From Posidonia oceanica (Eukaryota; Streptophyta; Magnoliopsida; Alismatales; Posidoniaceae), in assembly GCA_037176725.1 (NCBI GenBank), contig JAZBRS010000020.1, positions 51,674,001 to 51,738,000 on the forward strand: DNA of 64,000 bases, given 5' to 3'. This document shows positions 1-64,000 of the stretch, one piece after another; position 1 is the first letter of the stretch; every line of letters begins with the position of its first letter. The notes beneath the pieces are model-generated. The model did no database searches and was not told the origin of the DNA. It saw only the letters and a program-made list of their open reading frames with translations. The translations under genes and the position numbers were made by a program.

Positions 1-3000
1 ACATGCCTACCATTCACGCGACATCGTACCGGACGATCGAAGTACTGCCTGCTTGATTCCTCGTACCTGATGGATGAGGACAAGCCCACCTTTCATGCGA
101 CTTCGTATCGGACGGACGAAGTCCTACCAACATGATTCCTCGTACTGGACGGACGCTAAAAAGCTCCCCTCTCGCGACTTTGTACCGGACGGATGTAGTC
201 CTGCCTGCTTGATTCCTCGTACCAATAGGACGAGGACATGCTCTCCTTCCACGCGACATCGTAACGGAAAGACGAAGTCCCACCTGCTTGATTCCTCGTA
301 CTGGACGGACAAGGACAAGCGTACCTTTTGTGCGACTACGTACCAGACGGACGAGGACATGCTCTCCTTTCACGCGACTTTGTACTGGACGGACGAAGTT
401 CTGCCTACATGATTCCACGTACTGGATGGATGAGGACAAGCTCTCCTTTCGCGTGACTTCCTACAGGACAGACGAAGTCCTGCTTGCTTGATTCCTCATC
501 CCGGAAGGACGAGGACAAGCTTCCCTTTCAAGTGACTTCGTCTAGGACAGACGAAGAGTAGCCTGCTTGATTCCTCGTACTAGACAGATGAGGACTAGCC
601 ATCCTTTCGCTCGACTTTGTAACGGACGGACGTAGTCACGCCTGCTTGATTCCATGTAACAGACGGAGGAGCACTTGCCCCCCTTTCGCGCGACGTCTTA
701 CCAGACAGACAAAGTCCCACCTGCTTGATTCGTCGTTCCTGATGGATAAGGACAAGCCCTCCTTTCGCACGACTTCGTATCAGGCGGACGAAGTCGCACC
801 TGCTTGATTCCTCATAACAGATGGACGACGACAAGCTCTCCTATCGCGTGAGTTCGTACAAGACGAATGAAGTCTCGCCTACTTAATTTCTCGTACCGGA
901 TGGACGAGGACATGCTCTCCTTTCGTGTGATTTCATACTGGACGACCGGAGTGTAGCCTGCTTGATTCTTCATACCGAACGCACGAGGACAAGCCTCTTG
1001 TCGCACAACTTCGTACCTGAAGGACGAAGTCCAGCCGGCTTGATTTCTCGAACTAAACTGATGAGGTCAAGCCCTTCTTCCACGTGACTTCGTACCAGAT
1101 GGACGAAGTCCTGCCAGCTTGATTCCTCGTACCAGACGCACAAGGACAAGCCCTCCTTTCACGCGACTTCGTACCGGATAGACGAAGTCCAACCTGCTTG
1201 TTTTGTCGGATTGGACAGACGAGGTCAAGCCCTCCTTACACGCAACTTCGTACCGGACGGACGAAGTCCTGCCAGCTTGATTCCTCGTACTGAATGGACG
1301 AGGACATGCCCTCAATTTGTGCTACTTCGTACTGGACGAACGAAGTCTCGCCTGCTTGATTCCTCGTACCGGACGGACGAGGACAAGCCCTCCTTTCACA
1401 CGACTTCATATCAGACGAACGAAGTCCCACCTGCTTGATTCTTCGTACCGGACGGACAAGGACAAGTCCTAAGTTTGTGTGTTTTCGTATCGAACGGACG
1501 AAGTCCCGCCTGCTTGATTCCTCGTACTGCACAGACGAGGACATGCTCCCCTTTGACAGGACTTCATACCTGACGGACGATGGCCCGCCTGCTTGATTCC
1601 AAGTACCGGATGGACAAGGACAAGCACCCCATTTTTGCGACGTCATACCGGACAGATGACAAGCTCTCCTATCGCACAACTTCGAACCAGACGGATGTAG
1701 TCCCTCCTGCTTGATTCCTCGTACTAGCTGGACGAGGACATGCACTCCTTCCACACGACATCGTAACGAAAAGAAGAAGTTCCACCTGCTTGATTCCTCA
1801 TACTGGACGGATGAGGACAAGCGTACCTTTCGTGCGACTACATACCGGACGAATGAGGACATGCTCTCCTTTCGCGCGACTTCGTACTGGACGGACAAAG
1901 TTCCGCCTACATGATTCCACGTACTGGATGGATGAGGACAAGCTCTCCTTTCGTGCGACTTCATATTGGACAAACGAAGTCCCGCTTGCTTGATTCCTCG
2001 TCCCGGAAGGACGAGGAAAAGCTCTCCTTTCAGGTGACTTCGAATAGGAGAGACGAAGTGTAGCCTGCTTGATTCCTCATACCAGACGGACGAGGACTAG
2101 CCCTTCTTTCGCTCAACTTCGTACCGGACGGACGTAGTCAGGCCTGCTTGATTCCATATATCGGATAGAGGAGGGCTTGCCCTCCTTTCGCATGACGTCT
2201 TACCGGACAGACGAAGTTCCGCCTGCTTGATTCGTCGTTCCAGACGGACAAGGACAAGCCCTTCTTTCGCGCGACTTCGTATCAGGCGGACGAAGTCACA
2301 CCTACTTGATTCCTCATAACAGATGGACGAGGACAAGCTCTCCTTTCGCGTGACTTCGCACCAGATGAACGAAGTCTCGCCTACTTAATTTCTCATACCG
2401 GACGGACGAGGACATGCTCACCTTTCGTGTGATTTCGTACTGGACGGCCGAAGTGCAGCCTGCTTGATTCCTCATACCGAACGCACGAGGACAAGCCTCC
2501 TGTCACGCGACTTTGTACTTGAAGGACGAAGTCCAGCCTGCTTGATTTCTCGAATAGGACTGACGAGGTCAAGCCCTCCTTTCACGTGACTTTGTACCAG
2601 ACGGACGAAGTCCTGCCTGCTTGATTCCTCGTACGAGACACACGAGGACAAGCCCTCCTTTCACGCGACTTTGTACCGAATGGATGAAGTCCAACCTGCT
2701 TGTTTTGTCAGACTGGACTGACGAGGTCAAGCCCTCATTTCACGCAACTTAGTACCAGACGGACGAAGTCCCACCAACTTGATTCCTCGTACCGGATGGA
2801 CGAGCACATGCCCTCCATTCGTGCAGCTTCGTACCGAACGAACGAAGTCCCGCCTGCTTGATTCCTCATACTAGACGGACATGGACAAGTCCTCCATTCA
2901 CGCGACTTCATAATGGAAGAATGAAGTCCCACCTGCTTGATTCCTCATACCGAACAAACGAGGAGAAGTCCTAAGTTCGTGCGTTTTCGTACTGGGTGGA

Positions 3001-3200
3001 TGAAGTCCTGCCTGCTTGATTCCTCGTACCGGACAGACGAGGACATGCTCCCCTTTGATGCGACTTCGTATCGGACGGACGATTGCTCGCCTGCTTGATT
3101 CCATGTACCGGATGGACGAGGACAAGCACCCCATTTTCGCAACGTCGTACCGGACGGACAATGCCCCGCTTGCTTGATTCCTCCTACCGGATGGACGAGG
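1..3200. repeat. Higher-order repeat, about 1.50 kb period
   Basis: Marker variants recur about 1500 bp apart. Examples are the GCGTACCTTT variant near 327 and 1828, the TTTTGTCGGA/TTTTGTCAGA variant at 1201 and 2702, the TCCTAAGTTTGTG/TCCTAAGTTCGTG variant near 1468 and 2969, and the AGCACCCCATTTT variant near 1623 and 3125. 1501 bp equals 19 monomers of 79 bp. About two copies are present, the first truncated by the window edge. Confidence 0.8.
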
Positions 3201-5491
3201 ACAAGCACCCCATTTTCGTGACTTCGTTCCGGATGGACGAAGTCCCACCTACATGATTTCTAACATCGGACGGACGGGGACAGGCTCTCCTTTCGCGTGA
3301 CTTCGTATCGGAAGGACGTAGTCCTGCTTGGTAGAATCCTCGTACCGGATGGACGAGTACATGCCCTTCTTCCAAGTGACTTTGTAACGGACGGACGAAG
3401 TCCTGCCTGCTTGATTCCTCGTACCGGACAGACGAGGATAAGCTCTCCTTCTTGTTACTTTGTCCGGATGAACGAATTCTTGCTTGCTTGATTCCTTGTT
3501 CCAGATAGACGAGGACAAGCTCTCCTATCGCACGACTTCGAACCGGACGGACGATGTCCCGCCTGCTTAATTCCTCATAACGGACAGATGAGAACATGCT
3601 CTCCTTTCGTGCGACATCATACCAGACGGTCAAAGTCCCTCCCACTTCATTCCTTGTACCGGACGGACGAAGTCCCGCCTCCTTGATTCCCGTATCGGTC
3701 GGACGAGGACAAGCTCTCCTTCTTGTGACTTTGTCCGAGCAGTTGAAGTGGTGCATGCTTGATTCCTCATACCGGACGGACAAGGACCAGCTCTCGATTT
3801 GCTCAACTTCATACTGGATGAACAAAGTCACGCATGCTTGAATCCTCGTACCGGACAGATGAGGATAAGCTCTCCTTTTGCGCGACTTCGTACCGGACGG
3901 AAGAACTCCCTCCCGCTTCATTCCACGTACTAGACGGATGAGGACGAGCTTTCCTTTCGTGTGACTTCATACCGGTGGCAAATAGTCCCGCCACATTGAT
4001 TCCCATTACCGGATGGACGATGACAAGCTCTCCTTTCGTGTGACTTCGTACCAAACGGACGAAGTCCCGCCTACTTAATTCTTCTTACCGGATGGACAAG
4101 GACAAGCTCTCGTTTTGCGCAACTTCACACCGGATGGACGAAGTCCCGCTTACTAGATTCCACGTACCAGATGGATGAGGACAAGCTCTCCTTTCATTTG
4201 ACTTCGTACTGGACGGACGATGTCCACCATGCTTGATTTGTCGTACCATATAGACGAGGACAAGCCCTCCTTTCGTGTGACTTTGTACTGGACGGACTAA
4301 GTCTTGCCTGCTTGATTCCTCGTATCAGATGAATGAAGACAAGCCCTCCATTCACGTGACCTCGTACCGGACAGACGATGTCCCGCATGCTTGACTCCTC
4401 GCACCTAATGGACAAGGACAAGCTTGCCTTTCGCTAGACTTCGTATCGGACGGACGAAGTCCTGCTTGCTTGATTCCTCATAACGGACATACGTGGTCAA
4501 GCTCTCCTCGCGTGACTTCGAACCGGACGGATGTAGTCCTGCCTTCTTGATTCCTCGTACCAGTCAGATGAGGACATGCTCTCCTTCCACCTGACAACGT
4601 AATGGAGGGACGAAGTCCCGCCTAATTGATTCCTCGTATCGGACAGTCGAGGACAATTCTTCTTTCGTGTGACTTCATACTAGATGGAAGAAGTGTAGCC
4701 TACTTGATTCCTTCTACTGGACTAACGAGGACAAGCCCTTCTTTCGTGCGACTTCGTACCAGACGGGCGATTTCCAGCCAACTTGATTCATCGTACCGTA
4801 TGAATGAGGACAAGCCCTCCTTTCGTGCGATTTCATATCGGACGGACGATGTCCAGCCTACTTGATGTCCTTGACTAGATTGATGAGGTCCCACGTGCTT
4901 GATTTCTCATACCAGACAGACGACGACATGCCCTCCTTCCGTGCGACTTCGTACCGAACGAACGAATTCCCGCCTGCTGGATTCCTCGTACCAAACAGAT
5001 GAGGACATGCTCTGCTTCCGCATGACTTCGTAACGGAATGACATAGTCCTGCTTGCTTGAATCCTTGTACCGGATGGACAAGTACAAGCCCTCCTTCCAA
5101 GCGACTTTGTAATGGATGGACGTAGTCCCATCTGCTTGATTTCTCATACCGGACGAACGAGGACAAGCTCTCCATCTTATGACTTTGTCTGGATGGACAA
5201 ATTCTTGCTTGCATGATTTCTCGTACTGAACAGACAAGGACAAGCTCTCCTTTCGCTCGTCTTCATACCAGACAGACGATGTCCCACCTGCTTGAATCCT
5301 CTTAATGGACAAACGAGAACAAGCTCTCGTTTCGCGTGACTTCGTACAAGACGGTCGAAGTCCCTCCCTCTTCATTTCTTGTACCAGACAAACGAAGTCC
5401 CACCTGCTTGATTCCTCGTACCGGTCGGACGAGGACAAGCTCTCCTTCTTGTGACTTTGTCCGGACGAGGACAAGCTCTCTTTCTTGTGAC
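1..5491. repeat. 79-bp satellite array, block 1
   Basis: Diverged tandem repeat with a 79-bp monomer (elsewhere, three successive monomer starts fall at 8341, 8420 and 8578, i.e. 79 and 2x79). Each monomer contains the core TCGTACCGGACGGACGA twice. One copy is flanked by CCTCGT/ACGAGG and the other by GACTTCGT/ACGAAGTC, so a monomer looks like a fused pair of about 39- and 40-bp half-units. Linkers between the dyads read like GACAAGCTCTCCTTTCGCG and CCCGCCTGCTTGATT. Monomers differ mainly by transitions. The block is cut at 5491 by a LINE fragment. No host gene is visible; open frames here are translations of the repeat. Confidence 0.95.
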
Positions 5492-6274
5492 ATAGAGGAG
5501 CTAACCTGTGCCATGCCGTCTGTGCCTGGAGGTCACTTCTTCATGGCTTGCCTACTCAGGCGAACCTGCAGCATAGAGGAATTACCTTGGTTTCGAGATG
5601 TCCGCTCTGTTGGAATGCCACTGAGACGACGGACCACCTCATGTGGATCTATGAGTTCTCCCAACGAGTGTGGACCATGGCACTTCCAGCACAATATTCT
5701 CCTTCTTGGCCGATCGCCTCTTTACATGAACTTATTGACCACATCGCCTCCTACTTCCAGAGACACCAAACCCCTTTGACCCTCCAACGTAGCTGTGTGC
5801 GCACCGTGTGTGCGGTGGTTTTCGAACTGTGGCTGGAGAAAAATCGTCGTCTCTTCAAGGAGGACCACTGGCCAGAGGAACCGTAGATGCTCTACTAGGA
5901 GATCGCCTCCGTGTGCAGGGGGCATGGTGAGCCAATTTTGGATTTCAAATCCGTCGACGGGTCTGATAACCTGGCATGCTGAGCTGGCATTCACTATGCC
6001 GTTGGAACATTTGGTGCTTCATTTTGCATGAGCTGGGCCTGGATGCTTTGCTTTGAATTGCATTTTTAATGCTGTGATTTTTTGTGGGCTTGGGCCTTCT
6101 CTGTTTTTCTTTTATTTGTTGGCTTTGCACGGGCCTTATTTCTAGGTTGAGTTTTACTCCTGTTGTGGGTTTTGAGGTGGGCTCTATGGGACCCATGACT
6201 CTCTTTCTATATAGCTCTTTTATTTTATATTACTTTGAGGGTCTCCCTCCTTTTGCTTGGCAAAAAGAAAAAAA
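5492..6274 (+). mobile_element. 5'-truncated L1-type LINE (copy D)
   Basis: Non-satellite sequence inserted into a monomer: the satellite reads up to ...TTCTTGTGAC and resumes at CTTTGTCTAGACAG. It encodes the C-terminal end of a LINE ORF2, followed by a 3' UTR ending in ACTTTGAGGGTCTCCCTCC, TTTTGCTTGGC and an A-rich tail at 6262-6274. The same 3' end appears reverse-complemented in the three minus-strand copies between 16 and 25.6 kb, so all four are one family. No target-site duplication longer than 2-3 bp is obvious. Confidence 0.9.
5520..5886 (+). pseudogene. LINE ORF2 C-terminal fragment (zf-RVT)
   Basis: The frame open to the TAG at 5884-5886 encodes the zinc-binding zf-RVT region found at the C-terminus of plant L1 ORF2. 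The pattern is an N-terminal W-R-S-L-L segment, then a C-P-L-C-W pair, T-x-D-H-L-M-W and a distal W-T region. In active L1 elements this protein supplies endonuclease and reverse transcriptase for target-primed insertion. Here endonuclease, RT and thumb are absent because the copy is 5'-truncated, so it is a dead fragment. The second metal site differs: the Trp-Ser-Cys expected after the D-H-L-x-W motif reads I-Y-E. Family assignment is firm; function is nil. Confidence 0.8.
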
Positions 6275-9200
6275 CTTTGTCTAGACAGACGAAGTCCTGC
6301 ATGCTTATTTCCTCGTACCGAACGGACGGGGACCAGCTCTCCAATTGCGCGACTTCGTAACGGATGGAAGAAGCCCTCCCGCATCACTTGTACCAGACGA
6401 ACAAGGACAAGCTTTCATTTCGCACGACTTCGTACTAGTGGAACATAGTCCCACCACCTTGCTTCCTTATACCGGATGGACGATGACAAGCTCTCCTTTC
6501 GTGTGACTTTCTACCGAACGGACGAAGTCCTGCCTACATATTTCCTCGTACCGAACAGACGAAGTCCCGGCTACATAATTCCTCGTAGCGGACGGATGAG
6601 GACAAGCTCTCCTTCCGTACGACTTCATACCGGACGGATGAAGTCCTGCCTACTAGATTCCTCGTTCCGGACGGACGAGGACAAGCACTCCTTTTGTGTG
6701 ACTTCGTACTGGACGGACGAAGTGCAGCCTACTTGATTCCTCGTACCGGACGGACAAGGACAAGCCCTCCTTTCGCACGACTTCGTACTGAACGGACGAA
6801 GTCCAGCTTGCTTGATTCCTCGTACCGTATGGACGAGGACATACCTTCCTTTTGTGCGGCTTCTTACCGGACAGACGAAGTCCCGCCTGCTTCATTCATC
6901 GTACCGGATGGATGAGGACATGCCCGACATTCACGCGACTTCATACTAGATGGACGATGTCCTACCTGCTTAATTCCTCGTACTTGATGGACGAGGACAA
7001 ACGCTCCTTTTGCGTGACTTCGTATCGGACAGAAGAAATCCTGCCTGTTTGATCCCTCATACCGGACAAACGCAGACAAGCTCTCCTCGCACGATTTCGT
7101 ACCGGACGGACGTAGTCCCGCCTGCTAGATTCCTCGTACCAACCAGACGAGAACTTGCTCTCCTTTCACGCGACTTCATAACGGACGGACGAAGTCCAGC
7201 CGGATTGATTCCTTGTACCGGACGGACGAGGACAAGCATTCCTTTCGTGTGACTTTGTACCGGATGGACAAGGACATGCTCTCCTTTCGGGCGACATCGT
7301 ACCGGTGGGACAATGTTGAGCATGATTGATTCCTTGTACCGGACGGACGAGGACAAGCTCTCCTCCTCGCGCAACTTCGTACTAGATAGACGAAGTCTCG
7401 CCTGCTTTGTTCCTCATACCGGACGGATGAGGACAAGCAATCCTTTTGCACGACTTCGTACCAGACGGACGAAGACCCGCCTGCTTGATACCTCGTACCT
7501 GTCAGACAAGGACTACCGCTCCTTTCAGGTGACTTCGTATCGGACGGACGAAGTCCCGCCTGCTTGATTCCTCGTACCGGACGGACGTGGTCAAGCTCTC
7601 CTCGCACGACTTCGTACCAAATAGATGAAGTCTTGCTTGCTTGATTCCTCCTACCGGACGGATGAGGACTAGCCCTCATTTCGTGCGACATTGAACTGGA
7701 TGAACGAAGTCCCTCCTACTTGATTCCACGTACTGGACAGACGAGGACATGCGCTCCTTTTGCATGACTTCGTACCTGATGGATGAAGTCCCGCCTACGT
7801 GATTCCTCGTACTGGACGGATGAGGACAAGCTCTCCTTCTACGCGACTTCGTACCGGATGGACGTAGTCCCGCTAGATTGATTCCACCTACTGGTTGGTC
7901 GAGAACAAGCTCTCCATTCGAGCGACTTTGTACATGACGAACGAAGTTCCGCCTGCTTGATTCCACGTACCGGACAGACGAGGTCAAGCCATCCTTTCGT
8001 GAGACTTTGTATCACACGAACGAAGTCCCGCCTATTTGATTCCTCATGCCGGAAGGACGAGGACAATTCCTTTGTTCACACGTCAATGTAGAAGTCCCGC
8101 CTGCTTGATTCGTCGTACCGGACGTACGACGAGAAGCTCTCCTATCACGCAACTTCGTACTGGACGGACGAAGTCCCGTATGCATGATTCCGCAACACGG
8201 ACGAACGAGGACAAGCCCACCTTTTGCGTGATTTCGTACCGAACGGACAATGGACAACCTACATGATTCCTCGTACCAAATGGACGAGGACAAGCACCCC
8301 TTTCGCATGACTTTGTACCGGACGGACGAAGTCCCGCCTGCTTGATTTCTCGTACCGGACGAACGAGGACAAGCCCTCCTTTCGCGCGACTTCGTACTGG
8401 AAGGACGAAGTCCTGCCTTCTTGATTCCTCGTACCGGACGGATCAAGACATGCTGTGCTTTCACACGACTTCGTACTGGAAGGATGTAGTCCTGCTTGTT
8501 CGAATCCTCATACTAGACGGACGAGTACAAGCCTTCCTTTCGAGTGACTTTGTAACGGACGGACATAGTCCCGCCTGCTTGATTCCTCGTATCGGACGAA
8601 TGAGGACAAGCTCTCCATCTTGTGACTTTGTCCGGACGGACGAATTCCTGCATGCATGATTCCTCGTACCGGACAGACGAGGACAAGCTCTCCTTTCGCA
8701 CGTCTTCGTACCGGACGGACGATGACCCACTTGCTTGATTCCTCATAACGGATAGACGAGAACAAGCTCTCGTTTCGCACGTCTTCGTATCGGACGGACA
8801 ATGTCCCACTTGCTTGATTCCTCATAATGAACAAACGAGAACAGGCTCTCCTTTCGCACAACTTCGTACAAGACGGTTGAAGTCCCTCCCTCATCATTTC
8901 TCGTACTAGACGAACGAAGTCCCGCAGGTTTGATTCCTCGTGCCAGTCGGACAAGGACAAGCTCTCCTTCTTGCGACTTTGTCCGGACGGACGAAGTCCC
9001 ACTTGCTTGATTTCTCATACCGGACGGACGAGGACTAGCTCTCCAATTGCGCGACTTCGTAATTGACAGAAGAAGTCCCTCCCGCATCATTCCTCGTACC
9101 GGACGGACAAGGACAAGCTTTCCTTTTGCGCGACTTTGTATCGATGGAACATAGTCCCACCACCCTGATTCCTCGTACCAGATGGACGATGACAAGCTCA

Positions 9201-12200
9201 CCTTTCGTGTGACTTCGTACCAGACGGACGAAGTCCCGCCTACAAAATTCCTCATACCGGATGGATGAGGACAAGCTCTCCATTTGTGTGACTTCATACC
9301 GGACGGACGAAGTCCCGCCTACTAGATTCCTCGTTCCAGACGGACGAGGACAAGCACTCCTTTCTTGTGACTTCATACTGGACAGACGAAGTGCAGCCTA
9401 CTTGATTCCTCGTACTAGACGGACAAGGACAAGCCCTCGTTTCGTGCGACTTCTTACCGAACGGATGAAGTCCAACATGCTTGATTCCTTGTACCGTACA
9501 GACAAGGGCATACCCTCCTTTCGCGTGACTTCTTACCAGACGGACGAAGTCCCGCCTGCTTCATTCATCGTATCGGATGGATGAGGACATGCCCTACATT
9601 CACGCGACTTCATACCGGACAGACGAAGTCCTACTTGCTTAATTCCTCGTACTTGATGAACGAGGACAAACGCTCCTTTTGCGTGAATTCATATCGGACG
9701 GAAGAAATCTCGCTTTCTTGATTCCTCATATCGAACGGACGTGGACAAGCTCTCCATGCACGATTTCGTACCGGACGAACGTAGTCCCACCAACTTGATT
9801 CCTTGTACCAGCCGGACGAGAACATGCTTTCCTTCCGTGCGACTTCGTAATGGATGGATGAAGTCCAGCCGGTTTGATTCCTCGTACCGGACGGACGAGG
9901 ACAAGCATTCCTTTCGCATGACTTTGTACCGAACGGACGAGGACATGCTCTCGTTTCGGGCGACTTCGTACAAGATGGACGATGTCGAACTTGATTGATT
10001 CCTCATACCACACCGACGAGGACAAGCTCTCCTACTTGCACGACTTCGTACCAGACAGACGAAGTCCCACCTGCTTTGTTCCTCGTACCGGACGGACGAG
10101 GACAAGCAATCCTTTTGTGCAATGTCGTATTGGACGAACGAAGACCAACCTGCTTGATTCCTCGTACCTGTTAGACAAGGACTAGCCCTCCGTTCGTACG
10201 ACTTCGTATCGGACGGACGAACTCCTGCCTGTTTGATTCCTCGTACCAGACAGACGAGGTCAAGCTCTCCTCACGCGACTTCATACTGGATAGATGAAGC
10301 CTCACTTGCTTGATTCCTCCTACCGAACAGACAAGGACTAGCCCTCGTTTCATGCGACATCGAACCGGATGAACGAAGTCCCTCTTGCTTGATTCCACGT
10401 ACTAGACAGACGAGGACAAGCTCTCCATTTGCATGACTTCGTACCTAATGGACGAAGTCCCACCTACGTGATTCCTCGTACCGGACGAACGAGGACAAGC
10501 TCTCCTTCTGCACGACTTCGTATCGGATGGACGAAGTCCCGCCAGATTGATTCCTCCTACTAGTTAGACAAGGACAAGCCCTTCCTTCGTGCGACTTTGT
10601 ACCGTAAGGACGAAGTCCAGCTGACTTGATTTCTCAGACCGGACTAACGGGGTCAAGCTCTCCTTTCACGTGACTTCATACCAGACGGATGAAGTCCCAC
10701 CTGTTTGATTCCTCGTACCGGACGGACGAGAACATGCCCTCCATTCGAGCGACTTCGTACCAGATGGACAAAGTCCCACCTGCTTGATTTATCGTACCGA
10801 ATGGACGAGCTCAAGCGATCCAATCGTAACACTTCGTATCGGACGAATGAAGTCCCGCCTGCTTGATTCCTTATGCCAGATAGACAAGGACAAGTCCTCC
10901 GTTCGCGTGTCTTTGTACTGGACCGACGAAGTCTTGCCTGCTTGATTAGTCGTACTGGATGTACGAGGAGAAGTTCTCCTATCATGCGACTTTGTACTGG
11001 ATGGACGTAGTCCCGCATGCATGATTCCTCGATACGTACGAACGAGGACAAGCCCACCTTTTGCGCAACTTCGTACTGGATGGACGATGGACCACCTACT
11101 TGATTCCTCGTACTGGATAGACGAGGAAAAGCACCCTTTTCACGCGAATTTGTACCAGACGGACGAAGTCTCGCTTGCTTGATTTCTCGTACCAGATGGA
11201 CGAGGACAAGCCCTCCTTTCACGCGACTTCGTACTAGACGGACAAAGTTCCGCTTGCTTGATTCCTCATATCGGACGGATGAGGACATGCTCTGCTTTTG
11301 CACGACTTCATACCAGAAGGACGTAGTCCTACTTGCTTGAATCCTCGTACCGGACGGACGAGTACAAGTCCTCCTTTCGAGCGACTTTGTAACGGACAGA
11401 CGTTGTCCCGCCTGCTTGATTTCTCGTACAGGATGAACGAGGACAAGCTCTTCATCTTGTGACTTTGTCCAGACGGACAAATTCCTGCTTGCATGATTCC
11501 TCATACTGGATGTACGAGGACAAGCTCTCCATTCGCATGTCCTTGTACTAGACAGACAATGTCCCACCTGCTTGATTCCTCGTAATGTATAGACGAGAAC
11601 AAGTTTTCCTTTTGCGCATTTTCGTACAAGACGGTCGAAGTCCCTCCCTCTTAATTTCTCGTACTGAACAAAGGAAGTCCCGCCTGCTTGATTCCTTGTA
11701 CCGATTGGACGAGGACAAGCTATCCTCGTCCAAGCAGACGAAGTCCTGCATGCTTGATTCCTCGTACTGAATGGACGAGGACCAGCTCTCCAATTGCACG
11801 ACTTCGTAACGGACAGAAAAGGTCCCTCCGCATCATTCCTCGTATCAGACGGACAAGGACAAGCTTTCCTTTCGCGCGACTTCGTACTGGTGGAACATAG
11901 TCCCACCACCTTGATTCCTCATATCGGATGGACAAAGACAAGCTCTCCTTTCGTGCGACTTCGTATTGGATGGACGATGTCCCGCTTAGATAATTCCTCG
12001 TACCGGACAGATGCGGACAAGTTCTTCTTTCGCGCGACTTTGTATTCGGTGGACGAAGTCCTGCCTACTAGATTCCTCGATCCGGACGGACGAGGAAAGC
12101 ACTCCTTTCGTGTGACTTCGTACTGGACGGACGAAGTGCAGCCCACTTGATTCCTCGTACCGGACGAACGAGGATAAGCCCTCCTTTCGTGCGACTTCGT

Positions 12201-15200
12201 ACCGAACAGACGAAGTCCAGCCTACTTGATTCCTCGTACCATACGGACGAGGACATACCCTCCTTTCAGCTGACTTCTTACCAAACGGACGATGTCCCAC
12301 CTACTTCATTCTTCGTACTGGATGGATGAGGACATGCCCTACATTCACGCAACATCATACCAGATAGACAAAGTCCTACCTGCTTAATTCCTCATACTTG
12401 ACGGACAAGGACAAACGCTCCTTTTACGTGACTTTGTATCAGACGGAAGAAATCTCACCTGCTTGATTCCTCATACCGGACGGACGTGGACAAGCTCTCC
12501 TCGCACAATTTCTTACCAGATGGACGTAGTCCCGCCTGCTTGATTCCTCATACTAGCCGGACGAGAACATGCTCTCCCCTCGTGCGACTTCGTAACGAAC
12601 AGATGAAGTCCAGCAGGTTTGATTCCTCACACCGGATGGACGAGGACAAGCATTCCTTTCACGCAACTTCGTACCGGACAAACGAGGACATGCTCTCCTT
12701 TCAAGCAACTTCGTACTGGACGGACGATGTCGAGTCTCCTCCTCACGTGACTTTGTACCGGACAGATGAAGTCCCGCCTGCTTTGTTCCTCGTACCGAAC
12801 GGACGAGGACAAGCAATCCTTTCACGCAACTTTGTACCAAATAGACGAAGACCCGCCGTCTTGATTCTACGTACCTGTCAGACATGGACTAGCCCTCCTT
12901 TTGCGCGACTTCGTATCGGATAGACGAAGTGCTGCCTGCTTGATTCCTCGTACCAGATGGACGTGGTCAAGCACTCCTCGCGTGACTTCGTACCAGTCAG
13001 ATGAAGTCCCGCTTGCTTGATTCCTCCTACCGGACAGACGAAGACTAGCCCTCGTTTCATGCGACATCGAGCCAGATGAACGAAGTCCCTCTTGCTTGAT
13101 TCCACGTACTGGACAAACATGGACAAGCTCTCCTTATGCGAGACTTCGTACCTGATGGACAAAGTCCCGCCTATGTGATTCCTCGTACTAGATGGACGAG
13201 GACAAGCTCTCCTTCTATACGACTTTGTACTGGATGGATGAAGTCCCGCCAGATTGATTCCTTCTACTAGTTGGACAAAGACAAGTACTACTTTCGCACA
13301 ACTTTGTCCTGACAGACGAAGTCCCGCTTGCTTGATTCCTCATACCGGATGGACAAGAACAAGCTCTTATTGCACGCAACTTTGTACTGGACGGACGAAG
13401 TCCAGCCGACATGATTCATCGTACCCGATGGACAAGGGCAAGCCCACCATTCGTGCAACTTCATACCACTCGGGCGAAGTCCCTACTGCTTCTTTCCTTG
13501 TACTGGATAGACAAGGACAAGCTTTCCTTTCGCGCGACTTCGTACTGATGGCTCGAAGTCCCACCAGGTTGATTCCTCGTACCTGACAGATGAGGACCTA
13601 CTATCTTTTTGCCCGACATCGAACCAGACAGACATGGGGATGTTCTCCTTTCGCACGACTTCGTACCGTATGGGGGGAACTCCTGCCTACTTGATTCCTC
13701 GTACCGGACGGACGAGGTCAAGCTCTCTATTTGTGAGACTTCGTACTAGACGAACAAAGTGCAGCCTGCTTGAAACCTCGTACTGGACGGACTAGGACAA
13801 GCCCTCCTTTCGTACGACTTCGTACCGAACGGACGAAATCTAGCCTGCTTGATTCCTTATACGGGACAGACGAGGACAAGCCCTGCTTTCACGCAACTTC
13901 GTACCAGTTGGACGAATACCCACCTGCTTGATTTCTTGTTCTGGATGGATGAGGACATGCCATCCAATCATGGGACTTCGTACCAGTCGGACGAAGCCTC
14001 GCCTGCTTGATTTCTCGTACCAGATGGACGTGGACATGCTCTCCTCACTCGACTTCGTACAGCGCAGACGTAGTCCCACTTGCTTGTTTCCTCATATCAG
14101 TCGGATGAAGACAAGCTCTCCATTCACCCGACTTCGTACCGAACGGATGAGAACAAGCTCTCCTTTCGCACGACTTCGTACCGGACAAACGGAGACCCGC
14201 CTGCTTGACTCCTCGTACCAGACGGATGAGGACAAGCCCACCTATCATGCGACTTTGTACCAGACAAACGAAGTCCTACCTGCTTGATTCCTCGTTGCGG
14301 ACGAAAGAGGACATGCTTTCCTTTCACTTGACTTCGTACCGGACGGTCGAAGTCCTGCCTGCTTGATTCCTCATAACGTACGGACAAGGACAAGCATTCC
14401 ATTCGCGTGACTCATATCGGACGGATGAAGTCCCGCCTCCTTGCTTCATCGTACAGGACAGACTAGGACAAGCCCTCCTTTCGTGTGACTTCATACCGGA
14501 TGGACGAAGTCCAGCCTGCTTGATTCCTCGTACTTGATGGACGAGGACAAGCCCTCCTATTACTCGACTTTGTACCAAACGAATGAAGTCACGCCTACTT
14601 GATTCCTTGTACCCATTGAACGAGGGCAAGCACACCTTTCGCGTGACATCATACCAGATGGACGAAGTCCCGCTTGCTTGATTCCGCGTAACAAATGGAC
14701 GTGGAGAAGCTCCCCTTGCACGGCTTCGTACCGGACAGACGTAGTCCCGCCTGCTTGATTCCACGTACCAGTTGGACGAGGACATGCCCTCCTTTCGCGC
14801 AACTTCGTAATGGACGGATGGTGTGCCGCCTGCTTGATTCCTCGTACCGGACAGAAGAGGACAAACTTTCCTTTCGCATGACTTCGTACCGGACGGACGA
14901 AGTCTTGCCTACATGATTCTTTGTACCGGACGGACGAGGACATGCTCTCCTTTTGCACGACTTCGTACTGGATGGACGAAGTCCCGCTTGCTTGATTCCT
15001 TGTACTAGAAGGACAAGGACAAGCACACCTTTCGAGAGACTTCGAATAGGACAGACGAAGTCCTACTAGCTATATTCCTTGTACCGGACGGACAAGGACA
15101 AGCCCTCCATTCGCACGACTTCATTCCAGACATACGAAGTCCTGCCTGCTTTAATCCACATACTGGATGGACGAGGACAAGCTGTTCATTGGCGTGACTG

Positions 15201-16010
15201 TGTACCAGACAGATGAAGTCCCGTCTGCTTGATTCCTTGTACCGGACGAACGAGAACAAGCCCTCCTTTCGTGCTACTTCGTACCTGACTGACGAAGTCC
15301 TGCCTGCTAGTTTCAGTGTGCTGAACGGATGAGGACATGCTCTCCATTCGCACGACTTCGTATCGGACGGACGAAGTCCTGCCTACTTGATTCCTCATAC
15401 CGGTCAAGCAAGTACAAGTCCTCCTTTTCCGCGACCTTATATCAGACAGACAAAGTCCAGCCAGCTTAATTCCTCGTACCAGACGGGCGAGGACAAGCCC
15501 TCCTTTCGCTCAACTTCGTCCCAGACAGACGAAGTCCAACATGCTTGATTCCTCGTACCAGACCGACGAGGGCATGCCCTCCTACCGTGTGACTATGTAC
15601 TGAACGGACGAAGTCCTATCTGCTTGATTCCTCATACCAAACGAACGTGGACAAGCTCTGCTTGCGCGACTTCGAACTGGATGGATGCAGTCTCGCCTGC
15701 TTGATATCTCGTACCAGCCAAACGAGGACATGCTCTCCTTTCGCGTGACTTCGTAACGGACGGACGAAGTCCCGTTTGCTTGATTCCTCGTACCGGACGA
15801 ACGTGGACTAGCTCTGCTTGCACAAATTCGAACCGGATAGATGTTGTCCCACCAGCTTGATACCCCATACCAGGCAGACGAGAACATGCTTTCCTTTCGC
15901 ATGACTTCGTACAGGATGAACGAAGTCCTGCCTGCGTGATTCCTCGTACCAGACGGACGAGGACATGCTCTCCTTTTGCGCGACTTTGTACCAGACAGAC
16001 GAAGTCCCAA
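6275..16010. repeat. 79-bp satellite array, block 2
   Basis: Continuation of the same satellite, in the same orientation and phase, between LINE copy D and the minus-strand LINE cluster. Both dyads are well preserved in many monomers, for example 8300-8460. On the minus strand the consensus has no stop codon in any frame, which explains long spurious frames such as the 418-codon one at 10653-11909. No unrelated sequence is visible in this 9.7 kb. Confidence 0.95.
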
Positions 16011-18830
16011 TTTTTTTTTTGCCAAGCAAAAGGAGGGAGACCCTCGAAGTAATATAAAATAAAACAACTATACAGAGAAGGGGTCATGGGTCCCAAAGAG
16101 CCCACCTCAAAACCCACAACCAGAGTAAGAACTCAATCTAGAACTAGGGCCCAAACATAGCCACCGCTAAGCCCACCAAGAAAGTTAATACAAAGAAAGC
16201 CCAAGCCCACAATACATGCAGCAACAAAACCAGCAAAGCAAAGCCTCCAGGCCCAGCCCACACAAAAATTAATCCCCAAATACTTTCCAAAGAAGCTTCC
16301 CTTCGTATCTGCTTCTCCTCTGAGTATTGCCCAACCCAGCAACAAGCGACAGTCTCCTCGCAAGATAATGCCATCTCATTGCATTAAATAAATGCATGCA
16401 TGCTGTTCAGCCCAGCCCAGCATCGCCAAAGATCTCGTTAGGCACAGTAATATGTGGCCTCTCTGTAAATTGCCTCAAATTTTTGAATTTGTAACCTGCC
16501 TCCAAAAAGCATTTATTCTGATCGAGCCAGATCCTTGAGATGAGCACAACAAATAGGCGAGCGTGATTTCCCCTCTCCTTCGCCAGTGAGTTGTGGAGTA
16601 GATGGGAGATGGCACCGTGAATAGTACCACCAAGAGGAAGAAGAGAGTTGGACTAGCTATTGGCCTTGTTCCACAGACGTTGAGAGAAAGGGCAGCTCCA
16701 GAGGAGATGATCCATCGTCACCATCTCTTCCTTACAGAGGGCATAGTGTGATACCAGTACGAAGCCACGATGTCGAAGCACATCATGGGTTGGGAGGCTG
16801 TTGAGAAGAGCTCTCCAGGGGTAGAAAGCATGTCTAGGTATTACGGACTTGTTCCAGGTGAAGGCTGTCCATGGGGTGCTCTGGCTTCGCGGTTGGAGCA
16901 CTCTACAAGCTGATCGAAGAGTCTATCCATTGGCATCAGGGATCCAGGAGATGGAGTCCTCACCTCCAGTAATAGGTGTGGCCAAAATATCAGGCCATAA
17001 CTCTTGCATATCGAGCGTCGTGGCTGGCAGGAGGTGCCAGCACCCATTAGCAATGAACACACTCACTCGACTAGATCCAGCACATCCCAGATCCTGACAG
17101 AGGCGATCACCCACACAGTCGTTAATAGTCGTGGAGCCAAGCCATGGGTCAAGAAAGAAAGATGTATTCTGGCCATCTCCAATGTTGTAGCAAAGGAGCT
17201 TCTCTGCAAGTGGTTGGACCTTGAGGATGCTTCGCCACACCTAAGAAGCATTTTGTGGGGGACGTGCACACTAGATGGAGCTACCTCTTAGATATTTGCC
17301 CCTAACCCACTTCACCCATAGAGCATTTTTGTTCGTCTCAAGCTCCTAGAGAAGACGAAGGATACCAACTTGGTTGCAGATGGAGGCTCACCGAATACCC
17401 AGACCTCCCTCCTCCTTCGAGCAACAGGTATCATCCCATGATGTGAAAATGCATTTTCTTGGTCCGTGGCCATACCAAAGGAATCGAAGCATCAGGCGAT
17501 CTATGTCTTGCAATATACGAGCTGGAAGGATGAAGATCAATGTCCAATAGAGATGCATGGAAGAGAGAATCGATTTGATGAGTTTGGTTCTTCCAACATA
17601 CGACAGAAGTTTTGCCTTCCATGTTTGCAACCACGTCGTGATAGCTTGTAGAAGAGGGAAGCATTCGATGGCAGATAGTCACTTGGATAGCAGAGGGAGT
17701 CCCAGATACTTCACCAGAAGTTGGCCCTAGGTCAGATCTAGATGCGCGGCGATCCAATTCTAATGCTTCATAGGTTTGCCAAAGAAGATGGCACTCTTGC
17801 TAGAGTTGATGGTGAGACCTGAGAGTGCAGTGATTTCTTAGAGCACCAATTTCAAATTTCGAATATTCTTTTTATCCGCTTTTAGGAAGATCATGAGGTC
17901 ATCTGCGAAGATAACATGGGACACCGACAGCGAGCTGCAGGTGAGAGGATCCAGATCGTTCCTAGCATCAGCGTTGCGTAGATGGATTGTGAGGACTTGC
18001 ATGGCAATGACAAATAAATAGGGGGACAGTGGGTCTCCCTGACGTACCCCATTGGATGATTGGAAAGGTTCCATGCACTCCCCATTGATAAGGAGAGAGT
18101 AGGAAGGATTCATACATTCCCTAATCCACTCCACCCATTTCTCCTAGAACCCAAACTGACGGAGAATGTTGCAGAGAAACGTTCTACTCAGCGAGTCAAA
18201 AGCTTTACGGAGGTTGAGGTTTAGACACATCCTTGCTTGGCCCTGAGTAGTGTGGAGATTGTGGCATAGTTCATGGGCGAGAATAATGGAGTCTGTGATT
18301 CTCCTGCCATTGATGAATGCACTCTGATTGTAGTCGACTAGCTTAGGAAGAAGCGGTTTGAGTCAATTGGCCAGCAACTTGGAAATGATCCGGTAGATTG
18401 GGTTCTCTTTGGAATCAAACAGAGAAGTGTGTGGTTCACCTGGTTAAGGAGTTTGCAAGATCTGAGGAAGTTATTCACCACAGTAAGGAGGTCAATGGCA
18501 ATGATGGTCCAACTAGAATGGTAAAAAGCATCATTGAACCCATCCGCACCGGGAGCACGGTTGGGGTTGAGATGTGTAATGACCAGCCAGAGCTCATCCA
18601 TGGAAGCAAGTGTGTAGAGTTGCTGCTTCTCACTCGCCGTGATTGCAGGTGTGATCAAATCTGTTGGAAGAGACCTGATGTGGTTGTGCAGATTATAAAG
18701 CTGTCTGTATTGATCAATGAAGAGCTGAATAATGCTTTGTTGATCAGTTACAAGTGTGTCAACGGTTTCAACATTTCGTATGGTGTTGTGCACCCTACTT
18801 GCTCTCATAGAAGCATGAAAAAATGCTGGA
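16011..18830 (-). mobile_element. 5'-truncated L1-type LINE (copy A)
   Basis: Reads on the minus strand and ends in a poly(A) tail, seen as T10 at 16011-16020. The family 3' end (GCCAAGCAAAAGGAGGGAGA on the + strand) follows at once. A 3' UTR of about 600 bp extends to about 16640. Above that lies a damaged ORF2 from the start of the RT domain to zf-RVT. The 5' end at about 18830 abuts the poly(A) tail of copy B. The endonuclease and ORF1 are missing. Confidence 0.9.
16653..18828 (-). pseudogene. LINE ORF2 remnant: RT, thumb and zf-RVT
   Basis: Fragments of a single L1-type ORF2 in several frames. At 18338-18808 is the RT N-terminal part, with R-A-P-G-A-D-G-F and an L-I-P-K segment. At 17838-18134 are the palm motifs R-Q-G-D-P-L-S-P-Y-L-F and F-A-D-D, so the catalytic aspartates are still encoded. 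At 17388-17630 is a thumb/connector segment with the F-L-W-Y-G pattern. At 16923-17240 is a W-R-S-I...D-P-W-L region, and at 16653-16901 zf-RVT with D-H-L-L-W-S-C. The frame is broken by multiple indels and stops, so no functional protein is made. Only the N-terminal endonuclease is missing by truncation. Confidence 0.85.
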
Positions 18831-19268
18831 TTTTGTTTTTACCAAGCAAAGGAGGGAGACCATCAAAGTAATATAAAAAGAAAGACTGTACAAGCAAAAG
18901 TTGCAAAGGATAGGGGAAAGATAATTTCCCCAATTCAAGCAAGAGCCTTGAGTACAAACCCCAAACCAAGAACAAGCCCACATTTGGACCCAGCTAAACA
19001 ATTAGCAACCCCTGCCAAAGAGGCTTGCAACCCAGCAACCTAAAGACCCAAGGTTACAAAAAACAATGGAAAACACAATAAAATTCGGCCCAGCCCAAGC
19101 CAAATAAATGTCCCACACACGCCGAAGGCATAAGCGGACAATAAGATGTCGATTAGGGAGTTGTTACTCTGCAAGTGCTAGCCACCCTCCATAGATGATC
19201 TCCCGACAAATCAGCGACGCTGACTTTGGGAGATGAGAGTCGTCAAAGAGGCGCTTGTTCCACTCGGT

Positions 19269-22200
19269 CTAGAGACTGACGATCACTCTGGAGAGCATGA
19301 AGGAGGCTCGACGTTGCAGCGACGAAGGAGTTCGTCGGTGTTTGAATACCTGAAGGAAGGCTGTGACTGCCTCATACAGAGTCGTATCAGAGGGAGTAGT
19401 CAAGTGGCAAAGGGGCAACATAGTAGACCATACGTGAGCGGTGAATCCACAATTCCACAATAGGTGGTCCGTAGATTCCGAATCCATATAGCAAAAGGGA
19501 CATCGAGATACAAGGATGAAGCCTCGCCGTCATAGCAGGTTCTACGTCGGAAGCCCACTAGAGAGGGCCTTCCAGGTACAAAAGGCTTGTCTAGGGATAG
19601 CCCCTTTACACTAGATGAATCTTGTCCATTCCAAAATCAGCCCATGCTCTCTGACCTCATTCCAAGAGGAGCAAAACGTGAAACCAGCATCGTTCGGTGC
19701 CCAGGTAATAGAGTCTTGTCTATTCAACAAATGGGTATTGAGAATCTTAGGCCAGATCTCATGCATCTCCATGGTGGTGGCCGAGGGAGGACCCATTGTC
19801 GGTTGGATATAAACGAGCTTACTGGACAAGAGAGGTCACAAGCAAGGTCTTGCCGGAGACGATCTCCCATCCACGATAGCAGAGGCTGGTGATTGAGCCA
19901 AGGATCAAGGAAGAAGAGTGTGTGGCATTCATCACCCAGGTTGTAGTTTAGTAGATTCACTGCAAAGTGCCGGATGCAGAGGATGCCCCTCCAAGCCCAG
20001 GAAGCTTGCTACGGGGGACGTGTGCACCATATGGATCCTCCACAAATGTATTTGTGTCGCATCCATTTTACCCACCGAGCATCCTTGTTCGTCTCAACCT
20101 CCCACAGCAGCTGGAGAATGCCAACCATGTTAATGTCCGTTGTGCACCTAATACCCAGACCCCCTTCACCCTTTGGCCTGCAAACGTGTTTCCAGGAGAT
20201 GAAGACACTCTTTCGAGGTCCCTGACCATACCAGAGAAATGCCAGCATCATCCAATCTATCTCCTTAAGGACACTGACCGGGAGCAAGAAGACCAAAGTC
20301 TAGTAAAGACTCATAGCGGAGAGGACCGATTTTAAGAGCTCAGCCCGTCCCGCGAAGGAGAGTAGCTTAGCTTTCCACTACTAAAGTCGCTGAGTGACCA
20401 CCTGAATCAGGGAGGAGCATTCACTAGTGGAGAGTCTCTTCGAAATCAGTGGCAGGTGCATATATCTGATAGGGAGGTTGCCCTGGTTTCGCTCGAGATG
20501 AGATAAAATCCATTGTTGATGCCGCACCGATCCTCCAAAGAAAACTGAGCTCTTACTGTAATTTATATCCATTTCGGAGATGGTAGTGAAGTGATTGATG
20601 ATCTGCTTGAGGTTCTAGCTTTTCTTTTATCAACACACATAAAAATCATCACATCATTAGCAAAAATGATGTGGGAAACGGATAGAGTCCCACAGACCAG
20701 AGGTTCAATCTCCCCTATTTGCTCAGCCTTTTTAAGAGTTGCGGAAAGCATCTGCATAGCCAAAAGAAAGATATATGGAGACAATGGGTCCCCCTGCCAA
20801 ATCCCATTAGTGGAAGAGAATTGTTGAGAGTGCTCCCCATTGATCAGCAGTTCAAAAGAGGGGTTCATACACTCATGCATCCAAGTGATCCATTTGCTGT
20901 CAAAGCCAAGTTTGAGCAAGACATCCTCGATGAAGTGGCAGTTGAGAGAGTCAAAAGCTTTACATAAATCCAACTTGATACACATCTGGGCTTTCCCCTG
21001 AGCAAAGTGGATGTTCTGGCATAGTTCGTGGGCTAACAGGATCAAATCAGTGATCCAGTGCCCTTGAATGAATGCAGATTGATTCAGGTCAATGAGCTTA
21101 GGCATCAATGGCTTGAGCCTGTTAGCCAATAGCTTGGACAGAATTCTATGTCACATTACACAAGGCGATCGGGCGGAAATCATCCACTGTAGTTGGGACT
21201 GCCTTCTTAGGGAGCAAGCAAATGATGGTGTGGTTGACTTGTGCTAGCAGCCTTCCTGATCTAAGAAAATTATTCACCGCAACAAGTAGATCCCCAGTTA
21301 TAATATGCCAAGCAACTTTGAAGAAGGCACCGTTGAATCCATCAATTCTCGGGGCCCTATTGGGGCTGAAAGCATTGATGATGGAGTAGAGTTCATCCAC
21401 AGAAGCCATTGAACAGAGAACAAGATTGTCCTCAGCAGTGACAGGTTTCTGTAGAGTATCCTTAGGGAGAGTGACACCGTTATGATGCTTGTTGTATAGA
21501 AGCTTGAAGTGATTCAGAAATAAGCTAGAGATCCTGTAAGTATCATTAATTGTATCCCCATTATCCTCCAGTTTGCGGATTGTATTTCTAGCTCTTCGAG
21601 CTCTTACAGAGGCATGGAAGAACTTGGTATTCACATCACCTTCTTTGAGCCAGTGAATACAAGATTGTTGTTGTGCCCTTGATTCCTCAATCCGATGAAG
21701 CTCCAGCAGCTAGTGCCTATAATTCGTCTCAGCCTAGAGGAGAGCCGAGCTAGAGGGGTCCAAGTTCAGAGCATTTTCGATGACTGAAAGGGAGGACGTG
21801 CATTGGTTAATTCTGGAAGCAACATTGCCAAAAGTCTCTTTGGCCCAGGGGATGAGATGAGCTCTAGGGTTGGCCAGCTTCCTGGTGAGACGATACATCG
21901 GGTTGCCAGGGTATCGGTATCTCCATAGTCTCGCCACCATAGGGAGGAAACTCGGATGCTGAGGCCAATGGTTATAAAATTTGAAGAGACAGTTTGCATG
22001 CCCTCTGTCTCTCGAGAGAGTGATGAGTATCGGGCAGTGGTCGCTAAGAAGTCGTGGAGCAACATGAGCACTGCAATTGGGGAAAGAAGCTTGACAATTC
22101 TGAGAGCAAAGAGTGCAGTCTAATCTGCAGAGAATAGGATTGGATTGGTGCATATTACTCCAAGTGAAAGCTGTTCCCGCAGTTGGCATCTCCATCAAAG

Positions 22201-22705
22201 TATCATCATCAATAAAAGCATTGAAATTTGACATAGCCGGTGCATTCCTACTCAAAGAACCCCATTTCTCTGAGTTGTTTCTAATGCAGTTAAAATCCCC
22301 CACTAGAATCCATGGAATAGAGGGTTGGGAGTTGAGAAGATCCTCCCAGAGCTGTCTCCTAGAGCCTATATCATTTGCTCCATACACCACGGAGATGTGG
22401 AACCTGGATAAAGAGGAGAGGGGAGAGGCTTCAAGCAAAATAAATTGCTTGGACTCTGTCACTTTGTTCAGCCTGATGCTGTTCTTATTCCAAAGAACGA
22501 TAATTCTTCCTATCGGATCAGAAGACATATTATCAGTGTACTCATAATTGCTCCAATGCTTGGCCAGGATATGATCCATATCCCATTTGATTATGTGCTC
22601 CAACAAATAGATGATGTCGCAGTTGTTCCGGTGGGTATAGTCCCTAGTAGCTCTAAGCTTCCCACCTTTATTCAATCCTCGAACGTTCCAACTGAGGATT
22701 AACAT
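19269..22705 (-). pseudogene. LINE ORF2: APE endonuclease, RT, zf-RVT (decayed)
   Basis: The first Met codon next to S-W-N-V-R-G-L-N is at 22705. Residues 1 to about 325 are an APE-type endonuclease, with G-R-I-I-V-L-W-N, V-V-Y-G-A-N, G-D-F-N, A-F-T-W-S-N and S-D-H-C-P-I all visible. This domain nicks target DNA. RT follows in pieces at 21146-21634 (R-A-P-R-I-D-G-F-N) and 20563-21129. The palm motif reads F-A-N-D instead of F-A-D-D (20656-20658), and R-Q-G-D-P is W-Q-G-D-P (20797-20799). Thumb (20009-20296) and zf-RVT (19269-19487, D-H-L-L-W-N-C) complete the gene. Frameshifts and stops separate the parts. The lost catalytic Asp alone should abolish RT activity. Confidence 0.85.
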
Positions 22706-22945
22706 GGCGGAGGGGGGGTCTAGAGGTTTCCCAACATCCAGGAGCTCACAGCTATCAGATCCTCGGCCTCCAGTTCCCAGTAGGTGTGGATGGATTATCT
22801 TTCTGGTTTGTTGTGCCTTCAGGATCAATGACTCGACCTCAACCTCCGAGGAGCTAAGGACAGAGACGGTGTTCGACCCTTTTGGGGAGGAGGTAGTGCC
22901 TACCTTCCGAGGGTGGGGAGTGGCCTTATGCACCGGTTTGCTTGC

Positions 22946-24135
22946 CTAAAGAGGCTTGTTAGGAGAAAGCTTGGAGGGAGTATGCATTGACCCCTCAGGC
23001 CCTATAGAAAGATCTGGTTGTGCTTTCCATATGGTAGTGGAGGGCTCACCAACCATAGGAGCAGTAGTGTGGCCCTCCATTGGAGTGTTGGGTAGTGGTG
23101 GAGTGGTTGACGCTAGAACCACGGTTGCCCTTTCCACAGCGGTATTATCAAGGTTTGCAGTGGCATTGGCAATTCCCATGGGTGAGCAAGATCCTGGTTC
23201 ATGTCCATAGGAGTCACATACACAGCAAGGTGATGGCTCCCAGTCATAACTCACTGCAATGTCCTTACGTACTCTGTCCACCTCCATGAACGTGGTCCCT
23301 GGAAAAGAGAATGATGCCTCAATTTCAATGCAAACTCCAGCATAATCAACTCTTTGACCCCTAACTGTAGCTTCATCCATACATAGAGGCATTCCCAGCG
23401 TACTGGCTACTCTTTCGATGAGGGATGGCAACCAAAATTGGAGGGGGAGCTTCGGAAATTTCACCCAGATTGGAATGGAGGTGAGCTTCTCCTTCTCAAA
23501 CTTCTAATCGATCGACCACGGTTTGAGCACCAGAGGCTTGCCACAGACAAACCAGGGGCCTCCTTCCAGAGCTCTGTGCTTATCTTCCTCAGAGAATTTG
23601 AAGAGCAAGAACCCATTGCCCCTCGAAAGCACCTGAAGGTCTCCCTTGACAAACCAGATCTTCTTAAAGTATGCTACTAGTGCTGGTACATAGGGCTTAA
23701 GGCCAATGATTAGCCCATGAGCACCCTATCCTAGTTGGCCGCTACCTTGGCTACTTCCTCCTTAGGACAAATAGCAACTCTCATCCCATCCTTGAGCTCC
23801 AGAGCATAAAATTGGAGAGCCCAAGGAGACCAACTCTTCACCTCGGAGCATTTATCTGCCCATGAAGTCGGGCGTTCTGCAACTGCAACAGGGGCGAGTA
23901 CCCTGGGACCACGAGACCTCGATTGGGCTATCTTAGGTCGTCTGGAATGAGACCTCTCTCTTCTTCCAGTGGGTTGAAACCCACGTCCTCCTCTTCCCCT
24001 AGGGAAGCTATTTCCAGTACCCCTACCGCCTCCCTAAACGCTAGGGTTCAAATCGCCCGATGAGGACTCCCGAATGTGCGACGGGAGAAAATCGCCCAAA
24101 GTGCGGGGATTAGCAGAGGGATTATCGTTAACCAT
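22946..24135 (-). pseudogene. LINE ORF1: DUF4283-like and CCHC knuckle (decayed)
   Basis: A Met codon at 24135 begins a short N-terminal segment, followed by an in-frame TAG near 24037 and an Arg-Gly-rich stretch (G-R-G-G-R-G-F). S-W-A-D-K and P-W-A-L-Q-F-Y-A segments near 23830-23880 and a G-P-W-F-V-C-G-K-P region near 23540 match the DUF4283 module common in plant L1 ORF1. The open part 22946-23464 holds a zinc knuckle of the form C-x2-C-x4-H-x4-C (first Cys near residue 80) and a Thr/Pro-rich tail. ORF1 proteins of this type bind the element RNA. The first and last parts are in different frames, so it is broken. Confidence 0.75.
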
Positions 24136-24339
24136 GGTGTTAATAGACAATCACGCACCCCACGCCATCCTGCCACAAGGATTTTCAAAATCTCAGCACT
24201 ATGCTTACGAGCTGGTAATCTGGCCTGCCCAGAACGAATGGAAAATGGGGGGAAAAGCCACCCAAGGAAGGAAAAAGCCTTCTAGAGAGAAGGCAAACTC
24301 TCACTCTCTAAAAATCCAGCCTGTTGCACATGCATTGGA

Positions 24340-24472
24340 ATCACCCCCAAATATGCTGTATTTGCATCCCCTACTAGAGGGATGCAAAATGCTGTATTTG
24401 CATCCCCTTCTCGTAGCCACCAAATTCTAGATTGTTGCTTAGCTTGTGCTTCCTCTTGCACATAGAGGTTCG
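24340..24472 (-). other. Displaced LINE ORF2 linker fragment
   Basis: The minus strand encodes E-E-A-Q-A-K-Q-Q-S-R-I-W-W-L-R-E-G-D-A-N-T. This is the ORF2 segment that normally precedes the RT domain; copy B has its own version near 21650 (Q-Q-S-C-I-H-W-L-K-E-G-D-V-N-T-K-F-F-H). Here it sits between the tail of copy C and the leader of copy B, out of context. About 20 bp (ATGCTGTATTTGCATCCCCT on the + strand) occur twice, near 24353 and 24390. It could be an older LINE fragment into which the others inserted, or a 5' chimera made during insertion. Confidence 0.6.
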
Positions 24473-25616
24473 TTTTTTTTTTTCTAAGCAAAAGGAGGGA
24501 GACCCTCAAAGTAATATTAAAAAGGAAACTATATAGAGAGCATGCCAGGGTTCCCAGAGAGCCCACCTCAAAACCCACAGCAGGAGTGCAAAACTCAAAT
24601 CAAAGAAACAAGCTCAAGCTAAACCAAACAGGCCAACCAAAGCCGAACAAAATATGCCCAAGCCCATACCATGCCGTAATTGCAAGCAAGCCTAATCCAA
24701 AAGAGAAAATCGACAGCTAACAGGCCTGAACCCAGCCTAATAACACTTGAAGAAAGAGGCTTCTAAAAGCATGCATGCTCATGTAGAGTCCGGACCAAAG
24801 CGCCACGAGTGCCAACAGAGTGCAAAGGATTTCAAAAATTTTCAAAAACCCATCCTCTCCACCTGAAACAACTTAAGCTCAAAACAAAGCATGGTCAGGG
24901 TGATGGGTCGGTGCATGTCTTCGAAGATTCGCCAGTTCCTCTCCGTCCAAATCCCAGAGATTACTCCACAGAAGGTGTGTCCCACACGGCGCTGGAGTCG
25001 CTTCGGGACGTGCAGCTGCTGTAGCCTGTAGTTGATGAAAGTGGTATCTTCTAGTAGGGATGAAGTCGCCAGAATCTCCGACACACTTAGTTGAGGAGCA
25101 AACTCAGTCCACACCTCTCTAGCATACACACAGGACCACATCAAATGATCGATCGTCTCCACAGCATTCCAACACAGTATGCAATGAGAGGCCATCACGA
25201 AGCCCTGACGGAGAGACCTCCAGGTGCAGAAAACATGGCGAGGAATAGCACTACCATTCCAAATAAGAGAAGCCTAGGGCACTTTAGAATTTCGTTGGCA
25301 AACTGCCTCCCAAGCTGAGCGAATTGTGAACCCATCTCTTGTGGGGATCTATAGGATGGAGTCACTACCAGAACCAATCGGAGTAGCACGGATCGCTAGC
25401 CACAACTCGTGCATGTCCAAAGTCGTGGGTGTGGGGAGGTTCCAGTGATGTCCAACCATGAAGGTCCCCACATTGCGGAGCTTGTCACAAACCATGGGTC
25501 CATGAAGAACTTGAACGTGAGACCATCCCCTAAATTGTATTGCAGAACGTCGGCAGCTAACGATCTAATTCAGAGGATTCCCTTCCAAGCCCAAGAAGCT
25601 TTCTGTGGAGGCCAGC
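24473..25616 (-). mobile_element. 5'-truncated L1-type LINE (copy C)
   Basis: Minus strand; poly(A) tail at 24473-24483, then the family 3' end (CTAAGCAAAAGGAGGGAGAC). The 3' UTR extends to about 24840. An ORF2 C-terminal fragment follows, and the copy breaks off near 25616, where satellite (CTGGACGGATAAATTACAGC) resumes. The same satellite variant (CTGGACGGACAGATTATAGC) occurs uninterrupted near 32596, which fixes the junction. Confidence 0.88.
24842..25616 (-). pseudogene. LINE ORF2 C-terminal fragment (zf-RVT)
   Basis: The open stretch 24842-25198 encodes a well-preserved zf-RVT region. It has C-I-L-C-W-N near its start, then T-I-D-H-L-M-W-S-C, then W-T-E-R-N-W-R-I-F-E-D near the end. Upstream, 25195-25600 holds less open sequence of the adjoining region (D-P-W-F-V-T, F-N-L-G-D-G-L readable in pieces). 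The RT domain is absent. It is closer to copy D than to A or B in this region: both have an L-C-W-N-A-x-E-T-x-D-H-L-M-W block. Confidence 0.75.
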
Positions 25617-28600
25617 TGGACGGATAAATTACAGCATGATTGATTTCTCATATCGGACGGACGAGGACAAGTTCTCGTTTCGTGTGTCTTCGTACCAGAT
25701 AGACGATGTCCTGCCAGCTTGATTGCCCATACCGGATGGATGAGGACAATCTCCCCTATCACGTGACTTGGTACCGGACAAACGAAGTCCCGCTTGCTTG
25801 ATTCCTCTTACCGGACGAACGAGGGCAAGTTCTCCTTTCGCACATCTTCGTACCAGACGGATGAAGTCCCACCAACTTGATTCCTCATACTGAACAGACG
25901 AGGAGAAGCACTCCTTTCGCGTGACTTCATACTGGACAGATGAAGTCTGACATGCTTGATTCCTTCGTACTAGACGAACAAGGACAAGCCCTCCAATTAC
26001 GCAATTCGTACCAGATGGACGAAATCCTGCTTGCTTGATTTCTCGTACCTGATTGACGAGGACATGCCCTCTTTTAGCACTTCTTTGTCCCGGACGGACG
26101 CAGTCCTTCCCACTTGAATCCTTGCACCAGACGGACGAGGAGAAGCTTTCATTTCACACTACTTCGTACCAGACAGACGAAATCTCGCCTGCTTGATTCC
26201 TCATACCGGACGGACAAGGACAAGCTCTACTTTTGCGCGACTTCGTACCAAATGGATGAATTCCGGCCAAATAGATTCCTCGTATCGTACGAACAAGGAC
26301 AAGTTCTCCTTTCGTGCATCTTCGTACCGGACACACGAAGTACCACCTACTTGATTCCTCGTACCAGATGGATGAGGACAAACTCTCTTTTTGCGCAACT
26401 TCGTACTGGATGAACGAAGTCCCGTGTGCTTGATTCCTCGTACCGGACCATCAAGGTCAAGCTCTCCTTTTGCATGATTTCGTTTCGAACGGACAAAGTC
26501 TCGCGTGCTTGATTCCTCATACCGGACCGTCGAGGTCAAGCTCTCCATTCGCACGACTTCGTACCAGACGAACGAAGTCCAACATGCTTGATTCCTCATA
26601 CCAGACGGACTAGGACAAGGTCTCCTATCGCGTGACTTCGTACTGGATAGACGAAGTCCAACCTGCTTGATTCGTCGTACCAGACGGACGAGGACTAGCC
26701 ATCCTATCACGTGACTTCGTAAGAGGCAAATGAAGTCCCGCTTGCTTCATTCCTTATACCAGACAGAAGAGGATATGCTTTCCTATCGCAAGTCTTCGTA
26801 CTGGACAGACGAAGTCCCGCTAGCTCGATTCCTTGTACCTGACGGATGAAGAGAAGCACTCCTTTCACGTGACTTCATACTGGACAGACGAAGTCCCACG
26901 TGCTTGATTCCATCGTACTGCACAAACAAGGACAAGCTCTCCTTTCATGCGACTTCGTATCGGACGGACGAAGTCACACTTCCTTGATTCCTCGTACTGG
27001 AAGGACGAGGACATGCCCTTGTTTCGTGCTTATTTGTACCGAACAGATGAAGTCCCTCCCACAAGATTCCTAGTACCCGACGAACGAGGACAAGCTTTCG
27101 TTTCACGTGATTTCGTATCAGACGGATGAAGTCCCGCCTATTTGATTCCTCGTACCAGACAGACGAGGACAAGCTCACCAATCACGTGACTTCGTATCGG
27201 ATGGATGAATTCCCACCTGATTAATTCCTTGTATCGGACGAACGAGGATATGTTCGCCTTTCACGCATCTTCGTACCAGACGGACAAAGTCCCGCCTACT
27301 TGATTCCTCGTACCGGACGGACAATGACAAGCTCTCCTTCCGTGCGACTTCGTACAAACGAACGAAGTCCAGCCAGCTTCATTCCACATACCAGACAGGC
27401 AAGGACAAGCCCTACTATCGCGTGACTTCGTATCTGATGGACGAAGTCCAGCCTGCTTGATTCCTCGTACCAGACAGAAGAGGACAAGCCCTCCTATCAT
27501 GCGACTTCGTACTAGATGGACGAAGTCCCGCCTGCTTGATTCCTTGTATGGGATGGAAGCGGACATACTTTCCTTTCGTATGACTTGTAGTGGATGGACG
27601 AAGTCCCGCCTGCTTGATTCCTCGTAAGGGGTGGACGAGGACAAGCTCTCCTTCGTGTGACTTCGTACTGGACGAACGAAGTTACGCGTGCTTGATTCCT
27701 CGTACCGGACAGACGAGGTCAAGCCCTCCTTTTACGCGACATCGTACCGGACAGATGAAGTGTAGCATGCTTGATTCCTTGTACCAGAAGGACGAGGACA
27801 GCCCTCCTATCGCGCGACTTCGTACTAGACGGACAAAGTCCAGCCAGCTTGATTCCTCATAGCAAATGGACGTGGACAAGCCCTCCTGTCACGTGACTTC
27901 GTACTAGACTGATGTAGTCTCGCCTGCTTGATTTCTCGTAACGGACGTTAGAGGACTTGCTTTCCTTTTGCACGACTTCGTACCGGACGGACGAAGTCCC
28001 GCCTGCTTGATTCCTCGTAACAGACGGACGAGGACAGGCTCTCCTTTCGTGCAACATCATAACGGACGGACGTAGTCCCGCTTGCATGTTTCGTCGTACC
28101 AGATGGACAAGAACAAGTCCTCCTTTCGAGCAACTTCATACCAAACAGACGAAGTGCCGCCTACTTGATTCCCTGTAACGAACAGACAAGGACAAGCTCT
28201 CCTTTCGCGTGACTTTGTACTAGACGAACAAAGTTGCGCGTGCTCGATTCCTCGTACCAGACGGACGAGGTCAAGCCCTCCTTTTGCGCGACTTCGTACC
28301 GGACGGATGAATTCAAACCTACTTGATTCCTTGTACCCGATGAACGAGGACAAGCACACCTTTCTCACAACATCATACTAGTCGGACGAAGTCCTGCCTG
28401 CATGATTCCTCATACCAGATGGAAGAGGACATGCTCACCGTACGCGCGACTTCATAACGAACGGACGAAGTCCCACCTGCTTGATTCCTCATACTGGACG
28501 AATGAGGACAAGCCCACCATTCGCACGACTTCGTAACAGACGACCGAAGTCCTACTTTCTAGATTCCTCATACCGGATGGACGAGGACAAGCCCTTGTTT

Positions 28601-31600
28601 CGCGCCTTCGTACTGGATGGACGATGTCCCTCCCACTAGATTCTTGGTACCGAATGGACAAGGACAAGCCCTCCTTTCGCGCGACTTCGTACCGAACGGA
28701 CGTAGTCCTGCCTGCTAGATTCCACGTACTTAATGGACAACAACAAGCCCTCCTATTACCTGACTTCGTACCGGACAGACAAAGTCACGCCAGCTTGATT
28801 CCTCGTAACAAATGAACGAGGACAAGCACACGTTTCGCGCGACATCGTACCATACGGAAGAAGTCCCGCCTACTTGATCCCTTTTACCGAATGGAAGAGG
28901 ACATGCTTTCCTTTCGCATGACTTCGTACCGAATGGGCGAAGTCCTGCCTGCTTGATTCTTCATACCGGACGGACGAGGACATGCTCTCCTTTCACGTGA
29001 CTTCGTACCGGACGGATGTAGTCCTGCTTGCTTGATTCATCGTTACGGACAGATGGGGACAAGTCCTCATTTCGAACAACTTCGTACTGGTCGAACGAAG
29101 TCTCACCTACTTGATTACTCAATCTGGACCAACGAGGACAAGCACAACTTTCACGTGACTTCCTACCGGATGGGCGTAGTCCCGCTTGCTTGATTCCTCA
29201 AACCAGATGGACGAGGACAAGCTCTCCTTTCGTGCGACTTCGAACCAGACGGATGAAGTCTTGCCTACTTGATTCCTTGTACTAGATGGACAAGGACAAG
29301 CTCTCCTTTCGTGCGACTTCTCAATAGATGGACAAAGTCACACCTACTAGATTTCTCGTACCGGATGAACGATGACATGCATTCCATTCGGGCGACATCA
29401 TACCAGACGGATGAAGTCCCGCCTGCTTGATTCCTCATACCTGATGGAAGAGGACAAGCTTTCCTTTCGCACAACTTCGTACCAGACGGACGAAGTCCCG
29501 CCCACCTGATTCCTCATACCAGACTGACGAGGACAAGCTTTCCTTTGCACGACTTCGTATCGGACGAACGTAGTCCTGCTTGCTTTATTCCTCGTACCAG
29601 ATGGACAGGGACAAGTCCTCCTTCCGAGCGACTTCTTACTAGACAGACAAAGTCCTGCCTACGTAATTCCTCGTACTAGATGGATGAGGACAAGCCCTCC
29701 TTTCACGTGACTTCGTACCGAATGGACGAAATCTAGCTTGCCTGATTCCATGTACTAGAAGGACGAGGACAAGCCCTCCTTTCGCGTGACTTCGTACCAC
29801 ACAGACGAAGTCCCTCCCGCTTGATACCTCATACTGAACGGACGATGACAATCTATCCTTTCATGCGACTTCGTACCGGACGGACGAAATCCCGCCTGCT
29901 TGATTCCTCGTACCGGACGGACGAGGAGATGCACTCCTTTCGCGCGACTTCGTACCAGACGGACGTAGTCCTACTTGCTTGATTCCACATACCAGACTGA
30001 TGGGGACTAGTCCTCCTTTCGAGCAAGTTCGTACCAGACTAACAAGGACATGTTTTTCTTTCTCGCGACTTCGTACCGGATGGACGAAATCTAGCTTAAT
30101 TCCATGTACCAGAAAGACGAGGACAAGCCCTCGTTTCACGCGACTTCGTACTAGACAGATGAAGTCGCTCTCGCTTAATACCTCTTACCAGACAAACGAC
30201 GACAATCTTTCCTTTCGCACGACTTCGTATCGGACGGAGGAAGTCCCACCGGCTTGATTCCTCATACCAGACAGACGAGGACAAGCTCCCCTTTCACGTG
30301 ACTTCGTGCCAGACAAACGAAGTCCCACCTGATTGATTCCTAGTACCGGATGGTTGAGGACTAGTTCTTCTTTCGCACGGCATCGTACCGGATAGACGAA
30401 GTCCCACCTGCTTGATTCCTCATTCCAGATGGACAAGGATGAGCTCGCCTTTCGCACGACTTCGTACTAGACAGACGATGTCCCGCCTGATTGATTCTTC
30501 GTACCAGATGGTTGAGGACAAGTTCTCCTTTTACGCGGCTTCGTACCGGACGAAGGATGTCCTGCCAGCTTGATTCCTCATACCGGACGGACGAGGGCAA
30601 TCTCTCCTTTCATGCGACTTGGTACCAAAGAGACGAAGTCCCACCTGCTTGATTCCACATACCGAACAAACATGGACAATCTCTCATTTCATGCGACTTA
30701 GTACTGGATGGATGAAGTCCCGCCTACATGATTACTCGTACTAGATGAATGAGGAGAAGCACTCCTTTCACGTGACTTCATACTGGACGGACGAAATCCT
30801 ACTAGCTTTAATCCTCATACCGAACGGACTAGGACAAGCTGTCCTTTTCTGCAACTTCATACCGAACAGACGAAGTCCCGCCTGCTTGATTCCTCATACC
30901 GCATGGACGAGGACAAGCTCCCCTTTCATGCTACTTCGTACCAGACAGACGAAGTCCTGCTTGCTTGTTTCATTGTACCGAATGGATGAGGACAAGCTCT
31001 CCATTTGTGTGACTTTGTATCGGACGGACGAAGTCCCGCCTATTTGATTCCTCATATCGGATGGGCGAGGACAAGCCCTCCTTTCATGCGACCTCATAGC
31101 GGACGGACGAAGTCCAGCCAGCATGATTCCTCGTATCACACAGGCGAGAACAAGCCCACTTTTCGTGCAACTTCATACCGAACAGACGAAGTCCCGCATG
31201 CTTGATTCCTCGTACCGGACCGACGAGGACATGCCCTCCAAAACATGACTACGTACCGGATGGACGAAGTCCCGTCTGCTTGATTCCTCGTATTAGACGA
31301 ACGTGGACAAGCTCTCCTTGCGCGACTTCGAACTAGACGGATGTAGTCCCACCTGCTTGATACCTAGTACCAACCGGATGAGGACATGCTCTCTTTTTGC
31401 GCGACTTCGTAAGAGACGGATGAAGTCCCACCTGCTTGATTCGTCATACCGGACGGACGAGAAAGAGCCTTCCCTTCATGCGACTTCGTACCGAAGGGAC
31501 AAAGTCCCGCATGCTTGATTCCTCATACCGGAGGACGAGGACAAGCCCTTCTTTCATGCGACATCGTACCAGACAAATGAAGTCCCTCCCACTTGATTCC

Positions 31601-34600
31601 TCATACCAGACGGACGAGGATAGGCTTTCGTTACACGCGACTTTGTACCGAACGGACGAAGTCCCACTAACTTGATTCCTCGTACCGGACAGACGAGGAC
31701 ACGCTCTCCTTTTGCTTGACTTCGTACCAGATGGTCGAATTCCCATCTGATCGATTCCTCGTTTCGGACAGACGAGGACAAGTTCTCCTTTTACGCTTCT
31801 TCATACCGGACGGACGAAGTCTCTCCTGCTTGATTCCGCAAACAAGAAGGACGAGGACAAGCTCTCCTTTCGCACGACTTTGTACTAGACGAATGGAGAC
31901 CTATGTGCTTGATTCTTTGTACCAAATGGACGAGGTCAAGCTATCATTTTGAGCAACTTCGTACCGGACAGACAAAGTCCCGCCTACTTGATTCCTCGTA
32001 CCAGACGGACACGGACAAGCCCTCTTTTCACGCTACTTCATACTGGACAGACGAAGTTACGCTTCCTTGATTCCTTGTACCGGATGGACGAGGACAAGAC
32101 CTCATTTCGCGTGACTTCGTACCAAACGAAGGAAGTCCCTCTCGCTTGATTCCTCGTACCGAACAGACAAGGACAAGCTTTCCTTTCATGCGACTTCATA
32201 CTGGACGAAGGAAGTCCCTCTCGCTTGATTCCTCATACCGAACAGACAAGGACAAGCTTTCCTTTCACGCGACTTTGTACCAGACGGACGATGTCCCACC
32301 TGCAGGTTTCCCCATACCGGACGGACGAGGACAAGCTCTCGTTTCACGCAACTTTGTACCAGGCAGACGAAGTCTCGCATGATTGATTCCTTGTACCAGA
32401 TGGATGAGGACAAGTTCTCCTATCAAGTGGCTTCGTACTAGACGGACGATGTCCCACATGCTTGATTCCTCGTATCGGACGGACGAGGACAAGCTCTTCT
32501 TTCGCGCAACTTCGTTCTAGATGGATGAAGTCCCGCTTGATTGATTCCATGTACCGGACGAACGAGGACAAGCTCTCATTTCGCTCAACTTCGTACTGGA
32601 CGGACAGATTATAGCATGATTGATTTCTCATATCAGACGAAAGAGGACAAGTTCTCGTTTCGTGTGTCTTTGTACCGGACAGACGATGTCCTGCCTACTT
32701 GATTGCCCATACTGGACGGACGAGGACAATCTCCCCTTTCACGTGACTTGGTACCAGACAAACGAAGTCCCGCCTACTTGATTCCTCATACCGGACGGAT
32801 GAGGACAAGTTCTCCTTTTGCACGTCTTCGTACCGGACGGATGAAGTCCCGCCAACTTGATTCCTCGTATCGGACGGACAAGGAGAAGCACCCCTTTCAC
32901 GCGATTTCATATTGGACAGACGAAGTCCGGCGTGCTTGATTCCTTCGTACTGGACGAACAAGTACAAGCCCACCAGTCACGCTGCTTCGTACCAGATGGA
33001 CGAAGTCCCGCTTGCTTGATTTCTCATACCGAATTGACAAGGACATGCCCTCTTTTCACTCTTCTTTGTCCCGGACAGACGCAGTCCTTCCCACTTGAAT
33101 CCTTGCACCGGACGGACGAGGACAAGCTTTCGTTTCTCATGACTTCATACCAGTCGGACAAACTCTTGCCTGCTTGATTCTTCATACCGGACGGACGAGG
33201 ACAAGCTCAACTTTCGTACGACTTCGTATCGGACAGACGAATTCCCGCCAAATAGATTCCTCGTATCGGACGAACAAGGTGATGTACCGGACGGACGAAG
33301 TACCACCTACTTGATTACTCGTGCCGGACGAATGAGGACAAGCTCTCCTTTTGCGTGACTTCATACTGGACGAACGAAGTCCCATGTGCTTGATTCCTCG
33401 TACCGGACCGTCGAGGTCAAGGTCTCCTTTCACGTGATTTCGTTCCGAACAGACGAAGTCCTGCATGCTTGATTCCTCATACCGGACCGTTGAGCTCATG
33501 CTCTCCATTCACACGACTTCGTACTGGACGGACGAAGTCCGACATGCTTGATTCATCATACCAGACGGACTAGGACAAGCCCTCCTATCGCACGTCTTCG
33601 TATTGCACAGATGAAGTCTAGCCAGCTTGATTCCTCGTACCATACGGACAAGGACTAGCCATCCTATCGCGCGACTTTGTAAGAGGCAGACAAAGTCCCG
33701 CTTTCTTGATTCCTCGTACCGGATGGAAGAGGATATGCTTTCCTTTCGCACGTCTTCGTACTGGATGGACGAAGTCCCGCTAGCTTGATTCCTCGTACCT
33801 GATGGACGAAGAGAAGCACTCCTTTCATGTGACTTCATACTAGACGGACGAAGTCCTGCATGCTTGATTCCATCGTATGCATGAACATGGACAAGCTCTC
33901 CTTTCACATGACTTCGTATCGGACTGAAGAAGTCACACTTCCTTGATTCCTTGTACTGGAAGGACAAGGACATGCCCTCGTTTCACACTTCTTCATACCG
34001 AACAGACGAAGTCCCTCCCACTTGATTACTGGTACCGGACGGACGAGGACAAGCTTTCGTTTCACGTGACTTCGTACCGGACGAACGAAGTCCCGCCTAC
34101 ATGATTCCTCATACCGGACGGATGAGGACGAGCTCACCATTCACACGACTTCATACCGGATGGACGAATTCCCGCCTGATTAATTCCTCATATCTGATGG
34201 ACGAGGACATGTTCGCCTTTCATGCATCTTCGTACCGGACGGACGAGGACAAGCTCTCCTTTCGCATGACTTTGTACAAATGAACGAAGTCCAGCGTGCT
34301 TGATTCCACATACCAGATGGGCGAGGACAAGTGCTCCTATCGCATGACTTCGTACCGGATGGACGAAGTCCAACCTGCTTGTTTCCTCGTACCAGATAGA
34401 GGAGGACAAGCCCTCCTATCATGCGACTTCGTACCAGACGGACGAAGTCCCACCTGCTTGATTCCTTGTACGGGACGGAAGAGGACATGCTTTCCTTTCG
34501 TATGACTTTGTAGCGGATGGACGAAGTCCGGCCTGCTTGATTCCACGTATGGGACGGACGAGGACAAGCTCTCCTTTTGCGTGACTTCGTACTGGACGAA

Positions 34601-37600
34601 CGAAGTCATGCGTGGTTGATTCCTCGTACCAAATGGACGAGGTCAAGCCCTGCTTTTGCGTGACTTCGTACCGGATGGACGAAGAGCAGCTTGCTTGATT
34701 CCTCGTACCAGAAGGACGAGGACAGCCCTCCTATCGCGCAACTTCGTACCGGACAAACGAAGTCCTGCCAGTTTGATTCCTCGTACCGAATGGACGTGGA
34801 CAAGCCCTCCTATCACATGACTTCGTGCCAGACTGACGTAGTCCCGCCTACTTGATTTCTCGTAACGGACGTCAGAGGACATGCTTTCCTTTTGCACAAC
34901 TTCGTACCGGACGGACGAAGTCCCGCTTGCTTGATTCCTCATAACAGATGGACGAGGATAGGCTCTCCTTTCGTGTGTCTTCGTAATAGTAGGACATAGT
35001 CCCGCTTGCATGTTTCCTTGTACCGGACGAACGAGAACAAGTCCTCCTTTCGGGCAACTTCTTACCGGACAGACGAAGTGCCACCTACTTGATTCAACGT
35101 AATGGATGGACAAGGACAAGTGCTCCATTCGCGTGACTCGTACTAGACGAACGAAGTCGTGCGTGCTTGATTCCTAGTACCAGACGGACGAGGTCAAGCC
35201 CTCCTCTTGCGCGACTTCGTACCGGATGGACGAAGTCAAGCATGCTTGATTCCTCGTACCCGATGAACGAGGACAAGCACACCTTTCTAGCAACATCGTA
35301 CCAGTCGAACGAAGTCTTGCCTGCTTGATTCCTCATACCAGATGGAAGAGGACATGCTCACTGTACGCGTGACTTCGTAACAAATGGACGAAGTCCTGCC
35401 TACATGATTCCTCGTACCAGACAGACGAGGACATGCCCACCATTCGCGCGACTTCATACCGGACGGTCGAAGTCCCGCTTGCTAGATTCCTCGTACCGGA
35501 TGGATAAGGACAAGCCCTCATTTCGTGCGACTTTGTACCGGACGGACGATGTCCCTCCCACTTGATTCCTGGTACCGGATAGACAAGGACAAGCCCTCCT
35601 TTCGCGTGACTTAGTACCAGATGGACGTAGTCCTACCTGCAAGATTCCTCATACTTAACGGACGACGACAAGCCCTCCTATTGTCTGACTTCGTACCAGA
35701 CGTACAAAGTCACGCCAGCTTGATTCCTCATAACAGATGAACGAGGATAAGCACAGGTTTCAAGCAACATCATACCATACGAACGAAGTCCCGCTTGCTT
35801 GATCCCTCATACCGGACGGAAGAGGACATGCTTTCCTTTTGCACGACTTTGTACTGGACGGGCGAAGTCTCGCCTGCTTGATTCCTCGTACCGGATGGAC
35901 GTGGACATGCTCTCCTTTCGCGCGACTTCGTATCAAACAGACGTAGTCCTGCTTGCTTGATTCATCGTACCAGACAGAAGGGGACTAATCCTCATTCCGA
36001 GTGACTTCGTACCGGTCAGACGAAGTCCTGCCTGCTTGATTACTCATTTCGGACCAACGAGGACAAGCACAACTTTCACGCGACTTTGTACTGGACGGAC
36101 GTAGTCCTAGTTGCTTGATTCCTCAAACCGGACGGACGAGGACAAGGCCTCCTTTCGTGCGACTTCGTACCAAATGGACGAAGTCCCGCCTGCTTGATTC
36201 CTTGTACCGAATGGACATTGACAAGCTCACCTTTCGTGCGACTTCTTAACAGACAAACAAAGTCACACCTGCTAGATTCCTCATACCGAATGAACGATGA
36301 TATGCACTCCATTCGGGCGACATCATACCAGACGGATGAAGTCCTGCCTGCTTGATTCCTCATACCTGATGAAAGAGGACAAGCTTTCCTTTCGCACAAC
36401 TTCGTACCAGACGGATGAAGTCCCGCCTACATGATTCCACATACCAAACTAATGAGGGCAAGCTTTCCCTTCGTGCGACTTCATACCGGACAGACGTAGT
36501 CCTACTTGCTTTATTCCTTGTACTAGACGGACAGGGACCAGTCCTCCTTTGGAGCGACTTCTTACTAGACAGATAGAGTCCCGCCTACGTAATTCCTTGT
36601 ACCAGATGGACGAGCACAAGCCCTCCTTTCACGCGACTTCATACAAGATGGACGAAATCTAGCTTGCTTGATTCCATGTACTAGAAGGACGAGGGCAAGC
36701 CCTTGTTTCGTGTGACTTCGTACTGCACAGACGAAGTCCTTCCCGCTTGATACCTCTTACCGAACGGACGACGACAATCTATCCTTTCTCGTGGCTTCGT
36801 ACCGGACGGACGAAGTCCCACCTGCTTGATTCCTCGTACCAGTTTGACAAGAACATGCTCTCCTTTCGCACGACATCGTACCGGATGGACGAAGTACCAC
36901 CTACTTGATTCCTCATACCGGACGGACGAGGGCAAGCTCTCCTTTCGTGTGACTTCGTACTAGACGAACGAAGTCCCACGTGCTTGATTCCTCATACCAG
37001 ACCGTCGAGGTCAAGCTCTCCTTTCACACGATTTCGTTTCGAACGAACGAAGTCCCATGTGCTTGATTCCTCGTACCGGACCGTCGAGTTCAAGCTCTCC
37101 TTTCACACAACTTCGTGCTGGATGGACGAAGTCCAACCTGCTTGATTCGTCATACCAGACGGACTAGGACACGCCCTCCTATTGCGCGACTTTGTACAGG
37201 ACAGACGAAGTCCAGCATGCTTGATTCCTCGTACCAAATGGACGAGGAATAGCCATCCTATCATGCGCCTTCGTAAGAGGCAGATGAAGTCCCGCCTGCT
37301 TGATTCCTCGTACCAGACGGAAGAGAACATGCTTTCCTTTCTCACGTCTTCAAACTGGACGGACGAAGTCCCGCCAGCTTGATTCCTCGTACATGACGGA
37401 CGAAGAGAAGCACTCCTTTGACGTGACTTTAAACTGGACGGATGAAGTCCAGCGTGCTTGATTCCATCGTACTGCACGAACAAGGACAAGCTCTCCTTTC
37501 ACGCGTCTTCGTATCGGACGAACGAAGAAGGACGAGGACATGCCCTCGTTTCGCGCTTCTTCATACCAAACGGACGAAGTCCCTCCCATTTGATTCCTGG

Positions 37601-40097
37601 TACCGGACGGACGAGGACAAGCTTTCGTTTCACGTGACTTCGTACCGGACGGACGAAGTCCTGCCTACATGATTCCTCGTATCGGACGGATGAGGACAAG
37701 CTCACCATTCACGTGACTTCGTAGCGGACAGACAAATTCCCGCCTGATTAATTCCTCGTATCGGACGGATGAGGACATGTTCTCCTTTCATGCGTCTTCG
37801 TACCGGACATGCTTTCCATTTGCACGACTTCGTAGCGGATGGACGAAGTCCCATTTGCTTGATTCCTCGTAACAGACGGACGAGGACAATCTCTCCTTTT
37901 GCATGACTTCGTACTGGACGAACGAAGTCGGACGTGCTTGATTTCTCGGACCGGACGGATGAGATCAAGCCCTCCTTTTGCGCGACTTCGTACCGGAAAG
38001 ACGGATTCTCGCCTGCTTAATTCAACGTACAGGACGGACGATGACAAGCCCTCCTTTCGTGCGACTTCGTACCGAAAGGACAAATTCCCGCCTGCTTGGT
38101 TCAACGTACCCGAAGGACGAGGACAGCCCTCCTATCGCGCGACTTCGTAGCGGACGGATGATGTCCCACCTGCTTGATTCCTTGTAAGGGATGGATGAGG
38201 ACAAGCTCTCCTTTCGCGTGACTTCGTACTGGATGAACGAAGTCGCGCATGCTTGATTCCTCGTATTGAACGAACGAGGTCAAGTCCTCCTTTTGCGTGG
38301 CTTCGTACTAAACTGACGAAGTGCAGCTTGCTTGGTTCCCCGTACCCGAAGGATGAGGACAGCCCTCCTATCACGCGACTTCATACTGGACGGACGAAGT
38401 CCAACTAGCTTGATTCCTCGTACCAAATGGACATGGACAAGCCCTCATATCACGTGACTTCGTACCAGACTGATGTAGTCTCGCCTGCTTGATTCCTCGT
38501 ACTAGACGGACGATGAGATGCTCTCCTTTCGCACGACTTCGTATCGGACGGACGAAGTACAACCTGCTTGATTCGCCGTACCAGATGGATGAGGACAAGC
38601 TCTCCTTTTGCGTGACTTCGTACTAGATGAATGAAGTCCTGCGTGCTTGATTCCTCGTACTGGACCGTCAAGGTCAAGCTCTCCTTTCGCACGATTTTGT
38701 TCCGAACAGACGAAGTTCCGTGTGCTAGGTTCCTTGTACTGGACCGTCGAGGTCATGCTCTCCTTTCGCACAACTTCATACCGGACAAACGAAATCCTAC
38801 CTACTTGATTCGTCATACCTGACAGACTAGGACAAGCCCTCCTTTCGCGTGAATTAGTACAGGACGGACGAAGTCCAGCCTGCTTGATTCCTCGTACCAG
38901 ATGGACGAGGACTAGCCATCCTATCATGCAACTTCGTAAGAGGCAGACAAAGTCCCGCCTGCTTGATTCCTCGTACCGGACGGAAGAGGACATGCTTTCC
39001 TTTCTCACGTCTTCGTACTGGACGGACGAAGTCCCGCCAACTTGATTCCTCGTACATGACGGACGAGGAGAAGCACTCCTTTCACATGACTTCATACTGG
39101 ACGGACAAAGTCCCGCGTGCTTGATTCCATCATACTGCACGAACAAGGACAAGCTCTCCTTTCACACGTCTTCGTATCGAACAGACGAAGAAGGACGAGG
39201 ACATGCCCTCGTTTCGCGCTTCTTCGTACTGGACAGATGAAATCCCTCCCATTTGATTCCTAGTACAGGATGGACGAGGACAAGCATTTGTTTCACGTGA
39301 CTTCGTACCAGACGGATGAAGTCCCGCCTACATGATTCCTCGTACTAGACGAACGACGACGGGCTCACTATTCGCGCGACTTCGTATCGAACGGACGAAT
39401 TCCCACCTAATTAATTCCTCGTATCGGACGGACAAGGACATGTTTTCGTTTCACGCGTCTTCGTACCGGACGGACGAAGTCCAGCCTACTTGAGTCCTCG
39501 TACCAAATGGACGAGGACAAGCTCTTCTTTCGCACGACTTCGTACAAACGAACGAAGTCCAGCCTGCTTGATTCCACATACCAGACGGACAAGGACAAGC
39601 CCTCCTATCGCGTGACTTCATACCAGACAGACAAAGTGCAGCCTGCTTGATTCCACATACCAAACAGAAGAGGACAAGCCCTCCTATCGTGCGACTTCGG
39701 ACCAGATGGATGAAGTCCCGCCTGCTTGATTCCTAGTACGGGATGGAAGAGGACATGCTTTGCTTTCGCACGACTTCGTAGCGGACGGACGAAGTCCTGC
39801 TTGCTTGATTCCTCGTAACGGACGGACAAGGACAATCTCTCCTTTCGCGTGACTTCGTACTGGACGAACGAAGTCGGGCATGCTTGATTTCTCGTACCGG
39901 ACGGACGAGGTCAAGCCCTCCTTTTGCGCGACTTCGTACTGGAAGGACGGATTCCCGCCTGCTTGATTCAACGTACAGGACGAACGAGGACAAGCCCTCC
40001 TTTTGCGCGACTTCGTACCGGAAGGACAGATTCCCGCCTGCTTGATTCAACATACCTGAAGGATGTGGACAGCCCTCCTATCATGCGACTTCGTAGC
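25617..40097. repeat. 79-bp satellite array, block 3
   Basis: The longest satellite block, about 14.5 kb, in the same orientation and monomer as blocks 1 and 2. It runs without other sequence from the 5' end of LINE copy C to the LTR of the Tat/Ogre-like element at 40098. The last satellite bases are ...GCGACTTCGTAGC, so the LTR element interrupted the GACTTCGT/ACGAAGTC dyad just after its left arm. Confidence 0.95.
25640..39990. repeat. Higher-order repeats of about 6.95 kb, with an inner 1.66-kb duplication
   Basis: Long stretches of block 3 recur about 6.93-6.98 kb apart. GATTGCCCATAC near 25722 and 32702, CGGACGCAGTCCTTCCCACT-type near 26095 and 33075, GGACTAGGACAAG near 26607 and 33556, and TCGTAACGGACGT near 27936 and 34859 are matched pairs. 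Part of the same unit recurs again at 37.1 kb and 38.8 kb. There, the ATGCCCTCGTTTCGCGCTTC variant (near 37540 and 39200) and the GGACATGTTCTCC/GGACATGTTTTCG variant show a spacing of about 1.66 kb, close to 21 monomers. Confidence 0.75.
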
Positions 40098-43000
40098 TAT
40101 AGCGATCCCACATTTCGTGATCATCCGTGGACACTGGCAGAGCTCACGTGCACCGATCGGAAATCAGGTTCACTATTAGTGGGTGGTTCGAGGAGGAAAC
40201 TTGACTCAAAACACCAAAAAAACAGGGGCAAAAAGCCAAAGGGAAAAAAAAGAAAGGGAAGATAAAAAGGAGTTGCCACCGTATCTATTAAATTGAGAGA
40301 CAAGAAAAATCAAGGAAATGCATGAAAAACATGCAAAACCACACAAGGAGATGCAATGCAATGCAAATGCTATGCAAAGAAGAAGTCTCGTGCCAAGGAC
40401 GAGGGCAAAAGGGTCATTGCGGGCCAGAGAAAGGGTAAGGACTCCTATTACGCATGGGGAAGGTGTTAGGCACCCCCGACACGCCCGACGAGCAGTCTTT
40501 CTAGGCTTACGCTTGCTTCTGAGGGAAAATGCATGCTTTGAATGCCTAAGTGTCATGAATGCCTGCTAAATGAGGTGCTTGGATGCCTGAGTGCTAGGTA
40601 TGTTGTGATTACATGCTCAAATGTGTGTTCTAAATGACGCAGTGCACAAGGGAAGTAAACATGCAACCTATGTGCTCAGTAGCACTGTCTATGTTCCGAA
40701 CCGGGCGAACACTGGTTCATGAGAACTCCAGGCAGTAAGCATCACTGCCCTAATGTAAATGCAAGTGATTAAAACAAAACGGCGGTAAAACCATACACAT
40801 GCAAGCGACATGCAAGGGAAAACAAGAGTCGGCATGCAAAACGGTGCAAAACAAGCAAAAACAGATGCTAGCACGCAAAACGGTGCAAAAATAGGCAAAA
40901 ACAGATGCTGGCACGCAAAATAGTGCGAAAATGGGCAAAAACAAATACTGGCATGCAAAACGATGCATGCAATGCAAATGAATGATGTGTTGTGATTCAG
41001 ATGGACTTATCTTGAGAATCTGAGGCTGATCTGAGATAACTTTGGTTTAAATGAAAGATCATTCAACTAGGAAGACCGGGACTGTTAGATCGTGGAAATC
41101 CAACGGTCCGATCTAAAGTTAATCAAGAATCAAATCAGAAGGCTCAAGGGCCAAAAAAGGTAGGGGCCTAAGTGCAAATAGTCCCTAAGGGTGTGCAATG
41201 CAGGATGTGTGCATGCAAAAGTGATGAAAATGCTTGAATACATGCAAGGATGCAATGATAGATGACATGGGAATGCAAATGCATGCAAAAATGCAATGCA
41301 AGGACCTAAGTGTAATTTGGGAAAACTACAGGGTCCTATGTGCAAAATGTGCCTAACTGTGTGTGAAACAGGCCTAATGCAGGCAAAAGATGATAAAGAA
41401 ACCATGCATGGGTGAATGCAAGGCTAAACAGGAGTTATGCATGCAAAAATGCAAGAAAAGGACCTAAATGCAGTTTTAAAAACTTATAGGACCTAAATGC
41501 AATGCAAGGAAAGCATGCACACTCGCAAAAGTTGAAAACTGGGTCCAATATGCAATTTCAGAAAACAATGGGACCTTAAAACAATGCAATGAGGTTTAAA
41601 ATACAACTAAACATGGCATTTGTAAGCATAGGGGACCAAGATGCAATAAAAACATGTTATTGGTGTTTCACTGCAATGCAATATAGTTTGACACATGATT
41701 TAAATGATTGATTAACAACAGATCGACTTAAATGCAATTATTATATTTTTTAGGGGTTTTTTACAATGTAAAAATGCAAAAAACAGACTACTGACTCACA
41801 GCAAATGGACCTAAATGCAATTATTACATTTTTTTGGGGTTTTTTGCAATGTTATATGGTTTTAAATGTGCTTTAAATGAAAACTGATTGAATAAAGGAC
41901 CCAGATGCAATTAAATGATTTTTTGAGTTTTTTAATGCAATGCAATAAGGTAAACATGTGATTTAAATGATTTTATCAACTGGCATAGGACTAAAATGCA
42001 AATAAAACAAATTGAGATTTTTTGGATGCAATGCGCATGGCGGTGCTGGGGGTCCCAGAGGCAGGAGCCAGTGCAGGCGGAGTGTCCGGCGGTGTCGGCG
42101 GCGTCGGAGGGCAGCTGGTGCATGCTAGCTACGTTGGTGATCTTCTGCAGTGAAGGTCTGAGGTGGGGCGACCACTGGAGGCTACAGAACGGCACGGAGG
42201 GTGCTGGGTTAGCTTTGTGGCGGTCGGGCGATGCTTTACGAGCAGATCCGGAGGTCGGAGGCCATTGGAGACGTCCGGACAGTCTAGAGGTAACGCGCAA
42301 AGACGGCGGAGGACGGGAGGAGGTCTGGAGGTAGTGGCGAGGGCCAAGCTGCGTTGATCTAGCTTCCCAAGGCCCCAACGATGCTCTAGACGAAGTTTGA
42401 GAAGCTCTGGTGCAGCGAGGCGGCGGGACGACCCAGCGATGGCTCCTGAGGTGGCTCCGGCGTGTTGTAGACGTCGTGCGAGCGGAGGAGGGCTGAGGAC
42501 AGCTCGTAGAGGCCAGAGAGGGCGTGCTAGTGTGCTAGCGAACCTCAGAGCGGAGCTTGGAGCGACGGAGCATCCTGGAATGTGCTGGACAGGTCGCTGA
42601 AAGCGCGGGGGCTCATCAGGGAAGACAACCCCACGGCGACGCGGGAAAACTATGCTAGGCCTCTAACTTAAAAACCACCTATCTAGGAAGCAAGAATAGA
42701 ACATGCTGAGCAAGGATCCAGGGTTGTTTACCTTTAAAGCGCGCCAGAATGCTCTGACGACGTCCGGTTGGGTTGCTACTGCTGGCGGAGGTCGCTGTGG
42801 TGCCAGATGAAGCGGAGGCGTCGCACGGCGATCGGAGACGACTCCTAGTGCTGCGAGGAAGCCTCTGGGATGCTCAGAAGCGAGGTTGCAAGCTCGAAGC
42901 TCAATTTGGGATTTTTGGGTGGCCTCACTGTGGATTTCTGGCTCTCTGGTGTGGGTGGCTCTCCAGTGCTCTCGAGATGGTGGTCTGGGTTGGTGGAGGT

Positions 43001-43609
43001 GTGGGGAAGAAGGAGGAGAGGTCTGGAGGTGGTTCTGTGAGCTTAGGAGTGAGGTGGAGTTTGGTGATGTTTCTGAACAGGAACTGTGCAAGGTGTTTGT
43101 GGTGGGGGAAAGGATCTGTGGGAGCGATGGGGGTGAGCTTGGGATTGGGTTGAGAAGCTGGATGTTCAGTGAGTGGCGTGGTGGAGTTTGAAAGGATTCT
43201 GTGGGCTGTGTGGTGGATGGAAGCCTTGGAATCAGGTCTGCTAATGGGGGAGGAAGCTCTCTGGTTTTCTCTCTTGCACAGGGCTCTTCTCTCTAGTTCT
43301 CTCTTGCACAGGTGTGGTGGTTGGATGACGAAGAAGATGGGTCGGTTTTGTTCAAAGGAGTGCACTTGATTGGGAATTGACAGAGGCATGGGTTGTCTGG
43401 TCAGTTGGCAGGTGAATGGCAGCAATGTGGGTGGTTGGTAGGTCATGGCAGTGAGTGGAGAAGGCCGACAGGTGGGTGGCTCTGTGAGGCTGGCTCCGCC
43501 GCACGATGGAGTGTGGCCAGGGGTGGAGTGTGCAGCGGCGAGGCTGGCTGTGAGTGCAGCGGCTTGCGTGTGGAGAGGCTGGATCAGGAGGGAGTGTGAG
43601 AGGAAGCTA

Positions 43610-44330
43610 CGGCTATGAGGAGAAGAAGAGAAGGAAAGAGGCTGGGCCTGGGTGTGGGCTGAGGAGTTGGGTGTGGCAAGCTTGTGCGCAGGAGAAGGAA
43701 GAAAAAGAAAGAAGAGGAAGAAGGGAGGCAGGGGAGGAAACGGGCTGAGGCTGTGCTGGCCGAGAGGAAAAGAAAGAAAAAAGAGAAAGAAGGAAGGGCT
43801 AGGGAGGAAACGGGCTGGGCCCAGGTGGAAGGAAAAAAAAGGGAAAAAAAAGGAAGGGGCCTGGTGGGTTGGGCTGAAGAAAAGAAGAAAAGGAAGAAAG
43901 AAAGATGGAAAGAAAGAAAGAGAGAAGGAGAAAAGAGAATTAAAAAAAAATCCAATAAGATGGAATAAAATAAAATAAAAATAAAATAGATGGTAGGAAG
44001 GGGAAGAAATGAGGAAATGGGCTTTGGTGTTGGGTGAGGAATAAAAGGGAAGAAAAAAAAGAAATGGGAATGTAGGAAAGAAAGAAAGAAAGAAGAAAGG
44101 AAGAAAGAGAGGGAAAGAGGAAATTAAAAATCAAATAATATTAAATAAAAATAGAAATAAAATAGAAGGAAGGAAGGAGAAGAATTGAGGAGGAGCAAGA
44201 ATGAGTTGGGCCCGCGGGAGAGCAAGAGAAGAAGGAGAAAGAGAGAGAGGATAAAGAGGAGAGAGAAAAGGATAATGAGGAGAGAGGAAAAGGATAATAG
44301 GGAGAGAGAAAAGGATAATGGCTTGGATTT
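43610..44330. repeat. Purine-rich (GA) tract inside the LTR
   Basis: About 700 bp almost free of pyrimidines on the + strand (GAAGAAAAAGAAAGAAGAGG and similar), hence CT-rich in element sense. The matching tract in the 5' LTR begins near 63965 and is cut by the window end. Open frames rich in Lys and Glu here reflect composition only. Its place in the first kilobase of the LTR in element sense means that it lies in U3, where CT-rich promoters could act; that is inference. Confidence 0.85.
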
Positions 44331-44357
44331 GAAGGTGTTTTGTATGAGTGTGTGAGC

Positions 44358-44509
44358 TAGGGTTTCTATGGTTGACCTAGGGTTTAACCTAGGGTTTTGT
44401 AAGATTTTAAATGGGATTTTTGAAGGGTTTGGTGTAGTTTTACCTAGGGTTTTCTAGGGTTTTAAATGTGATTGTTTTCCTAGAGTTTGAAGGGGATTTC
44501 CTAGGGTTT
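44358..44509. promoter_or_regulatory. Cluster of six TAGGGTTT (telo-box-like) motifs
   Basis: TAGGGTTT occurs at 44358, 44378, 44390, 44445, 44455 and 44502. Read in element sense these are AAACCCTA, the plant telo-box motif known from promoters of many plant genes. They lie 140-290 bp inside the start of the LTR, in U3. They are irregularly spaced, so they are not a telomeric array. A role in transcription is possible but unproven from sequence. Confidence 0.6.
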
Positions 44510-44651
44510 TTGGGATTGTTTTCTTGGGTTTGGTTTTAGGGTTCTAAAGTTTTTAATTTTTCTGGCTTTTTGTGGTGTGGGGTTTCCTAGGTTGTTCCAC
44601 CAGAGAGATGGTGGGAGCCACTTAACAAGGGTCAAAAGTGGGGTGTCAACA

Positions 44652-44664
44652 GATGCCCCTCCCT
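44652..44664 (-). other. Polypurine tract (PPT)
   Basis: In element sense AGGGAGGGGCATC lies directly before the LTR start TGTTGACACC. This is the usual position for plus-strand DNA priming during reverse transcription, and the form is typical of Tat/Ogre elements. Confidence 0.9.
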
Positions 44665-45185
44665 AAGCGAGGTCAAGGGAACCGAGGCCGCTGCTTAGAG
44701 TTGACAAGACACCCCACCTGACCGGCGAGAGCCAGGCACTATTGGCATGAGTCACTTACCCCGCGGAGGCTCTGAAAATCATGACCCAATGCTGAAATGC
44801 AAATGCAAATGCAAATGCAGGATGCCAATGTAATGCAATGCAAACCAATGTAGATGTTAATGCGAATGTTAGTACAGATGCAAATGCTGATGCAGTGTTG
44901 ATATGCTGCTGATGTTAATGTTGATGCTGAACCAATATGCACCAATGCATTATGCAGATATGGTAAGAGATGGCGCCGTGCTGATGCATGGAGATGCGAA
45001 GTGATGCGAATGCAGGCATCTAGCATGGAGTGCCGATGCAGTGGATGATGAGTTGACGGACTCCTCACCGGATAGTTAGGGTTATCAGCCCAAATAAAAG
45101 GACGCCAGACAGGGTGACGGGTGTCATCTGAGTAGTTTGGGCTTCCAGCCCAGAAAAGATACCGAGGGCGACAAAATAAGATGTC
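44665..45185 (-). other. Distal 3' region before the PPT
   Basis: Untranslated stretch between the hairpin-rich array and the PPT. It contains four copies of AAATGC at 44795-44818 and a degenerate run of ATGCAAATG / ATGTTGATG words to about 44960. No coding sequence is evident. Confidence 0.7.
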
Positions 45186-45209
45186 CTTGGTATCAAGGAT
45201 GATACCAAG
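45186..45209. other. Hairpin with GGTATC stem, copy 1
   Basis: CTTGGTATC, loop AAGGAT, GATACCAAG: a perfect 9-bp inverted repeat. A second copy with one compensating pair change lies at 46487-46514. Around it, GGGCT-NNN-AGCCC mini-hairpins recur (near 45150, 45280, 45330, 46585). Confidence 0.8.
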
Positions 45210-45490
45210 AGACAGCCGAAGCGCCTATGGCATCGAAAGAAGTGTTGGACAGTTATGACCGGTGTCAACCGAGCAGTTTGGGCTGCCAGCCCGGAGCAGA
45301 CATTTTGACAGGCATCAACCGAGCAGTTTGGGCTGCTAGCCTGGGGTAGGAAAGGTAGCTTGTCCTCACTCGAGGAAGCAAGTAGGCGACTGGAGCAGCG
45401 CGGAGCAATAGGGGCAAAATTCCCACGCGAAAGAAAGGGGGCATCCTTCCTACTGAGAAAGCAAGCAAGGAAAGGGGACGCATGATAGAT

Positions 45491-46365
45491 GATAGGTTTC
45501 GGACCTATCAACCGCAAGGAAGTGATATGATAAGCTTCGAGCTTATCGACCACAAAGGATAGGTTTCAGACCCATCGACCGCATGGAAGCCAGGAATGAT
45601 AAGTGCAAGCCTTATCAAGACCGGAAAGAGGCCAGGAATGATAGGTGCAAGCGCTATCAAGACCGGCAAGGGGTCAGGAATGATAAGTGCATGCCCTATC
45701 AAGACCAGGAAGAGGCCAAGAATGATAAGTGCAAGTCTTATCAAGACCGAGAAGAGGCCAGGAATGATAAGTGCAAGCCTTATCAAGACCGGGAAGAGGC
45801 CAGGAATGATAAGTGCAAGCCTTATCAAGACCGGACCACCAGGAATGATAGGTGCAAGCCCTATCAAGACCGGGAAGAGGCCCGGAATGATAAGTGCAAG
45901 CCTTATCAAGACCGGGAAGAGGCTAGGAATGATAAGTGCAAGCCTTATCAAGACCGGACCGCCAGGAATGATAGGTGCAAGCCCTATCAAGACCGGGAAG
46001 AGGCCAGGAATGATAAGTGCAATCCTTATCAAGACCGGACCGGAAAGCTGACAGATGATAGGTTTCGGACCCACCGATCGCGGAAGGGCAACTGATAAGA
46101 TTTGGACTTATCGATCGCAAAAGATTGGAATGTGATAAGTTTCGGACCAATCGACCGCAAAAGATTGGAATGTGATATGTTTCGGACCAATCGACCGCAA
46201 AGGCAAATGATAAGTTTCGGACTTATCGATCGGAAAGGATAGATTTCAGACCTATCGACCGCAAAGGATTGGAATGTGATAAGTTTCGGACCTATCGACC
46301 GCAAAGGCAAATGATAAGTTTTGGACTTATCGACCAGAAAGGATAGGTTTCGAACCTACTGACCG
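45491..46365. repeat. Hairpin-bearing tandem array (GATARG...CYTATC units)
   Basis: About 23 units, each centred on GATAAG or GATAGG, seven bases, then CTTATC or CCTATC. Eleven central units (45598-46030) have the form GATAAGTGCAAGCCTTATC followed by AAGACCGGGAAGAGGCCAGG. They are spaced 42 bp, with 39 bp at two places, giving a 123-bp superunit. Flanking units have TTTCGGA as loop and are followed by GACCGCAAAGG. Several units keep pairing by swapping both arms together. The array lies in the 3' region of the element, between the extra ORF and the PPT. Confidence 0.9.
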
Positions 46366-47065
46366 CAAAAGGTAGGGGCACCAAGATCTGAAGGCGGAGC
46401 AAAGGAACGAATGGGCCCGCGATAGTTAGGCACGCTAGCCTGGATGCAGCTAGAGATGTGATATCATGGGGTAGCAGGAAAAGATGCCCCTGGTATCAAG
46501 GATGATACCAGGGGACAGTCGAAGCACCCTTGGCATAAAATACGATAGACTAAGCTGACGTGCTTGTCAAATGGGTAGTTAGGGCTACCAGCCCGGCGGA
46601 GATCCAGCTGGGAGCGCTTGGTGGCTTCGCCCGTGTTGACGATGTTGGCTTGCAGAGATTCTGGCATCCAAGTGGAATGCAGGGTCTTCTTGTAGCTTCC
46701 CTCGACGATGAGAGTGTTGGTAGTTGCTTCTGAGCTTGTGAGCTGCTAGGATCCGAGGGTGCTTTCTCGTGGTCCTTGAGGGGTTGGATCTGCGAAGCTA
46801 GAACAGTATGCTGAGGATGTGGTTGCGAGAGACCATGCATGCATTATGTTATGGAAAGCAAACCAAACACACAAGCAAATGGCATAAAACATCCTTGTAT
46901 TCACAAAGTCTTGGTTACACACCTATAACAGGCTGGATAGAGTACAGCAAGACTCAAAAAGGGATATGCAGATGTACAGACGCCCTAGTCAGTCCGGGCC
47001 TTCTTCGACCTCCTAGTGTCAGGAAACAGAGGTGTGCTAGGTGGGATCTCGTTAATGGGCCAAAG
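46366..47065 (-). other. Spacer between hairpin array and 3' ORF, with second GGTATC hairpin
   Basis: No convincing coding sequence. At 46487-46514 lies CCCCTGGTATC, loop AAGGAT, GATACCAGGGG, an 11-bp stem related to the one at 45186. GGGCTACCAGCCC near 46585 is another small inverted repeat. A frame at 46550-46840 has no features I recognise. Confidence 0.6.
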
Positions 47066-48187
47066 CCCCTACACTTCAGTCAGATACTCAGGAGTGCATC
47101 CTGAGCCTTTTGCAGCTGCAATGTCTGTTGATTTCACGCCATGGCGCATAAGGTCGGCCAGCTCTATTGTGGCAGCGACTGTGCTGAAATGATTGGGCTG
47201 GAGTAGCTTTGGTGCAGTGCTATCGACAAATGCCCCTTGGCGTAGATCGAATTGCCGCATGACCTGGATGGGGTGATACTCCACACCTTCGGTGAACCCT
47301 GGCAGGACGACCAGTCGCATGTCACAGGCGCCAAAGAAAATAGTGAAAGGCTCTGCTGCAGATGGGATGATACACCAAGTTACTGTATCATCTGTCAGCT
47401 GTTCCAGCCTTTCATACTCCTCACGGACAGTCTTGATAGTTTTGGCGTGGCCTCTGCTGCAGTATGTCTCAAATGCATGTTTCTGGGGGCACAGGATGTC
47501 TACCCCCAGATGTCCGGCTAGCCCCACCTGTACCAGAGCCCTGTAGCCATGAAAGTGGCGGCAGCGATGCGAAATGCGGTCCAGTCCGCGATACGTCTCA
47601 GCTAGGATGACAGGTGCCAGGTCGATTTGGCGAGTCACCACAGCAAGGGTGATCTCCGCAACTTCAATAGCAACAGTCATCTGGCCATGACTGAAGATTA
47701 GCTCACCCAGGAAGCGAGTGACAAAGCCGCGAAGCCATAATTCATCTCCTAGGGCGGCACGCTTCTTGGAGACTTCCTCGAAATAGTTCAGGCGGAGCGT
47801 AGGTACGGGCCCGTCGACGTAGACTAGTCTTCTCTCGCAACATTGTGCCGAAAGCCCCGTGAGTTGTCTCAGGACGGCAACATAGCTAGAACGCCTCATG
47901 AACACAGCAGGTCCCATGAGCGTGGAGAAGCCGTAGATTCGGTGCACTTCCTCCGGTGTAGGTGTCAGTTCTGTCCTGCCGAAGCGAAAGACATGGTGCG
48001 CTGGTTTCCAGAACCTTGCAGCAGCGCACAAGAGATGTCGGCTGACCTCCACATCAACAGCTTTCAAAAGTCTGCGTGGGATGCCCTACAGCCTCAGCTT
48101 TTCACAGTCAGCTTCAGTGAGCATGGCGATCCATTCTCGGAGAGTCTCAGAGCAATGTGTTGGAGTCACCAAGGTAGGGAAACCCAT
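47066..48187 (-). pseudogene. Extra ORF downstream of pol; resembles plant mobile-domain / Ogre ORF1-type proteins
   Basis: About 372 codons from the ATG at 48187 to the TAG at 47066-47068. One in-frame TAG sits at 48086-48088 (codon 34); beyond it the frame is open for about 333 codons. Near the start of that open part is F-W-x-P-x-x-x-V-F-R-F-G, then E-L-T-P-T-P-E-E-V. This pattern is known from plant mobile-domain-like proteins and from the extra ORF of Ogre-type elements; the match is from memory of the pattern, not a search. No signal peptide or membrane segment is evident. In Ogre the extra ORF lies upstream of gag; here it lies after integrase, in sense. Length and one stop only suggest later decay than pol. 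Function is unknown. Confidence 0.6.
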
Positions 48188-48384
48188 GGCAGGAGAGAAT
48201 GCAGGTAGCTAGCACGAAATCTTCGAGTACCTGTAGCCAAAGCTGTTTCATCAATCCAGAACATGTACAGGCATGTAATACTGGCAGATAGAGAAGCAGA
48301 TGTGCATATAAAGTTGATAAAGCAGTTCAAATGCTACAGCTAGCAATTAGACCACAAAATTCAAGCACATTCAGCTAAGCAAAG

Positions 48385-48590
48385 GGGGGCTTCGCCTGTA
48401 CAGGGCGGAGCCGCACAAATGGTACTCTTGTCCTCGTCCGTGCGGAGTGAGGAGACAAGGGAAGGGGGCTTCGTTTGTCTGCAACGAAGTCACAAAGGAG
48501 GCGCGCTTGTCCTTGTCCCGTACGGAGCAAGGGGACAAGTGAAAAGAGATTTCGTCCGCCTGGAGCGAAGTCGCACAGGGATTAAGGGTG
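48385..48590 (-). repeat. Satellite-like 78-81 bp tandem units inside the LTR element
   Basis: Two complete units and a partial one. In element sense, GCGACTTCGCTCC...GGACGAAATC, then CTTGTCC...GGACAAGGACAAG, then GTGACTTCGTTGC...AACGAAG, then CGGACGAGGACAAG, then GCGGCTCCGCC...GGCGAAG. The GCGACTTCG-type positions fall at about 48573, 48490 and 48411, a spacing of 78-83 bp. Order, orientation and the two alternating inverted repeats agree with the satellite monomer: GACTTCGT...ACGAAGTC, then CCTCGT...ACGAGGACAAG. Coding potential in one frame also resembles that of the satellite (R-D-K-D-K-R-A-S-F versus R-T-D-E-D-K-L-S-F). Confidence 0.75.
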
Positions 48591-49750
48591 GCGCCTAACT
48601 GCGTAGACCCGACGGCCCGAGAGGGGCCCCTAAGGGGTGCCAAGGTTGTCCTACTGCCCCTAGAGTAATCGTCCTGTCTCTGATTACTGATGCTTTCCCT
48701 GAGCTGTTGGACTGGTGGTGATTGGTTGCACTGGGGCTTGGAGGCGGTCAACCTGCATTGGCAGACGCACTGTCCCAGTGCTGAGCCGAGCCTTGCAGAG
48801 TGGGAGGAAAGGGGCAAAAGGAGTGCTTTGATAGTGAATAGATGCATGCATGATCTATACTAAACCTATCGCCCTCAACATATGGAGTGCTTGATGCCTG
48901 CTGCAAAGGAAGGAGCGGTCTTTGACTCACCAGACTCTACTCGGATTCCTAACTATTGGTGGCACTCCAGAAAGGGTATTATGGGCGCTCGGGTGGTGGT
49001 GTAGTGAGGACGGGCTCCATGCCAAACTCTCAAGGGGCTACACCTACTATTTTCATTTTTTTCTTCTCCCTTTTTCTTTTGGGCTCCCCCATAGGTGTGT
49101 AGTACTTTCCCTATCCCTAGCTTGGGGGGGTATTGGGTGTCTGGTAATGGCTAGGGGAGAATGGCTAGGCCCCACGGGATCTGTGTATTTCCCAGGTGCA
49201 AATCTAGTACCTCTCTAAGACTAGGAAAGGGGGGGAATCACACTGCTTGCCTTTATTTTCGGGGCTGACTTTTGTTTTGCTTGTTTTTTTTTTTCTTCTT
49301 TTTGTCTTTTCTTTCTTGTTCTTTTTCTCTTCTCCTTTTTTTTTGGCTTGCAGGCTTCCACTGTCCCTAACTTAGAGGTAATGGGTGCCTGGTTTTGAGA
49401 CAAAAGGGGCTAGGCCTTGTATGGCTTGTGGATTTACAGGCGTGGATTTGGATCCTCCCCAAGGCAAACTAGAGGGACGAGGTCGTCTGTCCTAGAAGGG
49501 TTTAGACATTTCATCTGTTCTCACTTGATGGTGGCTCCCTCACTAGTTAGGACATCCAAGTAGTGTCAGGTGAGGTAGAGGGTACTCCTTCTAGGGCAAG
49601 CAAGCATCTCCAATTTTCGTCATCCGGCTTATGATAGTAATGCACATAATACATTTACATCTTTTATGCTGAAAAATAAACAAGCCTAAAATGCATGGGA
49701 AAGATGGAATGCAAGAAGTAAGAGAGAAAAGACTGTGCAAGGCAGCGGCA
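48591..49750 (-). other. Spacer between integrase and 3' region
   Basis: About 1.1 kb with no recognisable coding sequence. It contains pyrimidine-rich stretches on the + strand (49040-49080 and 49280-49345) and two similar blocks, GGTAATGGGTGCCTGG-like near 49380 and GTATTGGGTGTCTGGTAATG near 49130. These suggest an old local duplication. Confidence 0.55.
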
Positions 49751-49752
49751 GG

Positions 49753-50728
49753 CTACTGGTAGTACTTCTTGAGGTAGCATGAATTGACCGGCTCGGACTG
49801 CTGCGCCGCTGGAGAAGATCTGCTTGATTAAGAAGAGACCACGCCAGTTGGGCCGGAATTTCCCTCGACCGTCGGAGAGATGGATGGCCCGGAGGACCAT
49901 ATCCCCTGGATTGAAGCTTCTAGGCCTAATCTTCTTCAGGTATGCTCGGGCCGAGCGCTTCTGGTAGCACTGAGCATGATGTATGGCCTGCAGCCTATGC
50001 TCATCAATCAGGTTTAGCTGGATGTGGCGGTCTTCGACCCATTCTACTTCTTCTAGCTCAGCTTCTCGTAGGATCTGCAGTGAGGGGATCTCTACCTCGA
50101 CAAGCAGCACTGCCTCCATGCCATACACCAGAGAGTACGGGGTGGCTCCTGTTGAGCTTCGGACTGATGTCCTATATGCCCAGAGCACGTACGAAAGCTT
50201 ATCATGCCAGTCCTTGTGAGTCTCTACCATCTTTTTCAAGATCTTGATAAGGTTCTTGTTGGCAGACTCTACCGTGCCGTTCATCTGTGGCTGATAAGGT
50301 GAGAATCGGTGATGCTTGATGTGGAAGCTCTACAGGTAGTCTTCTTTCCTCTTGGCTATGAAGTTTGTGTCGTTATCAGAGATGAGCGCGTGCGAGACCC
50401 CATATCGGGCTATGATATTGTTTCTGATAAACTTTTCTATAGCCACGGCAGTAACTGTCTTATAGGAGGCTACTTCCACCTACTTGATAAAGTAGTCGAT
50501 CACCACTAGGATGTAGCGATGACCGTTGGATGCTGGTGGGTGTACGGCGCCAATGACATCGATCCCCCAGGTGGAGAAGGGCCATGGCGAAGACATGCTG
50601 TGCAATTCCTGTGGGGGTGCGTGCATGAAGTTCCCATGAATCTGGCAGCTATGGCACTTGCGCACAAATTGGCAGCAGTCTGCCTCCATGGTTGATCAGA
50701 TGTAGCCTTGGAGCATAATCTTCTTGTC
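49753..50728 (-). pseudogene. Integrase domain of pol (decayed)
   Basis: Carries out strand transfer of the cDNA into host DNA in intact elements. The zinc-binding end keeps C-H-S-C-Q-I-H-G (near 50650). The catalytic core shows G-I-D-V-I-G (first Asp, near 50560), L-I-S-D-N-D (second Asp, near 50375) and N-G-T-V-E-S-A-N-K-N (Glu, near 50270), so the DDE triad is still encoded. The C-terminus has G-K-F-R-P-N-W-R-G. Damage: a 1-nt frameshift from the RNase H frame near 50725, a TGA at 50696-50698, TAG at 50480-50482 (where Trp is expected), TAG at 50330-50332, and a frameshift near 49790. The expected end is the TAG at 49753-49755; the shifted frame runs on to 49664. Confidence 0.85.
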
Positions 50729-52186
50729 AGCAACACACCATTCATGTGAGGGTCGCAGGTCCCTGCATGGACTTGGAGCATCAGTGTGTCGGCCTCCTTT
50801 TTGTTTACGTAGCGTAGGAGCATCAGATTGTACGATCTTCTGTACAGATGTCCTGCCCCTATCACGTACTTCAACGCCAGATGCGCCAAAGTCTTTCTAT
50901 CTGTGACTGAGGTGCTAGGTGGGGGGCTGCCAGATTCCAGGAAGACTTTAATGTCATGGTACCAGGGGAGCTCCTCTGCTGGATCCGCTTCCTCGATAGT
51001 CATGTAGTGTGCGGGCTGTTCAACACGAGAGACTGATACGTCCACTGCATAGCCCTCGGGTATGGAGAGCCAAGACGCTAAGGTTGCCAGAGCATCTGCA
51101 TAGGCGTTCTTGGCCCTATTCATGTAAGTGAAGCGGATGTCTTCAAATTCTCCTATCAGCTTCAGTAGGCATTCATGATAGGGTACTAGCTTAGGGTCCT
51201 TGGTCTTCCAATCGCCGTTAACCTGGGAGATGACCAGCATCACATCTCCGTGCACATGCAGCTTGTGCACATCATGCTCAAGTGCGACTTGCAGTCCTAG
51301 AAGGTAGGCTTCGTACTCTGCCTCATTGTTGGTGCAAGGGAATATCATCTTCCTTGCAAAGGGGATTAGAACTCCCTGCAGCATTGATAGGACAGCGCCG
51401 ATGCCTCTGCCCCTTCTATTAACTGCGCCATCAAAGTACAGATGCCACTGTAGCTCATCTTCAGGATCCTTTTGCTCTGAATCCTCCATGGCGAACAGAA
51501 TGTCTTCATCGGGGAACTGTGTCTGCAGAGGTTGGTATTCAGGTAAGGGGAAGTCGGCCAGATGATCTGCCATGGCTTGACCCTTCATTGATTTTTGCGT
51601 GACGAAGGTGATGTCGTATTGAGACAATAACACCTGCCACTTAACACATCTACTTACCATAGCCGGCTTCTGAAAAAGGAACTTGATGGGGTCATGCTGG
51701 CATAAGAGCTGGACTGGGTGTGCCATCATGTAATGCCTTAGCTTCTGTGTAGCCCAGAGCAGAGACAAGCAGGTCTTCTCTATGGCACTATACTTGGCTT
51801 TGCAATCAGTAAACTTCTTGCTCAGGTAGTAGATGGCACGCTCCTTTCTACCAGTTTCATCATGTTGGCCCAAGACGGCGCCCATGGAATGCTGCGTGGT
51901 AGAAAGATAGAGAATCAATGGTCTTCCTAGCACAGGAGTGACCAGGACAGGAGGCTTGATCAAGAGCTGCTTGATCTTGTCAAATGCAGCTTGGCACTCC
52001 TCGCTCCAGTTGATCTGTGCATTCTTCTTCAGGAGCTTAAAGATCGGTTCGTAGATGGGTGTGAGTTACGCGATGAACCGACTGATGTATTGCAGATGCC
52101 CCAGCAGGCCTCTGACTTCATTCTCAGTCCTAGTGGGTGGCATGTCTATGATGGCTTTAGCCTTACTCGGGTCCACTTCAATTCCC
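50725..52186 (-). pseudogene. RNase H plus second (archaeal-type) RNase H of pol
   Basis: The first half is the RNase H linked to Ty3 RT: P-L-I-L-Y-L-S, then the K-Y-S-A-I-E-K-T-C-L-S-L-L-W-A block near 51780. It degrades the RNA of RNA:DNA hybrids. The second half (about 51420-51080) is another RNase H fold, with Y-F-D-G-A, N-N-E-A-E-Y-E-A-Y, H-G-D and Y-A-D-A-L-A-T-L-A-S. These supply the expected D-E-D-D residues. This extra aRNH domain is a hallmark of the Tat group. The frame is interrupted by TAA at 52066-52068 (Gln expected), then open from about 51963 to 50735, where a frameshift leads into integrase. Confidence 0.85.
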
Positions 52187-52188
52187 CT

Positions 52189-53067
52189 CTAGCTGACGAT
52201 GTAGCCCAACAGCTTACTGGATGATACCCTGAATACACATTTACTGGGGTTAAGGCAAAGCTTGTATTTCCTCAGGTGATCAAAGAGCTTCTTGAGGCAG
52301 ATAAGGTGATCCTCAGGCTCTCTAGACTTAGCGATAATGTTGTCCACGTAGACCTCAACTTCTTGGTGCATGAGGTCGTGGAATAATGCTATCATCGCCC
52401 TCTGATATATTGCTCCAGCGTTCTTGAGCCCAAATGGCATGACCTGATAGTAGAAGACTCCCCAGGGGGTGATAAATGAGGTCTTCACCATGTCTTCTTC
52501 TGGCATTCTGATCTGATTGTAGCCGGAGAAGCCGTCCATGAAGGAGAGCATCTTGTGCCCCGTAGTGTTGTCTACCAGGACGTCGATGTGTGGTAGGGGA
52601 AAGTCATCCTTAGGACTGGCTTTGTTCAGATCCCTATAATCATTGCACATATGGACCCGTCCATCCTTCTTGGGCACAGGCACAACATTTGCGAGCCATT
52701 CTGGATAGAGGACGACCTTGAGAAAACCAACACTGTGCTGCTTCATGATTTCCTCCTTGATTTTGAGCAGCCACTGTGGTCGCCACTTCCGGAGCTTCTG
52801 CTTTACTGGCTTCGCGTCTGGGTCTAGAGGCAAGTTGTGCACCATGATCTCGACATCAAGGCCGACCATGTCTTCATAGCTCCAAGCGAAGACATTTGCA
52901 TATTCCATAAGGAATGCAATAAACTCTGCTCTAGCCTGGGGCGGCAATAGGGCGCTGATGCGAACCTCTCTGACATCTTCGACTGTGCCAACATTGATAA
53001 CCTCCGTCTCTTCCTCGACATGGAGGTTGGACCCTTCCAGGTCATCATCATAAGGCGGACCTCTCAT
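52189..53067 (-). pseudogene. Reverse transcriptase domain of pol, YVDD changed to YVDN
   Basis: A Ty3-type RT of about 290 codons. Visible in order: V-P-V-P-K-K-D-G-R-V-H-M-C-N-D-Y-R-D-L-N-K-A, F-P-L-P-H-I-D, F-M-D-G-F-S-G-Y-N-Q-I, V-F-Y-Y-Q-V-M-P-F-G-L-K-N-A-G-A-I-Y-Q, then Y-V-D-N-I-I-A-K-S. The second Asp of the catalytic Y-V-D-D is Asn (52339-52341), a single G-to-A change in element sense at a former CpG, and should inactivate the enzyme. The frame ends at TAG (52189-52191) exactly where Gln is expected in the I-V-S-Q-R-G-I-E segment, with homology continuing beyond. The acidic stretch just upstream (53068-53100) is in another frame. Confidence 0.92.
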
Positions 53068-54897
53068 CTACGCCTATATCCCCCTCCTCCTCATATGCAA
53101 CGAGTTCTGAGAGGATCTCCTTCTCAAATGTAGGATCTGTAATGTCGAAAGAGTGGACAGGTCCCGCCTCTTGATCTGGATGATGCCTCAAGATGGTCAC
53201 GCTCACCCGAGTAATTCTGTGGGCTCGGTGGGTGACGTCTGCTTCAGTGGCCCCTGGTCCCGCTGACTGATCTAGCTGCTATGGCTGCTCTGTCTACTCC
53301 GACTGCTCTGGCACCACTGTCATTGCTAGGACTGTCTGGAATGCTGGGACTACTTTGTCTGCTACTACTACTGTCTGTACTGTCTCATCCTTCGCGTTCT
53401 CAGATGTGCTCGCGGGGAGTGCCGAAGATGGACAACTATTCTCTAGGTGACAAATCTGTGTACTATCGTCAAATGCGCCGCTTGTGCGGGGCATGCGCCA
53501 CACGAACCACCTAGACCTGCCTTCAGCCTCCGGTTCTTCTTCCAAGACCATGATGGAGGAATGGTCTTGCAGCAGGGAGGGATCTGTAGCCATGGCTTTC
53601 CCTTTCCTCAACGTCTGTTGCTCGGCGGCATTTTCAGCGAACACCGCGAGTTGTTCCTAGAACAGCAATTCCAAGTCTTCAAGCCTGTCAGCCACTTGGG
53701 CTTCTGCAGTCGCACCTTCCTCGTCTTCAGAGAGCGTGTCGACGTAATAGGCGCAAGCGGCCTCTTCAGAGTCCTACCCGACGATTCCTCCGCCTACGGG
53801 GTCTACTCTGGCATTTGTTATGTTACTGGCAAGTTGGTTGGCTGACCTCCTGGCACGGCTGGTTGAGGCATTGGGGGGATTAGAGATGCGAATAGGCTAG
53901 TCAGGGATGCCACTGACAGTGACACCAACAGGGACAGTACTGTGGCTAGAGGGGAGGCAAAGGTGCTCTTCTGAAGGTCCAATAGCTGGACGGTTGCTCT
54001 GAGGGATGAAGCACCGGCACCCATGTGTGATGGTGGTTGTTTCTCTATAGTAGCGGTGGGGGTCTTCCACAATGTTAGATCTGCTGAAGCAGATGGTGCT
54101 ATGGCTGATGGTGCCGCCTGCTTTGCTTGTGGAGCTACTGATGAGGCAGGCTGAGTCACGCCGTTGCCTGAATCGACTGATTGCACCCCTAGAAAAGGTA
54201 ACTTCAGTACTGGTGCAGCTGCGACCGCGAGTGGACAAGTGGCTAGTGCCTACAGAGGTGCTCCCGATTCTGGAGCTGTTGAAATGGCTGTCATAGGCAC
54301 TGGTGAAGCTGCAGAAGAAGAAATCGTCATCTCTAACACAGGCTTTACTGAATCTGCCACTGTATCAAGATAAGGGAGGGCCAGGCAGACTGACAAGGAG
54401 ATTGCAGGATTGATCTGGGCTTCTTCCTTGGACTGTGCTGGGACAACCGTGCCAGGCTGCTCTTCATCAGAATAGTAATCCTCTATGCAGACCCACTCAT
54501 CTGTCGGCAACGGGGGATTCTGGCACGGTGCTGGTTGGGCTGTTGCTGGGCTCGTGTTCGGGTCGAGAATACCTGCACTGACGAAGTTAGTGAGGTCCTG
54601 AGAGATCATGAGCTTCCGCTTCCCTGAATGCAGGCGCTCACCATCTCAGGGCTGCCATTCATATCCTAGGCCTTGGAACTTTTCATGCTCCTCGGTAGTG
54701 ACCGGCTCGGCAATCTCTTGGCCATGATGCCCAAGTGGCGTTCCCTTCTCATAGCCCCACCTACGACAAATGTTCTCGACCATCCTAGAAGGGTTACAAT
54801 GAATGGCTAGAGAGCTGACACGCTCAAGAAGAGGAATAAAGTTAATCGGCTCAAACTGGTTAACACGGTACAAGGTATCCGACGGCTTAGGATCAAA
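53068..54897 (-). other. Long protease-RT spacer (possible intron region)
   Basis: About 1.8 kb between the protease and RT domains with poor coding continuity. Near 54870-54650 a segment with R-W-G-Y-E-K-G-T-P-L-G and G-L-G-Y-E continues the post-protease region. An acidic segment (D-E-W-V-C-I-E-D-Y-Y-S-D-E-E) lies near 54490. The rest, to about 53100, is Pro/Ser/Ala-rich in scattered frames. In Ogre elements an intron is known in this part of gag-pro-pol; whether splice sites remain here cannot be decided by eye. Confidence 0.55.
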
Positions 54898-55794
54898 TTA
54901 GACAGTTGGCTGAGACGCAGAAGAGACCACCTCGATCGGTTCTTTGTCAAAGTTTTCCGCCATGACGACGATAACATCGTCATCGTAACGAAACTTGATC
55001 ATATGGTGGAGGGTCGAGGGGATCACCTGATGCATGTGCAGCCAAGGGCGCCCAAGCAGAAGATTAAAAGAAGGCTCCAAGTCGACGATATAGAATTCGA
55101 CATCGAATTCGATCGGGCCAATGGTAAGTGGAATAACCAGGATTCCCAGAGAATCATGCTGCGTCTTGTTAAAAGAGGTCATTCCCTTCACAGCTGGTGT
55201 GATATGCTCGGCTTTGAATCCGAGCTTCAATGCTGTGCGTATGGGACAGATGTTAAGGTCTGACCCATTATCGACCAGCGAGAGGGGAATGCGAAACCTT
55301 TTGAACTGCACCGTGATGGACAGGGACTGATTATGATTAGTCCCCTCTGGAGGCAGTTCATCGCTCGAGAAAGAGATGACCTGTGGCTCTGCGATCATAC
55401 CCACCATATTTTCCAGAGTTGAAGGCTCGATGGTTTGGGACACATGGGCGGCCTAGAACACACGAAGAAAAGCCTCTCAGTGTTCGCGGGAAGAACGTAT
55501 CAGGTCCCAGATGGATATGTCAACCTTGACTTTTTCCAGCTGGGCCGTTATGTCAACTGAAGGCTGGTCTTTTTTGGTGGTGGGGATAGTGGGTCTGGTG
55601 GTAGGTTCTGTAGAGGTGGGATTAGGGGATTGGTTCACTGGAGGTTGGCTCACAGGTGGGGATGGGCCTATTGGTGGTTGGTTCACAGGCAGAGTAGGTT
55701 CAGGACTGTTAGGCCTGGCTATTGGGGCTGCAGGTCTGGTTACTGGGGCGGTGGGTCTGTACACCCTCCCCGACCGCATGACATCCGCACACAT
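54898..55794 (-). pseudogene. Aspartic protease region of pol
   Basis: Two open pieces in sense. The first, 55477-55794, starts with R-S-G-R-V-Y and a Pro-rich repeat, then an I-S-I-W-D-L-I-R-S-S segment, typical of the stretch leading to the Tat-group protease. The second, 54898-55443, holds the catalytic motif L-V-D-N-G-S-D-L-N (the D-T/S-G of other retroelements; D-N-G-S is the form I recall for Tat/Ogre), then F-N-L-L-L-G-R-P-W, the usual flap-side I-L-G-R-P-W block. It would cleave the polyprotein. A stop and a frame change separate the pieces near 55460. Confidence 0.8.
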
Positions 55795-56329
55795 TTCTGC
55801 GGCGTAGTCATAATGAATACGGTGGGTATCCCTGGTTAGGTTAATAACTGGGTGAGCACAAGCTACGAGCTCGAGAGGGGTCAGTGGGGTATTTGTCGGT
55901 TGGCAGGTAGATGAAGGTTGTTGTTGGGGAGGCTGTGCTGGCTCTGGCCTGTAGGCAGATGGGGGGTTGAGCCTCTAGTTGTATGGCGGGCCTCGCGGTA
56001 ACACGCTCCGGCTTGGCATTCAGTCGGATCATGTGAATCCCTGGCTCGGAGCTAGCGAGCGCTGCAAGATAGAGAGAAGAAGAAACGGGCACAGAAAGAT
56101 CTTGAATCAGATCATAAGGGTCCACCATAGATGCAGTGGGCCCAAAGGGGAAGAGAGAATGCACACCTGAAGTCCTCGCACTTCCTGGGCCAGAATGCTC
56201 AGGCAGGGGCTATTGGACAATGCTTGGATTAGGGGGACCTGTTCCTAATGCAGAGGGGGATGCTGGTGGAGGGGTGGAAGAAGATGCTGCCTCCTGAGTG
56301 TTGATACTGATGACCTTCCAGTCAATCAG

Positions 56330-58122
56330 GTCCTACATAGCTCCCCGCAGAGTGAAGCAATTGTTTGTCGAGTGCCCGACTACTCGATGAAAATCGCAGA
56401 AGTGATCCGTCCTATACCACCTCGAAAGAGGGTTCGGTGGTGGGCAGATTTCGGGGAGCGTGAGGAGTGACGCGACCTTGGGGAGGACGGCGCTCAATGG
56501 CTCCACAAGTTGAGTGTAGTGGCACTGAGGGTGGGGCCGTCTCTGCCCTTAGTGTTGTCATTGCCAAACTGGTGGGGCTGAGTAGACCGGTCAGGCGGTG
56601 GTAGTGATCTGTGGTGTGTGAGGTGCACTAGGTGTGGGTGCATACACTACTTGATTCGGGCCGGGCAGAGCTACCATGTGGACAGGAGCGGTAGGAGAGT
56701 CGACGTATGCAACGGCGGGCCACAGGGGATCCCTCCTCCTAGGGTTGTTGTTGTTGCCACCGCCGTTGTTGTTGGTGTTGCTGCTACTGGGGGAGGTGGC
56801 TTGCTTGGCGAAAACAGAGAGTGTTGGAAAATTGCCGCTCTGTAGGGTGCTCTCCACACGTGTGCCGACCCGAATTAGCGATGCAAAACTAGTGACAGCC
56901 TGGATGGCAAGCAGAGCACCAGTGGATGGCTGCACGCCTCGGATTACAATCCCGACAGATTCCTCGTCAGAGGGTCTATTGCGAACTTGTGCAGCAAGGG
57001 CATGGCAACGGCCGACGTACTCTCCGAACGGCTCGTTGTTTCTTTGCTTGAGAGCGACGAGGTCCTCACACTTAGGGACCAAGTCAAGATTGAAGGAGTA
57101 TTGTTCCAGGAACGCCCTGCCTAAGTCGTTCCAAGTCTTGATGGTGGCCATATCAAGTGATGTGAACCACTTGAGGGCCAGGCCAGTAAAACTCTTCTGA
57201 AACAGGCGGATCAACAACCTGTCATCAGCCTGAAGCTGAGCCAAGTCTCCGCAATACACCTTCAAATGGGGGATGGGGCAGTCCCTATCATTGTATTTGT
57301 CAAATGTCGGGATTTTGAATTTCAGTGGGAGTACCGCCTCTGGAAAGCAACAGAGGTCTCGGGAGTGGTAGGAGTGGAAGTCCGTGCCTTGCACTTGTCG
57401 AAGTGCTTTCTCTAGAACGGTGAACCTATCATCGTTGGATTCTAAAGTTGCTGCCAAAGGTGATGGGACAGTAGGGGCAGGAACTACATACGCCGTATGG
57501 GTTGCACCGAGGTGCTCCTCTGGATCCACCATCGCGTCGCCTGGTGATGCAACGGGATGGCCAGCGTATCCATGCAGATGTGCAGTGGGTGCTGTGGGTG
57601 GTGCCAAGTATGCAGGGGGAAATTGCCGATGCACAGGATGGGGGTATGTAGGATGCTATGTGGTGAATTGTGGGGATTGTGGGAGCAACAGCTACTACAA
57701 TGGCATGGTGCCAAGCAGCGGGCCAGAGAAGTGCTGCACCCGAACCAACCCGAGGGACTGGCCACCAGGTGGTGGAGATGCATGCTGTGCGGTGAATGAA
57801 GTGTGTGCAGAGAGGGGAGGCTATGCCCCTATCACAGGAGTAGAGAGCAGCTGGGGTGATGGCCGGGGCGGTAGGGCAGTAGGGAATGCCTGGAGAGCAG
57901 GAACAAGATGTAGACGGATCTCAGGTGCAGAAGGAGCTGGAGGAGGGCGGGTAGACAGAGCCATGCCCTGAAAGATCTGGGCAAGCTCTGCCAAGCGTTG
58001 GTATCGCTCCTCAGGGGTCCCGTCAATGGGAATGCTGAATTGCAGTGCTGGCGAGGGACCAGATGCAAGGGGAAGGACTCAGACTGTCCAGAAGGATAGG
58101 ATCCTAAGGAGTAAGTCGCCAT
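56330..58122 (-). pseudogene. gag (decayed)
   Basis: Structural protein that packages element RNA. The likely Met is at 58122 (M-A-T-Y-S-L-G-S); a 1-nt frameshift near 58075 moves the sequence into the frame reading P-E-E-R-Y-Q-R-L-A-E-L-A-Q. A Pro-rich stretch follows, with a TAG near 57660. The capsid core is open at 56591-57634: F-K-I-P-T-F-D-K-Y, L-K-W-F-T-S-L-D, T-W-N-D-L, F-L-E-Q-Y-S-F-N. A C-D-F-H-x3-G-H-S-T-N-N-C-F knuckle-like motif follows near 56400, then a TAG near 56336 (Gln expected). Upstream, 58123-58551 is open but Pro/Ser-rich and may be leader. The rest to 55800 is Ser/Pro-rich Gag-protease linker. Confidence 0.8.
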
Positions 58123-58551
58123 AGTAGGGTGGGCATCAGAAGTGACACGACCCAGCAAAGGAGGGGTCAGAGACACCTCCGGAGCACGAGCATAGGTCAC
58201 CAAGATGGGATCGATGACCGGGTCCGGAGTAGTGTGAGTCTGCCAATGTCCCACAAGATGCTGGAGTGCCCTAGGTGATAGAGGGAGAAACCCTGGTGTC
58301 ATCGAGGGCACAGGAGGAGTGGAAACGAGAGTCGGAGGTGCCGAAGCAGAAGTCCCCTCCGAAACAATAGGAGTGAGTAGGGGCACAAGAGTGCACTGGG
58401 CCAAGGTTGACCGAGAGCGGGTAAGAATAGGGCTGCAATGGAAAGGTGAAGAAGGACTCCTAGGAGGAGCTATATTCACGAAGGCGAATAGCTCAGGAAA
58501 GGGAGGGTCGAAAACAGGTGACGCAACAGAGACGTCAGTGAAGCAAAGCAC

Positions 58552-59701
58552 TCAAGCCCCGACAAGGGAACTCGCTCACTAATCTTTGTTGCAGACAAAG
58601 CAAAGAGGTGTTAGAACCCAAAAGAAAAGATGCAAATGTTTAGTTGGTGGTATAGATGCAATCATGCAGATGGTATGCTATCTAGCATGCTCTCTCTCAC
58701 CAATCTAGTGTGTCCTAGTAAGTTGTCTACTTCAGACTCACAAGTGTGCGGGTCACCGACTCGGTCAGAAAGTAAGGCTCCCATCTAGACCCTGGCCCAG
58801 AGCTCAGGTATGACGGGTGGTGCAGTAGTGGCCTTGACCCTGCCTGAGCATGGACTGTACCCGCTAGTAACACCGACGCGACCCCTGATAAGGGGGGACA
58901 GGCCGATCGACTCACTCTGTGCCAAAGCAGCTGAACAAGAGATCGGGACTGTCCTTCTCAAACTATTAGGTAGACTCAGGGATGAGACTGTCACAGCTTC
59001 ATGCAAAATGATTAAAGTTTTTTAATCTTGCATGTTTTATTAACCCAAGGGGTGAAGGTGTGTTGAGGTCTCTAGTAGAACCTAGATTTGACTTTTACTT
59101 GCTGTTTTTATTTGCCAAGGGGAGGGGACAACCAGTCTCTACTTGTCCTTAAGCCTTGAGCAAAAAACGGGGAAGAAAACATCCAAACATGGCAAGCAAT
59201 CAACACACATCACAGCAAAAGGCACGGGCATGGTATGTGCAAGTGTATGTGGACATGATAGTGGAAAGAAACACTTAGCATGTCAAAAGGCATAGTATGC
59301 AGGGCATGTGTGTGTGCAGTGGCATAGCAAGGGTGTAAAACAAAGCAATTATCACTCAAAAGGCATGCATTATTGTGCTAAACAAGTATTTAGGCATGCA
59401 TTATGCGAGAAAGAAAGGTAATGACAAGCCAACAGGTAAATAAGTAAAGACAGGTAAGCAGTAGAGCATGTAAAGGTAAAGCAGGCAATAAAGCATGTAA
59501 ACAGCCAAGACAAGCAAGAACAATGCGAGCAAAAACCCAAGGAGGAAAGCCAGGGTTTGAATCCATAGCAAAGTCGCCACTGTGCGACTTGCGGGGAACC
59601 AAGACAGGCGAGCGAGCAAAAAGACAAGGCAAAGGCACAAGGCAAGCAAAGAATGCAAAACCCAAGCGGGGAGAAAGCCAAAACGAAAGCCGAAGTCTAG
59701 T
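58552..59701 (-). other. Leader between PBS and gag
   Basis: About 1.15 kb with no recognised coding sequence. It is AG-rich near the PBS, with many GCAAGCAAA/GGCATG words on the + strand. It would contain splice-donor, dimerisation and packaging signals in an active element; none can be singled out here. A PBS-like repeat lies at 59552-59579. Confidence 0.5.
59552..59579 (-). other. Second PBS-like sequence
   Basis: In element sense TGGCGACTTTGCTATGGATT, then CAAACCC. It resembles the PBS adjoining the LTR (TGGTGACTCCGCTAGGGATA) and lies about 140 bp downstream. The + strand reads GGTTTGAATCC...GTCGCCA, like the T-arm and CCA end of a tRNA. Confidence 0.5.
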
Positions 59702-59702
59702 A

Positions 59703-59720
59703 TCCCTAGCGGAGTCACCA
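59703..59720 (-). other. Primer binding site (PBS)
   Basis: In element sense the 5' LTR ends ...GATTGCTACA, then one base, then TGGTGACTCCGCTAGGGA. The TGG start pairs with a tRNA CCA end. Ogre-type elements are reported to use tRNA-Arg; I cannot verify the isoacceptor here. Confidence 0.75.
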
Positions 59721-59721
59721 C

Positions 59722-62700
59722 TGTAGCAATCCCGCATTTCACAATCGTCCGTGGACGCTGCCAGAGCACGCGTGCACCGATCGGAAATCAGGTTCACTAT
59801 TAGCGGGTGGTTCAAGGAGGAAACTCGACTCAAGACACCAAAAAAAACAGGGGTGAAAAGCCAAAGGGAAAAAAAAGAAGGGAAGATAAAAGGGAGTCGC
59901 CACCGTGTCTATTAAATCGGGAGATAAGGAAAACCAGGGAAATGCATGCAAAACCACACAAGGAGATGCAATGCAATGCAATTGCTATGCAAAGAAGATG
60001 TCTCGTGTCAAGGACGAGGGCAAAAGGGTCATTACGAGCCAGAGAAAGGGTTAGGACTCCTGTTACGCGCGGGGAAGGTGTTAGGCACCCCCAACATGCC
60101 TGAGAAACGGTCTTTCAAGGCTTATGCTCGCTTCTGAGGGAAAATGCATGCTTTGAATACCTAAGTGCCATGAATGCCTGCTAAATGAGGTGCTTGGATG
60201 CCTAAGTGCTAGGTATGCTATGATTACATGCTCAAATGTGTGTTCCAAATGGCGCGGTGCACAAGGGAAGTAAACGTGTAACTTATGTGCTCAGCAGCGC
60301 TGTCTGTGTTATGAACCAGGCGAACACTGGTTCGTGAGAACTCCAAGCAGTAAGCATCACTGCCCAAATGCAAATGCAAGTGATTAAAACAAAACGGCGG
60401 TAAACCATACACATGCAAGCGACATGCAAGGGAAAACAAGAGTCGGCACGCAAAAAAAGCAAAACAAGCGAAACGGGAGTGGGCAAGCAAAACGGTGCCA
60501 AAACAGGCGAAAATAGATGCTAGCACGCAAAATGGTGCAAAAGCGATAGCAAGCACGCAAAACGGTGCGAAAATGGGCAAAAATAGATGCTGGCACTCAA
60601 AACAATGCATGCAATGCAAATGAATGATGTGTTGTGATTCAGATGGACTTATCTTGAGAATCTGAGGCCTGATCTGAGATAACTTTGGTTTAAATAAAAG
60701 ATCATTCAACCAAGAAGACCTGGATAGTTAGATCGTGGAAATCCAATGGTTCGATCTAAAGTTATTCAGGAACCAAATCAGAAGGCTCAAGGACCAGAAA
60801 AGGTAGGGGCCTAAGTGCAAATAGTCCCTAAGGGTGTGCATGCAAAAGTGATGAAAATGCTTGAATACATGCAAGGATGCAATGATAGATGACATGGGAA
60901 TGCAAATGCATGCAAAAATGCAATGCAAGGACCTAAGTGTAATTTGGGAAAACTACAGGGTCCTATGTGCAAAATGTGCCTAACTGTGTGTGAAACAGGC
61001 CTAATGCAGGCAAAAGATGATAAAGAAACCATGCATGGGTGAATGCAAGGCTAAACAGGAGTTATGCATGCAAAAATGCAAGAAAAGGACCTAAATGCAG
61101 TTTTAAAAACTTATAGGACCTAAATGCAATGCAAGGAAAGCATGCACACTCGCAAAAGTTGAAAACTGGGTCCAATATGCAATTTCAGAAAACAATGGGA
61201 CCTTAAAACAATGCAATGAGGTTTAAAATACAACTAAACATGGCATTTGTAAGCATAGGGGACCAAGATGCAATAAAAACATGTTATTGGTGTTTTACTG
61301 CAATGCAATATAGTTTGACACATGATTTAAATGATTGATTAACAACAGATGGACTTAAATGCAATTATTATATTTTTTAGGGGTTTTTTACAATGTAAAA
61401 ATGCAAAAAATAGACTACTGACTCACAGCAGATGGACCTAAATACAATTATTACATTTTTTTGGGGTTTTTTGCACTGTTATATGGCTTTAAACGTGCTT
61501 TAAATGAAAACTGATTGAATAAAGGACCCAGATGCAATTAAATGATTTTTTGAGTTTTTTAATGCAATGCAATAAAGTAAACATGTGATTTAAATGATTT
61601 TATCAACTGGCATAGGACTAAAATGCAAATAAAACAAATTGAGATTTTTTAGATGCAATGCAGTATGGTAAAATGTGGTTTTAAATGATTTTGAAACCAG
61701 TAGAGGACTAAAGTGCAATAAAAAACTAACAGAGGCAATTTTGTGCAATGTAATAAGGTAAACATGCAGATTAAATGATTTATAAACCATGCAAAGGACT
61801 GGAATGAAAATCTGGAAACATGTAGCATTTTGTTTCAATGCAATATGGTTTGAAAAGGCATTTAAATGATTTTGAAACCATGCAGGTGGACCTAGATGCA
61901 AATAAGCAAAAATGCTGACTTTTAATGCAATGCAGTATAGTTAAAATGCAACATTAAATGAAATGCAAACCAACTGTGGACTGAGATGCAATTTAAACGA
62001 ATATGAGGGCTAAAATGCAATGCATGCATTAAACTAAACATTCAGATGCATTTAAATATTTAAATGAAGAACCTGCATGCAATAAACTGAAACTCAAACA
62101 TTTAACTGCAATGCAATATGCTAACAAAATAATATTAAATGATTTGATTCAAAGTCAAGACCTGAAAGTAATTAAAGAAAACTAACAGACCTGACTACAA
62201 GAAATAAAAAAGGAATGCTTACTGCAGGTGGATCAACTTGCAAATATTTAAAACTTAAAGAAAATAAAAGCAATGCATGCACCGAAACCTTATTAAACTT
62301 TTAAAACGAAAAAAATAAATGCACAGTCGTCTTCCCCGCACAGCACAGGAACAGTGTTGGCGGAGGAAGAAGCAGTAGCGGCGGCGACGGCGGGCGCATG
62401 GCGGTGCTGGGGGTCCCAGAGGCAGGAGCTAGCGCAGGTAGAGTGTTCGGCGATGCAGTGCGGCTAGTGCATGCTGGCGACGTCGGTGATCTTCTACAGT
62501 GAAGGTCTGAGGTGGGGCGACCATCGGAGGCTGCAGAACGGTGTGGAGGGTGCTGGGTTAGCTTCGTGGCGGTCAGGCGATGCTTTACGAGCAGATCCGA
62601 AGGTCGGAGGCCGCTGGAGATGTTCGGACGGTCTGGAGGTAACGCACAAAGACGGCGGAGGAGGGGAGGAGGTCTGGAGGTAGTGGCGAGGGCCAAGCTG

Positions 62701-64000
62701 CGTTGATATAGCTTTCCAAGGCCCCGGTGATGCTCTGGACGAAGTTTGAGAAGCTCTGGTGCAGCGAGGTGGCGGGACGACCCAACGATGGCTCCTGCGG
62801 TGGCTCCAGCATGTTACAGACGTCGCACGAGCAGAGGAGGGCTGAGGACAACTCGCAGAGGCCGGAGGGGGCGTGCTGGTGTGCTAGCGAACCTTGGAGC
62901 GGAGCTTGGAGCGACGGAGCAACCTGGAGTGCGCTGGACAGGCTGCCGGAAGCACAGGGGCTCGTCACGGAAGACGACCCCACGACGGCACTGGAAAACT
63001 ATACTAGGCCTTTAACTTAAAAACCACCTATCTAGGAAGCAAGAATAGAACATGCTGAGCAAGAATCCAAGGTTGTTTACCTTTGAAGCACGCCGGAATG
63101 CTCTGACGACGTCCGATTGGGTTGCTACCGTCGGTGGAGGTCGCTGTGGTGCCGGATGAAGTAGAGGCATCGCACGGCGATCGGAGATGACTCCTGGTGC
63201 TGCAAGGAAGCCTCTGGGATGCTCAAAAGCGAGGTTGCAAGCTCGGAGCTCAGTTTGGGATTTTTGGGTGGCCTCACTGTGGATTTCTGGCTCTCTGGTG
63301 TGGGTGGCTCTCTGGTGCTCTCGAGGTGGTGATCTGGGTTGGTGGAGGTGTGGGGAAGACGGTGGAGAGGTCTGGAGATGGTTCTGTGAGCTCAGGAGTG
63401 AGGTGGAGTTTGGTGATGTTTCTGAACAGGAACGGTGCAAGGTGTTTGTGATGGGGGAAAGGATCTGTGGGAGCGATGGGGGTGAGCTTGGAATTGGGTT
63501 GAGAAGCTGGATGTTCAGTGAGTGGCGTGGTGGAGTTTGAAGGGATTCTGCAGGCTGTGTGGGTGGATGGAAGCTCTGGAATCAAGTCTGCTAATGGGGG
63601 AGGAAGCTCTCTGGTTTTCTCTCTCGCATAAGGCTGTTCTCTCTGGTTCTCTCTTGCACGAGTGTGGTGGTTGGATGAGGAAGAAGATGGGTCGGTATTG
63701 TTCAAAGGGGCGCACTTGATTGGGAATTGGCAGAGGCATGGGTTGTCTGGTCAGTTGGCAGGTGAATGGCAGCAATGTGGGTGGCTAGCAGGTCATGGCA
63801 GTGAGTGGAGAAGGCTAGCGGGTGGGTGGCTCTGTGAGGCTGGCTTCGCCGCACGGTGGAGTGTGGCCAGGGGTGGAGTGTGCGGCGGCAAGGCTGGCTG
63901 TTAGTGAACCGTGAGTGCAGAGGCTTGCATGCGGAGAGGCTTGATCAGGAGGGAGTGTGAGAGGAAGCTTCGGCTATGAGGAGAAGAAGGAGAAGAAGAG
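59722..64000 (-). repeat. 5' LTR (partial; continues past the window)
   Basis: Homologous to 40098-43631 throughout, apart from about 734 bp (61662-62395) absent from the 3' LTR and small indels. By extrapolation the full LTR is about 5.3 kb, with about 1.0 kb beyond base 64000. In element sense the visible part holds everything except the first kilobase of U3. It has the A/T-rich ATGCAATGCAA region (60830-62300) and a GC-rich part (62340-63950) with meaningless open frames also found in the 3' LTR. Confidence 0.92.
61300..62010. repeat. About 91-bp tandem repeat inside the LTR
   Basis: Diverged units marked by an ATGCAATGCAATATGGT-like word followed by TTAAATGATTTTGAAACCA and AGGACTAAAATGCAA. 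The marker word recurs near 61470, 61561, 61652, 61743, 61834 and 61924, a steady spacing of 91 bp. An earlier related copy lies near 61301. The 3' LTR keeps only the first units (to 42034) because its deletion starts inside the array. Confidence 0.75.

What the first reader, a model, noticed from the sequence alone, without database searches (positions are those of the whole stretch)
48385..48590. The satellite filling the window resembles a tandem repeat in the 3' region of the adjacent Tat/Ogre element
At 48385-48590 the LTR element carries two to three units of 78-81 bp. They alternate a (G)CTTCG...CGAAG dyad and a CTTGTCC/CTCGTCC...GGACAAG dyad, in the same order and, in element sense, the same strand as the 79-bp satellite monomer. 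Shared words include GCGACTTCG, GGACGAGGACAAG, CTCCTTT and ACGAAG. The hypervariable 3' UTR of Ogre/Tat elements is already known as a seedbed for satellites; here putative source and satellite product lie in one window. The satellite probably arose by expansion of such a 3' array. The reverse, capture of satellite by the element, is possible.
Basis: partly seen in the sequence, partly recalled or inferred. Interest (0 to 1): 0.86.

Follow-up and report, generated by a model that had tools for sequence, protein, structure and literature searches.

The report
Satellite kin inside an Ogre retrotransposon
A plant satellite DNA that fills about half of this window is truly related to short tandem repeats carried in the tail of a family of jumping genes (Ogre-type retrotransposons), which probably seeded it, although the jumping gene seen here landed in the satellite later and is not itself the source.

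Summary
The resemblance is real homology. The array at 48385-48590 aligns to the 79-bp satellite and beats every dinucleotide, structure-preserving and stem-keeping shuffle. The carrier is an Ogre-type Tat element on the minus strand. All 51 copies examined carry the same 2.5-unit array, but they were found with queries containing it.

This copy is not the source. It jumped into an existing satellite array (5-bp target duplication GTAGC), and its two units fall outside the satellite in trees.

A closer relative turned up. Of four isolated satellite sites fetched, three are short arrays (about 5.5, 5.5 and 9-10 monomers) inside sister elements, nearer the 3' LTR, where this element keeps only a remnant at 45352-45388. 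Two loop positions grade from the 48.4-kb units through one of these arrays to the satellite. Bootstraps favour a satellite nested among element arrays; AU tests reject no alternative. Element-to-satellite is the best reading; capture is not excluded.

The process is known from Lathyrus Ogres, so this is a new member of a known kind.

The parts
1..16010 (+). 79-bp satellite array, left block
   Evidence: TRF period 79 with overlapping rows; satellite HMM hits
25640..40097 (+). 79-bp satellite array, right block; ends in the 5-bp target-site copy GTAGC (40093-40097)
   Evidence: flank letters
40098..44651 (-). 3' LTR of the Ogre-type element, about 4.55 kb; K2P 0.069 to the 5' LTR over 4482 sites
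   Evidence: aligned pieces against 59721-64000 and L073; LTR start TGTTGACACC read
59721..64000 (-). 5' LTR, runs past the window end to L073:993; about 730 bp of extra sequence at 61662-62393
48385..48590 (-). the reported array: A1-B1-A2-B2-A3, 2.5 satellite-related units (81 and 79 bp)
   Evidence: both units in 51 of 51 copies examined
45352..45388 (-). remnant of a satellite-type B half-unit, at the site where sister elements carry about 5.5 to 10 satellite-type monomers
   Evidence: 10.9 bits; a hit there in 15 of 20 further copies; flank matches of L082, L084, L085
47069..48067 (-). plant mobile domain ORF between the two satellite-related sites
   Evidence: PF10536 E 4.9e-12, PF24924 E 4.6e-8
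50506..53067 (-). reverse transcriptase, RNase H and second RNase H-like domain (RVT_3), in two separate ORFs
   Evidence: PF00078, PF17917, PF13456
49664..50692 (-). integrase remnant, weak
   Evidence: rve_3 E 0.0035 and Integrase_H2C2 E 0.076, both below the curated cut-off
54898..57634 (-). aspartic protease and gag ORFs
   Evidence: PF13650, PF03732
45589..46371 (-). other tandem arrays of the element's 3' region (42-bp and 40/104-bp units with GATAAG..CTTATC dyads), upstream landmark of the short satellite arrays in sister elements
   Evidence: TRF, sequence, flank match

Best explanation
An Ogre-lineage Tat retrotransposon family carries a roughly 79-bp unit made of two dyads, at two places of its long region between pol and the 3' LTR. 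One is a 2.5-unit array between integrase and the plant mobile domain ORF (48.4 kb here), the same in every copy examined. The other is a length-variable array nearer the 3' LTR, reduced to a remnant in this copy and holding about 5 to 10 units in three sister elements. Short arrays most likely arise and change length during reverse transcription by strand switching between repeats (inferred). One element-borne array of the second kind, or a close relative of it, then expanded by DNA-level processes such as unequal exchange or circle amplification (inferred) into large satellite stretches on several chromosomes, where the units drifted and lost CpGs. Later this element copy jumped into one such array. 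Shown: the homology, the element-borne short arrays, the later insertion, and the clustering of the best satellite hits against dispersed elements. Inferred: direction and mechanism of expansion.
For: Homology beyond all nulls. Element: gag, protease, RT, two RNase H-like domains and a 3' PMD ORF. Both units in 51 of 51 copies examined. Insertion into the satellite with TSD GTAGC and a monomer that reads on across the join. 3 of 4 isolated satellite sites fetched are short arrays with both flanks matching the element's 3' region at window 46.1-46.3 kb and 44.8-45.4 kb (L085's upstream flank is weakest, score 26.5 against null max 18). Their monomers match satellite monomers at 70.2% on average, against 72.4% among satellite monomers and 62.1% and 59.8% between satellite and the 48.4-kb units 2 and 1. 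Graded states (A-loop / B-loop): 48.4-kb units mostly CT or TT / CT; L085 array CT / TA; satellite TA / TA. With the 48.4-kb units as outgroup, satellite plus L082/L084 group together with L085 outside in 196, 195 and 191 of 200 bootstraps in three satellite samples. The 40 best-scored satellite hits sit in limited stretches of 8 contigs, while 39 element copies lie on 23 contigs and none in those stretches.
Against: AU tests do not reject element arrays as one group (p 0.42, 0.63, 0.37) or L082/L084 outside (p 0.35, 0.40, 0.49), and in one sample the tree with element arrays held together had the higher likelihood, i.e. the free search had missed it. Only about 80 columns. The satellite's own state CTTG-AT-TCC (265 of 295) is in 0 of the 19 element-borne monomers sampled, so the direct donor array was not found. 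Only three short arrays were seen, picked through an exact satellite half-unit. Whether those sister elements also carry the 48.4-kb array was not tested (1.2-kb loci). Some of the 150 element hits do lie inside the satellite stretches. The root assumes that the 48.4-kb units branch outside. No copy was seen in the act of expanding to a long array.
Confidence: 0.7

Rival explanations
1. Capture: the satellite came first and an ancestor of the element family picked up a piece of it, once or twice, and spread it by transposition.
For: Satellite, unit 1 and unit 2 form three separate groups when only the 48.4-kb units are used, so no direction is visible there. AU tests do not reject element arrays as one group. 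Elements demonstrably insert in the satellite.
Against: L085 has the CT state of the 48.4-kb units in 9 of 9 A-loops, while at most 3 of 295 window monomers can have it (the five commonest states account for 292). Two separate sites of the element's 3' region carry related units. 0 of 19 sampled element-borne monomers carry the satellite's commonest AT state. In Lathyrus, for three Ogre-related satellites, related species had the element arrays but no amplified satellite (PMC7004042, passages).
Confidence: 0.2
2. The window's own 48.4-kb array is the direct source of the satellite.
For: Clear homology; position between pol and the 3' LTR.
Against: This copy inserted into the satellite. The 48.4-kb units form a group apart from satellite plus short arrays in 200 of 200 bootstraps in each of three samples. 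Short arrays in sister elements are closer.
Confidence: 0.05
3. Convergence: both are just dyad-rich repeats and the similarity is compositional.
For: Other arrays of the same 3' region are also dyad-rich; keeping the stem letters alone gives a mean score of 29.
Against: Observed 63 exceeds all 2000 stem-keeping shuffles (max 56) and all 2000 structure-preserving shuffles (max 15); unit length, order, strand and spacing agree.
Confidence: 0.02
4. The dyads are kept by selection as RNA hairpins, and the unit is a functional cis-element of the retrotransposon (compatible with either direction).
For: Stem cells of the two units are 78-96% paired in 51 element copies. L082/L084 show a stem changed on both sides, CTCCG/CGGAG in place of CTTCG/CGAAG (sequence).
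Against: In 295 satellite monomers double changes in stem pairs are about as frequent as independence predicts, or slightly rarer. In elements A-C mismatches outnumber G-T pairs 168 to 47, against a hairpin in the sense RNA, though fixed subfamily differences inflate that count.
Confidence: 0.15

Closest known systems
Ogre-derived satellites of Lathyrus sativus (nine, among them FabTR-51, 52 and 54 to 58; Vondrak et al., PMC7004042, passages and one section read)
   Same: Short tandem arrays downstream of gag-pol in Ogre elements, long arrays of the same unit elsewhere; element copies inserted in expanded arrays; elements dispersed and long arrays localised.
   Different: Another genome; here two satellite-related sites per element and a graded series of unit types. 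No cytogenetics and no related-species test here.
82-bp repeat Coffea_sat11 of Tat elements in coffee pericentromeres (Cintra et al. 2022; title in reference lists of PMC11963269 and PMC13013560 and one sentence in the latter; paper not read)
   Same: Similar unit length, Tat 3' non-coding end, repeat near centromeres.
   Different: Sequence not available to me, so homology is untested; the position of the present satellite relative to centromeres is untested too.
Hypervariable 3' UTR of Tat/Ogre elements as satellite source (Macas et al. 2009; title in a reference list and as cited in PMC7004042; paper not read)
   Same: The general process.
   Different: Nothing in kind; a further case.

Membership tests
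Tat clade of Ty3/gypsy | second RNase H domain (aRH) besides RT-RH | tested here: met
   RT_RNaseH PF17917 at aa 14-116 and RVT_3 PF13456 at aa 177-295 of one ORF; aRH as the Tat hallmark from PMC6317226 (passages)
Ogre lineage | plant mobile domain ORF (in 57% of Ogre elements, PMC6317226) | tested here: met
   PF10536 at 47069-48067, minus strand = element sense
Ogre lineage | placement in an RT tree with reference lineages; PBS type | not tested
   no reference set was used; RT homologues up to 70% identical over part of the query, mostly unnamed; the sequence after the 5' LTR was read but not matched to a tRNA
Ogre lineage | long LTRs and short target-site duplication | tested here: met
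   LTR about 4.55 kb; 5-bp TSD GTAGC. Long LTRs as an Ogre trait are recalled, from no call
Retand lineage | antisense Transposase_28 ORF | tested here: inconclusive
   no Transposase_28 among the ORFs scanned, but all ORFs scanned were on the minus strand; LTRs are far longer than the 315-1194 bp given for Retand in PMC11963269
Satellite derived from an Ogre 3' array | short arrays of the unit at a fixed place downstream of pol in elements | tested here: met
   51 of 51 copies for the 48.4-kb units (copies found through the array); 3 of 4 isolated sites for the satellite-type unit
Satellite derived from an Ogre 3' array | long arrays of the same unit, localised, while elements are dispersed | tested here: met
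   only the best-scored places of each search were seen, and one search also lists sites on many other contigs
Satellite derived from an Ogre 3' array | element arrays older than the satellite (phylogeny) | tested here: inconclusive
   bootstrap favours nesting, AU does not reject alternatives; no related species available

The most novel reading that the evidence does not exclude
The satellite was built stepwise inside retrotransposons: a two-dyad unit occupied two sites of the element tail; at the site near the 3' LTR reverse transcription kept making and erasing short arrays while the loops changed one half-unit at a time (CT/CT, then CT/TA, then TA/TA), and the satellite is the last stage, released into large chromosome stretches that the same element family then invades. 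Ancestor, intermediate, product and reinvasion would all be present in one genome.
Probability: 0.35. Interest if true: 0.65.

Novelty: new member of a known kind. Interest (0 to 1): 0.5.

Why it matters
Where satellites come from is usually unreadable because the source is gone. Here element-borne short arrays and long arrays of one unit coexist in an assembled 2.96-Gb genome, with intermediate unit types, so direction, order of steps and the role of array-length change can be tested directly. It also shows that the copy nearest to hand can be the wrong candidate: the window's element is a later arrival.

Tried and rejected
RNA-hairpin selection: no covariation in satellite stems (the first A pair had only 133 of 295 usable monomers); the element tally was mis-registered for the A stems and was redone. 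Direction from the 48.4-kb units alone: FastTree suggested nesting of the satellite in unit 2, IQ-TREE on another sample did not; dropped. Array-number census over the whole genome by spaced patterns: not completed. Copy number of sister elements with short arrays (queries from L084 and L085): not completed. Satellite words in the paper library: 26 papers, 20 listed; by title none of the 20 is about a plant satellite, 6 were not seen. Protein searches with the array ORF and a satellite ORF gave one and three unnamed ENA proteins; P0121 served as a query, the satellite ones were only read. In note 3 I wrote 16 of 20 for the 45.35-kb remnant; the table gives 15 of 20.

Full report
Observation. 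In element sense the stretch 48385-48590 reads A1-B1-A2-B2-A3, with A dyads of the CTTCG..CGAAG kind and B dyads of the CTTGTC..GACAAG kind, A starts spaced 81 and 79 bp. Aligned to tandem copies of the 79-bp satellite consensus, window 48300-48650 scores 64 over about 198 bp with few gaps; 1000 dinucleotide shuffles give 9.1 +- 1.4, max 15. So the match is more than shared dyads. By HMM, window units 2 and 1 score 29.3 and 15.7 bits; the only other hit above 4 bits outside the satellite blocks is 37 bp at 45352-45388, 10.9 bits.

The element. Pfam finds gag, protease, RT, RNase H plus a second RNase H-like domain, and a plant mobile domain ORF downstream, on the minus strand; integrase is only a weak remnant. 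The second RNase H is the Tat hallmark, and the mobile domain occurs in 57% of Ogre elements in the survey of Neumann et al. (PMC6317226, passages). LTRs are about 4.55 kb and differ by K2P 0.069 over 4482 aligned sites (238 transitions, 55 transversions). The window is part of a 2.96-Gb, 80-contig genome. The element family is large: 4725 and 24994 first-look candidates for two queries, of which 40 and 150 were scored.

Who inserted into whom. The 3' LTR abuts satellite at 40097/40098. In the flanking genome the 5' LTR ends at L073:993 and satellite resumes at once. GTAGC stands on both sides (window 40093-40097; L073 994-998), and the flanks read on as one monomer, ACTTC-GTAGC-GAATGGATGAAGTCC beside consensus ACTTC-GTACC-GGACGGACGAAGTCC (letters printed, compared by eye). 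The element therefore jumped into an existing array, and its own 48.4-kb array lies inverted to the host array. This copy cannot have made the array around it.

The 48.4-kb units across the family. The 39 other copies fetched around the first hits, 11 copies of more distant subfamilies found with protein P0121, and the window copy, 51 of 51, show both units. The queries contained the array, so this is not an unbiased count. L022 shows a tandem duplication of array plus flank, L072 a partial second array nearby. Arrays agree at 91% within the window's subfamily and 80% between it and the others. Units match the satellite consensus at 66-70% on average; shuffled units of one set give 46% (max 57%). 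In IQ-TREE the satellite, unit 1 and unit 2 form three separate groups, so these units alone give no direction; an earlier FastTree hint of nesting did not hold.

The closer relatives. The B half-unit TTCCTCGTACCGGACGGACGAGGACAAG with up to 2 mismatches occurs 13825 times in the genome (5198 + 8627 on the two strands), the pattern read backwards 0 times. From the capped list of exact sites I chose four that stood apart from others. Three (L082, L084, L085) are short arrays of about 5.5, 5.5 and 9-10 monomers, and one (L083) is satellite through all of its 1.2 kb. The three short arrays lie in sister elements: upstream flanks match window 46.1-46.3 kb, downstream flanks window 44.8-45.4 kb, with scores (up, down) of 80 and 123.5, 50.5 and 111.5, 26.5 and 86, against null maxima of 16.5 to 19; L083 gives 17.5 against a null maximum of 18. 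That is the place of the window element's remnant at 45352-45388, at which 15 of 20 other copies of its subfamily also give a hit. In-element monomers match window satellite monomers at 70.2% on average, satellite monomers match each other at 72.4%, and satellite against the 48.4-kb units 2 and 1 gives 62.1% and 59.8%. Whether the three sister elements also carry the 48.4-kb array is unknown, since only 1.2 kb of each was fetched.

Direction. With the 48.4-kb units as outgroup, satellite plus the L082/L084 monomers form a group that leaves L085 outside in 196, 195 and 191 of 200 bootstrap trees for three random samples of 40 satellite monomers (branch support 98/92, 97/79, 95/87); all in-element monomers form one group in 0, 2 and 1 of 200; the satellite alone forms one group in 13, 103 and 173 of 200. 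But AU tests do not reject in-element monomers as one group (p 0.42, 0.63, 0.37), and in the second sample the constrained tree was the better one. State counts tell the same story more plainly. A-loop: unit 1 CT in 47 of 51, unit 2 TT in 42 and CT in 8 of 51, L085 CT in 9 of 9, L082 and L084 TA in 10 of 10, window satellite TA in 269 of 295. B-loop: unit 1 CT in 45 of 51, unit 2 CT in 49 of 51, L085 TA in 7 of 9, L082 and L084 AG in 6, TA in 3 and TG in 1 of 10, satellite TA in 263 of 295. The satellite's CTTG-AT-TCC state (265 of 295; L083 10 of 13) is in 0 of the 19 element-borne monomers. So the sampled element arrays were hardly taken recently from the satellite, and the direct donor was not sampled. 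I put 0.7 on element to satellite and 0.2 on capture.

Genome layout. The 40 best-scored satellite places fall on 8 contigs, on seven of them within stretches of about 1-5 Mb and on C19 within 50 kb; 39 element copies lie on 23 contigs and none in those stretches. By position, some of the 150 hits do lie in them (for example C60 at 36.6 and 37.9 Mb). Further exact sites, some isolated, occur on many other contigs. Whether the clusters are centromeric was not tested. Window monomers are 82% like the consensus (n 295); C to T and G to A make up 2206 of 3757 substitutions, and 52% of all substitutions fall on 24 CpG positions of 79, as in old methylated DNA (inference). The 401-bp satellite query finds 85-87% copies on other contigs, more diverged than the two LTRs of the inserted element, which fits insertion after spread of the satellite (inference; mutation rates may differ).

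How it most likely works. [quoted passage not shown] as cited in PMC7004042), and expansion into long arrays follows at DNA level. Nothing here shows either step directly. RNA-level selection on the dyads is not supported: double changes in satellite stems match independence, and mismatches in element stems are of the kind that breaks a sense-strand hairpin, though fixed differences inflate that tally. L082/L084 do show one stem altered on both sides.

Known or new. Lathyrus sativus offers the same picture with nine Ogre-derived satellites, including element copies inserted in expanded arrays (PMC7004042, passages and section 6). Coffee has an 82-bp Tat-borne repeat near centromeres (one sentence in PMC13013560; original paper not read). 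About half of the recently active Retand elements studied carry tandem arrays between pol and the 3' LTR (PMC11963269, abstract and passages). This is therefore a new member of a known kind; what stands out is a graded series in one genome. I found no paper printing the satellite's words, which proves little, since only 20 of 26 matching papers were listed and sequences often sit in supplements.

Noticed in passing
window about 16011-25640 (minus strand): A plant L1-type LINE sits inside the satellite: endonuclease at 21734-22933, RT at 20563-21129, DUF4283 at 22946-23464. Its exact ends were not determined.
   Followed up: partly
window 47069-48067: Sense-strand plant mobile domain ORF between the two satellite-related sites of the element.
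   Followed up: partly
window 45035-46700: The element's 3' region is packed with further dyad-bearing repeats (GATAAG..CTTATC, GGTATC..GATACC, GGGCTGGCAGCCC), suggesting that dyad units in general are prone to tandem growth there.
   Followed up: no
L022:2271-2738 and L072:1276-1695: Two element copies with extra satellite-related units: in L022 about 318 bp of array plus flank is repeated in tandem, in L072 a partial second array follows.
   Followed up: partly
G000 C28, C75, C47, C71 and others: The same 401-bp satellite segment recurs at 85-87% on other contigs but mostly at 68-79% in shifted registers nearby, a sign of long-range segment duplication or higher-order structure.
   Followed up: no
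window 61662-62393: About 730 bp present in the 5' LTR and absent from the 3' LTR.
   Followed up: no
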